Shown here: piece after piece, positions 1-50,782 of the stretch | Layout: each line of letters starts with the position of its first letter | Position numbering within the stretch: position 1 is the stretch's first letter | The notes under the pieces: model-generated | The model's database searches: none | Told to the model about the DNA's origin: nothing | The model's input: only the letters and a program-made list of their open reading frames with translations | Virus record (IMG/VR): IMGVR_UViG_3300036761_001804 | Location: 1 to 50,782 of that record | Direction: 5' to 3' (one strand) | Length of the DNA stretch: 50,782 nucleotides | Source: a virus | Program-made: the position numbers and the translations under genes

Positions 1-25
1 GGGGGGGGCGCCGCGCCCCGCCCCC

Positions 26-151
26 CCGCCCGTTGACCCGTGGAAATCTCGAGTTTTTCCACAGGGTTAACAGCGCCCGCGCAGCGGCGTTGCCGATCCT
101 GCCTACTGATCCCCGAGCCCGGGGCCGGACCCCGGCCTGATCCGGCCGCGT
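26..151. repeat. Terminal direct repeat, left copy (126 bp)
   Basis: Identical base for base to 50657-50782; the match breaks at base 25 (C here, G at 50656). Either the genome is circular or circularly permuted and the assembler left an overlap (a circle of about 50,631 bp), or this is a short direct terminal repeat of a linear phage. The first 25 bases (a G run then a C-rich stretch) do not match the sequence preceding the right copy and may be a sequencing artefact. The repeat contains the palindrome and DnaA-box-like site described at 40-63. Confidence 0.95.
40..63 (+). promoter_or_regulatory. Palindrome with DnaA-box-like half (GTGGAAA...TTTCCAC)
   Basis: GTGGAAA at 40-46 and TTTCCAC at 56-62 form inverted arms around a central CTCGAG palindrome. 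The right end reads TTTTCCACA (55-63), which fits the relaxed DnaA box TTWTNCACA. The same site is present in the right terminal repeat at 50671-50694. This is consistent with a replication initiator or repressor operator; binding by DnaA is inferred only. Confidence 0.4.
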
Positions 152-737
152 GATCCTGTCCCCACAACGTCCACACAGCGCCTGCTCGGTTATCCAGAAA
201 CCGGAGATTCGAGAAGGGCATTCCCCGAGTTCTGTGCGCGAAACCTCCAGCAATTCCACGTATTTGACAGCAGGTATGTCTTACGCAGAGGCTCCAGGCC
301 CGCCCTGGGGGCCATCCATGCCCACGCGCCCGCGCGCCCGCGTTGACACGCGCCCGTGCCCGTGCCCGCCCGTGCCCGCGAAACCATCCGCGCGTGCGTT
401 GATCTTGCGTGTGCCGGGCCTCCTGGCGCTCGCGCGCTAGTCAACCCGCGCGCACACGCGCGTTGACCAACGCGGGCGCATGCGCGACGCGCGCGACGCG
501 CGCACGCGGGCGCGTTCATTTCCTCGCGCGCGGGCAACAACGCAAACGCTGTGCTGTGACACCAGCGCCCCGAGTGTGCCCTCAGCGCCCATTCGTGTGC
601 CATTTTGACACCCCACTTGCGCTATGAAGTCCATGCGATGCCGCATAGAGCCCTGCGATTTCGGGCACTTGCGAGCCTGGCACGCCGATCGCAATGGCAG
701 CCGATCGCGGCGACGAACGCCGCTTGGGAGACAGACT

Positions 738-977
738 ATGAACGCTCAAGAGACAGCCGAGAAGTATCACAAGCACGTTGCTGTGCTGACGCGCTATCAG
801 GCCGGGCGCGTAGACATGGCACAGCCTACCTACGTGTGGCACTTGTGCCTTGCTCGCGGCTACCGCCGCGACCTGACAGCGTTCGCGCTAGCAGGCGACG
901 AGGTAGCAGGCAACCTCGTGCTAGGCGCACCGCACTTCATCACGTACAGCGACGAGCAAGTCAAGAGCATGGCATGA
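738..977 (+). CDS. Small hypothetical protein, first early gene
   Basis: A 79-residue protein beginning MNAQETAEKYHKH, with GGGAG about 8 bases upstream of ATG 738. An in-frame start at 624 exists, but that extension is Arg-rich and looks non-coding. The sequence is mixed charged/hydrophobic with no signal peptide or recognised domain. Its stop overlaps the start of the next gene (ATGA at 974). As the first gene of the rightward unit it is probably expressed immediately after infection; such genes often encode host-takeover proteins, but nothing in the sequence shows that directly. Confidence 0.65.
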   Translation: MNAQETAEKYHKHVAVLTRYQAGRVDMAQPTYVWHLCLARGYRRDLTAFALAGDEVAGNLVLGAPHFITYSDEQVKSMA

Positions 978-1192
978 CCACTGCGAGAACAGGCTTGGAA
1001 CAAGGCAAGTGCTGGCAATGCGCCGAGGACAATCACGACATGTGCTGTGCGCAAGTCGGCTGGGAATGCGCCTGCAAGTGTGACGAGGAAGACTGCGGCT
1101 TGATGCCGCTAGAGGCTGACCCCGAATCGCGATCGGCGGCAGAATCGAACGCCGAGCGAGAAGGGAAGCAGTTATGGCAGACGAAATCGTAG
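974..1192 (+). CDS. Cys-rich small protein (zinc-binding type)
   Basis: 72 residues starting at ATG 974, inside the stop of the previous gene. The N-terminal half carries C13, C16, H21, C24, C25, C32, C34, C36 and C41; the tail is charged. The spacing C-x2-C-x4-H-x2-C recurs exactly in the protein at 3717-3974, so the two share a small metal-binding module. It lies directly upstream of the amidoligase gene, whose start (1174) it overlaps by 19 bases, so the two are translationally linked. It could be a metal-binding partner or the ligation substrate of the amidoligase; both are inference. Confidence 0.7.
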   Translation: MTTARTGLEQGKCWQCAEDNHDMCCAQVGWECACKCDEEDCGLMPLEADPESRSAAESNAEREGKQLWQTKS

Positions 1193-2550
1193 GCTTGCAC
1201 CACACTGGAATCGTCACAGACGATCTTGTGTTAGAGCCGACTACGCCGACGACTGGACCACTAGCAGAAGAGCGGCAGACGCCGTGTGCTGCGGGTTGCA
1301 GTGCGATGCACGACGAGGCAAGCGAGGCCGAGCAAGAGTGCTGCGGCGGTTGTGTAGAGTGCTGCGGCTGCGTCTCGTGTAGCAATTCGCGTTGCTCATG
1401 GCGTGGCACTGACGGCTACTGCTCCGGCTGTGGTACCTGCGAAGACCATTGCACGCATTGGGAATGTGAAGGCTGTTCGCGTCGCTACGGCGAAGACGAT
1501 AGCCGTTGTTCTGCCTGCGAGCAATGCACTGACCGTTGCTGTGACTGTATGTACTGCGAAGGCTGCACCGAGAATTATGCGGCTGGCTCTGCGTGGTGCC
1601 GCTCTAGCGAAGATCAGCAAAGCCACTGCGCGAATTGCTGTGAGTGTTCCAGTGGCGGCGAGTGTGGCGAACTCATGGTAGAGCGCGAGCCACACTTCTA
1701 CGAGGCTGCACAGCCTTCACAGCGCAAGACGTACAAGAGTACGCGCCTTGTTGGCCTGGAGATCGAGGTTGCCAAGGTCAGCGAGAACACAGAGTCACTC
1801 GTGCAAGCCTGCCGTACATGGCGCGCTAGCATCGTCGAAGACGGTAGCGTTGACGATGGCTTCGAGATCAACACCAGCCCCGCCGCTGGGGATTACCTGC
1901 CTGCGATGATTGCTCGCATCGGCCGTGGCCTGCGAGAGGCAGACGCACGAGTAGACCAGCGTTGCGGCTTGCACGTCCACGTAGACTGTCGAGACTTCTC
2001 GTTCTACGACATGCGAAAACTCGTGAAACTCTACACCAAGATAGAGCCTGCGTTGTTCGCGATGATGCCCGGCTCGCGCCGCCGCTCTGTCTACTGCCGC
2101 CCTTGCGGTCAGCGTTTCGTCTACGACTTGGATCACTTCAAGATTCCCAAGGACAGCAAGCGCAAACTGCTCCAGAACGTGACGGATAGCACGCCGGATG
2201 TCTCGTGGAAAACGCAACGCTCTAGCAAGGGCGGACGTTATGGCTCTCGCTACAACGCGATGAACCTGCTGTCGTGGCTCTACCGTGGGACGATCGAGTG
2301 CAGACTACACACAGGCACAGTGCAAGCGAGCAAGATGCACTGTTGGGCGTTGCTCTGGCAAGCCATCGTAGACTTTGCGTACAAGAACACAGAGCACGAG
2401 ATCAACACGCTGTACGACAGCGGCGATCTTGGCTCTGCCGAGCCACTGTTGCTCAAGATCGCGCCAAGCGACGAAGTGCGAGCCTATGTGACCAGTCGGA
2501 TCAACGAGTTTCGCAATCACGGCCCACTGTTGCCAGGGGAGAGTGACTGA
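1174..2550 (+). CDS. Putative amidoligase (GCS/glutamine-synthetase-like COOH-NH2 ligase) with Cys-rich N-terminus
   Basis: 458 residues, ATG 1174 preceded by AAGGGA. Residues about 38-164 hold around 30 cysteines in repeated C-x2-C and CC patterns, likely several zinc or disulfide knuckles. Residues about 185-440 match the amidoligase (Amidoligase_2 type) fold: GLEIEV (194-199), EDGS (222-225), CGLHVHVD (264-271), RYNAMN (359-364) and TIECRLHTGT (373-382), the Glu/His/Arg motifs expected to bind ATP-Mg and the carboxylate substrate. Members of this superfamily form ATP-dependent amide bonds, producing peptide conjugates. The next gene is a class II glutamine amidotransferase, a partner known for some phage amidoligases, which could supply ammonia or process a glutamine side chain. 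The substrate is unknown. The Cys-rich fusion is the unusual part. Confidence 0.8.
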   Translation: MADEIVGLHHTGIVTDDLVLEPTTPTTGPLAEERQTPCAAGCSAMHDEASEAEQECCGGCVECCGCVSCSNSRCSWRGTDGYCSGCGTCEDHCTHWECEGCSRRYGEDDSRCSACEQCTDRCCDCMYCEGCTENYAAGSAWCRSSEDQQSHCANCCECSSGGECGELMVEREPHFYEAAQPSQRKTYKSTRLVGLEIEVAKVSENTESLVQACRTWRASIVEDGSVDDGFEINTSPAAGDYLPAMIARIGRGLREADARVDQRCGLHVHVDCRDFSFYDMRKLVKLYTKIEPALFAMMPGSRRRSVYCRPCGQRFVYDLDHFKIPKDSKRKLLQNVTDSTPDVSWKTQRSSKGGRYGSRYNAMNLLSWLYRGTIECRLHTGTVQASKMHCWALLWQAIVDFAYKNTEHEINTLYDSGDLGSAEPLLLKIAPSDEVRAYVTSRINEFRNHGPLLPGESD

Positions 2551-2551
2551 C

Positions 2552-3484
2552 ATGTGCGGTATCTTCGGTTGGCAACTAGAGAAGCGTATGACCGATGGTC
2601 AGGCGCATGCTCTAGCAACCTCGCTCATGCTGTTTAACGAGAAGCGCGGTGAGCATTCATGGGGCTATGCGGATAGCGCAGGCGTCACGCGCAAGGGCAT
2701 CGGCGCTCTCACACAGCATGTGACCGCGCAAGACCTTGCGGCGTATGCGTGCGTCATGGTCCACACACGCCACAAGACCCACGGCGCGATCACGGTCGAG
2801 AATGCGCACCCCTATACCATCGGGCACATCACCGGCGCGCACAACGGCTGCTTGTGGAACGCCGACGAGTTGAACCAGATCAACGACCGCAAGTTTGCAG
2901 TAGACTCCATGCACATTTTCGCGCACATCAACGAAGGTCTTGCCTTGGCGGACCTCGTAGGGTACGGCGCGATCGAGTACGTGGATGCTCGCATACCAGG
3001 CCCTGTGTTCCTCGGCACGTTTGGGACTGGTGAACTCGCCGTAGCGCGTCTCAAGGGCGTTGGCACAGTCTGGAGCAGCGAGCGTGATGCGCTGAAGACG
3101 GCCATTGCCATCTCGAATAGCAAGATCGAGAAGATGTACAAGATTAAGGCGCAGCATCTCTATGCGCTACGCGGCGGCAGACTCACTGACACGGGCTTTG
3201 CGCTGGACGTGAGCGACTGGTACGACGACCGCAAGACGGTCGATGTACCTGCGGGCCTCGATGACTTCGGCGACGAGTCTATGCGCCGCTACAACGCAGA
3301 ACTCGCAGCCGATGAGCGGCACTACAGCACAGACACACAGAGCCTCGCGGACTACTACCGCGAGCAGGAACAAGCGTTGCATCCCGAGCGTGTGCGCCTT
3401 GTCGAAGACGTGAGCGCACGCAAGGGCGGGAGCAGGACATTCTACCTGGAGGAGGCCCGGCAGACTGCCGGATTCAAACCATGA
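2552..3484 (+). CDS. Class II glutamine amidotransferase
   Basis: 310 residues. ATG 2552 was chosen over GTG 2543 because it places the catalytic Cys at position 2 (MCGIFG), as required for the N-terminal nucleophile family after Met removal. Further motifs: RGEHSWG (family RGxDSxG), HTRHKTHG and NAHPY (HTRxATHG...NAHP), HNG, and DSMHI where the family has TDSE. These build the glutaminase pocket that hydrolyses glutamine to glutamate and ammonia. Residues after about 200 are a charged extension without a recognised synthetase domain, so an acceptor enzyme must act in trans. The overlapping upstream amidoligase gene (stop at 2550) is the obvious partner. Confidence 0.88.
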   Translation: MCGIFGWQLEKRMTDGQAHALATSLMLFNEKRGEHSWGYADSAGVTRKGIGALTQHVTAQDLAAYACVMVHTRHKTHGAITVENAHPYTIGHITGAHNGCLWNADELNQINDRKFAVDSMHIFAHINEGLALADLVGYGAIEYVDARIPGPVFLGTFGTGELAVARLKGVGTVWSSERDALKTAIAISNSKIEKMYKIKAQHLYALRGGRLTDTGFALDVSDWYDDRKTVDVPAGLDDFGDESMRRYNAELAADERHYSTDTQSLADYYREQEQALHPERVRLVEDVSARKGGSRTFYLEEARQTAGFKP

Positions 3485-3720
3485 AGAACGAAGATCTCGC
3501 ATCTATCCAACGTGCGCTGTACGACTCCATGCAGACGTTCGACGCACAAGGCGATCACCTGAGCGCACAGCAATGCGACACAGCGCTCACTGCGCTAGCG
3601 CGCATCGCAGGCGAGCAAGAGTTGCTCTTGCAGACCATCGGTGACTTGCAGCAGTACAGGCCACTGTGGATCGCATGCAGGGAAGAACTCGACAGGCTGC
3701 GGCTCGGACGTGACCTATGA
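3481..3720 (+). CDS. Small helical hypothetical protein
   Basis: 79 residues, ATG 3481 overlapping the amidotransferase stop (ATGA). Predominantly helical and Leu/Gln/Glu-rich (about residues 5-75), plausibly a short coiled coil; a single Cys and no signal peptide. It is translationally coupled between the amidotransferase and a Cys-rich protein, so it is probably part of the same functional group, but no family is recognised. Confidence 0.7.
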   Translation: MKNEDLASIQRALYDSMQTFDAQGDHLSAQQCDTALTALARIAGEQELLLQTIGDLQQYRPLWIACREELDRLRLGRDL

Positions 3721-3974
3721 GCAGACAAGACGACGACCTGACCGCAGGCGATCTCATGCAGCGTGACTGCGACTGTTGGGTAGAGCACACAGTCGGCGCG
3801 ACGACGTTCGCCTCGTGTCTGTGTTCCTGCCATGCGCCGCTCTTGCAACGCATGGGCGACGTGATGCAACCGTGGGCGATGCGCTACGTGTGCCTCGCTT
3901 GCGTCGAGCAAGAGCACAGCGAATGCCAAGGGATGGCCTGCGAGTGCAGACGGTGCGCCTACGATGATAACTAG
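3717..3974 (+). CDS. Cys-rich small protein (zinc-binding type), related to 974-1192
   Basis: 85 residues, ATG 3717 in an ATGA overlap. Two Cys clusters: C18, C20, C34, C36, C38, H39, and C59, C62, H67, C70, C75, C77, C80. The second has the same C-x2-C-x4-H-x2-C spacing as the 974-1192 protein, so the two genes around the amidoligase/amidotransferase pair encode related metal-binding modules. Function unknown; possible roles are metal-dependent scaffolds, inhibitors, or acceptors for the ligase. Confidence 0.7.
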   Translation: MSRQDDDLTAGDLMQRDCDCWVEHTVGATTFASCLCSCHAPLLQRMGDVMQPWAMRYVCLACVEQEHSECQGMACECRRCAYDDN

Positions 3975-4149
3975 ACATCGCCGCTGCGAAGTCTGCGGCG
4001 AGCCTGTTGGCAAGAAGGTGCGCCTTGAGAAGGGTGGCCCTGGCATGTGCCACGGTTGCTACTTCGACGCGAAGCGTGACGCCGCGACGCGGCCTACAAT
4101 CAGCATACCCTTACTGGAGGTTGACATTGCGCAAGATGGCGAAGACTAG
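3964..4149 (+). CDS. Zinc-finger-type small protein
   Basis: 61 residues starting ATG 3964, overlapping the previous gene by 11 bases. Two C-x2-C pairs (C8/C11 and C29/C32) separated by about 17 residues form a treble-clef or zinc-ribbon-like knuckle, followed by a short acidic tail. Basic residues between the pairs could contact nucleic acid. No specific family is recognised. Confidence 0.65.
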   Translation: MITRHRRCEVCGEPVGKKVRLEKGGPGMCHGCYFDAKRDAATRPTISIPLLEVDIAQDGED

Positions 4150-4519
4150 AGGCGCGATCACTGCCGCAGAGATGCAGGAAGTGTTGCGCAAGAAGGCAGA
4201 ATACTTGACCCTAGAAGAAGTGCAAGCGCTGCTCACGAGGGATGGCGGAACGAAGACGCAGCCAGAAAGTGGTCAGTCGGTGAATGACTGTGCTCTAGAC
4301 GAGCGAATAGCCGACGATGCAGGTTCGAATCCTGCTCCCTCGACTCACCCGTGCAAGCGTTGCACCCGCGACATCGACTCACGCTACCCGTTCCGGGTCT
4401 GCGTGCGCTGCTCGCTCGACATGCTCGAAGAGACGTTGAACGAGCAAGGGTACCACGAGGCCCGCCGCAAGGCAGCCTACGAACGCCTGGCCGCAGCCGG
4501 GCTCCTCAAGGAGAAGTGA
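4127..4519 (+). CDS. Zinc-ribbon protein containing a tRNA-like segment
   Basis: 130 residues from TTG 4127, which has GGAGG (4116-4120) at ideal spacing; ATG 4136 is the in-frame alternative (127 residues) but lies too far from that site. Residues about 1-36 are helical; the C-terminal part has CKRC...CVRC (a zinc ribbon) followed by a charged helix. Between them, 36 codons coincide with a tRNA-like element at 4236-4343, whose translation (including GSNPAP) is typical of a translated tRNA T arm. The element may be an in-frame insertion or an overlapping RNA gene. Confidence 0.65.
   Translation: MRKMAKTRGAITAAEMQEVLRKKAEYLTLEEVQALLTRDGGTKTQPESGQSVNDCALDERIADDAGSNPAPSTHPCKRCTRDIDSRYPFRVCVRCSLDMLEETLNEQGYHEARRKAAYERLAAAGLLKEK
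4236..4343 (+). other. tRNA-like element (non-canonical or degenerate tRNA)
   Basis: CGAGGGA at 4236-4242 pairs perfectly with TCCCTCG at 4336-4342 as a 7-bp acceptor stem. Immediately 5' of the latter is a perfect T arm: GCAGG, loop TTCGAAT, CCTGC (4319-4335). After the 5' acceptor strand come TG and GCGGAA...AGACGC, resembling the D arm of class II (Leu/Ser) tRNAs but lacking the GG of the D loop. Between the arms are CAGTC-GGTGAAT-GACTG (4274-4290; loop triplet TGA but no U33) and GCTC-TAGAC-GAGC (4292-4304). At 108 nt it is too long for a standard tRNA and has no encoded CCA. It may be a tRNA remnant or a tRNA mimic. Confidence 0.35.
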
Positions 4520-4520
4520 C

Positions 4521-4685
4521 ATGGAACTCACCCAAGACGAGTTGTTGCAACGATTGCGTGACATCGCGATCGAGTTGTTCGACAACGTGCGCACGCGCGA
4601 AGCGGGGCGCTTCGTACTCGGCAACGAGATCGCCAAGATCAACGAACTCTGCTTGCGCATCTCGCGCTATGGCGTGACGCGCTAG
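4521..4685 (+). CDS. Small helical hypothetical protein
   Basis: 54 residues, MELTQDELLQ..., with AAGGAG nine bases upstream of ATG 4521. It is one amphipathic helical unit rich in Leu/Arg/Glu/Asp with a single Cys. One base separates it from the preceding stop. No recognised family; it could be a small regulator or part of a complex. Confidence 0.6.
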   Translation: MELTQDELLQRLRDIAIELFDNVRTREAGRFVLGNEIAKINELCLRISRYGVTR

Positions 4686-4698
4686 GGAAAGGAGGACC

Positions 4699-4857
4699 AT
4701 GACCACACGACGAAGTTTCACTGGTCGCAAGACCGTTCGACGCGCGCAAGCGCAAGAGCGGACGCATGAGCGCAGCCTGCGCTCGAACGCACAGCAACTT
4801 GCTGTGCTCGATACCCGGCCGGGCGAGAGCAAACGTGAACGCGCGAGACTCGCGTGA
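4699..4857 (+). CDS. Small basic hypothetical protein
   Basis: 52 residues with a near-perfect AAAGGAGG six bases before ATG 4699, one of the strongest ribosome-binding sites in the early arm. The N-terminal half is very basic (Arg-rich) and the C-terminal half reads like the short conserved phage pattern AVLDTRPGESKRERARL. Strong translation plus basic charge suggest an abundant nucleic-acid-binding or host-interacting protein; this is inference. Confidence 0.6.
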   Translation: MTTRRSFTGRKTVRRAQAQERTHERSLRSNAQQLAVLDTRPGESKRERARLA

Positions 4858-4955
4858 TTCACGACCCGTACTCTGCGCCAACGCTCGGGATCTGTCTGTT
4901 CCTCGTGGGCATCTTTGCTCTACACTTCGCGGTCCTCGCGTGGATACTTCTGTGA
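4854..4955 (+). CDS. Putative 33-residue single-span membrane protein
   Basis: GTG 4854 overlaps the previous stop (GTGA). After a short polar start, about 22 consecutive hydrophobic residues (LGICLFLVGIFALHFAVLAW) form one transmembrane helix that ends almost at the C-terminus. Such tiny membrane proteins in phage early regions can act in superinfection exclusion or membrane takeover, but there is no direct evidence here. Short length keeps confidence moderate. Confidence 0.45.
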   Translation: MIHDPYSAPTLGICLFLVGIFALHFAVLAWILL

Positions 4956-5068
4956 CACGCGCGGGCCGCGTCGCCGCCCGATCGTGCGCGGTTGCACGAC
5001 GAGAAGGGCAGCAATTTCGCGCACTTGCGTTGGCACGCCGGATGCAACTGGTGGCCACATGCGGCTGA
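4952..5068 (+). CDS. Putative 38-residue basic protein
   Basis: GTG 4952 overlaps the previous stop in a GTGA junction, the coupling used through this operon. The product is Ala/Arg-rich with two Cys and no domain. It is supported mainly by position and overlap geometry (the next gene starts at 5059 inside it), so it could be a chance frame in GC-rich DNA. Confidence 0.35.
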   Translation: MTRAGRVAARSCAVARREGQQFRALALARRMQLVATCG

Positions 5069-5259
5069 TTCGCGGCGACCGGGACCGAAGCGAGCACCCT
5101 TGTCAGGTGTGCTTTCGTGAACCTGCTACGCATCAGTATCGTTCTCGCGTATTCGAGGTCGGTACGAGTTGCATCTACAGGTTTCGTATTCACAAGAACG
5201 ATCTAGACGAGATCAAGCACGAGATCAGCCAGGTGCATCTGCTATGCTCAGATGCGTGA
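5059..5259 (+). CDS. Small Cys-containing hypothetical protein
   Basis: 66 residues from ATG 5059, overlapping the preceding frame by 10 bases. It contains HPCQVC (C15/C18), and later C39 and C62, so one metal site could form. The C-terminal half is an acidic/basic helix. No recognised family. It belongs to the series of small zinc-type proteins between the amidotransferase and the recombination genes. Confidence 0.55.
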   Translation: MRLIRGDRDRSEHPCQVCFREPATHQYRSRVFEVGTSCIYRFRIHKNDLDEIKHEISQVHLLCSDA

Positions 5260-5408
5260 ACCCTCGCTGTCGCTGGCTCTACGCGCCATGGCAAGGCGCG
5301 TGTCCTAAGTGCTCAGATACTCGCAAGTTCGACACAGCGTTGCGCGACCTAACGCAGCGCCGGAAGAGGAAGAAGGGAGCCAGTGAGTATGTACGACCCT
5401 TGCTGTGA
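5244..5408 (+). CDS. Zinc-ribbon small protein
   Basis: 54 residues, ATG 5244 overlapping the upstream gene. The Cys pattern C4-x4-C9 then CPKC (C20/C23) is a compact zinc ribbon, followed by a strongly basic stretch (RRKRKK), as expected for a nucleic-acid-binding protein. It could bind RNA polymerase or DNA, but no family is recognised. Confidence 0.55.
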   Translation: MLRCVNPRCRWLYAPWQGACPKCSDTRKFDTALRDLTQRRKRKKGASEYVRPLL

Positions 5409-5658
5409 CCTGGAAGTGTTCAGTACCCGACGCGGGCGCGTGTTCATGCGCTGCAAGTTGATCCTCGGCGTGCTGTGCATCGTCCCGGTCTTCCTGCTCA
5501 CGTACCTTCCGTGGCGTATCGTCCAGGGCATCAAGCATGCCACGTCACCGGGACAAGCCCCGGTTGTCACGGTTCGCTCGGAACTGCGCGCGTTCGGTCG
5601 CTTCTTTCGCGACTGGCCCCACGCGTTCCGTACTGGAACACGGTTGAGGGGTGTGTGA
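5389..5658 (+). CDS. Single-span membrane protein
   Basis: 89 residues from ATG 5389 (GGGAG about 9 bases upstream); GTG 5383 is possible. Residues about 24-45 (LILGVLCIVPVFLLTYLPW) form a transmembrane helix, with a basic cytoplasmic-type tail rich in Arg. CC at positions 5-6 precedes the membrane. No family recognised. Early membrane proteins of this type may modify the envelope or block superinfection. Confidence 0.6.
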   Translation: MYDPCCDLEVFSTRRGRVFMRCKLILGVLCIVPVFLLTYLPWRIVQGIKHATSPGQAPVVTVRSELRAFGRFFRDWPHAFRTGTRLRGV

Positions 5659-5882
5659 AGTATCTCGGGACATACCGGCGCAAGCGCCGGCTCTACGCAG
5701 AGCCCTGGTTCAGTGCCTTCACGGCTAGGCGTCGCGCGTGCTATGTGCGCTTCGGCTGCTTCGTCATCAGGCTCGGGGCATTGCCTCAGGCTCCCACTTC
5801 TGGCTCCATCTCCGGGCGTTATCTTGGCTGGGGTCCAGGCAACCTCTCGGAACGGCGGAAGACGCTAGCCGAGTTCATATAG
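5655..5882 (+). CDS. Hypothetical basic protein
   Basis: 75 residues from GTG 5655, overlapping the previous stop (GTGA). It is Arg/aromatic-rich in the first half (KYLGTYRRKRRLYAEPW) and Gly/Ser-rich afterwards, with two Cys. No domain recognised. Start choice rests on overlap coupling. Confidence 0.5.
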   Translation: MKYLGTYRRKRRLYAEPWFSAFTARRRACYVRFGCFVIRLGALPQAPTSGSISGRYLGWGPGNLSERRKTLAEFI

Positions 5883-5895
5883 AAAGGGAGGTAGC

Positions 5896-6126
5896 ATGTT
5901 CGTACACGCACAGACATTTCCCCCGGTGCGGAAGCCATTCGAGCCGGTGGAAGTGAAGATCACGTTCGACACAGAAGAGGAGTTCCTGGCCTTCCATGCG
6001 CTCATGAAGACCAACCTCTCCGTGCCAATGGCAGTGTCGCGGTGCTACGACGTGACCGCGGATGCGGTGCGGAACGTCATCGACCGGATCGAGGCCCAGA
6101 TCGGCCCGATCGCGCGAGGCGAGTGA
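5896..6126 (+). CDS. Small hypothetical protein
   Basis: 76 residues, ATG 5896 with AAAGGGAGG upstream. It has a beta-then-helix composition (VEVKITFDTEEEFLAFHALM) ending in a helix; the EVKITFDTEEEF pattern is common in small phage alpha/beta proteins. Its stop overlaps the next start (TGATG). Function unknown. Confidence 0.7.
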   Translation: MFVHAQTFPPVRKPFEPVEVKITFDTEEEFLAFHALMKTNLSVPMAVSRCYDVTADAVRNVIDRIEAQIGPIARGE

Positions 6127-6443
6127 TGGCCAAGGTCTATAGCAAAGAGTGGATGGAGAAGGTGATGGCCATGACCACGGAAGAGCGTATCACGCTCGCA
6201 GACAAGGACATCCATGCTCCCGAGGGCATCGTAGCCGTGGCTAGCGCATGCGCGGAGTTGATCTCCCTCGACGACAAGAACGTGACCATGCGCGTGCTCG
6301 GCAGTCTGCTGGGAATGGTCACGGCACTCGGGGCTTCCCCATTCCAGACGTTCACGTATCTCCTGCACGACCCGGTTCTTCGTAAGCATCTCGGTGAATC
6401 GGCTGTGCTGAACACGCCCGTCCCTGGCGAGAAGGGCAACTAA
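6126..6443 (+). CDS. Hypothetical helical protein
   Basis: 105 residues from ATG 6126 in a TGATG overlap. Acidic helical N-terminus, then a moderately hydrophobic segment (VLGSLLGMVTALGASPF) not long or apolar enough to be a sure membrane span. No recognised family. Co-transcribed with the recombination genes downstream. Confidence 0.65.
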   Translation: MAKVYSKEWMEKVMAMTTEERITLADKDIHAPEGIVAVASACAELISLDDKNVTMRVLGSLLGMVTALGASPFQTFTYLLHDPVLRKHLGESAVLNTPVPGEKGN

Positions 6444-6444
6444 T

Positions 6445-6588
6445 ATGACGGAACTTCAAGCACTGCGGCGGTTCAAGAACGTGGTAGTACGAAAGTACGC
6501 TCTCACAACGCAGTGTCCACCGATCCAGAAGTGCGTCGTGTGTGATGCGTTGCGCCTCGTGAAGGCTGCAACGAAGAAAGGTAAGTGA
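6445..6588 (+). CDS. Small basic protein with C-x-C-x(n) motif
   Basis: 47 residues, ATG 6445 one base after the previous stop. Basic, with C24, C30 and C33 (QCPPIQKCVVC), a possible minimal metal knuckle. It directly precedes the Sak4-like ATPase gene. No family recognised. Confidence 0.5.
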   Translation: MTELQALRRFKNVVVRKYALTTQCPPIQKCVVCDALRLVKAATKKGK

Positions 6589-6590
6589 GT

Positions 6591-7589
6591 ATGGACTTCA
6601 AACCGGCTACGCGTTCCCAAAGCAAACTCCACATGTCCATCGAGGCCGTAGCCGGGGCTGGGAAGTCCAAGACTGGCCTCGGGATACTTCGGGGACTTGT
6701 TGGCCCCGAGGGCCGCATCGCGGCGGTAGACACGGAGCATGGCCGTCTCCAACTCGGCTACGCTGGTGTCTATCCCGGGACCGTCCAACCCACGGGGTTC
6801 GATGTCATCGAACTCGTGGACTTCGGCGTGGAGTTTTACATCGAGGCTATCCAGGCCGCCGTGCGTGGACGCTACGACGGCTTGTTCGTGGACTCGGTGA
6901 GCCACGCGTGGGCAGGGAAGGGCGGCATCCTCGAACGCATGGACGCGTTCAAGGGTGGTGGGCAGAACACGTTCAGTGACGGTTGGGGGAAGTACGGCAC
7001 CCCGGCGCAGAACAGGTTCGTGGATGCTCTCTTGAGCAGCAACATGCACGTCATCGTGACGATCCGTAAGAAGGTCGAATACGTCATGAAACCCGATGCC
7101 ACTGGAAAGATCGAGGTCGTCAAGATGGGCCTCAAGCCGATCCAGCGCGAGGGGTTTGATTACGAGTTCGACCTGATCGCTCACATGGACCGCGACCATA
7201 CGATGACCTTCAGCAAGGTCAGCGGCGCGTTCGACGATCTCGACGGCGCGATCATCCCGAGGCCCGAGCCAGTGAAGTTCGGCGAGAGCCTCTTGGCTCG
7301 CATCAAGGCCATGGGCGCGGAATGGAAGCCCCCGGAGTTCGCTCGCACGTTCAAGGTCGGGGCAAAGTTGGTCACGACCAAGGGCGTGACGTTCGAGACG
7401 TACACCGAGGCGTTGAACCTTGGCGTCCAGTACGACAAGGTGACGCAGAAGGGCGCGGCGCGTGAGGCCATGTCCACGCGCTTCAAGGCGGCCAGCGTGA
7501 CTGACCTCACCGAGGCTCAGGCCCTGGCTTTCATCGCAGAGATGGAGAAGGTCATCGCCGAGCCTCCACCGAAGGGAGATCCCAAGTGA
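6591..7589 (+). CDS. Sak4-like RecA-fold ATPase (phage recombinase/annealing ATPase)
   Basis: 332 residues from ATG 6591; GTG 6585 is also in frame. Walker A is AVAGAGKSKTG near residue 20, and a Walker B-like GLFVDSVSHAW follows near residue 105; between them is DTEHGR, typical of phage AAA_24/Sak4-type nucleotide-binding proteins. The C-terminal part lacks a helicase domain. Sak4 proteins promote annealing or strand exchange together with an SSB and are frequently encoded near a RecB/Cas4-like nuclease, as here (7992-8948). Cytoplasmic; expected role in recombination-dependent replication or repair. Confidence 0.82.
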   Translation: MDFKPATRSQSKLHMSIEAVAGAGKSKTGLGILRGLVGPEGRIAAVDTEHGRLQLGYAGVYPGTVQPTGFDVIELVDFGVEFYIEAIQAAVRGRYDGLFVDSVSHAWAGKGGILERMDAFKGGGQNTFSDGWGKYGTPAQNRFVDALLSSNMHVIVTIRKKVEYVMKPDATGKIEVVKMGLKPIQREGFDYEFDLIAHMDRDHTMTFSKVSGAFDDLDGAIIPRPEPVKFGESLLARIKAMGAEWKPPEFARTFKVGAKLVTTKGVTFETYTEALNLGVQYDKVTQKGAAREAMSTRFKAASVTDLTEAQALAFIAEMEKVIAEPPPKGDPK

Positions 7590-7810
7590 CGAAGATGGAC
7601 AGGTTCGTACTCTGGGCCACCATCACAGGAGTTGCGGCGTGTCTCGCCGCGCTCCTTCACGGTTGTATGAGCAACGAGCAGTTTGATACTTGGCAGCGTG
7701 AGAATAATGAACGATGCGCGGCAATGTGCGCGCAGTACCCATCGTACGCGGTGTTGGAACTCAGGTGCAACTGCCCGCAAGCCACAGCGTCCCCAGTGGG
7801 GCTACTATGA
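7586..7810 (+). CDS. Putative exported lipoprotein or membrane-anchored small protein
   Basis: 74 residues from GTG 7586 (GAAGGGAG upstream), overlapping the ATPase stop. A hydrophobic N-terminal segment (FVLWATITGVAACLAALL) is followed by HGC, giving LLHGC, a borderline lipobox; if used, the mature protein would be a lipoprotein starting at that Cys. The mature part has four more Cys. It sits among replication genes, so a lysis role is unlikely; envelope-directed superinfection exclusion is a possibility. Confidence 0.55.
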   Translation: MTKMDRFVLWATITGVAACLAALLHGCMSNEQFDTWQRENNERCAAMCAQYPSYAVLELRCNCPQATASPVGLL

Positions 7811-8001
7811 TCATCATCTGGATTTTCCATCTCCCCGAGGACCAGGTAGACCTGGATCTCGCGATGGCGTCGCGGAATAACCAGAACGCTCTAGACTCCA
7901 TCGCGGAAGTATTCCGGCGACACCGGAAGTACGAAGGCCCCGCGATGACGGAAGAACTGTTCTACGAGATCTTGTCCGACGAGGAAGCCTCATGCAGTTG
8001 A
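7807..8001 (+). CDS. Small hypothetical protein
   Basis: 64 residues from ATG 7807 in an ATGA overlap. It opens with a short hydrophobic strand (MIIIWIFHL), then a charged helical remainder. It overlaps the nuclease start (7992) by 10 bases, so it may be a translational partner. No family recognised. Confidence 0.6.
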   Translation: MIIIWIFHLPEDQVDLDLAMASRNNQNALDSIAEVFRRHRKYEGPAMTEELFYEILSDEEASCS

Positions 8002-8948
8002 CCAACAATCTGCGGCTCCCTGACGCCCTCGTGGCTCTGTTCGCCGAAGACGACTACACACGCGGGGATGCCGACTACAGTGTAACCGGCCTGCTGTCGC
8101 CCCCGCGTGTGCTCCAGTTGAAGCAGCGCCATGACGAGGAGTTGACTGAAGATGTCGTGGATCGCATCCCTTCGCAGTTGGGTACGCTCCTGCACAAGGC
8201 TGCCCACGAAAGCGCAAAGCGACTGGCGCACGATGGTGTACTCGCCGAAGAACGATTTTACGTTGCTCGTCGAGTGGCTAACGGGGCAGAAGTACGAATC
8301 AGCGGTCAGATGGACCATATCCTCGTGGATGAAACGTCGGAAGAACTGACGGACTACAAGTTCCCGAGTGTGTCGTCCTTGCAGATCAAGTTGACCCGGC
8401 CCGGGGCACTCATGGAATGGACCGAGCAAGTGAACCTCTACGCGCTGATCCTGCGCGAGAACTACATTCCGGTGCGCACAGCCCGGATCATCGCCACGGG
8501 GTTGGGATGGACGGCCGGGATGGCAGCGCGTGGCACGCATCCACCAACCCAGACGGTTGCCATCCCGATCGACCTGTGGCCTGTGGAACAGCAAGAGGCG
8601 TTCCTGATGTCCAGGCTGGAAGCGCACGCGGCAGCCGCCGCGCTCGCAGACGAGGATCTCCCACTTTGCACGCCTGCGGAGCGATGGGTAGCCCCAACCA
8701 AGTACGCAGTCATGAAGCCCGGGCGCAAGAGCGCCGTGCGCGTGACCGAGTTCAAGGCCGAGGCAGAGATGCTGCTATCCGAGAACGAAGGATGGTGGCT
8801 GGATGAGCGCATTGGGGGTAGCCGTCGATGTACCCTATGGTGCGCAGTCGGGAGGGCTGGCCTGTGCAACCAGTGGAATGCAGAGCAGGCCGCTGCGCGC
8901 ATCGCCGGTACTCCTGACTCTAACCTAGAAGAGGAGGCTCTATCGTGA
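7992..8948 (+). CDS. Cas4/RecB-like PD-(D/E)XK nuclease
   Basis: 318 residues, ATG 7992. Nuclease motifs appear in order: GTLLHKAAHE (64-73), GQMDHIL with D108, TDYKF (D121, K123) as the D/E-x-K, and the helix EWTEQVNLYA with Q146 and Y150. The C-terminal third has a lone Cys (LCTP) and then C-x3-C-x7-C, compatible with a Cas4/AddB-like Fe-S cluster. Such enzymes resect DNA ends to produce single strands for annealing; the upstream Sak4-like ATPase fits a two-component recombination module. Confidence 0.85.
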   Translation: MQLTNNLRLPDALVALFAEDDYTRGDADYSVTGLLSPPRVLQLKQRHDEELTEDVVDRIPSQLGTLLHKAAHESAKRLAHDGVLAEERFYVARRVANGAEVRISGQMDHILVDETSEELTDYKFPSVSSLQIKLTRPGALMEWTEQVNLYALILRENYIPVRTARIIATGLGWTAGMAARGTHPPTQTVAIPIDLWPVEQQEAFLMSRLEAHAAAAALADEDLPLCTPAERWVAPTKYAVMKPGRKSAVRVTEFKAEAEMLLSENEGWWLDERIGGSRRCTLWCAVGRAGLCNQWNAEQAAARIAGTPDSNLEEEALS

Positions 8949-8980
8949 GTGAAACATAGCAAGAAGAGCGTGACGAAGCG

Positions 8981-9259
8981 ATGGAGTCTGTCGCGACGCA
9001 TGCGGAGCGAGTTGTACCGAACTTCGCAGTGAGTGCTGCGGAGTTCATTGTCGAACATCTTCGGTTGAACGGTTCTATGACCAGCGAGGAACTGACAGAC
9101 AACTGCAAGATGGCCGGGATCGTGCCGCACGACGATCGCGCTTTCGGCCCTGTCTTCTACGCGTTGCGGCGCAAGCAACTGATTCACAAGATCGGGACTG
9201 CACTTCGTACCAAAGGCCACGGCACTACAGGCGGTAACGTCTGGGCGTTGGTGGCCTGA
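8981..9259 (+). CDS. Winged-helix-like DNA-binding protein
   Basis: 92 residues from ATG 8981; the ribosome-binding site is weak (AAGAAGAG). The pattern of a helix (AAEFIVEHLRL), a second (SEELTDNCKMAG), and a recognition-type helix (FGPVFYALRRKQLIHKIG) followed by a Gly-rich wing and terminal strand (VWALVA) is that of a winged helix. The 11529-11810 protein has the same architecture, suggesting paralogues. A role in transcriptional control or origin binding is inferred. Confidence 0.65.
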   Translation: MESVATHAERVVPNFAVSAAEFIVEHLRLNGSMTSEELTDNCKMAGIVPHDDRAFGPVFYALRRKQLIHKIGTALRTKGHGTTGGNVWALVA

Positions 9260-9312
9260 GTTCCACCGCTACATGCGTTGCTCGCGTGTGTAGCCAATAC
9301 CAAGGAGAAAAC

Positions 9313-10026
9313 ATGGCACCAGAGACGCAGGAAGCCCTCGACGACGATTCCAGCCTAGACGGTGGGTTGAACGACGAGGGTGACACGGCAGGCGAGTTCA
9401 CCGAGGCAGCGGCAGACGCCGCCGCAGCGGAGTTCGCCGCCTACGAGAAGGCTGGCCGCGTCGATGACGTGGACAAGCAGCGCGAGTTGATCACCGAGGG
9501 CACCACGGTTCAACTCGGCTTCGTCAGTGCCGAACTGGCGATGGGCGGCAAGGTCCAGGCTGGCAAGGAGTACATCTACGGCAAGTTCCAGGTGAACAAG
9601 CCGGACATGTACGCAGACGGGGAGCGCGACTTCGGGATCTACTTCCGCCTGACCGCCAAGGCGAGCGATCCGCAGAAGCCGAACTCTACGGCGTTCAATG
9701 TGACGCAGAGTCAACTGCGTCGCATCGCGGCAGCGATCTGGGGCGTGGAAGTCACGAGCCCGGCAGTCGTCGCGCTGATCGAGCCCGCCCTGAAGGCGGC
9801 AGCGGAGCAGGGCAGCAATCCCACGGAGCGCCGTGCAGCGTTCTTCGTGGCCCTGACCAAGTTGATCAACGAGGAGTTGGTCGGCAAGACGTTCACCACG
9901 GACATCGGGGTTCGCCCGGCGCGCGTGTGGAACGGCAAGAAGTACCGTGAGACGCAGGACATCGGGAAGCCGCACTACCCGGGTCGCAAGGAGCAGAAGT
10001 CTGCGCTCAAGCCGGTCACGGCCTAA
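9313..10026 (+). CDS. Hypothetical replication/recombination-associated protein (possible SSB-like)
   Basis: 237 residues from ATG 9313 with AAGGAG upstream. The first about 60 residues are very acidic and Ala-rich. The middle has beta-type segments (EYIYGKFQVNKP, RDFGIYFRLTAKA) and the end is basic. The position next to the Sak4-like ATPase and nuclease is where phages often encode a single-stranded DNA-binding protein, but the SSB fold is not proven and the acidic tail is N-terminal rather than C-terminal as in most SSBs. Confidence 0.6.
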   Translation: MAPETQEALDDDSSLDGGLNDEGDTAGEFTEAAADAAAAEFAAYEKAGRVDDVDKQRELITEGTTVQLGFVSAELAMGGKVQAGKEYIYGKFQVNKPDMYADGERDFGIYFRLTAKASDPQKPNSTAFNVTQSQLRRIAAAIWGVEVTSPAVVALIEPALKAAAEQGSNPTERRAAFFVALTKLINEELVGKTFTTDIGVRPARVWNGKKYRETQDIGKPHYPGRKEQKSALKPVTA

Positions 10027-10027
10027 C

Positions 10028-10222
10028 ATGGCCGCCGTTCTCCAGCGGTGCATCAACTGCACCGTCGAATATGATGCGAGCACAGACCAGTTCCACAACT
10101 TCGGTCTGTGTCTCGCCCGGGTGCGTCGGGGACCGTTGCCAAAGGGCGACGGTTCCCCGCCGTCTGTTCCACCCCCGGCTGGCTCGGACTTCCCAGATCC
10201 CGAGAGTCCGACAGTTCACTAG
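10028..10222 (+). CDS. Small protein with N-terminal C-x2-C and Pro-rich tail
   Basis: 64 residues, ATG 10028 one base after the previous stop. RCINC near the N-terminus plus a later Cys (LCLAR) could make a small metal knuckle; residues after about 38 are Pro/Gly/Ser-rich and disordered. No family recognised. Confidence 0.5.
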   Translation: MAAVLQRCINCTVEYDASTDQFHNFGLCLARVRRGPLPKGDGSPPSVPPPAGSDFPDPESPTVH

Positions 10223-10234
10223 AAGGGAGGTTCC

Positions 10235-10621
10235 GTGAAGAAGTATTGGCCCGCGCTTGCGATCCTCGCGTTGCTGCTCCTGGGTACGGTCCAGGCAGCG
10301 AACGCGGCAAGCGTGAAGATCTGTTACGACGATGCCTCGGTATCCCCCGGGGTCACGTCGATCAACGTGCTCTACCATCCGACCACGGGGTCGGATGTCA
10401 CCACGGCTGATGTACTCGCAGGTTCCGTGCTCACGGGCTCGGTGCGCTGTGCGACGCAGCCGATCCCCGCGCTCCTGGTGCGCGGGACCACGTATGCAGT
10501 GACGCTCAAAGCCACCAACGCCTTCGCGGAGGTAGGGCCTGCGTCGAACGCAGTGACGTTTCTTCCGCCAAATCTGCCAGCCGTCATCACAGGTGTGTCG
10601 GTACAGATTGTCGTTCCGTGA
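10235..10621 (+). CDS. Exported fibronectin-III-like protein
   Basis: 128 residues from GTG 10235 with AAGGGAGG upstream. There is a clear Sec signal peptide: MKKYWPALAILALLLLGTVQ with cleavage likely after ANA near residue 24. The mature part is about 100 residues of beta-rich sequence with YAVTLKATNAFAEVGPASNAV, the classic end of an FnIII domain. Two Cys could form a disulfide. An exported single FnIII domain in the early, replication-gene cluster is unusual; an envelope or adhesion role, or interference with other phages, is possible. Confidence 0.75.
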   Translation: MKKYWPALAILALLLLGTVQAANAASVKICYDDASVSPGVTSINVLYHPTTGSDVTTADVLAGSVLTGSVRCATQPIPALLVRGTTYAVTLKATNAFAEVGPASNAVTFLPPNLPAVITGVSVQIVVP

Positions 10622-10657
10622 TTTCCTGCACCGAAGGGTAGACGTGACGGTACATCC

Positions 10658-11539
10658 ATGACCAAACATCCCAACCTCGTAGCGTGGCGCAAAGCCCACG
10701 GCAGCCTCTGCCATGTGTGTCCGTTGAACGGGCAACGCTGCGCAGGTTCGGATGGTCCAGTTGAGGCTGAGCACATTGGCGTAGGAGACTTCCCAAGTCA
10801 GGACGATGTAGACGACGGCGTGACGCGCGGCCAGACCCACGGACGCGCCTTCAGCGACGGTGTTGGGTACTACATGAAACTGGAGAACCTTGTACCCGAG
10901 GGCCTTGCGACGCTCGTCCATGTCCCAGGCCGGAAGTGGCCCCGCGTCGTGCTCAGCAATACGTTCTTGATGAACCTGATCATGTGTCACATTCCCGGGA
11001 AGAAGAAGCCCCAGGTCAAGATTCGTTCCACCGTAGGTCGGCACGCCATCCTGTGCTGCGCCAATTCGTACCGCGCCGTGATGCGCCGGATCTACAAGGA
11101 CAACCCGCGTCGAACGCTGACAACGATGGGCACCGCAGCCACCAGTACAACCCTTCGTATGCCAGCCGCGATCGAGGCGTTCCGTGGCCGCATCCCTGCC
11201 CCGTGGGTGGATGCAGACATCGAGCGCCTCTTCGCGCCGATCCCTGAAGAGCAGATCTACAAGGTGGTACTCCGAGGAAAGCATCCCAAGGAGCCGTGGT
11301 GGCCAGCCATGGAATGGTTCTTGGCCGAGATCTTGAAGTTGCAGCGCGCGGGTGTGCGCAAGGTAGCGAAGTGCGGGCTCACGCCGCCACGAGAGTTCAC
11401 AGCGACGTATGAGCATATCCGCATCGACACTGGCGAACACTACATTACCAACCATGCCGTGGTCCTAGATCTTCTACTGCGGCGCCAAAGACAAGCGCTC
11501 ACGAAGCGCACGAAAAGGGAGAAGCAGGATGGAAACTAG
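10658..11539 (+). CDS. Diverged uracil-DNA glycosylase superfamily protein (family 4-like fold)
   Basis: 293 residues from ATG 10658. The Fe-S pattern of family 4 UDGs is visible: CHVCPL (C18, C21), C110 in NLIMCHIPGKKKP (family NVVKCRPPGNRKP) and C133/C134. GVGDFPSQDD (41-50) takes the place of the catalytic GEAPG motif, followed by GRAFSDGVGYYM for the family G-PF-G--G motif. I see no terminal HPS/HPA motif. The active-site changes suggest altered or lost glycosylase activity, perhaps a structural partner of the nearby DNA polymerase or a protein that guards modified DNA. The about 100-residue C-terminal extension is unassigned. Confidence 0.7.
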   Translation: MTKHPNLVAWRKAHGSLCHVCPLNGQRCAGSDGPVEAEHIGVGDFPSQDDVDDGVTRGQTHGRAFSDGVGYYMKLENLVPEGLATLVHVPGRKWPRVVLSNTFLMNLIMCHIPGKKKPQVKIRSTVGRHAILCCANSYRAVMRRIYKDNPRRTLTTMGTAATSTTLRMPAAIEAFRGRIPAPWVDADIERLFAPIPEEQIYKVVLRGKHPKEPWWPAMEWFLAEILKLQRAGVRKVAKCGLTPPREFTATYEHIRIDTGEHYITNHAVVLDLLLRRQRQALTKRTKREKQDGN

Positions 11540-11810
11540 TATTGCAGAACAAGTTAACGACCTAACGCGGGTAACTGCTCGCATCGGGGCATTCGTAGAA
11601 CGCTTTGTTCTTGCGCGTCTTCGTGAGCAACGGACATTTACAGCCCACGAACTGCGTAGATTCGTGATGCTCTGTGAGCCTGGGATTGCCCCGGCATCGC
11701 CCGATCGAGTCTTGCGCGCCCTGCGGCAGGCCCGGCGCATAAATTATGTCGTGACGAATCGCCGGGCATCGGAGTACAAACCGCTGGAAATCGACAGCGC
11801 GCAGTTCTAG
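11529..11810 (+). CDS. Winged-helix-like DNA-binding protein, paralogue-like of 8981-9259
   Basis: 93 residues, ATG 11529 with GGGAGAAG upstream, overlapping the previous gene by 11 bases. A long first helix, then TAHELRRFV, GIAPASPDRVLRALRQARRI and a wing (NYVVTNRRASEYK) give a winged-helix layout like the 8981-9259 protein. Placed just before the polymerase block, it may be a regulator or replication accessory factor. Confidence 0.65.
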   Translation: METSIAEQVNDLTRVTARIGAFVERFVLARLREQRTFTAHELRRFVMLCEPGIAPASPDRVLRALRQARRINYVVTNRRASEYKPLEIDSAQF

Positions 11811-11818
11811 GGGAGTCT

Positions 11819-12346
11819 ATGACAGACGAAGACAAGATGGCGAGGGCAGCCCTCGATGCGCCGCCGATGGAATTGCCAGAGAGCCAGCAAGATCCCGTGG
11901 ATGAGAATGGTGAGGTGATCGACACCACATCACCTCCAGTTGCTGACGCAATCCTCGAAAGCGAGAAGTCCACAGCTTGGACTGATGCACAACGCGATGC
12001 CCATGTCAAGATTGCCGAAGGCATCGAAGCCGAGGGCAAGGGCGGCCCGGGCTCGGAGATCACCGGGCTCGAACTCGATCCCGGCCGCGAACTAACCCCC
12101 GAGGAACGCAAGGCTCTCCCTCCCTGGGCCGAGCAACTACGCCCGGGACGCGGCGTAGCCATCGACGGCTGGGTCACACGCATTGTGCTGATCGACCCCG
12201 CGCGTAGTATGCTGCTCCTGTTTGTCGAGGGACCAAGCCAGGGCACGACGAAGAAAGTCAAGGCCGCGATGAAGAAGCACGCGACGAAGAAGGGCAGCAA
12301 CAAGACCCCGAAGGGTGGAGCCCGGACCCGTGCGCGATCTAAGTAA
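11819..12346 (+). CDS. Hypothetical protein with acidic N-terminus and Lys-rich tail
   Basis: 175 residues, ATG 11819 preceded by GGGGAG. The first half is acidic and disordered, a central segment (GVAIDGWVTRIVLIDPARSMLLLFV) forms a small beta unit, and the last 40 residues are Lys/Thr/Arg-rich, suggesting DNA binding. Directly upstream of the polymerase cluster; no recognised family. Confidence 0.65.
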   Translation: MTDEDKMARAALDAPPMELPESQQDPVDENGEVIDTTSPPVADAILESEKSTAWTDAQRDAHVKIAEGIEAEGKGGPGSEITGLELDPGRELTPEERKALPPWAEQLRPGRGVAIDGWVTRIVLIDPARSMLLLFVEGPSQGTTKKVKAAMKKHATKKGSNKTPKGGARTRARSK

Positions 12347-12605
12347 CGCCGAACTGGAGTGCATGTCGCACAATGATCTGTGCGAACGCGTGCGCGATCT
12401 CCAGCATCAACGCCTGATCTGGGCCAAAGCCACGGAAGGCACCGAGCGCAGGAACGTGAAACTCGTAGACGTTGCAGCGCAGGCGGTCGGACTCAACAGG
12501 GCGGTGTTTGCTCGGGCGCACGCGGAACTCCAGGCCATCCAGGCTCGGGCCGACGAAGTGATCCGCGAACTCAAGACGGTGATCGAGGAGACGGGGGGCA
12601 AGTGA
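12330..12605 (+). CDS. Coiled-coil hypothetical protein
   Basis: 91 residues from GTG 12330 (GGTGGAG about nine bases upstream); GTG 12315 is an alternative. It is almost entirely helical with heptad-like spacing of Leu/Ile/Val and charged residues from about residue 15 to 88. It overlaps the previous gene by 17 bases and the polymerase start by 4. Possibly a polymerase accessory protein; inference from position. Confidence 0.6.
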   Translation: MRDLSNAELECMSHNDLCERVRDLQHQRLIWAKATEGTERRNVKLVDVAAQAVGLNRAVFARAHAELQAIQARADEVIRELKTVIEETGGK

Positions 12606-14719
12606 GGCCACAGGGAATGCTCTTCTGCCCGACGCTCCTCCCGGGCTCACTGTTCGCCAACCAGGCGCTAGCCTTCGCCGTGCGCGAGGATTGGGCGAAG
12701 GCGGCGCGCATCCAGCAGCACGGGGCCACGCGTGTTCCACTCCCCATGCTTCCGTGGCAGATCGAGCCCCAGGTCCAGCATGTGCGAACGTACTTCATGC
12801 GCATGGTCACGGACCCCGGGCCGTGGGTGATCGACTTCGAGGCCACCCTGATGGGCGAGCCTGTCTGCCTGAGTATCTGGTCAGCGTACAAGCCGATGTT
12901 CCACCGGGGTATCTGCATCCCGTTCCTCAACCAGGGCGGTAGCCGCTACTGGTCCATGGAAGACGAGGCCACCGTCATGGGCCTAGTCACATGGTTCTTC
13001 CTCGATCCATACTTCAAGAAGTGGGGGCACAACCTTGCAGGCTACGATACTGGCGTACCGCCGTTTAACTGGCGTGCTCTTATCAAGACCGCGTGGAACC
13101 TCGACGTGGCAGGGGTGGAGGGAGACACCATGGCCGCCCACCATGTTACGTTCGCCGAACTACGTCATAGTCTTGCCTTCCTGGCTTCGATGGTCACGGA
13201 CCAGCGTTCATACAAGTTGGACGTGTGGAAGGACGACGACGGAGACGAAGATGTCAAGGCCAAACCTGAGTGGTCACGTATTCTCGACCGTCCAAACGAG
13301 AAGACGCGCACGTACTGCAACGAAGATACGTTTTCCACTGCGGTGGGACATAACGTACTTGTTGCAGAGATGGATACTCTGGGATGTCGGGCAATCCATG
13401 ACACTATCGCCCTGCCGCTTATACCAATCGTTCAGGAAGTAGGCTATCGCGGGATGCCCATCGACACCACGCTTCGCGACGACATGATCTTCGACTTGGA
13501 CTTGCGCAAGGGCGCAGTCGGGCAGCGTCTTCGCGAAGCGGGCGTCACTACGATGAACTCTCCACAGAAACTCGGGTGGCAACTCAAGGATCTTGGTGTG
13601 CCCCTAGTGGAGACAACGGAGGGCGGACAATTCAGGACAGATCTGGAAACGATCGGGAAGATGAACTGGAAGTTGAACACGCTCCCGGCCAAGAAGGGCG
13701 GCGAGTCTCAGTTTCCGTTCTTGTCATTGATCAAGGAGTACCGCAGGTTGGAGAAGGCGAGCAAGAATCTGGCCTCGCTGATTCCCTGCGACGACGGACT
13801 CCTGCGCACACGGATGCAAGCCATTGGAACTGTGACTGCCAGGTATGCCTCCGCTGGATTCGGCACCAAAGACAAGCCTGGGTGGTGCAATATCTGCAAG
13901 ACGTGGGGCGCACACGGCACGAATCTCCAGAACATCCCGAAGGACAACAAGGAACTCGGTGTCAATGTGAAGGATGTCTTCCATGCGAGCCCCGGTTGGC
14001 TCTTGGGAGAGTTGGACTACCGCGCATACGAACTCGTGATCCAGGCTCACCGCATCAAGAGCGAGAAGATGATCTCCCGCCTGGAGACACCCGGCGCAGA
14101 CCCACATAGTCTCCACGCGAAGTTGATGTACCCGGACTTCGCCGGGAAGGGCACGCCCAGCGGGGATCGTCAGCGCGGGACGATGAAGAACGTGATCTAC
14201 GGGAAGCGCGGCGGCGGCGGGAACCGGGCGCTCCAGAGTGCCCTGGCGAAGAAGGATGAGTTCTTCGAGTTGCCAGAGATCGAGGAGTTCCGCGTCGTGC
14301 TCGATGCTGAGTATCCCGAGGAGCCAGAGTGGATCACCTGGACCGGCCACATGCTGGAGAACCAGTTGCTCAACGGTGAGCGCCGGGTGATCTACAACGC
14401 CTTCGGCAGGCCGCGCGTGCTCATGGGCCGCGAGCCGTTGAAGGCCGCGCTCGCCACGGAGATTAGCGGCACGGGCGCGGAGATCATGAACTGCGTGTTC
14501 CTGCGGATGGCGATCTACCATCCAGAAGAGTTCAAGTATATCTGCCTACAGATCCACGACTCCATCCTGGTTCACGCACCGAAGGCGATCTTCTGGCACG
14601 TTGTCGAAGTAGTCAAGGCCGAGATGGAGCGTGCGGTCTGGATGTGGGGCGAGTTCGTCACGTTTGGCGTAGACGTGAAGTTCGGCGAGCGCTGGACGGG
14701 CATGAAGGAAGCGGCATGA
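12602..14719 (+). CDS. Family A DNA polymerase with 3'-5' exonuclease domain
   Basis: 705 residues from GTG 12602 (GTGA overlap); ATG 12617 is an alternative. The exonuclease domain has WVIDFEA (D78, E80), HNLAGYD and TYCNED. The polymerase domain has motif A GELDYRAYE (D472), motif B R525-x3-K529-x3-Y533-G534 and motif C IHDS (H652, D653, S654). Family A normally ends motif C with HDE, and the motif B sequence has Gly where Pol I/T7 have the second conserved Tyr (YG..YG). Tyr at the Pol I F762 position resembles T7. A C-x2-C (C429, C432) sits in the insert before TNLQNIP. This is the replicative polymerase of the phage, acting with the helicase at 14940. Confidence 0.95.
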   Translation: MRPQGMLFCPTLLPGSLFANQALAFAVREDWAKAARIQQHGATRVPLPMLPWQIEPQVQHVRTYFMRMVTDPGPWVIDFEATLMGEPVCLSIWSAYKPMFHRGICIPFLNQGGSRYWSMEDEATVMGLVTWFFLDPYFKKWGHNLAGYDTGVPPFNWRALIKTAWNLDVAGVEGDTMAAHHVTFAELRHSLAFLASMVTDQRSYKLDVWKDDDGDEDVKAKPEWSRILDRPNEKTRTYCNEDTFSTAVGHNVLVAEMDTLGCRAIHDTIALPLIPIVQEVGYRGMPIDTTLRDDMIFDLDLRKGAVGQRLREAGVTTMNSPQKLGWQLKDLGVPLVETTEGGQFRTDLETIGKMNWKLNTLPAKKGGESQFPFLSLIKEYRRLEKASKNLASLIPCDDGLLRTRMQAIGTVTARYASAGFGTKDKPGWCNICKTWGAHGTNLQNIPKDNKELGVNVKDVFHASPGWLLGELDYRAYELVIQAHRIKSEKMISRLETPGADPHSLHAKLMYPDFAGKGTPSGDRQRGTMKNVIYGKRGGGGNRALQSALAKKDEFFELPEIEEFRVVLDAEYPEEPEWITWTGHMLENQLLNGERRVIYNAFGRPRVLMGREPLKAALATEISGTGAEIMNCVFLRMAIYHPEEFKYICLQIHDSILVHAPKAIFWHVVEVVKAEMERAVWMWGEFVTFGVDVKFGERWTGMKEAA

Positions 14720-14943
14720 AGCAACGTCTTGACTCCCCGCTTCGCGAGTATCGTGGTCGCGAGCACCGCAAGATCCGTGTCTACATCAAGCGTTACCTGG
14801 GCCGGGCCAACCGTTGGGAAACCGGCTTCAAGGGAGTCCTCATTCACGAAATGTACACCATGGGTCTGGACTTCATCGAAGAGATCAACTCCATGCTTTG
14901 GTCGCCTCGCCGACCCCGGACGTACCGCCGCCGTGCCAAATGA
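14716..14943 (+). CDS. Small basic protein between polymerase and helicase
   Basis: 75 residues, ATG 14716 in an ATGA overlap with the polymerase stop. Strongly basic, Arg-rich at both ends (REYRGREHRKIRVYIKRY; RRPRTYRRRAK) with a central helix. Likely nucleic-acid-binding, perhaps a replisome accessory; no family recognised. Confidence 0.65.
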   Translation: MKQRLDSPLREYRGREHRKIRVYIKRYLGRANRWETGFKGVLIHEMYTMGLDFIEEINSMLWSPRRPRTYRRRAK

Positions 14944-15983
14944 GCCGAGTCATACTCGACGTACCACACGAGGAGTTGATCACTCGTGTTCCTCCACCTT
15001 GGCTCTTGGAGGGCGTGGCTCCGGTGAACGGGATCATGCTCGTCCATGGGAAGTCTGGAGCCGGGAAGTCGTACATTTGCCTCGACATCGCCCTGTGTCT
15101 CGCTACCGGGAAAGCCTGGCATGGACACAAGGTCAAGCAAGGCCCGGTATTGTATCTGTCGGCGGAAGGACAGGATGGCTTGTCGAGCCGCGTGAGGGCG
15201 TGGATGGCGAAGAACGATCTCCCGCCTGGTCCACTCCCCATGTTCCACGTCTTGGAGACGGTCGATCCCCTGGATCGCGAGGCCATGTGGGCGCTCGGCA
15301 ACCTGATCACGAAGCGAAAGCCCATCGCCGTGTTCTCGGACACCTGGGGCGCGCACATGGGCGGCGGCGGCGGGGACGTGAATGCCCCGAAGGACACGGG
15401 GCAGGCCGTGGCCGCGTGGCGCAAGTTGATCGACACGCATCGCTTCAGCGCATGGCTGATCCATCACCAGGGTCACAAGGAAAGCGAGCGCGCTTTGGGC
15501 AGTGGTGCTCTGAAGAACGCCGCAGAGAACGAGATCTCTATCGTTCAAGACAAGGCTGGGATCGTCACCGTGACGAACTTGAAGCGCCGCGACAAGGGTG
15601 GCTTTGACGAGATGCAGTTCATCAAGGAAGTGATCGACCTGGGGATAGATGCGAACGGGGATAAGGACGAGGCACTGGTGTTCGTCCTGGCTACGACCCC
15701 GCACCCTGAGTCCGACCCGGAGTCCACGACGGATACGAGCCAGAAAGCCTTGCTTGCGCTCTCGTCAACCATCATCGCGAACGGTACGATCTCCGGGGAA
15801 GAGAAAGGGTTGACGTACTCGGCCTGGCGTGACGCCACGCCGCTCCTCGGGGCCGCCTTCAGTCGCACGCGTGATGCGTTGGTCGCGGCAGGGCTCGTCA
15901 AGAAGCACGGCACAGGACGCGGGGCCACGTATATGCCCGCCACGCCTGCGACCGACGAGACAGTGTGGAAGGGACCAGAGTGA
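14940..15983 (+). CDS. RepA-like hexameric replicative helicase (AAA_25, RecA fold)
   Basis: 347 residues, ATG 14940 in an ATGA overlap. Walker A HGKSGAGKS (36-44), LYLSAEGQ motif, Walker B IAVFSD (D134), then LIHHQGHKESERALGSGALKN (about 173-192), the hallmark of RSF1010 RepA-type ATPases. The C-terminal 80 residues (SQKALLALSSTI...FSRTRDALVAAGLVKKHG) look like a winged helix. It probably unwinds DNA for the upstream family A polymerase. No primase gene was recognised, so priming must come from an unrecognised or host protein. Confidence 0.88.
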   Translation: MSRVILDVPHEELITRVPPPWLLEGVAPVNGIMLVHGKSGAGKSYICLDIALCLATGKAWHGHKVKQGPVLYLSAEGQDGLSSRVRAWMAKNDLPPGPLPMFHVLETVDPLDREAMWALGNLITKRKPIAVFSDTWGAHMGGGGGDVNAPKDTGQAVAAWRKLIDTHRFSAWLIHHQGHKESERALGSGALKNAAENEISIVQDKAGIVTVTNLKRRDKGGFDEMQFIKEVIDLGIDANGDKDEALVFVLATTPHPESDPESTTDTSQKALLALSSTIIANGTISGEEKGLTYSAWRDATPLLGAAFSRTRDALVAAGLVKKHGTGRGATYMPATPATDETVWKGPE

Positions 15984-16237
15984 TGCCTTACGTGATGAAG
16001 TCTGTTCGCCCGAGGATCGAGCCGCACATGGGTTCGATGGCGATGTCCAGTGGGGAGTTGAACTACCAGATCACGCGCCTGTGTGTGGGCTACCTCGACC
16101 GCCACGGGCTCCGCTACTTCACCCTCAACGACATCATCGGCGCACTGGAGTGCGCGAAGATGGAACTCTACCGGCGTGTGGCCGCTCCATACGAAGACGA
16201 GAAGATCAAAGAGAATGGAGACGTGTACGACATATGA
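15983..16237 (+). CDS. DUF6899-type conserved phage protein
   Basis: 84 residues from ATG 15983 (TGATG overlap). It shows the conserved pattern of this small phage family: PYV...RP.IEPHM, SGELNYQITRL, YLDRHG, TLNDIIGALECAKMELYRRVAAPYEDEKIKENGDVY. The function is unknown; members commonly sit in nucleotide-metabolism or replication clusters, as here. The motif is recalled from family experience and was not searched. Confidence 0.75.
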   Translation: MPYVMKSVRPRIEPHMGSMAMSSGELNYQITRLCVGYLDRHGLRYFTLNDIIGALECAKMELYRRVAAPYEDEKIKENGDVYDI

Positions 16238-16680
16238 GGTGCTACGTTAGCGGCCCAATGCGCGGCCATCCCAAGTTCAACTTCCCCGCGTTCGACAACC
16301 TGGCGGCGTACATGCGCAGCGAGGGATGGGACGTGGACAGCCCTGCGGAGCATGACCGCACCGTGTTCCCCGACATCGAGGAGTGGCCTGGTTACGCGGA
16401 CGGTGATCCGGCTCTGTGCCCCAAGTTCAACTACTCCGTGTCCATGCGCTGGGACATCACCCGGGTAGTCGAAGACGACGCGATCGTCCTGCTCCCCAAC
16501 TGGTGGACGAGTACCGGGGCGAAGTTCGAGCGCTTCGTGGCTGAGCAGTGCGACCGGCTCGTCTACGTCGCCGTGCCCTGCCTCGCGGGTGACGCGATCG
16601 TCACATGGTCCATCTACCCAGACGTGGCGAAGCGTCTGACTGGACCGACCGTCAAGCCTACGGAGGAGCAAGGTGAGTAA
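16234..16680 (+). CDS. DUF4406 / nucleoside 2-deoxyribosyltransferase-like protein
   Basis: 148 residues from ATG 16234 (ATGA overlap). YVSGPMRGHPKFNFPAF, then SPAEHD, and later DDAIVLLPNWWTSTGAKFE are the conserved blocks of DUF4406, related to nucleoside 2-deoxyribosyltransferases that exchange or cleave bases on deoxynucleosides. Sits in a run with a nucleotide pyrophosphohydrolase, so a role in dNTP-pool adjustment is likely. Catalysis is not proven from sequence. Confidence 0.82.
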   Translation: MRCYVSGPMRGHPKFNFPAFDNLAAYMRSEGWDVDSPAEHDRTVFPDIEEWPGYADGDPALCPKFNYSVSMRWDITRVVEDDAIVLLPNWWTSTGAKFERFVAEQCDRLVYVAVPCLAGDAIVTWSIYPDVAKRLTGPTVKPTEEQGE

Positions 16681-17077
16681 GGCACTGTTCACGCGCTTCA
16701 ACCAAGACACGGCAAACCCCAAGGACGCCCTGGGCTCGGCGAAGCCCGACCTGAGCCTAGTCCCACCCGCCTCGCTGATCCACGAGGCCCTGGCAATGGA
16801 GAACGGAGCGAAGAAGTATGGACCGTACAACTGGAGAGCGAAGAAGATCCGTGCGCGCGTGTACGTGGCTGCGGCCCTGCGCCATCTGTTGCAGTATCTT
16901 GATGGCGAGGATACCGCTGTGGACTCGGGTGTCCACCATCTTGCGCACGCGAAAGCCTGCTGTGGAATCCTTCTGGATGCCATCGAGACGGGGAACCTCG
17001 ACGACGATCGTCCGAAACCGGGCAGCGCAACGCGCCTTCTTGTTGGACGGAGCGCACCTACCGGACCCGTTCAATGA
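16673..17077 (+). CDS. dATP/dGTP diphosphohydrolase-like protein (DUF5664 type)
   Basis: 134 residues from the start at 16673, overlapping the previous gene by 8 bases. NPKDALG, LSLVPPASLIHEAL, ENGAKKYGPYNWR, AALRHLLQYLDGED and SGVHHLAHA are the conserved blocks of DUF5664, described as a dATP/dGTP diphosphohydrolase N-terminal domain with a MazG-like helical fold binding Mg through Glu/Asp. It would remove selected dNTPs from the pool. Related enzymes accompany PurZ in aminoadenine phages, but no purZ was seen here. Confidence 0.85.
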   Translation: MSKALFTRFNQDTANPKDALGSAKPDLSLVPPASLIHEALAMENGAKKYGPYNWRAKKIRARVYVAAALRHLLQYLDGEDTAVDSGVHHLAHAKACCGILLDAIETGNLDDDRPKPGSATRLLVGRSAPTGPVQ

Positions 17078-17838
17078 GTAAACACAGCAAGACGCGGCGT
17101 CACATTGTCATCCCTGACGGCCAGGTCCAGCCTGGCACCCGCAGCAACCACTGGACTGCGCTCGGGAACTACATCGCCGAGTGGCAGCCCGACGTGATCG
17201 TGAACCTCGGGGACTTCTACGACATGCGGAGCCTGTGCGTCTACGACAGGGATCTCGCGGAGGTAACGCAACGCCGCTACGCCGGGGATCTACGGGCCGG
17301 AGATGAGGCTCTCGATCTGCTCATGAAGCCCTGGCCGAAGTCCTACAAGCCCAGGCTCGTTTACACGCTCGGGAACCATGAGGAGCGGGCGAACAGGCTC
17401 ATGGACATGCAGCCCGTGTTGCGCGGGGCTGTGGCGATGCCCTGGGACAAGGCCAAGTCGAAGGGATGGGAAGTGCATCGCTACCTCCAGCCCGTGGTCG
17501 TAGACGGGATCGCCTACGCGCATCTGTTCGTGAAAGGAGCCAATGGACGTGTCACGAATGCCAAGTTTGGTGCGGCGAATGCGCGGACACAGGTGCTACG
17601 CGAAATGCGGTCATGTACTGCTGGTCACAAGCCAGGGCTCGACGTGCATATTCAGCCTATTGGCACCGGGTCTATGCGCGGGATCATCGCCGGTTCCTTC
17701 TACCAGCACGAGGAAGAGTACATGACCCCGCAGGGCACCACGTACTGGCGGGGTATCCTCGTCAAGCACGCGGTACGCAAGGGCAACTACGACCTGATGG
17801 AAGTCAGCCTGGACTACCTGCTTAGGAAGTATACCTGA
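17074..17838 (+). CDS. Calcineurin-like metallophosphoesterase
   Basis: 254 residues, ATG 17074 (ATGA overlap). Metal-binding motifs: IPDGQVQPG (D15, Q17; Gln replaces the usual His, as in many phage members), NLGDFYD (D47, D50), LGNHEER (N101, H102) and later His residues (CTAGHKP, FYQHEEEY). It probably hydrolyses a phosphodiester or nucleotide, perhaps phage- or host-derived signalling nucleotides or nucleic acid. Last large gene of the replication block. Confidence 0.85.
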   Translation: MSKHSKTRRHIVIPDGQVQPGTRSNHWTALGNYIAEWQPDVIVNLGDFYDMRSLCVYDRDLAEVTQRRYAGDLRAGDEALDLLMKPWPKSYKPRLVYTLGNHEERANRLMDMQPVLRGAVAMPWDKAKSKGWEVHRYLQPVVVDGIAYAHLFVKGANGRVTNAKFGAANARTQVLREMRSCTAGHKPGLDVHIQPIGTGSMRGIIAGSFYQHEEEYMTPQGTTYWRGILVKHAVRKGNYDLMEVSLDYLLRKYT

Positions 17839-18053
17839 TGGGAAACTGCGACTGCTCCTGCCACGTCAACCTGGAAGGGCGTTGCTTCCGCTGCTTCGAG
17901 TGTACCTGCGGCGTGGAGTTCGCTCTGGAGTACCTGACCATGTGGGTCCGTCACCATGCCCCGGGGCTCAAGCGCGTGCGCGAGGCTCGGTACGCGCGCC
18001 TGCGGGAGAGGCTCAACAAGATCAGGGAGTCCTACTTTGGTCCTCTTTCGTAA
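17838..18053 (+). CDS. Cys-rich small protein with basic helix
   Basis: 71 residues, ATG 17838 in a TGATG overlap. NCDCSCH, then CFRCFECTCG gives eight Cys and one His in the first 30 residues, enough for two zinc sites, followed by a basic helix (LKRVREARYARLRERLNKI). The C-x-C-x-C-H start resembles the CLCSCH cluster of the 3717-3974 protein. Probably nucleic-acid or protein binding. Confidence 0.65.
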   Translation: MGNCDCSCHVNLEGRCFRCFECTCGVEFALEYLTMWVRHHAPGLKRVREARYARLRERLNKIRESYFGPLS

Positions 18054-18219
18054 GGCCACGGATTCCCTGGCTTCCTCGTGCAGGGTCTATCTTCTGATCC
18101 GGCACATGTGCCATAATCAGGGGTCATGCCCAAAATGCGAGAAGCGACGCAAGTTCAAATTTCAGATGCGCCTAGCCTCTGTCAAGCGAGGCCGCGCACG
18201 CAACCCGGAGCACGCCTAA
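18037..18219 (+). CDS. Small basic zinc-knuckle protein
   Basis: 60 residues from TTG 18037, which has AGGGAG (18024-18029) at good spacing; ATG 18106 would give 37 residues. The conserved part MCHNQGSCPKCEKRRKFKF has three Cys and a His followed by a strongly basic tail. Overlaps the previous gene by 17 bases. Likely nucleic-acid-binding; unknown role. Confidence 0.5.
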   Translation: MVLFRKATDSLASSCRVYLLIRHMCHNQGSCPKCEKRRKFKFQMRLASVKRGRARNPEHA

Positions 18220-18513
18220 GTGACTAAGCCCCTGCAAGTGGTAGTTCAGTGGGACGACGCCTGCGATCGCAGTGTCTCGATAGAGTGGGACGGGACGTTC
18301 GAGAAGGCGCATAAAGCCGAGGCAGTGGCCCCGTTGTATCGCAACCGCCAGACCACGGGCTGGCTGATCTACGTGAACGACGACGCCCTGTGGCTCGCGC
18401 ACGACTACGACCAGGACGAACAGGAAGTCCACAACTTCACGGTGATCCCGTTGGGCTGGGTCAACGCGGTGCGTGCGGGGCGTAGAGTGCTCTTTATCCG
18501 TGGGGAATCATGA
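18220..18513 (+). CDS. Hypothetical small beta-rich protein
   Basis: 97 residues from GTG 18220, directly after the previous stop. Predominantly beta-type segments (LQVVVQWDD, GWLIYVNDDALWLAHDYD, EVHNFTVIPLGWVNAV) with no Cys cluster; the central piece has the feel of a small SH3- or LSm-like barrel. No recognised family. Confidence 0.6.
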   Translation: MTKPLQVVVQWDDACDRSVSIEWDGTFEKAHKAEAVAPLYRNRQTTGWLIYVNDDALWLAHDYDQDEQEVHNFTVIPLGWVNAVRAGRRVLFIRGES

Positions 18514-18647
18514 GGCTCTGGCTACGCTGGATGCTCTGGCGGCGGCGCTACTGCGCCTGCGGGGAACGCGCTGCGTTCTACTCCGTGACGCTTACCAAGA
18601 GTTACTGCGCGGTGTGCTTCTACGGGGGTGCTCGTGCTCAGACGTGA
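18510..18647 (+). CDS. Small zinc-ribbon protein
   Basis: 45 residues, ATG 18510 in an ATGA overlap. A basic/aromatic N-terminus (MRLWLRWMLWRRR) is followed by YCACGERAAFYSVTLTKSYC and AVC: two C-x2-C-like pairs spaced by about 16 residues, the geometry of a zinc ribbon. Too short for a firm assignment. Confidence 0.5.
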   Translation: MRLWLRWMLWRRRYCACGERAAFYSVTLTKSYCAVCFYGGARAQT

Positions 18648-18957
18648 CGCTGACGGTCCCGGGTGGTTCGTCGCGTGGGACTTCGCCGAGGGCTGGACCA
18701 CGAGCATCCTGTACCACGTCGGCCCGACAGGCATAGTGACGGTCGCGTCGGTTACACGTACAAACGCAGAGACGATACCACATGAGGGCCGCGCACCAGT
18801 TCATGAGCAGGACTGCCCACAGTGCAGGGAGGATCAATGTCTCGACAACGGCTGCGACGCGACGCATACATCACCAACGCCATGTTCGACGGACCAAGAG
18901 CGGCGGTTCGGGCTTCGCGCCTTCGCTTTCCTGCGCAAAGCGTTCTTCGGCGGGTGA
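18634..18957 (+). CDS. Hypothetical protein with Cys/His cluster
   Basis: 107 residues from GTG 18634 (GGGG six bases upstream); GTG 18628 is also possible. First half beta-type (GWFVAWDFAEGWTTSILYHV), then HEQDCPQCREDQCLDNGCD and a further Cys, a potential zinc site, then a basic hydrophobic end. Overlapped in another frame by 18837-19040, so one of the two may not be expressed. Confidence 0.5.
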   Translation: MLRRDADGPGWFVAWDFAEGWTTSILYHVGPTGIVTVASVTRTNAETIPHEGRAPVHEQDCPQCREDQCLDNGCDATHTSPTPCSTDQERRFGLRAFAFLRKAFFGG

Positions 18958-19040
18958 AGGTTCTGAGCCGGGTGATCCAGGCAGTGTACGGCGGTCCCTG
19001 GCTGCGCTCTCTTTCAACCACGCGAAAATCCGCCCGGTGA
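18837..19040 (+). CDS. Putative small basic protein, last of the rightward unit
   Basis: 67 residues from ATG 18837 with GGGAGG five bases upstream. Very Arg-rich (MSRQRLRRDAYITNAMFDGP...), with a hydrophobic/basic amphipathic second half. It overlaps the preceding gene by about 120 bases in a different frame, which is unusual in this genome and lowers confidence, but the ribosome-binding site is strong. Confidence 0.4.
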   Translation: MSRQRLRRDAYITNAMFDGPRAAVRASRLRFPAQSVLRRVKVLSRVIQAVYGGPWLRSLSTTRKSAR

Positions 19041-19048
19041 GGCTCGTC

Positions 19049-19076
19049 GGTACACCCCCTTTCAGGGGGTTGTACC
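19049..19076. terminator. Hairpin at the convergence of the two transcription units
   Basis: GGTACA-CCCCCT, loop TTC, AGGGGG-TTGTACC: about 12 base pairs with one bulged A. It lies exactly between the last plus gene (ends 19040) and the last minus gene (ends 19092). There is no run of T on either side, so it is not a textbook intrinsic terminator, but its position fits a bidirectional terminator or RNA end-protecting stem. A similar, larger GGTACAC/GTGTACC stem occurs at 50289-50331. Confidence 0.55.
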
Positions 19077-19092
19077 GAGCGTACCGTGTACC
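19072..19092. repeat. GTACCG repeat, copy 1 (partner at 50391-50411)
   Basis: A 21-nt sequence GTACCGAGC-GTACCGT-GTACC that matches 50391-50411 at 20 of 21 positions in the same orientation, about 31 kb away. It follows the hairpin directly and abuts the stop of the 62-residue minus-strand gene. Repeated GTACCG units suggest a protein-binding site. Confidence 0.6.
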
Positions 19093-19280
19093 TACCGCGT
19101 TCGGATCAACTGCCACGAGAACCACGCCTTGTCGTCGGTGCGATTGAGCACCCGCTTGTACGTGATGTTCCCGAACGAGATCCGGTCGGCCCCGCTGCCG
19201 ATCCCGCAGTCGGGCCACGGGCACGGGAGCCCGCCGCCGCCCGCGTCATGCACCTTGCACTTGTCGTCCTTCGTCTCCAC
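19092..19280 (-). CDS. Small Cys-containing protein, last late gene
   Basis: 62 residues from GTG 19280, with GGAGG five bases upstream lying inside the previous gene's stop region. METKDDKCKVHDAGG then CPWPDC gives a C-x2-H...C-x3-C-like metal site; the second half is beta/aromatic (RISFGNITYKRVL). Final gene of the leftward unit. Function unknown. Confidence 0.6.
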   Translation of the reverse strand: METKDDKCKVHDAGGGGLPCPWPDCGIGSGADRISFGNITYKRVLNRTDDKAWFSWQLIRTR

Positions 19281-19281
19281 G

Positions 19282-22200
19282 TTACCTCCGTAGAAGTGGA
19301 ACGTCCGGGTTCTGTCGGTTCGCGATGGCGTCGCGCATCTTCTTCATGATCAGGTCGCGGCGCTCAGGGTGTTGCTGGAGTAGGGTATCGAACTCGCTGC
19401 TCACGCCTGCGGCCTCGGCCGCGCGCTGCTTCTGGTTCGGGGCCTCCACGGTGCTCGGGGTCATACCTACGAACCGCGCCAGCGGGGTCGCCGGGCCTAG
19501 AGCCATAGGCTTGCGCGCCTGCATCCCGCGCTCGTCGAGGCGGAAGGTGCCGGGGTTGTTACGGAGCATGTCGATCATGTCCGCAGTGTCCTTCGCAGAG
19601 CGGCCGTTCTTGACCATCTCTTCGACGGCCTGGTAGGGCCAGAACTGGCGCATGTAGTGCTCGGCCAGGTTCGGGCGATTGTAGTCCTCGACCACGGCCC
19701 CGTTCTCGTCCACGGTGCGCCCGTTGAACGTGGACAGCGGGCCTTGGAATTTCTCGTGCGTGAACAGGTTAGTACCCGTAGCCTGCTCGATGGCGATCTT
19801 CGCGAGCGGGTGCAGACCCGCGATGAACTGTGTCCCCGGGTCGCCCGTAGTCAGGAAGGAGAACGGGTTCGGACCCTTGGTGTTGAGCATGACCAGGGTA
19901 TCGGGCTTCCCGGTGGACCCCAGGGCAACGTGCAGCGGGATGGAATCGCGCATGCTCTCAGGGACCATCGTGTTCCAGTCGAACCCCATGCTCGCGGACG
20001 TGTCCTTGATATCTTGCAACGCGCGTTGTCCAACGGCCCGGGCCAGTTGCGCCTGCAACGGCTTCTCGAACGGGTAGCGAAGCAGCAATTCAGCACTGTG
20101 CCGGTAGAACTTGTAGTACGGGAAGACGTACCGGCCCACGTTGCGATCCAAGGCCGAAGTCCGGTCGTAGTTGTGCATCCAGCGGTTCATCCCGGTGACG
20201 GCCGACTTCAGGCCCTCGTCGGTCATGGCTTCCACGCCCATGCCGCGCAAGCGCGACAGGTTGTCTGCCATGTCCGCCATCGCCGCGCTCCCGTGGAGCA
20301 GGTTCTGCACCGCGCCCATCCCCTTCGGGGTCATCTCGTAGATCGTAGACCCCGCGCGATAGATGCTCTCCATCTCCTGGTTCGCGTGGGACATCAGGGT
20401 CGCCCACTTGCCCACGCCCCGGGCCACGGGGTTCGCGCTCGCGGCCATCTTCCCGCTCAGGTCCGTGACCTTGGCGAACGCCTCGCTGGCGCTCAAGCCG
20501 CCGCTGGCGACGCCGGGAAGGTGGAAGATACCAGCCAGGTTCTTCGACACTTCATCCTGCAAGATCCCGGCGCGACCGAGCAGTGCCCGTCCGGTAGTCG
20601 CGAGTGCCATGAGCCCGCGCGCGGAGAACGGGTGCAGGCCCTGCATCGTGATGAACTCGGTGTTCCCGTACATGTTGTTCATGAGGCGGCCAACCTTCAG
20701 GTTCAAGTTAACCATGTTGAACGGCCCCATGACCGCCTTGTCGCTGAACTGCGCGAGGGGGTTCGTGGTCGGGTCGAAAGACTTCTTGTAGAACGCGAGT
20801 TCGTCGCCGAAGCCCTTCGTGATCTTGTAGACTTCCCCTGCGGCTTCCTTGTTCCACGGGTAGGTCTTCTGTGCGGCCTCGGCCATACCCTGTGCGAGAT
20901 CCCCGAGGTTCACCGCACCGCTAGCAGCCTCGCCTGCGGCAGCCGTCTCATAGAGACGCGAGGCTACGCGGTCGAAGTGCTCTTGCACCATGCCGTCCAG
21001 GTGGAGTGAGGCCGGGTGGAGGATCTGGTGCGTCCCTGCGGCCAGGTCGGCGTCGTGCGCCCCGGTCCAGCCTGCGGGCATACGCTCCACGTAGCCCCAC
21101 CCATTCTTGATGCTCTCTTCGGCCGCGTCACGCGCGACGTTCCCGATGCTCTTGCCATGGATGGCAACCTTGTAGTACCGCGACAGGGCCGCTGCCGGGT
21201 CCAGGTGCTGGAGTTCGCCAGCGCGGAAGCGTGCCCCGAGGTTCTCCGAGTACACGTTCGACTCGCGCAATTTGTCCAGGGTGCCGCTGATCGTGCTCTG
21301 CTCCCGGGTCAGCACTTCCATGCTGTGCGGGATGATGATGCCGCCCTTCGGCCCCATGACTTCCAGTGCCTCGTCCACCGTGGTGGGCATGGCGCGCGGG
21401 AGCATGGAGTTAATCTCCTGGGCATCGAAGGTGTGTTGCTCCATGAGCAGGTTCGCTGCCTTGGTGCGGAACGCCGTCTCCTTCTGAACATCCAGCGCGG
21501 TGCGCGTGGACACGGTAGCCCGGCGAGCCTGGCGCTCGGTGGCCTCGGTGAGCCCGTTGTTGTACGCCGTCTCGGCGGCCTTGGCGTTCGCCGGGTCCAT
21601 GGGGTTGAAATCCGGGTTCGGCGTTCCATCGGGCATGTGCGAGCGGTGCAACAGTGCGGAGTCTCGCGCGTTCGCGGCATACGTCTCGGGGTCGATCCCT
21701 GCCTGCTTCTCGTAGTCCGCTTGCAGGGGCTTCCAGGCTTCGACCCACTTGTCCAGGGCTTCCTGGCGGATGGCCGAGCCGTTCTCCATGGCGCGCTTCT
21801 CGAACTCGCCCCGGTGGGTCAACTCGGTGATGGCTTGCGCCTCGGGGTTCAACTGCACGCGCCCCTCGCCGTAGGCGAACCGGATGGCCTTCTCCGCAGG
21901 CGTGAGCGCGAGCGGGCCAACGCTTCCATCTGGCTGGATGTCCTGCTCAGCGGCCTGCAACTTCGTGTTGAAGTCGTGCATCAGGAAGTCCTGACGGGCC
22001 TTCTCCGTGGCTCCCGCCTCGGCCGTCGCGTCACCGATGCGCAGGCGCGCGAGCGCATCCGGGGCCACCGTCTTCAACGCATACGTGCCCGTCTTCTGGG
22101 CAATCGAGATCGGGTCGATGGCCTTGCCAATCTCCGCAACGGTGCGGAGTTTGTTGGCGAGATTCACCGCACCCGCCATCTCGGCCGCCTTGCCCGCGAC

Positions 22201-22632
22201 GCCGAAAGGCCCCTGGAGAATCGTAGACGCGTCAATCAGGGTGTCGAAGGGGTGATCGTAGGCGTTGCGCGCGAGCATTCCCGGGACGCTCTCGTCGGGC
22301 CTCGGGGTGTACTTGTCGATGATCGGGTCAGCCAGGGTGTGCATCGTGTCGATGGGATGCACGACTGCGCCCGCCACGGCCTCCACGCTCTTGACAGGAT
22401 GGACGACAACCTCGCCCAGGAGCGCCCCCATCCCGCTAGCGAAGCGCCCGACATCGTGCGCGAAGTTCGACGCGAACCCGGTGATACCCTCGGGGGTCGT
22501 CTCGGGGATCTCCGTCTGGAGCACCTGGCGCTTGATGTCTTCGGGAGCCCCGATGTTGAGTCGGGGAGTACCGTAGTCATCAGCCGAAGCGTCGGCTTCC
22601 GGGTCGCCGAGCAAGTCGCGGAAGGCTGACAC
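19282..22632 (-). CDS. Large internal virion / DNA-ejection-type protein (1116 aa)
   Basis: 1116 residues from GTG 22632. Ala/Gly-rich and largely helical; residues about 45-110 are amphipathic with repeated HPVKSVE.../HPIDTMH elements, and several Gly/Ala-rich semi-hydrophobic segments follow (about 640-760). No enzymatic motif is evident. Size, composition and position after the lysis genes, next to another large virion-type gene, fit the ejection proteins podoviruses inject ahead of their DNA. A tape measure is less likely because no other long-tail genes exist. Confidence 0.6.
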   Translation of the reverse strand: MSAFRDLLGDPEADASADDYGTPRLNIGAPEDIKRQVLQTEIPETTPEGITGFASNFAHDVGRFASGMGALLGEVVVHPVKSVEAVAGAVVHPIDTMHTLADPIIDKYTPRPDESVPGMLARNAYDHPFDTLIDASTILQGPFGVAGKAAEMAGAVNLANKLRTVAEIGKAIDPISIAQKTGTYALKTVAPDALARLRIGDATAEAGATEKARQDFLMHDFNTKLQAAEQDIQPDGSVGPLALTPAEKAIRFAYGEGRVQLNPEAQAITELTHRGEFEKRAMENGSAIRQEALDKWVEAWKPLQADYEKQAGIDPETYAANARDSALLHRSHMPDGTPNPDFNPMDPANAKAAETAYNNGLTEATERQARRATVSTRTALDVQKETAFRTKAANLLMEQHTFDAQEINSMLPRAMPTTVDEALEVMGPKGGIIIPHSMEVLTREQSTISGTLDKLRESNVYSENLGARFRAGELQHLDPAAALSRYYKVAIHGKSIGNVARDAAEESIKNGWGYVERMPAGWTGAHDADLAAGTHQILHPASLHLDGMVQEHFDRVASRLYETAAAGEAASGAVNLGDLAQGMAEAAQKTYPWNKEAAGEVYKITKGFGDELAFYKKSFDPTTNPLAQFSDKAVMGPFNMVNLNLKVGRLMNNMYGNTEFITMQGLHPFSARGLMALATTGRALLGRAGILQDEVSKNLAGIFHLPGVASGGLSASEAFAKVTDLSGKMAASANPVARGVGKWATLMSHANQEMESIYRAGSTIYEMTPKGMGAVQNLLHGSAAMADMADNLSRLRGMGVEAMTDEGLKSAVTGMNRWMHNYDRTSALDRNVGRYVFPYYKFYRHSAELLLRYPFEKPLQAQLARAVGQRALQDIKDTSASMGFDWNTMVPESMRDSIPLHVALGSTGKPDTLVMLNTKGPNPFSFLTTGDPGTQFIAGLHPLAKIAIEQATGTNLFTHEKFQGPLSTFNGRTVDENGAVVEDYNRPNLAEHYMRQFWPYQAVEEMVKNGRSAKDTADMIDMLRNNPGTFRLDERGMQARKPMALGPATPLARFVGMTPSTVEAPNQKQRAAEAAGVSSEFDTLLQQHPERRDLIMKKMRDAIANRQNPDVPLLRR

Positions 22633-22635
22633 GGG

Positions 22636-24198
22636 TTACTTGCCCTCGCGTGCTGCGCGTTGGGCGGCCTCTCGCCGCAGGCGGGCCATGCGCGTACCGG
22701 CACCTTCGGGCGTGCGTCCACCCATCCCCGACACCAGGAGTTCCAGTTCATCCTGTAGGCCGCCCGAACCCTCGGGCAGGATATGCGAGCCTTCGCCGCC
22801 GCTCTTGCCCGAGTGCCAGAAGCCACCGCTCGTGGCGGCCTTGACGGCCTCGGGGCTAGAGTCGAACCCGAAGGGCTGGGAGATCGAAGTCTCCTTCGGG
22901 ATCGTGTACGAGAACGCCGTGCGCGCGGGCTTGCCCACTTGATCCGGTCCGGTGACGGTGCTGATCAGATCCTGACTACTCTGCGCGACCTTCTTCCCGG
23001 TGACTTCCTGCGGGCTCGGACCCTGCCCATTGGGGTTGATCAGGCTCGCCGGGCGCGAGGGCATCGGGACGCCCCGGGGCAGGCCCTCGTCTGGGGCACG
23101 CCCGCCAGCACCGCCCGGGTAGGTGATATGCTCGGGGAGCGGGTACGACCACTTCCAGTTCACCGCGTCCGCGATCGTGGCCGGGAGGAACAGGTCGGGG
23201 GTCGTCGCCGCATCGGTGCTCAACTGGCTCTTGGCCTTGCTCGTCAACTGCGCTTCGAGCCTGCGGGCCTCGCTCGGGGTGTGCAGACCTGACTGCTCGT
23301 TCTGGTTGAGCAAGTCCAGGGCCGTGGTGACGCCCCGAGCCCGGGCCACGTCGAAGTAGTTCTTCTCGTTCTGCGCGTAGCCCGCCTCGGCCTGCTTGCT
23401 CGCGGCGTCCTTGGTCTGCATGGACAGTGCCTCTGCGACGGCAAAGGACATCTTGCCCTGCTCGACCAACTTCATGTTCTTCGCCGCAGCGCCCTCGTCG
23501 CCGAGCGTCTTCAGATCCTCCAGCGCCTGCGGCAACCCTTCGGCTACCTTGCGTCCAATGAACTCAGGCGTCTTCGGGCCATACGTAACCTGCTCGCGCG
23601 CGTCCGCGATCTTGCGCGCGACGGCGCGTTCCTCGGGGTCGGTGATTCCGGCCAAGGGATCGTGCGCGTTGCCAGGGTTTGGAGATCCGCCAGGCGCATA
23701 GGGTGCGAGATCCCGCACGCCAGCCATCGGGCCTCCAACATCGCCAGCAGCGCCCGGAAGGTTGGTAAAGTACGGGATGTCCCCGTGCTCCGTCGTCTGC
23801 GTGCCACGGCGAATAGGCTCGGCGCTCGTCGGCCCGCGCCCCGAACTCTTGTCGATGGAATCGAGGATGCGCGTGGCTTCCTCGGGGTGTGCGGCGCTGA
23901 GCAACTTGAACGCGTCGGGGTCGATGAGCGGGCTCCCGGGCATGTCGAGCGCGCGGATCGCCTCGGGGTTCGTGGTCCCGTAAGTGGACTTGTTCTTGGC
24001 ATTCTGGGCTTCTCCCTGTGCGACATCAGCCTGGTACGCCTTCAACGCCATGGACTTCTGGCCCGCTTGCGCGGCCTCGCGCCGAATGTCTTCGGGCGTC
24101 TTCGGGGCTTCCCCTTCCACGGAAGGCCGAACCCGCTGGAGATCGGTTCCCCCGGACTTCTGGAAGTTCATCAGGTCGTCGAACGAGTAGTCAGGCAT
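22636..24198 (-). CDS. Virion-associated hypothetical protein (520 aa), possible internal/ejection protein
   Basis: 520 residues from ATG 24198 (GGAG eight bases upstream; GTG 24201 also in frame), overlapping the lysozyme stop as TGATG. Gly/Pro/Ala/Lys-rich with long disordered stretches and a helical centre (about 190-320), no Cys cluster and no enzymatic motif. Paired with the 1116-residue protein downstream, it is probably a second internal virion protein. Confidence 0.55.
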   Translation of the reverse strand: MPDYSFDDLMNFQKSGGTDLQRVRPSVEGEAPKTPEDIRREAAQAGQKSMALKAYQADVAQGEAQNAKNKSTYGTTNPEAIRALDMPGSPLIDPDAFKLLSAAHPEEATRILDSIDKSSGRGPTSAEPIRRGTQTTEHGDIPYFTNLPGAAGDVGGPMAGVRDLAPYAPGGSPNPGNAHDPLAGITDPEERAVARKIADAREQVTYGPKTPEFIGRKVAEGLPQALEDLKTLGDEGAAAKNMKLVEQGKMSFAVAEALSMQTKDAASKQAEAGYAQNEKNYFDVARARGVTTALDLLNQNEQSGLHTPSEARRLEAQLTSKAKSQLSTDAATTPDLFLPATIADAVNWKWSYPLPEHITYPGGAGGRAPDEGLPRGVPMPSRPASLINPNGQGPSPQEVTGKKVAQSSQDLISTVTGPDQVGKPARTAFSYTIPKETSISQPFGFDSSPEAVKAATSGGFWHSGKSGGEGSHILPEGSGGLQDELELLVSGMGGRTPEGAGTRMARLRREAAQRAAREGK

Positions 24199-24632
24199 CA
24201 CGCATCTCCTACGTACACGGCGATCTCTGCCTTGCGACGCAGGATCTTTCCGGCATTGGCATGGTCATTCCAGCGGCGCATCTCGTCGGGCACCGCGCAA
24301 CAGTGCCCCGCGTTCAACTTGCGCAGGAGCGTGGAGGTACTGAAGTTGCCCCATCCTACGTTGAACACGAAGGACACGAGCGCATCGAACTGCTCTTGCT
24401 TCAACGGGACGGTGACGAGCGTGTTCACGGCACGCTCAGCATCGAAGATGTCATCCATCAGGATGTCCTTCGCATCGTCCCGGGAGAGGATGGCAGTCAG
24501 TAACCCTATTTCTTTCTCCTTGACCAAGTGCCCGTAGCCGATCGTCTCGTGGCCCGTGGTGTCCCGGTACGCCTTGGCGCGAAAGCCCTCCAGGCGTTCG
24601 ATCAACTCCACGAAGCGGTCGCTCACGGTCAT
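24198..24632 (-). CDS. GH24 lysozyme-type endolysin
   Basis: 144 residues, ATG 24632 with GGAGGTAAG upstream. The T4-lysozyme catalytic triad is present with exact spacing: E15, D24, T30 in EGFRAKAYRDTTGHETIGYGH. Further family motifs: FDALVSFVFNVGWGNF and RRWNDHANAG. It cleaves the N-acetylmuramic acid-N-acetylglucosamine bond of peptidoglycan. There is no signal peptide or signal-anchor, so release needs a holin (candidates at 25055-25965). Confidence 0.93.
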   Translation of the reverse strand: MTVSDRFVELIERLEGFRAKAYRDTTGHETIGYGHLVKEKEIGLLTAILSRDDAKDILMDDIFDAERAVNTLVTVPLKQEQFDALVSFVFNVGWGNFSTSTLLRKLNAGHCCAVPDEMRRWNDHANAGKILRRKAEIAVYVGDA

Positions 24633-24635
24633 CGC

Positions 24636-24863
24636 TTACCTCCGAGCCTGCAACAGTCGCCTGTCCGGGTAGAGGAACGGGTCGTCCTGTTCCGGGGCGG
24701 CAGGGGTGGTGTCGGGACAAAGATCTTCGGGGCATCGGTCGTAGCCGAAGGCACCGACACAGGAACAGGTGAGACTGATGTCCCTTCGCGGTTCACGGGC
24801 TATCAGGGTGCAACCCGTCGTAAGTAGCGCGAAGAGCAGCCACACGATTGAGGTATGCTTCAT
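24636..24863 (-). CDS. Rz1-like outer-membrane lipoprotein (o-spanin candidate)
   Basis: 75 residues from ATG 24863 (GGAGG upstream). Signal peptide MKHTSIVWLLFALLTTGC with lipobox LTTGC, giving a short lipoprotein (about 58 residues) rich in Pro and charged residues, as in Rz1-type o-spanins; it also has four more Cys. It lies between the lysozyme and the other lysis genes, and its 5' end overlaps the upstream gene out of frame by about 70 bases, an arrangement typical of spanin pairs, although the overlapping gene lacks a membrane span. Confidence 0.7.
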   Translation of the reverse strand: MKHTSIVWLLFALLTTGCTLIAREPRRDISLTCSCVGAFGYDRCPEDLCPDTTPAAPEQDDPFLYPDRRLLQARR

Positions 24864-25053
24864 GATCCTCCCCGTCCTTGCGCGGAGTGTTCACCACGTT
24901 GGGCCTGTCAGGCTTTGCCGCCGCAGGAGCGGCAGGCTTCTCATCTTCGTGCGCGCGAGTCACCGCAGCCCGGGTGCCTTCGGTGGTCGCGTTCATGGCC
25001 TCGTCCATGGCGGCTTTGCCGCCCTGTGGACCGAAGGCATCCATCATGCCCAC
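24793..25053 (-). CDS. Hypothetical hydrophilic protein in the lysis cassette
   Basis: 86 residues from GTG 25053 (GGGAG six bases upstream, right after the previous stop). Ala/Glu/Lys/Pro-rich and hydrophilic (MDAFGPQGGKAAMDEAM..., PAAPAAAKPDRP), no membrane span, no signal. It overlaps the o-spanin-like gene in another frame. It might be a lysis regulator (antiholin-like) or an unrelated virion protein. Confidence 0.5.
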   Translation of the reverse strand: MGMMDAFGPQGGKAAMDEAMNATTEGTRAAVTRAHEDEKPAAPAAAKPDRPNVVNTPRKDGEDHEAYLNRVAALRATYDGLHPDSP

Positions 25054-25054
25054 G

Positions 25055-25381
25055 TTACGCTCCCGGGCTGGTCGCAGCCTGACTCGCGTGCGCGTTCTCG
25101 ATGATGTAGTTGAGCGCACTGGTGCCCGCTGCGATGCCCTGGGTCATAGCGAACTTGGCGAGTTCAGCGCGCACGGCGTTCATCTTGACGCTACCATCCT
25201 GGCCCACATACTTGACATCGGCGTTCTTGGTGAGTACCCCGGCCTTGGCCATGAGCACGTTGAATCCTACGGTACCGACTTCGACGGCGATGTTCGTCGC
25301 AGCCTGGACGAGGGTGGCCTGGACCGCAGGCGAGAACTTCGCGAACAGTCCACTGAAGAATGCTTTGATCTTGGCGAACAC
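25055..25381 (-). CDS. Lysis-cassette hypothetical protein (amphipathic, possible holin-related)
   Basis: 108 residues from GTG 25381 with AAGGAG upstream. N-terminal amphipathic helix (MFAKIKAFFSGLFAKFSPAV) and Ala/Val-rich helices, but no segment is clearly a full transmembrane span. It sits between two membrane-type genes, so a membrane-active lysis role is plausible but unproven. Confidence 0.5.
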   Translation of the reverse strand: MFAKIKAFFSGLFAKFSPAVQATLVQAATNIAVEVGTVGFNVLMAKAGVLTKNADVKYVGQDGSVKMNAVRAELAKFAMTQGIAAGTSALNYIIENAHASQAATSPGA

Positions 25382-25390
25382 GTTGTCTCC

Positions 25391-25681
25391 TTACTTGGTT
25401 TGGGTCGTGACCGTGATGGCCGTGGCAGCGTTGGTGGCGTCGATCAGGGCTTGCTTCTTGCCCGCGTCGCCGAGGATCTTGTACCCGAGCACGAAGCCCG
25501 CCCAGGCTACGCCTGCTTGGACTTCATCGAAGTGCCCGCTGGCGACCATGTTCGCCACGATGCACAGGCTCCCGAGGATGCTCGTGAACCCGGCGATGTG
25601 GCTCCGCTGGCCTGAGACAAATTTCTGCGCAACGATGTGGTTGAAGACGAAAGCCACGAATTTCATGATTCCTGCGTTCAC
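25391..25681 (-). CDS. Putative holin (two transmembrane segments)
   Basis: 96 residues from GTG 25681 with AAGGAGG seven bases upstream. Two hydrophobic segments (FTSILGSLCIVANMVASG about 32-49; VAWAGFVLGYKILG about 58-71) with a short charged connector, then a Thr/Ala tail. This topology and position in the lysis cassette match a small class II-like holin that releases the lysozyme. No family is certain. Confidence 0.6.
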   Translation of the reverse strand: MNAGIMKFVAFVFNHIVAQKFVSGQRSHIAGFTSILGSLCIVANMVASGHFDEVQAGVAWAGFVLGYKILGDAGKKQALIDATNAATAITVTTQTK

Positions 25682-25719
25682 ACTGACACCTCCTTAGTTG
25701 AAAACATGGTTCTATTCTA

Positions 25720-25965
25720 TCACCGATTTGCCTGGTTTGGCAAGTTTGTTCCCAGCGTCCCTTCGATCCGTTCTAGGGCTCCACCAACGCGGTCCAATTT
25801 CGTGTCAATCCGATCCAGAGCCTTGTCTTCGTAGAGATTGGCCGCTTCGACAGTGGTCAATCTATGCTCATTTGCCACCGTGCGATTCAAACTCGCTGTG
25901 GCAATCCCGGCGATAATCGTGAGCGCCACAGGAATGAGGATACGAACCCAAGTATGGGTGGTCAT
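25720..25965 (-). CDS. N-terminal TM plus coiled-coil protein (i-spanin or holin-accessory candidate)
   Basis: 81 residues from ATG 25965, overlapping the upstream gene's stop (ATGA). One N-terminal membrane span (VRILIPVALTIIAGIATASL) followed by a coiled coil (about 33-72, VEAANLYEDKALDRIDTKLDRV...). This N-in/C-out plus coiled-coil layout is that of i-spanins; combined with the Rz1-like lipoprotein at 24636-24863 it could form the spanin complex, although the genes are separated. Lower G+C than its neighbours. Confidence 0.6.
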   Translation of the reverse strand: MTTHTWVRILIPVALTIIAGIATASLNRTVANEHRLTTVEAANLYEDKALDRIDTKLDRVGGALERIEGTLGTNLPNQANR

Positions 25966-26312
25966 GGCGTCACCGTAGCAGTTGGCGTCGATACAGCCAA
26001 CACCGTTGGAGTCGCGGCTGGCGTAGGAACTCCCTCTATTTGTGCCCCAAGAGAATCGAGTTGCCCGAGCAACGCAAGCGTCGCGTTCTTCTGAGCAGTG
26101 GTAAGCCGATTTGTAACATTAGGAGCGAATACACGAATCACACTTCCAGCGGCATCGACGGTAGAGCACTTAGGCGCATAGACTCGGAGATCACCATCGG
26201 TGATGGTGGCCACGAGTGTGGCATTGCAAATCACGGAAGTTTCCGTGAACACTTTCCCCCACGCAACGGTTGCGGAAAGAAAGATACCCAAAAGTACGAG
26301 ACCTTGTTTCAT
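25962..26312 (-). CDS. Exported small protein with Thr-Pro tail
   Basis: 116 residues from ATG 26312 (TAGGAG upstream). Signal peptide MKQGLVLLGIFLSATVAWG, two Cys in the mature part (ICNATL, PKCST) and a C-terminal Pro/Thr-rich tail (TPAATPTVL...STPTATVTP). It shares the signal peptide plus Thr-Pro signature of its large upstream neighbours and may be a small subunit of the same surface/fibre assembly. Base composition is less GC-rich here. Confidence 0.65.
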   Translation of the reverse strand: MKQGLVLLGIFLSATVAWGKVFTETSVICNATLVATITDGDLRVYAPKCSTVDAAGSVIRVFAPNVTNRLTTAQKNATLALLGQLDSLGAQIEGVPTPAATPTVLAVSTPTATVTP

Positions 26313-26322
26313 CACGAGACTC

Positions 26323-29300
26323 CTATGGATGCGACGGAGGACCACCGGCCACGCATTCAAGCCAGCAACAATTTGCTGAAAGTGTACTGGCACTACTCAT
26401 CACTAGTTGGTAGGCTTCAAAGAAGTTTACAAACATTGGACCGGCTGCGTAGACCGTTACACCAGGGGCGCCCACCATACACCGATCTTCTCCGGGCGCC
26501 GTGGTGCCATTTATCTGGCATACAGGTGACGTGGTATCCTCTTGGAATGTACATGTGGATGAGCCAGCGTCAGCACTGTAGGTGCAAGCATTGATGTTGT
26601 TCTTGGCAAATCTCGCACGGAAGAACTTATTATTTGGTACGTCCACGCTGATCACACATTGAATATCGCTGACTGTGCGAGCATAAGGCGCGAGAGCCGA
26701 TTGTAGGCGCTGTGAAGGCGTCAGGTCGCACGCGGCACTGGAACTCATTGCTGGCGCGCAATATTCCGTTGTGTTGTTCACAGTTGATATAACGCACATG
26801 TTGGTACAGGTACCCGTGACCGCCTGCGAGCCTACTTGAAGTTGGGGCGTGGGCTTATCAGTCGGGATTGGTGAAACAGTCGGGATCGGAGTTGGGGTGA
26901 TGGTCAAAGTCGGCGTCACGCCTGTTGTTGGTGTAATGGTCGGCGTGCGCGTCGGCGTGACCGTTACTGTGGGCGTCGGGGTGCTCGTCGGGGTCAGTGT
27001 TGCCGCTGTCGCTGTTGGGGTAAGCGTGGGCGTGACTGCGATGAGTACCTTGCTCAAGAAGTCCGCGTCGCCTTGCACATCAAGGGTGTGATTTGGCGCT
27101 TGGTCTGCACCAATAACCGTAAACCCCGCGAACCTGTTGGTGACAATCGGATCAACTTGCTCGATCCCGATCGCTCCGGTTGCAGGATCTATCGAACTAT
27201 CGAGATACAATTGTACGGGAGGATTGGTATAGATTACTACTCCACCACTAATCGTCCAACCCCCAACATAGAGCATTTTGGCATTGGTGGCCGTTCCAGC
27301 GGTCATCAACGATGACCCTGCCGCGTTCGTACCTGAAACGCTCAAACCCCGCAGATCAGTGGCAATTCCCGTTTGGAGAATACCGCCATTCATCCCTACA
27401 CCAACATGCGCGCCGTACACCTTCCCAATGGTGATACTGCTCTCATAACTCGCGTTGAGATTCGCCCCAAGCAGACGCAGTGGCGCAGCAGAACTTTGCG
27501 ACCGATGAGTGGCTGTAGCGAGAAGCCCATCCGTCTCTACGCAGCGTCCAGAGCTTCCCGCATCCGAGACTTGCCCGATCGTGCCCGTTGGTCCGCAGAA
27601 TGCTATGGAGTCTAGTCCGGTGACAGTCGTGTAGGTGCCGAATCCGTTGTAGTTCGTATTACCGCGTAGACCGCCGAGTGTCAAGCCGGTCGTGCCTGCT
27701 GCTGAGGTATTGTCTGCTGCTGTAAATGACCCTCCGTACACCGAAGCATTAGCACTCCACTCGCTTCCCGGTACTCCTGTGGTATTCAGATACCTGACAG
27801 AGAGAGGCGAAAATGACGAAGTCGGGTTTATCCCGATTCCCATGATATCAAACCGGTCATTGTACTGGCTTTTGCATGCCCACCCGAGACAGATAGCGGT
27901 CTTCGTTACTTGAGGTCCTCCATTTGACATTAACGTCATTCCGGTGTTGGGCCAAATACCCCCCATGATCACAGGCAACATTGACTGCCCTTCCACGACA
28001 AGGATGGGCGTGGAAGTTGTTGTGGGTGCGCTTGTTGCTGTGGGAGTAGGCGTCGTACCCAGCACGGGCGTCGCTGTTTTAGTCGGAGAGGCTGTTTTCG
28101 TGCTCGTCAGAGTCGGCGTTGGTGATGCGGTTGCTGTGGGGGTAGGCCCGATATGCTCGTAAGCATCTACTTGTAGAAGGCAGCTTATTTCCATGAGCGT
28201 GCCCGCAGCATTGAAGGTGAAACATGTGGGCGTTGGGGCGGGCGTTGCCGTCAGTGTCAGCGTTGCCGTCGGACTGTCCGTCGGCGTGTTCGTCATGGTC
28301 GGCGTCGGGGTGTCTGTCACCGTCGGCGTGGCCGTCTTCGTCGGGGTCGCCGTCACCGTCACCGTGGGCGTTGCCGTGAGCGTCGGAGTGGCTGTGACCG
28401 TCGGGGTCGGCGTGACCGTGGGCGTCGCGGTCACGGTCGGCGTTGGCGTGACCGTCACCGTCGGCGTTGGCGTCTCGGTCTCCGTCGGGGTCGAACTGAC
28501 AGTGGCACTCGGTGTTGGGATACACGCCACTGCCGCAGCACACTTGAGTTCTAGTTGGATAACGTCCACGACTGGGGTTTCTAACTCGACATTATTGAAG
28601 ATGATGTCCAGGGAGTTGCTCTCCAACTCCACGTAGTTGTCCGTAGTACAAAACTCATCGTTCCCACAGATTGCAAGCACTGGTCCCGTGGTGGGAGTCG
28701 GAACAGGGGTTGTCGTACTCGTCGAAGTAGGCGTGGGCGTATCAGTCACGGTCGGTGTCGCCGTTACCGTGGGGGCAGGAGTCACCGTTACGGTCGGTGT
28801 CACGATACACGAGTTCACTTCCGCGCAGATGTTGCACGCTTGAATGTCCACGCACACATCAACAGTAGCAGTCGCGGTAGGCGTAGGCGTCACCGTAACA
28901 GTGGCAGTTGGTGAGAGCGTGGGAGTTCCCGTAGCTGTTATCGTGGCCGTGGGAGTGACCGTGGCCGTGGGGGTCGGCGTAGCTGTGCGCGTTGGCGTAG
29001 GCGTGCTCGTGGGCGTAGCCGTGGGGTCCGGGTAGCACACGGCGTTCCCGTTCTCTGCGATCCCGATCGCGTGGAACCCCGGGGTCGGGCACAACTTCGG
29101 CGCGAAGCACAACTCATCAGAGCAGTGATGCTTGTGGCATTGCGCCGATGAGACACCGTTCCCGCACTCCGCGCCCCAGAGGAACTCGTTCCCATCGTAG
29201 GTCGGGCAGTCCCCGAGTACGGGGGCCTGCCCGGGCGCGAAGAGCGTCTTCGGGCTCACCGGCTGCTGCGCAGCAGCAACCGTCGCGAACATGAGACACG

Positions 29301-29328
29301 CGATAATGGCAATGAACTTGCGCATCAT
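26323..29328 (-). CDS. Exported Thr-Pro-repeat, Cys-rich fibre-like protein (1001 aa)
   Basis: 1001 residues from ATG 29328, in an ATGA overlap with the previous gene. Signal peptide MMRKFIAIIACLMFATVAAA (about 1-20). Cys-rich modules alternate with Thr-Pro linkers: a module near 40-98 (CPTYDG...CHKHHC...C), short CVDIQACNIC and CGNDEFC modules, then a beta-rich 300-residue domain (about 490-810) ending LDVQGDADF, as in tail-fibre or spike domains, another Thr-Pro linker and a C-terminal Cys-rich domain. Probably a receptor-binding or surface-exposed appendage. A Sec signal on a virion-type protein is unusual and implies export or periplasmic folding with disulfides. Confidence 0.7.
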   Translation of the reverse strand: MMRKFIAIIACLMFATVAAAQQPVSPKTLFAPGQAPVLGDCPTYDGNEFLWGAECGNGVSSAQCHKHHCSDELCFAPKLCPTPGFHAIGIAENGNAVCYPDPTATPTSTPTPTRTATPTPTATVTPTATITATGTPTLSPTATVTVTPTPTATATVDVCVDIQACNICAEVNSCIVTPTVTVTPAPTVTATPTVTDTPTPTSTSTTTPVPTPTTGPVLAICGNDEFCTTDNYVELESNSLDIIFNNVELETPVVDVIQLELKCAAAVACIPTPSATVSSTPTETETPTPTVTVTPTPTVTATPTVTPTPTVTATPTLTATPTVTVTATPTKTATPTVTDTPTPTMTNTPTDSPTATLTLTATPAPTPTCFTFNAAGTLMEISCLLQVDAYEHIGPTPTATASPTPTLTSTKTASPTKTATPVLGTTPTPTATSAPTTTSTPILVVEGQSMLPVIMGGIWPNTGMTLMSNGGPQVTKTAICLGWACKSQYNDRFDIMGIGINPTSSFSPLSVRYLNTTGVPGSEWSANASVYGGSFTAADNTSAAGTTGLTLGGLRGNTNYNGFGTYTTVTGLDSIAFCGPTGTIGQVSDAGSSGRCVETDGLLATATHRSQSSAAPLRLLGANLNASYESSITIGKVYGAHVGVGMNGGILQTGIATDLRGLSVSGTNAAGSSLMTAGTATNAKMLYVGGWTISGGVVIYTNPPVQLYLDSSIDPATGAIGIEQVDPIVTNRFAGFTVIGADQAPNHTLDVQGDADFLSKVLIAVTPTLTPTATAATLTPTSTPTPTVTVTPTRTPTITPTTGVTPTLTITPTPIPTVSPIPTDKPTPQLQVGSQAVTGTCTNMCVISTVNNTTEYCAPAMSSSAACDLTPSQRLQSALAPYARTVSDIQCVISVDVPNNKFFRARFAKNNINACTYSADAGSSTCTFQEDTTSPVCQINGTTAPGEDRCMVGAPGVTVYAAGPMFVNFFEAYQLVMSSASTLSANCCWLECVAGGPPSHP

Positions 29329-31814
29329 GGCGTAGCCGTGGCCGTGGGCGTGCCCGTGGGCGTCGGTGTCGTGGTCCGCGTCGGACACGGATCAGTCAGC
29401 GTACACAGGTGAAAGAACGGGCACGTCGGCGTCGGGGTCGGGGTCCGTGTCGCCGTCAAGGTTGGCGTGGGCGTAGCGGTACGCGTCGGTGTAGGCGTCG
29501 CGGTTCGTGTCGGCGTAGCAGTCCTTGTGACCGTGGGCGTGGCTGCTGGCGTCGTCGTCGCGGTGAGAGTCGGCGTGGGGGTCGCCGTCGCCGTAGGGGT
29601 CGCCGTCAACGTAGGCGTGGGTGTCGTGGTTGGTGTTGGCGTCGTTGTTGCTACGCAATCTTCAGGCCCTCCGCAGACCCCGAATGTCGCGGTCGGCGTT
29701 GCGACGCCGCCTCCGGGGGTAAAGGTTTTCGTCGCCGTAGGTGTCGGGGTAAGTTCACCGCCCCCTGGGGTAAACGTGGGAGTCACCGTGGGCTCTGGCA
29801 CCGCCGCGCAGTCGAAGAAGCAATCCGCGTCAACGGTGCACGCGTTGTAGACACACAGGTCGGCGATTTCGCCGCCCTGGCAATAGCCCATCAAGCCAGG
29901 ATGGGTGCAGGTATTCACACACGGGATGTTCGTGGTGTGTGTGACGAGTTCATCGCTATCTGTGCAGAAATCCCCATCCGGGAAGCTGAAGCACGTATTC
30001 CCATGCGCCCCGCATCCACAGGCAGTCCCGCACGCAGGCCCGCAGAACTGGAGTTGCGCGAAACACGTATTCGAGTCAGGCCGACAGGCATTGCTCTGCC
30101 CGCACACGCTTCCGTTATGCACCCCGCCCAGGCAGCACGAGGCCACGCCCGGGGTCGCCGTGATCGTAGGTGTCGGGGTCGCGGTCAACGTCGGTGTTGC
30201 TGTAATCGTAGGGGTAGGTGTCTTCGTCTTGGTCGGTGTAGGGGTCAGGCAATGACAGATGCAATCCGGCGGCCCGGTGCCGGTGGCGTCGCAAGAACAG
30301 TCCGTGCCCACACACTGGCCGAAGGCTGCGCAGAAGGCAGCCCCGTCGATAAACCCGCATGCCTCGGGCGTCCTGGTCGGTGTAGCAGTCACAGTCGGCG
30401 TGTCCGTGGGCGCCGTGCTCGTCGCTGTGGGCGTGGGCGTCCTCGTAGGTGTCGGTGTAAGCGTTGGCGTAGCCGTAACCGTAGGCGTTGGTGTACTTGC
30501 CGCGTCCAGGGATTCCATGGTGAACGCGATATCACCCATCGTGGCGGCGAGCGCGGCCGAGGGCACCAGCATGATGCTGCAACACGTACTTCCAGGGATA
30601 CTCGCGGCGACAGCGGAGAACAGCATGCTTTTGTTGCCCGCCAGAATCGTTCCGAGAAGAGTGTCCGTTGTCCCGGCTGTGATCGCCGCTACACAGGTTT
30701 GTGTACTCGTGGGCGCTGTGGTCGCGCATCGCGTGGACACAGCAATAGTCTTGGCCCCGTCTGGCGCCGTGGTAATGGCAATTCCACCGTACAGAGAACT
30801 CTGGACCTTCGGCGGAGTCAAGAACATCACGTTCTCAGTCTGCGCGGTCCCACATGTCGTATCATTCGCCGTGGGCATCCCGCAGAACCGTGTTCCCGTG
30901 CCTGAAGCGGTTGCCCCAAAGGCCCAGATATTTGCCCCAGTTTGAAGTGTTCCTGAACTGTCCACGGTGCACGTATAGGCCATTTGCACCGTCGTGTTAC
31001 TTGCGCTTCGAATATATTTCGCGCTGAAACACTGGCCCACGGGGATGCTCAACGTCCCCATGGTGGCCACGCAACTATTGTTTCCAGTCGTCGCGGAACA
31101 CTGATCCGTATCCGTGTAAACGAGATCTTGGCAGTTCTTCGTGAGATCAGCGCTCAACGCGGTAGTGCTGATGTGGGATTGGAATTTGCGGGTACCCGCG
31201 CTATCCCCTGCGAAGGCCATGCCCATTGCGCATTGCGCGATGTCGCGCGGAGCAATGAAATGCATCGAGTTCGTCTCAGTCGCGCCGAAACGCGGCCCAT
31301 GGAACCCGTCCGCGTTGTCGTTGCCGTTTCCGAGCGCTTGAAATTGCATGAGGCCATCCGCGCCGCTCGCGGTGGACGTGCATTGCACCCCCGTCGTGAG
31401 GACGGTGGACGAAGGGGAACCCGCCTCCGCGATCCCGATTTTCATGCACGAGTGCGCCGCGTGGCTCGTGAGCGTCACCACACTTTCAAGGACGGTTTGC
31501 GTGGTTCCGGTGATAGTCCCTACCGTGACCGCTGTCATCCCCGCGTCTCGCGAGGAACAACTCTCACTCGCGGCAAGCGCCGACGTGTCATAGTAGAGAC
31601 TGATAGTCCACGTCTTCGCGGAACCGGCGGCCGCTGCCGCCTTCACGATCACATCGCAAGTGGCAAGCGTATCTTCCACGAGCCACCACGACGTTGCCGC
31701 GGTTGTCGAGCACCCCGTCGCAGCGCAGAACACCGAGGCACTAGTCGATGTTCCACCCTGGGCGTAGAAATTATCCCCGCCGTCGATGGTATTCCCAAAC
31801 GCGAGTCCAGGCAC
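29325..31814 (-). CDS. Thr-Pro-repeat, Cys-rich fibre-like protein (about 830-843 aa) with atypical start
   Basis: 829 residues from GTG 31814. The frame stays open to the previous stop and would add a hydrophobic RSLRILLLCLAVLVPGLAFG signal peptide, but the only initiators there are ATA 31859 (overlapping TAA 31858, like the ATGA junctions elsewhere), ATC 31856 (AGGG six bases upstream) or CTG codons. Mature sequence: beta-rich N-terminal domain (about 1-400) with many Cys, then Thr-Pro linkers separating modules such as CGFIDGAAFCAAFGQC, CCLGGVHNGSVC and CVYNACTVDADCFFDC. Likely partner or paralogue of the 26323-29328 protein. Confidence 0.65.
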   Translation of the reverse strand: MPGLAFGNTIDGGDNFYAQGGTSTSASVFCAATGCSTTAATSWWLVEDTLATCDVIVKAAAAAGSAKTWTISLYYDTSALAASESCSSRDAGMTAVTVGTITGTTQTVLESVVTLTSHAAHSCMKIGIAEAGSPSSTVLTTGVQCTSTASGADGLMQFQALGNGNDNADGFHGPRFGATETNSMHFIAPRDIAQCAMGMAFAGDSAGTRKFQSHISTTALSADLTKNCQDLVYTDTDQCSATTGNNSCVATMGTLSIPVGQCFSAKYIRSASNTTVQMAYTCTVDSSGTLQTGANIWAFGATASGTGTRFCGMPTANDTTCGTAQTENVMFLTPPKVQSSLYGGIAITTAPDGAKTIAVSTRCATTAPTSTQTCVAAITAGTTDTLLGTILAGNKSMLFSAVAASIPGSTCCSIMLVPSAALAATMGDIAFTMESLDAASTPTPTVTATPTLTPTPTRTPTPTATSTAPTDTPTVTATPTRTPEACGFIDGAAFCAAFGQCVGTDCSCDATGTGPPDCICHCLTPTPTKTKTPTPTITATPTLTATPTPTITATPGVASCCLGGVHNGSVCGQSNACRPDSNTCFAQLQFCGPACGTACGCGAHGNTCFSFPDGDFCTDSDELVTHTTNIPCVNTCTHPGLMGYCQGGEIADLCVYNACTVDADCFFDCAAVPEPTVTPTFTPGGGELTPTPTATKTFTPGGGVATPTATFGVCGGPEDCVATTTPTPTTTPTPTLTATPTATATPTPTLTATTTPAATPTVTRTATPTRTATPTPTRTATPTPTLTATRTPTPTPTCPFFHLCTLTDPCPTRTTTPTPTGTPTATATP

Positions 31815-31855
31815 CAGGACCGCGAGGCACAGCAGCAGTATGCGAAGCGAGCGGA

Positions 31856-32944
31856 TTATATGCCCTGTGAGTAACGTGGAGGCGGAGCCTGATCGGCTCG
31901 GCGTGCGGCCAGCGTGGCCTGCATGCGCGTATCTTCGGCTTGTCCTGCGGAAATGCTAGGGCGCCGACCCTGTGTCGCGATAGCGTTCTGCGTACCCAAC
32001 TGCTGCGCATTCACGCCCGCGAAGCCCAGGGCGTTGTTCTTGTCGAACTCGCGTTGCTTCTCCGCGCGGTCCAGATTCCCCTGGCTCGTACCCACGTCGA
32101 ACTCCCGGGCCTGCTCTTTGATCTTCTGCTGCGCCAGTTGCCACTCCACGGCCAGGCTCCGCGACATCTGGTTGTACTTGGCGTTGTCAATCATGCTGTT
32201 GTTGAACTGCTCGTCCAACTGCGCCTGGAGTTCGTTGGCCTTGGCCTTGGCATCGGCGAAGCCGAGTTGTGCCGTCTGGACCAACTGCGCGAAGCCCAGG
32301 TCTACGTGCGCCTGGTCACTATTGCGCGCCGCTAGCGCCTGCCCGAACTGCGTGTTCATCGCCGTCTCGGCCTGGTTGTACGAGTTGATCTGCGAGTTCA
32401 TGGATTCCGAGGCACGCTGGTACTGGTCGCCTTCTTCCTTGCGGATCTGGGCAGCCCCGGCGAAGCCCTCGCCTGCCACGGCCTTCATCTTGTCCAGCGC
32501 CGCTTGCTTCGCCGCGCCCTGGAACCCACCCGCGTAGCCCGCGCGCGAGGTATTCTCCTGCGCTTGCCGCCGCGCCTCGTCGGCCGTCGAACTCGTCTGC
32601 GAGTCTGCTAGGCCCATCAGGTTCGCGAACGCGCTCGTGTGCGTGGGATCGTTGAACCCGGACGCCGCGCGCCGCACGTCGCCGCGCGTCACGTCGATGT
32701 TCCCTTGCTGATGCTTCAGGCTCGCATCCATCTCCGGGGAACTGAAGTCGCTCCGGTTCGGGGCGCCGATCACAGGCCGCGTGCCGGGCGTCGGATAATC
32801 GCTTGGGTTCGGTCCCCGCACCTTCGGCGGCTTGATCGGCGCGTTCGCGGGGCCACTATTGAAAATGTCGAACATACCGCCGCCGCCGCCCGCCGTGCCG
32901 CCGATGAAATTGCTCCGAACTGAACCGCCAGTATTGAAAGCCAC
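31856..32944 (-). CDS. Helical virion protein (362 aa), possible ejection or tail protein
   Basis: 362 residues from the start at 32944. N-terminal 100 residues are Gly/Pro-rich; residues about 105-320 are long Ala/Gln/Glu helices (ARRQAQENTSRAGY, QINSYNQAETAMNTQF, AKANELQAQLDEQFNN), coiled-coil-like, with no Cys. The type resembles P22-like pilot proteins and T7 internal proteins, but no family is certain. It sits between tail genes and the fibre genes. Confidence 0.55.
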   Translation of the reverse strand: MAFNTGGSVRSNFIGGTAGGGGGMFDIFNSGPANAPIKPPKVRGPNPSDYPTPGTRPVIGAPNRSDFSSPEMDASLKHQQGNIDVTRGDVRRAASGFNDPTHTSAFANLMGLADSQTSSTADEARRQAQENTSRAGYAGGFQGAAKQAALDKMKAVAGEGFAGAAQIRKEEGDQYQRASESMNSQINSYNQAETAMNTQFGQALAARNSDQAHVDLGFAQLVQTAQLGFADAKAKANELQAQLDEQFNNSMIDNAKYNQMSRSLAVEWQLAQQKIKEQAREFDVGTSQGNLDRAEKQREFDKNNALGFAGVNAQQLGTQNAIATQGRRPSISAGQAEDTRMQATLAARRADQAPPPRYSQGI

Positions 32945-32949
32945 GTTGC

Positions 32950-33384
32950 TTACCTCTTCGGTTTGTAGACCATGACGATCGTGTCGCCAGGGTCCGGTGC
33001 GTCCCCGAGGACGATCACCGTGGGTGCGTTCATGCTGAAGTAGAACTCCCCGGTCGCCGGGCTCGGTGCGTCTGACCGGATCAACGGGGTAGTGGTTCCA
33101 CCGTGCTGCAAGACTACAACGATATTAAGCCCTTGTACAGGCGTGCGCCCGACGAAGGTCTTGTTCGCGCTGTCGAACGCGCCCGCCGGGGGCCAGTCGT
33201 ACTGGAGATCCTCGGCCGTCACGCTCGGGACGCTCTCGTTCCCAAGGCGCAGTGCCGCGTGCGCAAGAGAACGCTGGTTTGAACCGGGCTTCGTGCGCTC
33301 GGCCTGGAGATCCCCGCCCTGGCCCCGGTGCCGCAGGAACACCTTGTTCCTAGCGTTGATCAGATTTTCTCTAGCAGTGGCCAT
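32950..33384 (-). CDS. Virion structural hypothetical protein
   Basis: 144 residues, start at 33384 overlapping the upstream stop. Basic helical N-terminus followed by beta segments (LNIVVVLQHGG, GEFYFSMNAPTVIVLGDAP, DTIVMVYKPKR). Probably a small tail or head completion protein. Function unknown. Confidence 0.6.
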   Translation of the reverse strand: MATARENLINARNKVFLRHRGQGGDLQAERTKPGSNQRSLAHAALRLGNESVPSVTAEDLQYDWPPAGAFDSANKTFVGRTPVQGLNIVVVLQHGGTTTPLIRSDAPSPATGEFYFSMNAPTVIVLGDAPDPGDTIVMVYKPKR

Positions 33385-34076
33385 TACTTAGACCTCTTAT
33401 TCGCGGGCAGGCGCTTCCCGAGCACGTCCCACGTAGCAAACCACGAGTTGATTTGCACAGGGTCGTTGCTTGCATTTTCCAAGCGCACGGTGAACGAGCG
33501 ACCCTTGACCGCGATCAGGGCACGCATCAACTGTGCGGTCTGCCGTACCCCGATGCGCCACGTCTCCTGCTCGCGCTCCGTCTCGCCGACGCTGATGCGC
33601 CACACCGCCTCGGGGCCTTGCGTTGGAGCGTTCTTCAACGAGAACTGGATCTCGCGAAAGCGCTTCAACACGTTGAGCGCGTAACCGCCCCGGCCCTCGG
33701 TGTCCGCCAGGTTGTACGGGACGGGGCCGAACTTGATCATCCGGTAGATCGGGGCGAACGTGTTTGGCTCCCACTCGTCGCGAAAGCGCGTATAGTCCAG
33801 GGCGTAGATTCTATTCTGAACCGCCACGGTGATCAGGTCGTTCCCGATCTGATCTTCGATCTGTGCCGACAGACTAGTCGGGATGTCCCAGATGCTCCAC
33901 GCCCCGCGCTGGTTGCCCAGGGCCTCGTCGCCCGGGAGCGGGCTCAAGTCCATGTTGTAGATGAAGTTGCCCCAGCGATCCTTGAGGCACCCAGGGTCGG
34001 TACACTTCAACCGCCCCGGGATAGTGCCCACGTCTTCCTCGTAGAAGTCTTCACAGGGAATGAATGCCACACTCAT
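33384..34076 (-). CDS. Virion structural protein (tail-type)
   Basis: 230 residues, start 34076 overlapping the previous gene's stop by 4 bases. Aromatic- and beta-rich with two Cys close together (KCTDPGCLKD), ending in a basic beta segment (SFTVRLENASNDPVQINSWFATWDVLGKRL) that looks like a jelly-roll strand set. Consistent with a tail baseplate or tubular component; no family recognised. Confidence 0.6.
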   Translation of the reverse strand: MSVAFIPCEDFYEEDVGTIPGRLKCTDPGCLKDRWGNFIYNMDLSPLPGDEALGNQRGAWSIWDIPTSLSAQIEDQIGNDLITVAVQNRIYALDYTRFRDEWEPNTFAPIYRMIKFGPVPYNLADTEGRGGYALNVLKRFREIQFSLKNAPTQGPEAVWRISVGETEREQETWRIGVRQTAQLMRALIAVKGRSFTVRLENASNDPVQINSWFATWDVLGKRLPANKRSK

Positions 34077-35965
34077 GGGCTACAATCCTCGGCTTCCTGC
34101 GTGCCCGTCAAGTCCGTGGTGTTCATCACCAGCGTCACGTCCTGCACCGTGAACGCATCTGACGTGAACCGCGTGCGCACGATTACATCCACGACGAAGC
34201 ACACGACGTTGGCGCCCTCGAAACGTCCACCAGCGCCACCATCGGCGGCGATGTCCGCCAGGGACGCATCGGGCAACCAAATGTCCTTCTCGCGCGCAGC
34301 CGGATCGTGGAAGATGTTCGCGTAGCGGCAGTACCCGCGCAAGTCGCGCCCGAAGGCAGATCGGGGCTTCGTACTCGCGGTATGGTCAATCGCGTCATTC
34401 TGGCCCGGGTCTAGCCGGGGCATGCGTAGGATGATCGACGCGTCGTGCCCAGAGGCGCTGTGCCTGTGCGAGCCCAGGAAGGAGAACTCGAAATACCCGT
34501 TCCCAAGGAACGGCTGGGCATACGGGGTCAAGAGCAGCCCCGGGCTCAGGTTGTCCACCCAGGAAGTCTCGAAGTCCACGAACGGCGGCGCGGCCGGGAT
34601 CGGGTCAGCAACGCTCCGAATCCCGGCGGCCCCGTTGGCGTAGCCAATCGAGTCCATCACGATCGTCGGGAATAGCGGCGGGCTGGCGCCGACAATCGCG
34701 GCCGTGGTGAACCGGAACGAACGCACGCGTAGACCAATCCTGCACTGTGACGGGAGATGGTCCAATTTGATCCTGAACCCATAGGGAAGTGGATTGGAAA
34801 ACGTGCCCACGATCGTGGCACTATCCACCGGCCCATAGTTGAACCCATCCGTCACAGCCGAGGGATCAGTCGTGATCAACGCCGGCACGTTCGCGCCCGC
34901 GAACGACGCGGCCTTGGCGAAGTCTGTTCCCGTGAACGTCACGATCTTCCTGAACCCGCGCTCCTGTTTCGCGGGATCTTGCGGCTCCGGGTTCCGGGGA
35001 TCTGGGATGTACTCGCCAGTCTTCGGGTCCACGTATGTCTCGATCGGCTGCCTCGGCAGTACCTGCGGATCGTTGATCGGCAACTTCTGTTTCGGCTCCC
35101 CAGTCTTGTCCGGGTCAAAGCACGGCAACTCCGTATGCGCGAGCAAGTCTTCAAAGTACGCCAGTTGATCCGGCGTCATCGAGTCCTTGAACGCCTGGAG
35201 CGCAACAGGGTCGCACAGGTCCACGAGAGGCAGAACAGGAGGCTCGCTCGGAGGAGTCGGCCCGCCAGCGTCGGGAGGGATCGTCGGCCAGTCGAACGGC
35301 GGCGTATCACAGACGCTCGGGGCGTAGTTGGTACAATCGAGTGGTGGCGTAAGACACGCCTCGTCGGTCGCGCACGGTCCCGGGTCGATGCACTCGATCG
35401 TAGGATCGGCGTGACAGTCCCCGGGCGTTTCGATTCGATCATGGCAGGCGCCGAAAAGGTGGACAGCGATGAAGTCGTTGTGGACAGTGTACCCCGAGGC
35501 CACGGCAATCGTGATCCACACCTTGTCGATGCCCTGGAGCGCCACCGCCAGGCGCATGTCGAAGAACTTCGCGCGCCCGCTCCGGGTGCCCCGGAACGGG
35601 TCGTTGAGCAAGATCCTGTTCTGGAGCGTCCAGGTACTGTCCAGGCTGCTATGGGTCCAGAACTCCAGAGCGCTCGTGTTCAGGACGCTCTCGTCGAACA
35701 CCGCCGAGATCTTGGGCAGCACGCCCCAGAACCGGGAGCACCGGCGCTCGAACGTGAACAGCAGGCCCTCGTGGGTGAAGGACGATCCCGGTGGCACCGT
35801 GGTGATCAGATCCTGGTCGTAGAACACGTTCTCGTTCGCGGGCAGCGCGGCGGGCGTCCCTGCGGGATCAAGACTATCGTAGGCGCTCGTGCTCTGGATC
35901 GAGTAATTAGTATCCGCGTCCAGGCCAATCTGACGGATACGCCCGAGGAAGACAGAATGTGCCAT
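34073..35965 (-). CDS. Large virion structural protein (630 aa) with Pro/Cys-rich insert
   Basis: 630 residues from ATG 35965 in a TGATG overlap; a longer start at 36016 adds only a non-conserved basic segment. N- and C-terminal regions are beta-rich (for example AHSVFLGRIRQIGLD; RMPRLDPGQND). Residues about 190-340 form a Pro/Asp/Cys-rich insert (HADPTIECIDPGPCATDE..., PPSEPPVLPLVDLC) unlike the rest. Likely a tail or baseplate component acting with the beta-propeller-like protein upstream. Confidence 0.65.
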   Translation of the reverse strand: MAHSVFLGRIRQIGLDADTNYSIQSTSAYDSLDPAGTPAALPANENVFYDQDLITTVPPGSSFTHEGLLFTFERRCSRFWGVLPKISAVFDESVLNTSALEFWTHSSLDSTWTLQNRILLNDPFRGTRSGRAKFFDMRLAVALQGIDKVWITIAVASGYTVHNDFIAVHLFGACHDRIETPGDCHADPTIECIDPGPCATDEACLTPPLDCTNYAPSVCDTPPFDWPTIPPDAGGPTPPSEPPVLPLVDLCDPVALQAFKDSMTPDQLAYFEDLLAHTELPCFDPDKTGEPKQKLPINDPQVLPRQPIETYVDPKTGEYIPDPRNPEPQDPAKQERGFRKIVTFTGTDFAKAASFAGANVPALITTDPSAVTDGFNYGPVDSATIVGTFSNPLPYGFRIKLDHLPSQCRIGLRVRSFRFTTAAIVGASPPLFPTIVMDSIGYANGAAGIRSVADPIPAAPPFVDFETSWVDNLSPGLLLTPYAQPFLGNGYFEFSFLGSHRHSASGHDASIILRMPRLDPGQNDAIDHTASTKPRSAFGRDLRGYCRYANIFHDPAAREKDIWLPDASLADIAADGGAGGRFEGANVVCFVVDVIVRTRFTSDAFTVQDVTLVMNTTDLTGTQEAEDCSP

Positions 35966-37314
35966 CAGCCGTGCCCCAGGAAGCCAAAGAGCCTGTGGAT
36001 GCGGTCGAAGAAGCACGAGGCTCCGAGCGAGAACTTCGCCGCTGCGTAGAGATCGTCGATTGCCCCGCTGATCCGCTCCGCGACAATCCCGCCCGTGGGA
36101 CTCGCGTAGCGGTCAGCCCGATAGATTCCATCGGCAGCGCAGAACAGGACAGCGTTCTCCACCATGAGGCAGGTTCCAGGGTTGAAGCACCCGGAGCCGA
36201 TACGTTTGCCACCCTCGGCCGCCAGGACGGGCACGACGGTGTAGTCCTCGAACTTGTCGCCCACGATCGCGTGTGCCCCGAACTGTTTGAAGCACACGAG
36301 CCACTCGTACATACTCGCGAGCGCAGTCAGGTGATCCCCATCACTGTGGCGCACGGGCTGGACGTAGATCTCCGGCCACCCTTCGGGCACCATGAAGTCC
36401 GGGTCCAGGGCCGTGAAGCGCACCAAGCCCAGGTCATCGGCGAACACGCCCGCGAGTTGCCCCCGATGCTCCGCGAGCGCCACCGCAGGCGCAGGCGGCG
36501 GCGTGTTCTCCAACGCGCTCACCAACTTCTTTTCCTTGACGATGGTGTCGAACTGCCCCACGCCCGGGGCATACGTGAGCGTCCCTACTTCGATGTTCAC
36601 CCCGATGGCTTTCTCGTCTACGAAGTGCAACTCGGCCCCGCCCGCGATGCTCGCGTACACGCACCACGTCAAGACCTGGGGATCGTCGTAGTCCACGCCC
36701 TGTGTCGGGCTCGCGAACGTGGCCTTCTGGCCTACGGTCGCAGAGAAGTCCCGCACCACGGCGCTGCAATCGCTCTCGTGGTGGGCGCTCTTCAGCGTGA
36801 TCACGGCCTTGCGCAGTCCTGCGGAGAGGGAACCCGCTCCCGCCAGCGAAGGCGTGGGCGCAGTCCCCGGGGTCGTGATCCCCATCTTGGTCAACTTGTC
36901 GCCCTCGAACTTCAGGTTCTGGTTGACCCCATCGTAGATGAACGTGGTCGCGGTGCCGCCCGACAGGGAGATGAAGTGCACCACGTCGGGCTCCGTGCGC
37001 ACCTGATCCACGACGGGTAGGAACGCCATGCTCAGTTCCACGGGATCGCCGCCTTCGAGCAAGGTGTACAACTTCGTGCCCGCTGCCACGAGCATCGTGC
37101 GCACGCCGTCGTCCGTGACGTGCCACCCGTGCCCATGGATCTCGCCGGGGAACGATGCTCCATGGAAGCACCGCATCCCCGGGCGCGACACGGCCACGCC
37201 GCCCGGGAAGGACACATTCAACGCTTCAAGGACGAACCCCGACGCTTGAGCCCTCGGGCTCTTGCGCTGGAGAATCCCGCGCCAGTAGGAGTCGCTGGTC
37301 TGGTTCGCGCGCAT
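35965..37314 (-). CDS. Beta-propeller-like tail/DNA-stabilisation protein
   Basis: 449 residues, ATG 37314. Repeated beta blades are visible: LYTLLEGGDPVELS, IYDGVNQNLKFEGDKL, AEHRGQLAGVFADDLGLVRFTALDP, HLTALASMYEWLVCFKQFGAHAIVG and NAVLFCAADGIYRADR, the pattern of short-tailed phage tail hub proteins such as P22 gp10-like stabilisation proteins. Follows the adaptor gene region, the expected order. The exact P22 homology is not tested. Confidence 0.7.
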   Translation of the reverse strand: MRANQTSDSYWRGILQRKSPRAQASGFVLEALNVSFPGGVAVSRPGMRCFHGASFPGEIHGHGWHVTDDGVRTMLVAAGTKLYTLLEGGDPVELSMAFLPVVDQVRTEPDVVHFISLSGGTATTFIYDGVNQNLKFEGDKLTKMGITTPGTAPTPSLAGAGSLSAGLRKAVITLKSAHHESDCSAVVRDFSATVGQKATFASPTQGVDYDDPQVLTWCVYASIAGGAELHFVDEKAIGVNIEVGTLTYAPGVGQFDTIVKEKKLVSALENTPPPAPAVALAEHRGQLAGVFADDLGLVRFTALDPDFMVPEGWPEIYVQPVRHSDGDHLTALASMYEWLVCFKQFGAHAIVGDKFEDYTVVPVLAAEGGKRIGSGCFNPGTCLMVENAVLFCAADGIYRADRYASPTGGIVAERISGAIDDLYAAAKFSLGASCFFDRIHRLFGFLGHG

Positions 37315-37329
37315 GCGCGAGCGCTCCGG

Positions 37330-37725
37330 TTAGACGACCTGCCGGGGAACCGTGCGCAGGATGGTGCGGGTTGTACGCCCCCACCGTCCCGTGACTTCCA
37401 GGGAACTGCCAACCCCGTTCACGATCACCGTGAGTCCATTGCTGAACGAACCGCACAGGTCATGCGTGTCACCGTTCGACACCGTGCTCGTGTCGATTCC
37501 GATGATCAGGTTCGTCGGCCCGGCAGTCTCGCCCGGCCCTACGTCGTAGAACTTCACGAACCCGCCCGCGCCCGGGCTCACACCCACCTTGATCGCGCTG
37601 ATGAACCCGGTGCCGCGTGCGGCGATGACTTCTGTGCCGTCGCCGAAGAGATGCACCATGTTCATCTCGCCGGTCCCGTAGTCGGGGTTGCGGCCCTGCG
37701 GAACGTAAGTTGCAAGAATCGCCAT
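37330..37725 (-). CDS. Small virion protein (131 aa)
   Basis: 131 residues from ATG 37725; the longer frame to 37872 is Arg-rich and overlaps the adaptor gene, so it is not used. Beta-rich (MAILATYVPQGRNPDYGTGE..., GFISAIKVGVSPGAGGFVKFYDVG) with a Gly-rich middle. Probably a head-tail joining or decoration protein. No family recognised. Confidence 0.6.
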   Translation of the reverse strand: MAILATYVPQGRNPDYGTGEMNMVHLFGDGTEVIAARGTGFISAIKVGVSPGAGGFVKFYDVGPGETAGPTNLIIGIDTSTVSNGDTHDLCGSFSNGLTVIVNGVGSSLEVTGRWGRTTRTILRTVPRQVV

Positions 37726-37727
37726 GA

Positions 37728-38492
37728 TTATTCCCAATCCTCTTCGTATGGTCCTTCGACGTACTCGGCGTCGCGCGTCTGGCGCGGCCCGCACGCCCGA
37801 AGGGCGAATGTGCGTTTGGCTTCCCACTCCCCGATGCTCGTCTTGATCGCGGCATCGTCTTCGCTCTTGCATCGCGCCCGGTAGACCATGAACGCGATCA
37901 CGGCATCGAGCATGAACGGCTCGAACCCGGACTCCTCGAAGTTGTCGGTCTTCGCGAGTACGCGGGGAGCCTGGACGTATTTCATGACCATCACCCTTGG
38001 GGTGTCGATGGCAGGCACCGGGGCCAGGATCATCACCGCTGCCTTCTCCCTGAACTCGATGTTGTAGAAGAACTCTTCCCCTGCGGTGCTGCTCGTGCGC
38101 AGGGCGTTGTTCCTAAAGTTCATGTTCTGGAACTTGGCTTGCTGGATCAGCAAGCGCGAGACAGTCCCGTCGCCCGGGGGCACCGTCTCGTAGAGCAACA
38201 GTTCATGGAAATCCGGGGGTAGCACGATCTCCGCGCGCCCCGACTTGATCCCCAGGAACTCCGTGTCGTAACTCCGGCCCGACAGGGTGACTTTCCCCTG
38301 GTCGGACTGGAGTGTACGCACGAACCTATCCTCGTGCGCCTCGCGCACGGTTTGCCACACTTCCCGCATGCCCTCGTTCATGTACTCGACACCTTCGGTG
38401 TCGGACCAGAAGTTGGTCCCGGGGTCCAGTTCTTCGTCGATGCGATGGCGCCATCGGCGAAGCAGGCTCTGTACGGTTTCTGTGGCGGGCAT
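37728..38492 (-). CDS. Head-tail adaptor (P22 gp4-like / podovirus connector)
   Basis: 254 residues from ATG 38492, with GGGAGG upstream. The helical N-terminus (VQSLLRRWRHRIDEEL...WSDTEGVEYMNEGMREVWQTV) followed by a beta block (GRAEIVLPPDFHELLLYET) and a helical end (EPFMLDAVIAFMVYRARCKSE) is the architecture of the first ring below the portal in short-tailed phages. It probably docks on the portal and receives the tail. Position between capsid and tail genes fits. Confidence 0.75.
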   Translation of the reverse strand: MPATETVQSLLRRWRHRIDEELDPGTNFWSDTEGVEYMNEGMREVWQTVREAHEDRFVRTLQSDQGKVTLSGRSYDTEFLGIKSGRAEIVLPPDFHELLLYETVPPGDGTVSRLLIQQAKFQNMNFRNNALRTSSTAGEEFFYNIEFREKAAVMILAPVPAIDTPRVMVMKYVQAPRVLAKTDNFEESGFEPFMLDAVIAFMVYRARCKSEDDAAIKTSIGEWEAKRTFALRACGPRQTRDAEYVEGPYEEDWE

Positions 38493-38497
38493 TCTAC

Positions 38498-38950
38498 TTA
38501 CCTCCCACGACCGCTGGTGACGATACGTTGCCGTCCGAACGATTCGTGGATCGGCCCCGCCTGGTCGATCCAGTTCTGGTTCCGTTGCTGGCGGATCTTC
38601 TCCGCGCGCTCGGCGTCGCGCCGGTCGTAGGCATCCGCGAGTTGCCCCGCGTTGACTGCGCCCGTCTCGGCCATCAGGTTCTCGATGCTCCCGCGCCGCA
38701 GACCCATGATCAACTTGTCCAGGGTCGGGAGATCGTGCGGCTCGAACTCGTCCACCATGACGTAGCCATCACGGAAACGGATGAACGAGTCCACCGCGCT
38801 ACGAGGGTAGTTGTCGGGGTTCACGACGCGCCGGAAGGAGATCTTCTCCTCCAGTTGCCACCGCTCGCGGACATCGGACCATCGCACGCGCGGTTGCTGC
38901 CTCGGGAACGCCCGGGCGAGTTTCTTGTTGAACCCAGGGGAGAGCGTCAC
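38498..38950 (-). CDS. Hypothetical virion-associated protein
   Basis: 150 residues from GTG 38950 in a GTGA overlap with the upstream stop. Arg/Glu-rich, largely helical second half (LADAYDRRDAERAEKIRQQRNQNW), with a basic aromatic first half. Likely a head completion or connector helper. No family recognised. Confidence 0.6.
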   Translation of the reverse strand: MTLSPGFNKKLARAFPRQQPRVRWSDVRERWQLEEKISFRRVVNPDNYPRSAVDSFIRFRDGYVMVDEFEPHDLPTLDKLIMGLRRGSIENLMAETGAVNAGQLADAYDRRDAERAEKIRQQRNQNWIDQAGPIHESFGRQRIVTSGRGR

Positions 38951-39462
38951 GCCTGCGCCGCCTTCTCAGCCGCCTCGTCGGCCTCGATGGCGTCGGCGGC
39001 CTTGGCCGCCAGCGGCTGCAACTTCTCGAAGGACTTCTCGCGCGAGGCACCCTTGAGTTCCTCGTACTTGGCTGCTTCCTTGGACTCCACGCGGTTCACG
39101 ATGTCTTCGACACCCGTCCCGTTGACATCCAGATAGACCGCACGCAAGGGCGTGCCGTCCCGGTCGAACCACTGCTTCTCGACGAGTTCCTGCGGCCCGG
39201 CGAACGACTCGGCCTTCAGATCACTCTCGGGCTTTCCGCCGCCGACGATGACCAGGAGTTGCACCTTCTCCTTGCCCTTCAAATCGCGCTTGCGGGTGCT
39301 CTTGCTGATCACGAACCAGGCAACCTGGCGGGGCAACAGTTTCGTCTCGCCCGCTTCCCAGGTGAACTCCTTGGCATCACGGATCACCTTGACGGGTCCG
39401 TTCACCAGGCGGTTCTTGATCGGCACGACATCTGCCATCTCTTCGAGTGTCATCGTTTCCAT
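38947..39462 (-). CDS. Hypothetical head protein (171 aa)
   Basis: 171 residues from ATG 39462 with GGGAGGA upstream. A beta N-terminal domain (VKVIRDAKEFTWEAGETKLL...VAWFVISKSTRK) and a helical Lys/Glu/Ala C-terminus (SREKSFEKLQPLAAKAADAIEADEAAEK). Similar proteins are found after capsid genes in podoviruses; no firm function. Confidence 0.6.
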   Translation of the reverse strand: METMTLEEMADVVPIKNRLVNGPVKVIRDAKEFTWEAGETKLLPRQVAWFVISKSTRKRDLKGKEKVQLLVIVGGGKPESDLKAESFAGPQELVEKQWFDRDGTPLRAVYLDVNGTGVEDIVNRVESKEAAKYEELKGASREKSFEKLQPLAAKAADAIEADEAAEKAAQA

Positions 39463-39495
39463 GGTACATCCTCCCTCATTCCTCCCCTACAGGAA

Positions 39496-39535
39496 GGAGC
39501 CCAGGCAGGCAGGGAGGTGAACCTGCCCGGGCTCC
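39496..39535. terminator. Strong hairpin downstream of the decoration-type gene
   Basis: GGAGCCC (39496-39502) pairs with GGGCTCC (39529-39535) and GGCAGG (39504-39509) with CCTGCC (39522-39527), one A/C mismatch and a 12-nt loop. On the minus strand it follows the 39568-39996 gene. No T-run follows, so it may attenuate transcription or protect mRNA ends rather than terminate fully, helping set high expression of capsid genes. Confidence 0.5.
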
Positions 39536-39567
39536 GCAGCGCGTGCGGCGCTGCAACCGTTCGACGC

Positions 39568-39996
39568 TTAGATGTTCGCGTCGTCTCCGAAGTCGTGCTC
39601 GAACTCGACCAGGACGGTGACTCCAGTGAAGTCATCCGTCGCAGAGGGCGCGAGCGCCGACACGATGAGCAACTCGCCGATGCTGACGGGGGCCGTGAGG
39701 TTCCCGCTGTCACCGACGTTGAGGGTCGCAGCGGCATCGGTCACAGCCGCGCCGAGCACCGTGCTCGACCGCTTGACCTGGACCGTCAACGCCTCCGAAC
39801 CAGAGTTCGTTAGCGTTCCGACCGTGATCTTCTTGAGGTTGCCCGACACGGGGCACACGAACGCTAGCAAGTTCGTGGTGCTCGTCGGAAGATTCGTCAG
39901 TGTGCCAACGATCGGCACCGTCCCATCCGTGTACGACGGATTGAACGAGAGGATCTTCCGACCGTAGATATGACGGGCGAGAGATGAAACAGGCAT
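39568..39996 (-). CDS. Capsid decoration-type / head structural protein (142 aa)
   Basis: 142 residues from ATG 39996. After a short basic start (MPVSSLARHIYGRKILSFNP) it is entirely beta and Thr/Val-rich (TLTNLPTSTTNLLAFVCPVSGNLKKI...), ending acidic. Composition and position two genes after the major capsid protein fit a decoration or head fibre protein. Own flanking hairpins suggest high mRNA abundance. Confidence 0.6.
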   Translation of the reverse strand: MPVSSLARHIYGRKILSFNPSYTDGTVPIVGTLTNLPTSTTNLLAFVCPVSGNLKKITVGTLTNSGSEALTVQVKRSSTVLGAAVTDAAATLNVGDSGNLTAPVSIGELLIVSALAPSATDDFTGVTVLVEFEHDFGDDANI

Positions 39997-40022
39997 GTGT
40001 TTCTCCTTATCCTTTCCCGGCC

Positions 40023-40508
40023 TTAGCCGTAGAGTACGGTGACGGTCGGCTTGTCGCCGGTCGCCGGGTCGCTTGTACCGTCAGCGATGGCACACGCGGC
40101 CACACTGACGTTGGTGGTGCAGAGAAAGCCGATGCCTTCCTTGCCGTAGAAGTACGCTTCGCCAGCCTCATTGCTGGTCAACTTGAACGAAGCCACGACC
40201 ACCGTCGCACCGTCACGGATCTGGACAACCACGTCCAACGTGCTCGTGCTGGCGACCGCCTTGAGCGAACCCGATACGGCGCGAACGCCGTACACACGCG
40301 CGGGACTGGCGAAGGCTACCTGAGCGGTGGAACCCACGATCAGCAGGGGCGCGCTTTCCTGCACGGTGGGAAACAACCCGCCGCGCTCGATTCCTTGCTG
40401 AGCCTTGATGGCGTCCAGCAACGCTGCTCGTCCTAGGCCCGACACCTTCCCGGCCATGAAGGCCCGGTCGGCTCGCAACCCAAGATCCGCTACACCTGAA
40501 AGAGGCAT
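40023..40508 (-). CDS. Head structural / decoration-type protein (161 aa)
   Basis: 161 residues from ATG 40508 with AGGAG upstream. N-terminal helical segment (ADRAFMAGKVSGLGRAALLDAIKAQQG), then beta and Val/Ala-rich (LLIVGSTAQVAFASPARVYGVRAVSGSL). Immediately follows the major capsid gene; probably decorates or cements the capsid. Confidence 0.6.
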   Translation of the reverse strand: MPLSGVADLGLRADRAFMAGKVSGLGRAALLDAIKAQQGIERGGLFPTVQESAPLLIVGSTAQVAFASPARVYGVRAVSGSLKAVASTSTLDVVVQIRDGATVVVASFKLTSNEAGEAYFYGKEGIGFLCTTNVSVAACAIADGTSDPATGDKPTVTVLYG

Positions 40509-40528
40509 GTTCTATTCTCCTGTTCGGG

Positions 40529-40554
40529 CTGGCGAGGGCTCGTGCCCCCGCCAG
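40529..40554. terminator. Hairpin after the major capsid gene
   Basis: CTGGCG (40529-40534) and CGCCAG (40549-40554) form the outer stem, with GGG (40536-40538) and CCC (40545-40547) inside. It lies in the gap between the major capsid gene (ends 40574 on the minus strand) and the next gene (starts 40508). No T-run; probably an mRNA-stabilising or attenuating stem. Confidence 0.45.
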
Positions 40555-40573
40555 TCCTTGGTTGCGTTGTCGA

Positions 40574-41863
40574 TTACCGAACGTGCGCGACGACGATGTT
40601 CGTGTCGATGTCGTCGAGACGCCCCGAGCAGTTCGGGCGCTCGTAGCAGTAGTTCCCGTACATACGGGCGACTGCCTCGAATGCGTCCACGCCGTCGATA
40701 CGAGACATCACTGCCCCGTCTTCGTCGGCCCACTCGAACGGGGTCAACTCGAAGTTGACGCCGTAGGCGGTATCCCACGAGTAGATCTTCCCGTAGGGTG
40801 CATCACGGTCGCACTTCAGGGGAGCGCCGCCGAACCGAGGATCTTCGTCGATCGCGTTGCCCTTGAAGCCCACGTCGTTGCTCGCCGGTCCACCGCTGGA
40901 AACGAAGTTGCGGTTGGCGACCGAAAGCGCGAGGTACGAGCGCCGGGTGTCGAATGCCATCCAGTGCTCGTTCGGCTTGCCACGGCCCACCTGGGTGATC
41001 GTGTCGAGCAGTTGCTGCCACACGTCCAGGTTGAGCACACCCACGTTCGGGATCACGGTGCTGCGTGCGATCGGGGTCGTGGTGCGGTTCACCGAGAAGT
41101 AGTCGTTGACCTGGGTGCCGTCATCGACGAAACCGCTCATACCCATCGGGTCTTTGTTGTAAGACACCTGGGCGATCTCGGTCACGTTCATGTTCGGCGC
41201 ACGGACGATCAGTCCGTTGTCCGGGGCCTGCGTGGCAGACACTGCTTGGTTCAACACCACGCTATCCCCATCGTCAGCGATGCTGATGACTCGACGGACA
41301 CATAGAACCTGCGTGCCTGCCGAGTTCAGGATTGCAACGCGCATGTTCGGCTGGAGGAAGCGCGCACCGTTGATCGACCCCGCGATGCCCATCGGGCTAT
41401 CGACGGTCAGGGTCGTGGTGCCCGTACCCGCCACGTTCACGATCGCGACCACTCCGCGTCCATCGGACCAGAGCATCTCGTTCACGTAGTCGAGGAAATC
41501 GACCTTGAACATGTCCATCTCGTACTGCCACGCGTCCTTGAACGCGCCCTTGTCACCGCGAGCGATCTTCATCGTCGGGGTGTCGATGCCGATACGGCCA
41601 CCGAGGAACTTCACGGGCACCTTCATGCTCGTGGTCGGCTGATGCTGGGACTCAGGCAGCGGCATACCGGGGGCGTATGAACCGAATGCCTGGGTACGGC
41701 CAGTGCGGAACGGCCACTCAACCGTATCCTTACCAGCCCATTTCGTGCTCGGCATCTTGCGATACCGGCTGTACAGGGCCGTCTCGTAAGGCAGCATGTC
41801 CGAGAGCATCTCTCGGTACACGGTCTTCAAGAGAGCCGCTGCATTGGGTAGTGATTGTGCCAC
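40574..41863 (-). CDS. Major capsid protein (HK97-fold expected)
   Basis: 429 residues, start 41863 just after the scaffold-type gene. The N-terminal segment (TVYREMLSDMLPYETALYSRYRKM) and central DTVEWPFRTGRTQAFG, MKVPVKFLGGRIGIDTPTM and WQYEMDMFKVDFLDYVNEMLW resemble major capsid proteins of N4/P22-like podoviruses; the C-terminus has NPNV..LDVW, EWADEDGAVMSR. It forms the head shell. Strong position evidence (portal, scaffold, capsid order). Confidence 0.85.
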   Translation of the reverse strand: MAQSLPNAAALLKTVYREMLSDMLPYETALYSRYRKMPSTKWAGKDTVEWPFRTGRTQAFGSYAPGMPLPESQHQPTTSMKVPVKFLGGRIGIDTPTMKIARGDKGAFKDAWQYEMDMFKVDFLDYVNEMLWSDGRGVVAIVNVAGTGTTTLTVDSPMGIAGSINGARFLQPNMRVAILNSAGTQVLCVRRVISIADDGDSVVLNQAVSATQAPDNGLIVRAPNMNVTEIAQVSYNKDPMGMSGFVDDGTQVNDYFSVNRTTTPIARSTVIPNVGVLNLDVWQQLLDTITQVGRGKPNEHWMAFDTRRSYLALSVANRNFVSSGGPASNDVGFKGNAIDEDPRFGGAPLKCDRDAPYGKIYSWDTAYGVNFELTPFEWADEDGAVMSRIDGVDAFEAVARMYGNYCYERPNCSGRLDDIDTNIVVAHVR

Positions 41864-41877
41864 GGGTCAGGTTCTCC

Positions 41878-42882
41878 TTATTGGTTGTCCGCGTCGTTCG
41901 CGTCCATCTCGCGGGATTGGCGTTCGATATGCCGCTCCCACCACGATGCACGTTGACGGGGGTCTGTCATTTCTTTCGGTGGCTTCAGCGGAGCCACGTT
42001 GACTTCGGGGGCGGTGTTCCCGCCACTCGAAGACGGCGCAGCAGCGCGTCGCCGGGCCAGGGCCTTGATGCGCCCTGCACTCGATGCGGCTACAGCCGGG
42101 TCTGCGATGAAGCGCTTCACTTCGTCAAACGCCTCGTCGATGGCCTCGGTCGTGGTCAGTGGGTCTTTGAACTTCGCAACCCTCTCAGGGGTTGAGCGCA
42201 ACGCGGCACCTACCTGCCGGTCCCAGAGCGTGAAGGCTTCCTTGTCAGCCGCCACACCCGGCATCCCATGCTCCGTTAGGAGCGTCTTCAGATGCGTGTG
42301 TGCTTCACGAGTGAGCCGCGACAATTCCATCTGCCGCGTCTCGCGCTGCGCCTCGAAATCCTGCGCTGCGCCTGGACCGTATCGTTGGTCGAGAAGCCGG
42401 TCCCATCGAGCGTTCTGCTCCTCGACGCTCGGGATGCCCTTCTTGGCATTCTCCGCGTCGATCCGGTCCTTCTCTTCCTTGGCGATCTCTGCTTCGTATC
42501 GCTCGTACCGGGCCAACTTGACTCGCTCGGCTGCAATCTCTGCATCCTTCGCGGCCAAGGCCCGTCGTGCCTCGTCACGCTGGCCGATGACTTTGTTGAA
42601 ACGCTTGGTGGGAATTTTTGCGCCCGAGTCAGCGGCGGCCTGGACATCATCGTCACCAGCGTCGTCATCCTTACCATCGTCCGCAGCCGCTGCACGGGCT
42701 GCCCCCTCGTCCTTCAACTTCCCGACGTTCCCATCCTCGTCCTTGTTGGAATCGTCACCAGCCTGGTCGTCGTCGCCCTCCCCTCCCGCTACCATGGGCC
42801 AGGTTCGACCCGTGGTCAGGTCGCGCACGGCGACCGTCCGTCCATCCTTGATGACTTCCTCGAACTCGTTCTCGTGTAGCAT
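41878..42882 (-). CDS. Scaffolding-type protein
   Basis: 334 residues, start 42882. Very acidic first 90 residues (GGEGDDDQAGDDSNKDEDG...), then long charged helices (VIGQRDEARRALAAKDAEIAAERVKLARYERYEAEIAKEEKDRIDAENAKKG) and an Arg/Lys/Pro-containing end. No Cys. Acidic-helical composition and location directly upstream of the major capsid gene are characteristic of scaffolding proteins that shape the prohead and are removed. Confidence 0.78.
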   Translation of the reverse strand: MLHENEFEEVIKDGRTVAVRDLTTGRTWPMVAGGEGDDDQAGDDSNKDEDGNVGKLKDEGAARAAAADDGKDDDAGDDDVQAAADSGAKIPTKRFNKVIGQRDEARRALAAKDAEIAAERVKLARYERYEAEIAKEEKDRIDAENAKKGIPSVEEQNARWDRLLDQRYGPGAAQDFEAQRETRQMELSRLTREAHTHLKTLLTEHGMPGVAADKEAFTLWDRQVGAALRSTPERVAKFKDPLTTTEAIDEAFDEVKRFIADPAVAASSAGRIKALARRRAAAPSSSGGNTAPEVNVAPLKPPKEMTDPRQRASWWERHIERQSREMDANDADNQ

Positions 42883-42906
42883 GCGCGTCTCCTTGTCAGT
42901 TTTTTA

Positions 42907-42950
42907 CGGGGGTCTGACCCCGAACTTGGAAACCCGCCCGATTGCGGGTT
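42907..42950. other. Two small hairpins between head gene and scaffold gene
   Basis: CGGGG (42907-42911) pairs with CCCCG (42918-42922), and AACCCGC (42931-42937) with GCGGGTT (42944-42950). On the minus strand, where transcription runs, the first is followed by a run of A, not T, so neither is a standard intrinsic terminator. They may stabilise or process the mRNA ahead of the scaffold and capsid genes. Confidence 0.4.
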
Positions 42951-42962
42951 CGTGTGGACTCG

Positions 42963-43403
42963 TTATGCACCAATCACCACGTCCACGTAGGCGATGGCAT
43001 CCGTGCTCGTGTTCCGAGCGCGGATCTTGGTGAACCGTCCCAGGGTGCCCGCGAGGGAACCTGCGGCGGCGTAAGCGCGGTCTGAGCCCAGGAAGAAGGG
43101 GATGTCCCCCGCTGCCAGGGAGCAAGTGCTGATGTTATCCGCCACGGCCGTGCCGCTGGCGGTGAACTCCAGGTCCACCAGTTGATCACTGTGCAGGATC
43201 AGGAGCCGGAACGACGTAGGGTTGGCCCCGCCTGCGGCGGAATCCCAGATCGTGACGATGGACCCATCCAGTGGAAGAGCGACCCGGTACTCCAACGGGT
43301 CGCTCACCAGATCCAGCGTAGGCGGCACGAACGGCTGCGCGAACTCGCGTAGGCGAGAGCCGGTCGTGAGAGCCACGGCGTAGTGGAATTGGACTGTCGG
43401 CAT
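42963..43403 (-). CDS. Head structural protein (146 aa)
   Basis: 146 residues from ATG 43403 in a TGATG overlap; a longer frame to 43730 is an Asp/Cys-rich translation of the Thr-Pro repeat of the neighbouring gene. Beta-rich with one Cys (MPTVQFHYAVALTTGSRL..., SLAAGDIPFFLGSDRAYAAAGSLAG, ending NTSTDAIAYVDVVIG). It resembles head fibre or decoration proteins. Function unknown. Confidence 0.6.
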   Translation of the reverse strand: MPTVQFHYAVALTTGSRLREFAQPFVPPTLDLVSDPLEYRVALPLDGSIVTIWDSAAGGANPTSFRLLILHSDQLVDLEFTASGTAVADNISTCSLAAGDIPFFLGSDRAYAAAGSLAGTLGRFTKIRARNTSTDAIAYVDVVIGA

Positions 43404-43945
43404 CAGGGTGTCGGAGTCACAGTCGGCGTTGCCGTCAGGGTCGGCGTAGCGGTGATCGTCGGAGTAACCGTCTGGGTCGGAGTGACCGTGACAGTCGGAG
43501 TCGGCGTCACAGTACGCGTCGGCGTGGCAGCGGTCGAAGTTGCAGTGACAGTCGGAGTTGGAGTGACAGTGACAGTAGGCGTCGCCGTCTTCGTGGCAGT
43601 CGGCGTCACGGTCACGGTTGGCGTAGCCGTCACGGTTGCCGTGACAGTCGCAGTCGGGGTCGGCGTCAACTGCAAACACGCATTCCCATTGACCTTGCGC
43701 TTCACCGCGCCCTGGCAATGGTAGATACACCCCGCCTTGTCTGCGTACACGGTGTCGGTCCCGGCCACGCAGTCCACAGCCCCGGTGGGCTGCGGCAGTC
43801 CCCGCTGATTGGTCTTCAGATCAGGCACCGGGGTCGGCGTCGGGTGATGCCCCGGGAAGATCGCCTGGATGCGAACGGGCGCAGCACTCGCCAGCGCGGG
43901 GAGCGCGAGCACGAGCGCGAGCGCGAGCAGTGCTCGCCGGATCAT
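43403..43945 (-). CDS. Exported Cys-containing protein with Thr-Pro-repeat tail, copy 2
   Basis: 180 residues from ATG 43945 in an ATGA overlap. Signal peptide MIRRALLALALVLALPALASA. The mature domain PVPDLKTNQRGLPQPTGAVD... CIYHC...NACL parallels the neighbouring 103-residue protein residue by residue, so they arose by tandem duplication. The last about 85 residues are a Thr-Pro/Thr-Val repeat, the same low-complexity type as the large fibre-like proteins. Probably surface- or periplasm-located. Confidence 0.7.
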   Translation of the reverse strand: MIRRALLALALVLALPALASAAPVRIQAIFPGHHPTPTPVPDLKTNQRGLPQPTGAVDCVAGTDTVYADKAGCIYHCQGAVKRKVNGNACLQLTPTPTATVTATVTATPTVTVTPTATKTATPTVTVTPTPTVTATSTAATPTRTVTPTPTVTVTPTQTVTPTITATPTLTATPTVTPTP

Positions 43946-44253
43946 GGCGCGACCGGCGTGCTCGCAGTATCCGGGGTCGGGAACACACACGAGTTCCCGG
44001 TGATGATGCGCCGGATGTTGCTGTTGCACGAGTAGAGGCAACCGGCTGGATCACCGAAAATCGTGGCGCGTCCATAGACGCACGTCGGCGCAGCGCTCGG
44101 CTGCGGGACGCCATCCTGATTGCGCGCGATGTCGGGCACAGGTGTCACCGTGGCGATGGGCGACGCAGGCGCGACGGGCACCTTCTTGCTTGCAGCGAAC
44201 GCCGGGCTCGCGAGAGCGAGCACCACGGCGACCGCGATCGAGAGCCGCTTCAT
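43942..44253 (-). CDS. Exported Cys-containing protein, copy 1 (no repeat tail)
   Basis: 103 residues from ATG 44253 (TGAAGCGG... strong Lys/Arg start). Signal peptide MKRLSIAVAVVLALASPAFA, then PVPDIARNQDGVPQPSAAPTC, CLYSC and NSC, the same Cys pattern as the downstream gene, ending in a short Thr/Pro tail. It sits inside the head-gene cluster, where exported proteins are unexpected; it may be a host-surface factor or an exported virion protein. Confidence 0.7.
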   Translation of the reverse strand: MKRLSIAVAVVLALASPAFAASKKVPVAPASPIATVTPVPDIARNQDGVPQPSAAPTCVYGRATIFGDPAGCLYSCNSNIRRIITGNSCVFPTPDTASTPVAP

Positions 44254-44254
44254 G

Positions 44255-44515
44255 TTACGGAGCCACCGTGGTCACGACATCGCCATTGCCTGCGGCATTG
44301 GGATACCGATAGCACTTGACACCGTTGGTGTTGTACTGCGCGGTGTAGGTCACACGAGGATCGGTCACGCCCCGGCCGCATTCGAGCACCTGGCCACGGG
44401 CATCTTCCCACGACTTCAGAACGCCGTTCGTGCTGTTGATGTCCAGGCTCTCGTGCCGATTCGGCCCGGTGAGACGCCCGGCGCGGGGGTCATTGAGATG
44501 TCGAGTCAACGTCAC
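44255..44515 (-). CDS. Small hypothetical protein near portal
   Basis: 86 residues from GTG 44515 with AAGGAG upstream. Mixed charged and Asn/Gly-rich (DINSTNGVLKSWEDARGQVLECGRGVTDPRVTYTAQ), two Cys, no signal peptide, no clear domain. Possibly a minor virion protein. Confidence 0.55.
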   Translation of the reverse strand: MTLTRHLNDPRAGRLTGPNRHESLDINSTNGVLKSWEDARGQVLECGRGVTDPRVTYTAQYNTNGVKCYRYPNAAGNGDVVTTVAP

Positions 44516-44581
44516 TGTCTTGCTCCTTGGGTTGCGATCTCGGTCACGAGATTCTGTTGTACACCATAGAACGCTCGGGCG

Positions 44582-44860
44582 TCAATACTTCGGTGCCGTC
44601 TTCCCCTTCCCGAAGGCGGGGGTCTTGTTCGCCAGCGCGGCGAAGGACGTGTCCTCGGCCCCGCTGACCGTAGGGGCGGCCTTTTTCCCAGCCGCGACCT
44701 TGCGCTTGGCCGCTTCCTTGGCTGGTGCATCCTTGCCTCCAGCCTTACGTTTCTGGCTGAAAGCAATGGCCAGGGCCTGTTTCTGAGGCTTCCCCGCGTG
44801 CATCTCCGCGCTCACGTTGGACGAGAACGCTTCCTTTGATTTCCCTTTGATTAACGGCAT
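44582..44860 (-). CDS. Lys/Arg-rich conserved phage protein (DUF6496-like) next to portal
   Basis: 92 residues from ATG 44860 (GAGGTAAG upstream). The opening MPLIKGKSKEAFSSNVSAEM and following HAGKPQKQALAIAFSQKRK show the pattern of a small basic protein found beside portal genes in many phages (recalled, not searched). The rest is Lys/Ala-rich and disordered. Possibly a DNA-binding or head-assembly factor. Confidence 0.7.
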   Translation of the reverse strand: MPLIKGKSKEAFSSNVSAEMHAGKPQKQALAIAFSQKRKAGGKDAPAKEAAKRKVAAGKKAAPTVSGAEDTSFAALANKTPAFGKGKTAPKY

Positions 44861-44861
44861 C

Positions 44862-47150
44862 TTACCTCTGTTTCGCGGCGGCCTGCGCCCCGCGCTTCTG
44901 TTGATTCTGGGACCGCCCGGCGTAGCCACGGCCGCCTGCGGTGGCCTGTGCGGTCGCGTTGGCGTTCATCTGGGCCTGGCCCGGCGAACCCGGCTGGCCG
45001 GTCGTCTGGCCGCCGCCGCGCGCCGCCGCCTGCTGGCCCGCGCCCTGCGCCCCGGCTTGCTGCATCGGGGAACCTGGCGGACCCTGCGGCATCTGCAACT
45101 GCATCCCCACCACTTGCGCGGTAGGCCCGAAGTGTGCTACGCGGAAAATCTCTTGCACCGCTGGCGGGAGGTTCATGAACTCCTCGCTCTTCTGCCAGAC
45201 CTTGTGCCGAGCGTAGTGCAACTGGTTGTCGTCCACGTCCGGGTCCATGAACACCGGCCAGGAATCCTCGGGCGCGATGTCGTCGCCGAGAGCCTGCCCG
45301 AACTTGGGATCGTTGTGGTCGCAGACGAAGTGCTCGCGCGCCCACGCCACGACGGCCTCGTGCTCCATGGCGATCGCCTTGTCCTGGGCGTCGAAGCCGA
45401 CCATGACGTTGCGGATGCCGTAGACGCGGGCGTACTCCAGGCGCACCACGGGATCTTGGATGTCCACGATCCCGAGTTCCACGCCCTGCTCCATCATCGC
45501 ACGCTTCTGGAGCGGGGTCTTTGGCTGGCCGGAACCCGGCACGATGTCGATGTCCACGCCTCCGCGTAGGTCTGCCTTCTTGATCTGACGAACGGTCCAG
45601 CGGGCTTCCTCTCCCTTGATCTTGTAGTAGACCGAATCAGGAGCGAAGTTCCTGAACACGAAGAAGAGAGTTCGGTAGTAGTGAGCCCAGCCTGTTTCAA
45701 ACCGCAGGAAGAGAGGGGCATGTTCCTTGTGCTTGTGCTCCTCCCACTGCTGCATCGCATATCCAGAATCCACGCGGGGCAACTCTTCGCTGAGTTCGCG
45801 GATCTGAACGATGGCAGACATCTCTTCATCAATCTGCTTGAGGCGTTCCACATACACTTGAGGGTACGGTGCGCCTTCCACACGTTCAGGTCGCCCGCCA
45901 CCCGCAGCGGTAGTCTGGCCCCGTAGGACTTGGCCTTCGATACCCGTGACCTGAGCAACGTCTACTCCTTCTGGCAGGTAGAGGAACGAGGCAGCGCTGC
46001 GCGCAGTGAACATCGCGATGCCGCCCAAGATCCTGTTCCGCTCACGCTGCGGGGACTTCAGATCATCCGCAGGCCCGGCGCAGAGCATCGTGCCCGGGAT
46101 CTCCGTGGCCCCGAAGTGGGTGATCGGGAGGATAGGATCGCCCGGCTCTTCCTCGGTCCCGTTGTGGAACGGGTAGTCCTTCTGCTCCAGCATCTCCCCG
46201 GTGCTCAGAAGCCTCGCCCACTTCCCGCTGGGGAACTCCTTGCACGGGAGGACATACATATCGTCCACGCCCGCGCTCTTGGTGTACCGCGCCGCGCTGC
46301 CGCCGAAGCGACCGCCGATCATCGGTGCAAGCCGGGTGATGTTCTGGAGGTACACGAGCCCGATGTCCGTAGGCGCGCTGTCCTCGCTGATGTCCTTCGC
46401 GGCCCCGGGGTATCGGGCATGTATCCATTCCAGGGGACGCATGCGCCGCCATATGAACGCCGGGATGTCGCGCTGGCGCGGGATGGTCCAGTCCACCCAC
46501 GCCTCGAACGGGGTGATCACGTCCGTGGTGAACGCACCCTCGGGGATCTCGTCGAACTCCTCGGTACTCTCCTTGAGATCCTTCCCGGTGTCCGGGTGCT
46601 TCATGTCGTTGTCGCTCGCGACATCGGCGCTGACGTGGTTCCCGTCTGGGTCCATGTACTTGGGCACGAAGTCCTTGCGCCCCCCGTCCGGGTCGTATCC
46701 GGTGATCAGGAACGCGTTGTTGCACAGGCCCACGGTGCTGGCCAACTTCACGCGGATCTCGTCCACGCCTACGATCTTGGCCAGGTACTGGATCACGTCC
46801 GCCGCCGCGTCCGCCGTCAGGCGGTCAACCTCGTTCGGGCTCCCCGGGGACGTGGCCACGTCGGGGTCGATGCCCGTCATCATCGCGATGAACTTGTTGA
46901 TCATCGGCTTGTACATGTTCACCACGGGACGGGGCACACCCGGGCGCAGGTTCATGCGCCGGAAGTTGCCAGCCGTTCCATCGTAGGTGATCCACTGCAA
47001 GCCGAGGTAGAACAGGATGTTCTCGTAACAGTTACGAAGTACCTCGGTGCGCCCGGGCTGGAGCCGCGAGATCAAATCCCGGTGGTACTTCTCGATCTTC
47101 GCCTTGAGCGAATCCCCGGGCGTGGCGCTAGGTCGCGTCTGGTCGCTCAT
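44862..47150 (-). CDS. Portal protein (P22-like)
   Basis: 762 residues from ATG 47150 (TGATG overlap; GTG 47153 also in frame). N-terminal helices (RDLISRLQPGRTEVLRNCYENILFYLGLQWITY), then RPVVNMYKPMINKFIAMMTG, characteristic of P22-type portals, a long central wing, and an Ala/Gly/Gln-rich tail of about 80 residues with low-complexity Pro/Gln. It forms the dodecameric DNA-entry ring of the head and pairs with the terminase. Confidence 0.88.
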   Translation of the reverse strand: MSDQTRPSATPGDSLKAKIEKYHRDLISRLQPGRTEVLRNCYENILFYLGLQWITYDGTAGNFRRMNLRPGVPRPVVNMYKPMINKFIAMMTGIDPDVATSPGSPNEVDRLTADAAADVIQYLAKIVGVDEIRVKLASTVGLCNNAFLITGYDPDGGRKDFVPKYMDPDGNHVSADVASDNDMKHPDTGKDLKESTEEFDEIPEGAFTTDVITPFEAWVDWTIPRQRDIPAFIWRRMRPLEWIHARYPGAAKDISEDSAPTDIGLVYLQNITRLAPMIGGRFGGSAARYTKSAGVDDMYVLPCKEFPSGKWARLLSTGEMLEQKDYPFHNGTEEEPGDPILPITHFGATEIPGTMLCAGPADDLKSPQRERNRILGGIAMFTARSAASFLYLPEGVDVAQVTGIEGQVLRGQTTAAGGGRPERVEGAPYPQVYVERLKQIDEEMSAIVQIRELSEELPRVDSGYAMQQWEEHKHKEHAPLFLRFETGWAHYYRTLFFVFRNFAPDSVYYKIKGEEARWTVRQIKKADLRGGVDIDIVPGSGQPKTPLQKRAMMEQGVELGIVDIQDPVVRLEYARVYGIRNVMVGFDAQDKAIAMEHEAVVAWAREHFVCDHNDPKFGQALGDDIAPEDSWPVFMDPDVDDNQLHYARHKVWQKSEEFMNLPPAVQEIFRVAHFGPTAQVVGMQLQMPQGPPGSPMQQAGAQGAGQQAAARGGGQTTGQPGSPGQAQMNANATAQATAGGRGYAGRSQNQQKRGAQAAAKQR

Positions 47151-47503
47151 CACTCGCGCCCGTTGTCATCGAAGCGGAGTTCCGCTTCGGCCTGGGTCTT
47201 ATACGATCCCTCGGCGTGGCCGATGGGCAAGTCCAAGAACGGATCTTGCGGCGCGCTGGCGATTGCCTGTCGCACCGTCTCAGCACGCGCAGCGCGCTCG
47301 CGCTTCGACTCCATGCTGATCCCTTCCAGTCCGATCTTGGTCATCAGGTGATCCACGGCCGCGTCGGCCCTGGCCGCCTGATGCTGCGCGAGTACGCGCG
47401 CTTCCAGCAACTGCTCGGTGAGGACCGCGTTCACGCGCTCCCACCGTTCGTTCGCGGACTTCTGGCCATCCAGATAGCCCCGCATGTATCCCCATTTAGG
47501 CAT
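47150..47503 (-). CDS. Helical hypothetical protein between terminase and portal
   Basis: 117 residues from ATG 47503, overlapping the terminase stop by 8 bases; the longer frame to 47653 is Arg/Pro-rich and out of register with the terminase. Helical (QKSANERWERVNAVLTEQLLEARVLAQHQAARADAAVDHLMTKIGL), possibly a coiled-coil assembly factor. No family recognised. Confidence 0.55.
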   Translation of the reverse strand: MPKWGYMRGYLDGQKSANERWERVNAVLTEQLLEARVLAQHQAARADAAVDHLMTKIGLEGISMESKRERAARAETVRQAIASAPQDPFLDLPIGHAEGSYKTQAEAELRFDDNGRE

Positions 47504-49346
47504 CGAACGGTGTCCCTTCAGAGAACCACTCGTCGGTCGAGGGTTCTTGATGCGCCTTCCAAGCCCGAGCCGCGCGCCGGGACGCCTTGTCCAGGGTCGC
47601 GATCGTGGCCTCGTAGGCAGTTTCCTTCTTGGTGTCCGCCAGCGTCGGGGCATCGCGCCCCGGGGCGTAGACTTTCTTGACCGCCGCGCTCAACGCGTCC
47701 ACAGAGTCGTCGTGATCCATGGGTCCACCGAAGGCGAGTTCTTCGCTCTCCAGATCGCTGATGCCCTGCTGGACGGCGACTGGTCCATTGTCCCGGTGCA
47801 GGATGCTCCCATTCGAGTACAGCGGGATGAGTCCCTTGATGCGCGCGGGCTTGCTCGCATTTCCGCCTTCCCAATCGTCGATGACGAATGCCTCGCGCCG
47901 TCCTGCGCGAAAGTCCTTGCGGAACAGCGCGAGCAGGAAGATCTGCGCCGCGCGTTGCTCGATGCACACCTTGATCGGCTTCCACACGTCCACTAGGGCA
48001 GTGGTCTGGTCCATGAGTTCGTCCACATTGCAATGTAGGCGAACGACGCGAGGTATAAACCAGCGCCCATCACGATCAACGCATACAACAACCCACGCCG
48101 CGAAGTCGTGCTCAGCCAGGGCGGGGGCATTGATGTCCTTGATCTTCTGCGTGCCGCCGCCCTCATTCTCTCGGCCCGTGTTCGGGTCCAAGAAGATGAA
48201 CGTGTTGCAGTCCGCAATCGCCGTCTTCCTGATCTCACGGTCTTCTCCATCCAGTTCGTAGAAGTATTCCCCGCGCTGGCGGAAGTACCTGAACCAGTTC
48301 TTCTGGAAGCCGATCTTCCCTTCGTCCTTGGGCCAGCACTCGTACTGGCAGGAGAAGAACCACGAGTTGCGCTGGCGCAGGTTCTCGGCCTTGACGAGAT
48401 CGCAGCCCCCGAGTTCGGGGATGGGCACGCCCTGGGCATCGAGGATCGGCGGGAAGATCAACTCCCCGTTGGGCTCCTTCCACGAGAGCCGGGCGACCAT
48501 GGCCTCGGGCCAATACTTCTCGATGTACGTGATGGGGTCGAAGAATGACCAGGGCGTGCCCACGAAGCGACGCTCGCCGAAGCCCAGGCTGTGGAACAAC
48601 GGGTCCAGGTTGTCGAAGTCCCGGAGTACCTTCGCCATCTGGGTCTTGTTCAACTCCTCACCAACGATGTCGTCGATCAACTGGATGGTGTGATGGCCGC
48701 CTGTGACGCGCGACCCGCACCCTCGTGCCTTGATCGAGTAGTCAGAGTACGCGCCGTCCCGGTTCAACGTAATATCGTTCAGGGTCCACTTCTTCCGGTC
48801 TTGCGGACTCGGGATGATGTGCCCGTACAGGTCGCCGAAGAACTTGCCGTGGTACCCGCCCCCTTCCAGGGTCGTCCTGATGTAGTTCATGATCACACTC
48901 GCGAACTCGAAGTGCATCGTGTAGATCAAGATGCGCTCCTCCGGGTTCCTGCATAACCTCCAGAGGGCATACGCTTGCGTGAGCAAGGAAGTCTTCAGGT
49001 GTCCGCGTGGAATGACCGCTGCGCGAAAAAGTTCGTAGGTGTGGACGCGCCCGTACTCGTCGATCCAGTTCCCCCCGTTGGGTGCCTGCCAGGCATACGC
49101 GAGCGGCCCGTGCAACGGCCAGCGCAACCACGAGAACCCCATGGCGTGCTTCGCGAACCAGTAGAAATCCGAGATCCCGCGCAGTCGCGCGTACTCGATG
49201 AAATCGTCCTGGCTCAGCGTGTTCCCCGCTTGCTTGTGCCGGTGCAACTCCGTCAGCCTCTGACCTTCCAGCCAGAACTCGTGCGGAGGCGCAGGCGGGT
49301 GCAGGTAATACTGCCCCGCTTCGAGACGCGTCAGGCTTGCTGGCAA
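47496..49346 (-). CDS. Terminase large subunit
   Basis: 616 residues from TTG 49346 (no other initiator upstream). ATPase motifs: PRGHLKTS (113-120, a terminase-type Walker A) and IQLIDDIVGEE with D225/D226 (Walker B). RNase H-like nuclease residues: IFLDPN (D387), E463 in CIEQRAA and GGPMDHDDSVDAL (D546/D547/D550). It translocates DNA into the prohead and cuts concatemers. Adjacent to the small subunit, portal and scaffold. Confidence 0.93.
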   Translation of the reverse strand: MPASLTRLEAGQYYLHPPAPPHEFWLEGQRLTELHRHKQAGNTLSQDDFIEYARLRGISDFYWFAKHAMGFSWLRWPLHGPLAYAWQAPNGGNWIDEYGRVHTYELFRAAVIPRGHLKTSLLTQAYALWRLCRNPEERILIYTMHFEFASVIMNYIRTTLEGGGYHGKFFGDLYGHIIPSPQDRKKWTLNDITLNRDGAYSDYSIKARGCGSRVTGGHHTIQLIDDIVGEELNKTQMAKVLRDFDNLDPLFHSLGFGERRFVGTPWSFFDPITYIEKYWPEAMVARLSWKEPNGELIFPPILDAQGVPIPELGGCDLVKAENLRQRNSWFFSCQYECWPKDEGKIGFQKNWFRYFRQRGEYFYELDGEDREIRKTAIADCNTFIFLDPNTGRENEGGGTQKIKDINAPALAEHDFAAWVVVCVDRDGRWFIPRVVRLHCNVDELMDQTTALVDVWKPIKVCIEQRAAQIFLLALFRKDFRAGRREAFVIDDWEGGNASKPARIKGLIPLYSNGSILHRDNGPVAVQQGISDLESEELAFGGPMDHDDSVDALSAAVKKVYAPGRDAPTLADTKKETAYEATIATLDKASRRAARAWKAHQEPSTDEWFSEGTPFDA

Positions 49347-49528
49347 AGGATATGTCCATAGCGATCGAAGAACGCTTTGCTCGTGGCGGCGCGTGCATCC
49401 TGATCCGCCTGCATCAACGCTTCCACGCTTCGCTGCTTCGCCTTCGCATGAGACTTGCGCACGCGCATCCGCGTGAGCGGTGTGCTTGCGCGCTTGGGGG
49501 CGCGTGGGGATGCCGGGCGCTGGACCAT
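49331..49528 (-). CDS. Small basic protein between terminase subunits
   Basis: 65 residues from ATG 49528 (TAATG overlap) ending at 49331 inside the TerL 5' end. Arg/Lys/Ala-rich (SPRAPKRASTPLTRMRVRKSHAKAKQRS) with a helical end (RYGHILCQQA). Could be a DNA-binding packaging accessory; no family recognised. Confidence 0.5.
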   Translation of the reverse strand: MVQRPASPRAPKRASTPLTRMRVRKSHAKAKQRSVEALMQADQDARAATSKAFFDRYGHILCQQA

Positions 49529-50106
49529 TATGCGCTCACGGGCGTCACGTCTACGACGGAGCGGGCTGACTGTGCAGCCTGGTCGTCATCCTCACGCGAT
49601 ACGTTCAGGGTCTGTTGAATGAAGGTGTTGTTCACGACGGCAGGACGCGCGATGGTCAAGGGTTCCATGAGCCCCGTGGACTTCGTAACCTGCTGCGTCG
49701 CCCACTGCGCGAGCCCGGTGTCGAGCGGCGTCCCGTCCTTGGCCTCGCGGAAGCACCGCTGGAGGAAGCGCACCGCCGCAGGCACCATGCCCGACATGTC
49801 GATCCGCCCGCGCCGGATCTGCCGTTCCATGGCGCGCTCGTCCTCGGCATCTTGAATGGCTTCCAAGTGTGCCGCGTAGCACGCGTACATCTCGCCCTTG
49901 GCGAACTTCTGGAGCGCATCCCCGTTCTCTTCCATCACGCGCCCACAGATCTCGAACGACTTGCCTTCAGCGCGAAGTGCTCGCAGGCGCTCGACCCGGC
50001 CAAGATGGATCAGGTCCGTCTTGGTGAACTCCCTGGTCGCGAGACGCCGTTTCAACGCGGTGATGACTGGAGATTCTGTGAGCGCGGGGACGGTGGGCGA
50101 AGGCAC
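49528..50106 (-). CDS. Putative terminase small subunit
   Basis: 192 residues from GTG 50106; a longer start at GTG 50250 (AAGGAG only two bases away) adds about 48 Arg/Ser-rich residues with low third-position GC, so it is disfavoured. The conserved part (TKTDLIHLGRVERLRALRAEG) is helical, with helical tail region (FAKGEMYACYAAHLEAIQDAEDERAMERQIRRG) and a C-terminal helix. Binds pac/cos DNA and recruits TerL. First late gene; a TTGCGC-N18-TATAGA promoter-like pair ends about 7 bases upstream. Confidence 0.65.
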   Translation of the reverse strand: MPSPTVPALTESPVITALKRRLATREFTKTDLIHLGRVERLRALRAEGKSFEICGRVMEENGDALQKFAKGEMYACYAAHLEAIQDAEDERAMERQIRRGRIDMSGMVPAAVRFLQRCFREAKDGTPLDTGLAQWATQQVTKSTGLMEPLTIARPAVVNNTFIQQTLNVSREDDDQAAQSARSVVDVTPVSA

Positions 50107-50112
50107 GGTCCA

Positions 50113-50142
50113 TCTATAGCGCACGCTCGGGGCCTGGCGCAA
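50113..50142 (-). promoter_or_regulatory. Candidate late promoter (TTGCGC-18 bp-TATAGA)
   Basis: On the minus strand, TTGCGC (50142-50137) and TATAGA (50118-50113) are spaced 18 bp, four and five matches to sigma70 hexamers. It lies directly upstream of the first late gene start at 50106. Weak support; the start site of the gene is itself uncertain. Confidence 0.25.
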
Positions 50143-50288
50143 CAGCGTTCTACTTCCCGATCGGGCATGGACTGTTCCACGGGACACGGAACGGGTCGAT
50201 TTCTGGGACGTTCTGTACGCGATTCGCGAACTCCGAACCCTATCGGGCACGTCTCCTTCGATCTACCTCTTTCCCGGTACGGTACTTT

Positions 50289-50331
50289 GGTACACTCCCT
50301 CCCCCTTCAGGGGGGAGGGAAGAGGTGTACC
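50289..50331. promoter_or_regulatory. Large stem-loop GGTACAC...GTGTACC
   Basis: Outer arms GGTACAC (50289-50295) and GTGTACC (50325-50331), with the inner C-rich arm TCCCTCCCCC (50296-50305) pairing with GGGGGGAGGGA (50310-50320), loop about 4 nt. Same outer half-sites as the hairpin at 19049-19076 but larger. It sits upstream of the late promoter region. Confidence 0.5.
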
Positions 50332-50364
50332 GACGAAGATGTACATAGAATACGGGTACTTGGA

Positions 50365-50385
50365 ACGGTACAAGCCCTGTACCGT
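50365..50385. promoter_or_regulatory. Perfect palindrome ACGGTACA-N5-TGTACCGT
   Basis: Perfect 8-bp inverted arms around AGCCC, 21 bp in all. The arms are the same GTACCG/CGGTAC unit found in the flanking hairpin and in the direct repeats that follow, so this looks like a strong dimer binding site for one regulator. Confidence 0.5.
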
Positions 50386-50390
50386 GGCGC

Positions 50391-50411
50391 GTACCGAGTG
50401 TACCGTGTACC
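50391..50411. repeat. GTACCG repeat, copy 2 (partner at 19072-19092)
   Basis: GTACCGAGT-GTACCGT-GTACC, one difference in 21 from the copy at 19072-19092, same orientation. Followed by a further GTACCG-like unit to about 50415. Confidence 0.6.
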
Positions 50412-50552
50412 GTGGCCCGGGCACGGGGCTTCCCGGGGATCGTGGCTGGAGCAATCCCGGGGTTTTACCCTGCACACGGGCTTGATCCGGCCGCGTGGAC
50501 CCATCCCTCGGTTCACGTTCCCGCCCCGAGGCTCACCCAGGGTGTCCATCCA

Positions 50553-50618
50553 GGTTGATAATCAAACCCCGGGAGGTTGACAATCCCGGGCTCGGGCGTT
50601 GACAATCCAGGCCCGTTG
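50553..50618 (+). repeat. Three tandem 22-bp iteron-like units
   Basis: GGTTGATAATC (50553), GGTTGACAATC (50575) and CGTTGACAATC (50597) start exactly 22 bp apart, about two helical turns, with diverged inner sequences. The first contains the palindrome TTGATAATCAA. A fourth CGTTGAC lies at 50662 (also 31 in the left copy). Iterons of 20-22 bp are classical binding sites of replication initiators; a protein that binds them is not identified here. Confidence 0.55.
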
Positions 50619-50656
50619 CTCCCCGTGATCGGTGTCCGGGGCCGAGCGAAGCGAGG

Positions 50657-50782
50657 CCGCCCGTTGACCCGTGGAAATCTCGAGTTTTTCCACAGGGTTA
50701 ACAGCGCCCGCGCAGCGGCGTTGCCGATCCTGCCTACTGATCCCCGAGCCCGGGGCCGGACCCCGGCCTGATCCGGCCGCGT
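50657..50782. repeat. Terminal direct repeat, right copy (126 bp)
   Basis: Identical to 26-151. Contains the CGTTGAC motif, the GTGGAAA/TTTCCAC palindrome with DnaA-box-like end and a GC-rich tail. See the left copy. Confidence 0.95.

Follow-up and report, generated by a model that had tools for sequence, protein, structure and literature searches.

In the present study, two adjacent genes at the beginning of the rightward half of a phage genome were found to encode an amidoligase with a Cys-rich N-terminal arm and a class II glutamine amidotransferase, and we consider it rather probable that the two proteins form one two-subunit enzyme that amidates carboxylates in a glutamine-dependent, ATP-driven manner, carries a zinc-binding arm for docking and likely acts on a peptide of the host envelope. 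The window, i.e. the whole stretch of DNA analysed, is a single phage record of 50.8 kb, and the gene order suggests a rightward half (738-18513) and a leftward half carrying the terminase, portal-sized and capsid genes. The placement of the pair as an early, first block is likewise inferred from gene order, and a search for sigma-70 promoters found no site. The basis in hand for a two-gene enzyme comprises the identity of the proteins, the predicted fold, intact catalytic residues, conserved adjacency and a conserved Cys array. On its gene content, the window appears to hold a stripped-down version of a known phage cassette, reduced to two enzymes.

First, the gene at 1174-2550 (plus strand, 458 aa) encodes an Amidoligase_2 protein (COOH-NH2 ligase) with its catalytic domain at approximately residues 185-450. 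The protein matched Pfam PF12224 Amidoligase_2 (E 2.6e-20; 73.8 bits against a curated cut-off of 22) and three amidoligase PHROGs, including the one named "amidoligase enzyme" (E 4.7e-23). All invariant residues of a 44-member alignment are retained (E196, E198, S225, E231, G265, H267, H269, N364, G372, E375, R377 and W391), and the E-x-E, D-x-S, H-x-H and N...G-T-x-E-x-R residues of the family are present. The AlphaFold model was confident across most of residues 185-450 (domain pLDDT mostly above 90), and the modelled domain resembled YbdK (Foldseek E 4.5e-5, Z 12.4), glutamine synthetases (Z of approximately 11-12; 4bax at Z 12.4, rmsd 3.2 over 174 residues), a plant GCL (Z 11.3) and the Pup enzyme Dop (Z 10.8); a sequence search of solved structures with the ligase profile matched none. 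The predicted structure of the ligase domain is that of the glutamine synthetase/YbdK (GS/GCS-like) fold. These family matches and the intact invariant residues bear out the original prediction of an ATP-dependent COOH-NH2 ligase, with the ATP-driven chemistry being predicted, and the modelled fold agrees with this assignment.

Second, the gene at 2552-3484 (plus strand, 310 aa) encodes a class II glutamine amidotransferase (N-terminal-Cys glutaminase), as had also been proposed, with matches to GATase_6 (PF13522; E 2.9e-6, just over the cut-off) and phrog_4736 (E 6.4e-21) and with the catalytic residues intact. C2, R73, N98-G99 and D118 are conserved, and R73, N98-G99 and D118 are invariant in six diverse members. 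The nearest curated models were GlmS and PurF, matched in the glutaminase part only, and an assignment as full-length GlmS or PurF was rejected at 33.6 and 29.2 bits against equivalog cut-offs of 381 and 350, respectively. The nucleophile Cys must directly follow the initiator Met, and therefore the likely start is the ATG at 2552, which gives MCGIFGW with Cys at position 2, as in most relatives; translation from the GTG at 2543, the start given in the ORF list, would leave this residue inside the chain. In some clades, the C-terminus of the amidotransferase also carries several C-x2-C pairs. The ligase stop codon (2548-2550) lies one base ahead of this ATG, with GGGGAGAG upstream, and the translational coupling claimed earlier is therefore plausible.

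Herein, we propose a mechanism for the pair. Class II amidotransferases free ammonia from glutamine and deliver it to the site of a partner, and ligases of the GS/GCS fold convert a carboxylate to its activated acyl phosphate; therefore, the minimal pair would most simply be a glutamine-dependent amidating enzyme. The N-terminal Cys of the amidotransferase would split glutamine and pass ammonia to the ligase. At the GS/YbdK-type site of the latter, a carboxylate would be activated to an acyl phosphate at the expense of ATP, and reaction with the ammonia would then give an amide. The Cys-rich arm of the ligase may bind several zinc ions and dock either the amidotransferase or the substrate. The most likely substrate would be a carboxylate on a peptide from the host envelope (a peptidoglycan precursor), or else a host protein, and the change in the envelope might take place early in infection. 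The host cell wall as the target is a hypothesis taken from the literature on larger cassettes, whose other members were not found among the early ORFs scanned in the window. A ligase that amidates a carboxylate with a glutamine-splitting partner is also found in MurT-GatD and AsnB-type enzymes, but MurT has a Mur-ligase fold and GatD is a class I glutaminase; these proteins are unrelated to the pair and serve as an analogy only.

Third, the N-terminal array of the ligase (1284-1680, plus strand) consists of C-x2-C-x(2-5)-C-C-x-C-x2-C-x2-C repeats, and 30 Cys were counted within the first ~180 residues, in agreement with the approximately 30 extra cysteines originally noted, whereas Cys makes up 1.1% genome-wide. 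The closest ligase (37% identity over the domain, E 2e-50) was found on a contig of an Elusimicrobia MAG (JAGWUP010000007.1, L106) and has 31 N-terminal Cys in the same register: both proteins carry Cys at 24 of the 33 Cys-bearing N-terminal columns, compared with 14 identities at 115 columns elsewhere, and both show repeats of this type. In this contig, an amidotransferase with 35% identity to that of the window adjoins the ligase; however, the contig comes from a bacterial MAG bin and the small neighbours are unlike those of the window. A simple codon-usage gene caller placed the ligase start at 1675, downstream of the arm, but the shared Cys register counters the view that the arm is an artefact of an over-long ORF. 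Cys-rich N-termini were also observed in the ligases of Caudoviricetes sp. ctUh1700 from Manatee Spring (MW202637, L002; 18 Cys) and of the IMG/VR loci L010 (33 Cys) and L040 (28 Cys). Both ctUh1700 and L010 combine this N-terminus with the amidoligase and the amidotransferase, and no further cassette genes are present in the part examined, as in the window; they differ in their longer N-termini and show identities of approximately 27% for the ligase and 34-35% for the amidotransferase. Among ligases linked to an amidotransferase, Cys-rich arms are seen repeatedly, in several lineages.

The arm of the window ligase probably binds zinc, a reading based on spacing and conservation because the array was modelled by AlphaFold at low confidence. 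A Pfam scan of this arm gave no domain match, and the VIA/Foldseek match lists for the ligase were dominated by the catalytic domain and, given the low confidence of the arm, were uninformative on zinc folds. A RING-like spacing (C-x2-C...C-x-H-x2-C-x2-C...C-x2-C) can be read in the window, ctUh1700 and L010, with no Pfam match and low pLDDT; the RING finger is not our main reading, given that the same stretch in the Elusimicrobia contig is an ordinary Cys repeat. In a sister clade, the arm has 8 invariant Cys, a sub-threshold LIM match (E 1.8e-4) and a model with a pLDDT of ~80-88, which gave Foldseek matches to PINCH1 LIM4-5; the predicted structure of the arm in that clade is LIM-like. Among the non-redundant ligases from loci retrieved with the ligase alone, an adjacent amidotransferase was observed for 21 of 21 Cys-armed and 2 of 29 unarmed ligases (Fisher test, p 4e-12, kinship ignored). 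This value is set aside as proof because few independent changes are seen on the ligase-domain tree, in which the arm needs at most 4 changes, with starred branches giving 2 independent pairs (p = 1 in a sign test), and therefore shared descent could explain the association. In known cassettes, amidotransferases also accompany unarmed ligases.

The arm makes a protein the foremost alternative target to the envelope. The ligase might form a peptide or isopeptide bond to the amine of an amino acid or of a protein, like PafA for Pup, with the zinc arm recruiting a host protein and the amidotransferase trimming or supplying a glutamate-derived group, and we regard this as possible although unlikely. 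The GS/GCS-fold ligases include the Pup enzymes, with PafA among the matches of the sister-clade model in addition to the match of Dop to the window ligase; LIM-like and other zinc arrays frequently bind proteins; and the bigger phage cassettes also encode peptide ligases of the ATP-grasp type and cyclotransferases. However, known class II amidotransferases deliver ammonia, and the nearest relative phage has no conserved small protein substrate alongside the pair. A broader and more speculative idea, to which we give little weight, is that phages repeatedly furnished a glutamine-fed GS-like amidoligase with multi-zinc arms (LIM-like or Cys-repeat) that select a protein partner, which would yield targeted protein-amidating or -conjugating effectors distinct from the cell-wall cassettes. 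Production of a small diffusible metabolite, e.g. a gamma-glutamyl amide, instead of a modified macromolecule appears improbable: YbdK and GmaS, which have the closest folds among solved structures, are gamma-glutamyl ligases that act on small molecules, but the ~180-residue Cys-rich arm suggests a macromolecular partner. Amidation of a carboxylated nucleotide or DNA base, shielding phage DNA from restriction, seems very improbable despite the amidotransferase domains known in phage 7-deazaguanine pathways (Gat-QueC) and a dATP/dGTP diphosphohydrolase-like gene at 16673-17077 of the window, as the early ORFs scanned contain no deazaguanine, hydroxymethylase, base-kinase or PurZ gene.

The pair is known in kind. 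The ligase and amidotransferase genes are adjacent in ctUh1700, Alcaligenes phage QDWS535 and Arthrobacter phages, and near-adjacent in Pseudomonas phage UFV-P2, with an HNH gene in between; in most IMG/VR loci retrieved with the amidotransferase, the ligase gene likewise adjoins it, and the pair was also observed in unassigned aquatic phages. An amidoligase and an amidotransferase are included in the published phage "peptidoglycan modification" cassette (PMC5498523), in the cassette of LUZ24-like phages (PMC3890496, PMC3517423) and in that of OM43 phages, where they form part of a peptidoglycan-modification cassette (PMC10580990), and the bigger versions have been interpreted as serving peptidoglycan modification (PMC5498523; PMC10580990). 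Since many unrelated phages carry the pair and published cassettes include it, the suggestion that it represents an undescribed system could not be upheld. The LUZ24, phiEco32 and RIO-1-type cassettes (PMC5498523; PMC3890496; L003, L005, L018, L019 and L027) share with the window an Amidoligase_2 gene beside or near a class II amidotransferase, the same catalytic residues and a position in the early/replication half of the genome. In contrast to the window, which has the pair only, these full cassettes add an ATP-grasp protein, a COOH-NH2 ligase type 2 and usually a gamma-glutamyl cyclotransferase, and their ligases have no Cys-rich arm; for none of the three added enzymes was a Pfam match obtained among the early ORFs scanned in the window (some short ORFs lay outside the scan). 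In Arthrobacter phages Salgado and Ottawa, the amidoligase adjoins a glutamine amidotransferase already so named, but the ligase has no Cys arm, and in Salgado an annotated cyclotransferase lies next door. In the open literature searched, no description was found of a Cys-armed stand-alone ligase/amidotransferase form (the 2009 amidoligase survey, PMID 20023723, lies outside that scope), and this form, which occurs in several lineages and is LIM-like by prediction in one, is to that extent an undescribed variant; nor did the literature yield biochemical proof or an experiment for any phage amidoligase/amidotransferase pair. Amidoligase/amidotransferase pairs are common in phages. Because the two-gene version in the window is minimal and lacks the remaining cassette enzymes, two proteins would suffice to test its chemistry and target. 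The recurrent arm of zinc type, paired with an adjacent amidotransferase in the sampled loci, provides a handle on the choice of partner or target.

The comparison with related phages delimits the conserved unit. When used as single-sequence queries, the ligase and amidotransferase of the window gave no matches in IMG/VR, and the IMG/VR relatives were retrieved with two-member and three-member alignments. The nearest relative phage, IMGVR_UViG_3300005441_000001 (G001), is colinear with the window, with identities of 52% for the terminase, 58% for the major head protein, 49% for the polymerase and 76% for a phosphoesterase. In a separate comparison bearing on the host, the terminase and polymerase matches were all remote (~22-30% identity). 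This phage carries the pair at the same place, in the order of a homologue of 738-977, the ligase (26%), the amidotransferase (31%) and a homologue of 4699-4857. Its ligase is more distant from that of the window than is the ligase of the Elusimicrobia contig, and therefore the pair either diverged faster than the structural genes or was exchanged. The 79-aa protein at 738-977 (plus strand), with a counterpart beside the ligase in G001/L040 (35% identity over 78 aa, E 2e-13), is the sole small neighbour directly beside the pair that this relative conserves. Nothing resembling the ORFs that start at 974, 3481, 3717 or 3964 was found in the 38 kb of this phage examined.

These four ORFs all lie on the plus strand, and 974 and 3717 had been proposed to form a four-gene unit with the pair and to serve as substrates of the ligase. 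The 72-aa Cys-rich ORF at 974-1192 (C-x2-C-x4-H-x2-C) and the 85-aa Cys-rich ORF at 3717-3974 (C-x2-C-x4-H-x2-C-x4-C-x-C-x2-C) do share the identical C-x2-C-x4-H-x2-C spacing, and such a C/H pattern occurred in 0.3% of composition-preserving shuffles. However, homologues of the two were detected neither in any ligase/amidotransferase locus nor in phage records, with one partial exception: 3717 resembles, along its length (31%), an ORF of the phage contig L236, in a locus that has neither enzyme. A scan with the finger motif found it in small ORFs of other phages, with many chance matches, and no ligase or amidotransferase was present in any of the 119 loci of finger matches listed. The ORF at 3481-3720 (79 aa), which overlaps the amidotransferase stop and for which no relative was found, intervenes between the amidotransferase and 3717. 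Thus, across the relatives, the ligase and amidotransferase widely occur together, whereas the set of all four genes does not, and 974 and 3717 are bystanders not supported as members of the conserved unit. Conjugation or modification of these two small proteins by the ligase is accordingly the least probable explanation, the common finger spacing and the location in one gene run with the pair being outweighed by the lack of homologues in ligase loci or beside the pair in the colinear relative and by the occurrence of a 3717-related ORF where both enzymes are missing. The next ORF, at 3964-4149 (61 aa, with C-x2-C), had no relative and gave weak, sub-threshold LIM and rubredoxin matches. As regards the host-takeover or anti-defence role suggested earlier, which is no more than a possibility, PADLOC defence profiles, a library without counter-defence, gave no match at E 0.01. 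The ends of the record are near-identical, with 94% likeness between 7-151 and 50638-50782.

Other arrangements of the amidoligase and the class II glutamine amidotransferase were observed among the compared loci. Two amidoligases with Cys-rich arms flank a single amidotransferase in the phage locus L030 (1152-5818) and its relatives in other phages (L031, L034, L035, L037, L042, and L078), and a conserved ORF of approximately 100 amino acids is located between the amidotransferase and the second ligase. This ORF is a better candidate substrate or partner than the small Cys-rich proteins of the window (974-1192 and 3717-3974) proposed as substrates in the original prediction. In the amidoligase of L091 (3880-5067), the Cys-rich stretch is apparently inserted into the ligase domain, not placed ahead of it. 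In deltaproteobacterial contigs (L126, L138, L141, L150, L163, and L177), an amidoligase is followed approximately 1 kb downstream by a class II amidotransferase, a chromosomal arrangement related to the phage module.

Near-identical stretches were observed at both ends of the record (7-151 and 50638-50782), suggesting that the genome is complete, with a terminal repeat or circular overlap. A dATP/dGTP diphosphohydrolase-like gene (16673-17077; PF18909, 5e-26) adjoins genes of the DUF4406 and DUF6899 families. This combination is reminiscent of phages with modified nucleotides, although PurZ was not found among the early ORFs scanned in the window. The metallophosphoesterase-like gene (17074-17838) is unusually conserved, with 76% identity in the colinear relative phage, compared with 30-58% for most other genes. 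Long arrays of degenerate, 6-nt-phased repeats of the GTCGGCGT type occupy 26300-31900, and can be read on the minus strand as Thr-Pro-rich stretches; the products are probably tail-fibre-like proteins. A predicted tRNA-Ser (anticodon AGA; 4262-4344) sits inside the ORF at 4127-4519, and thus one of these two calls is doubtful.
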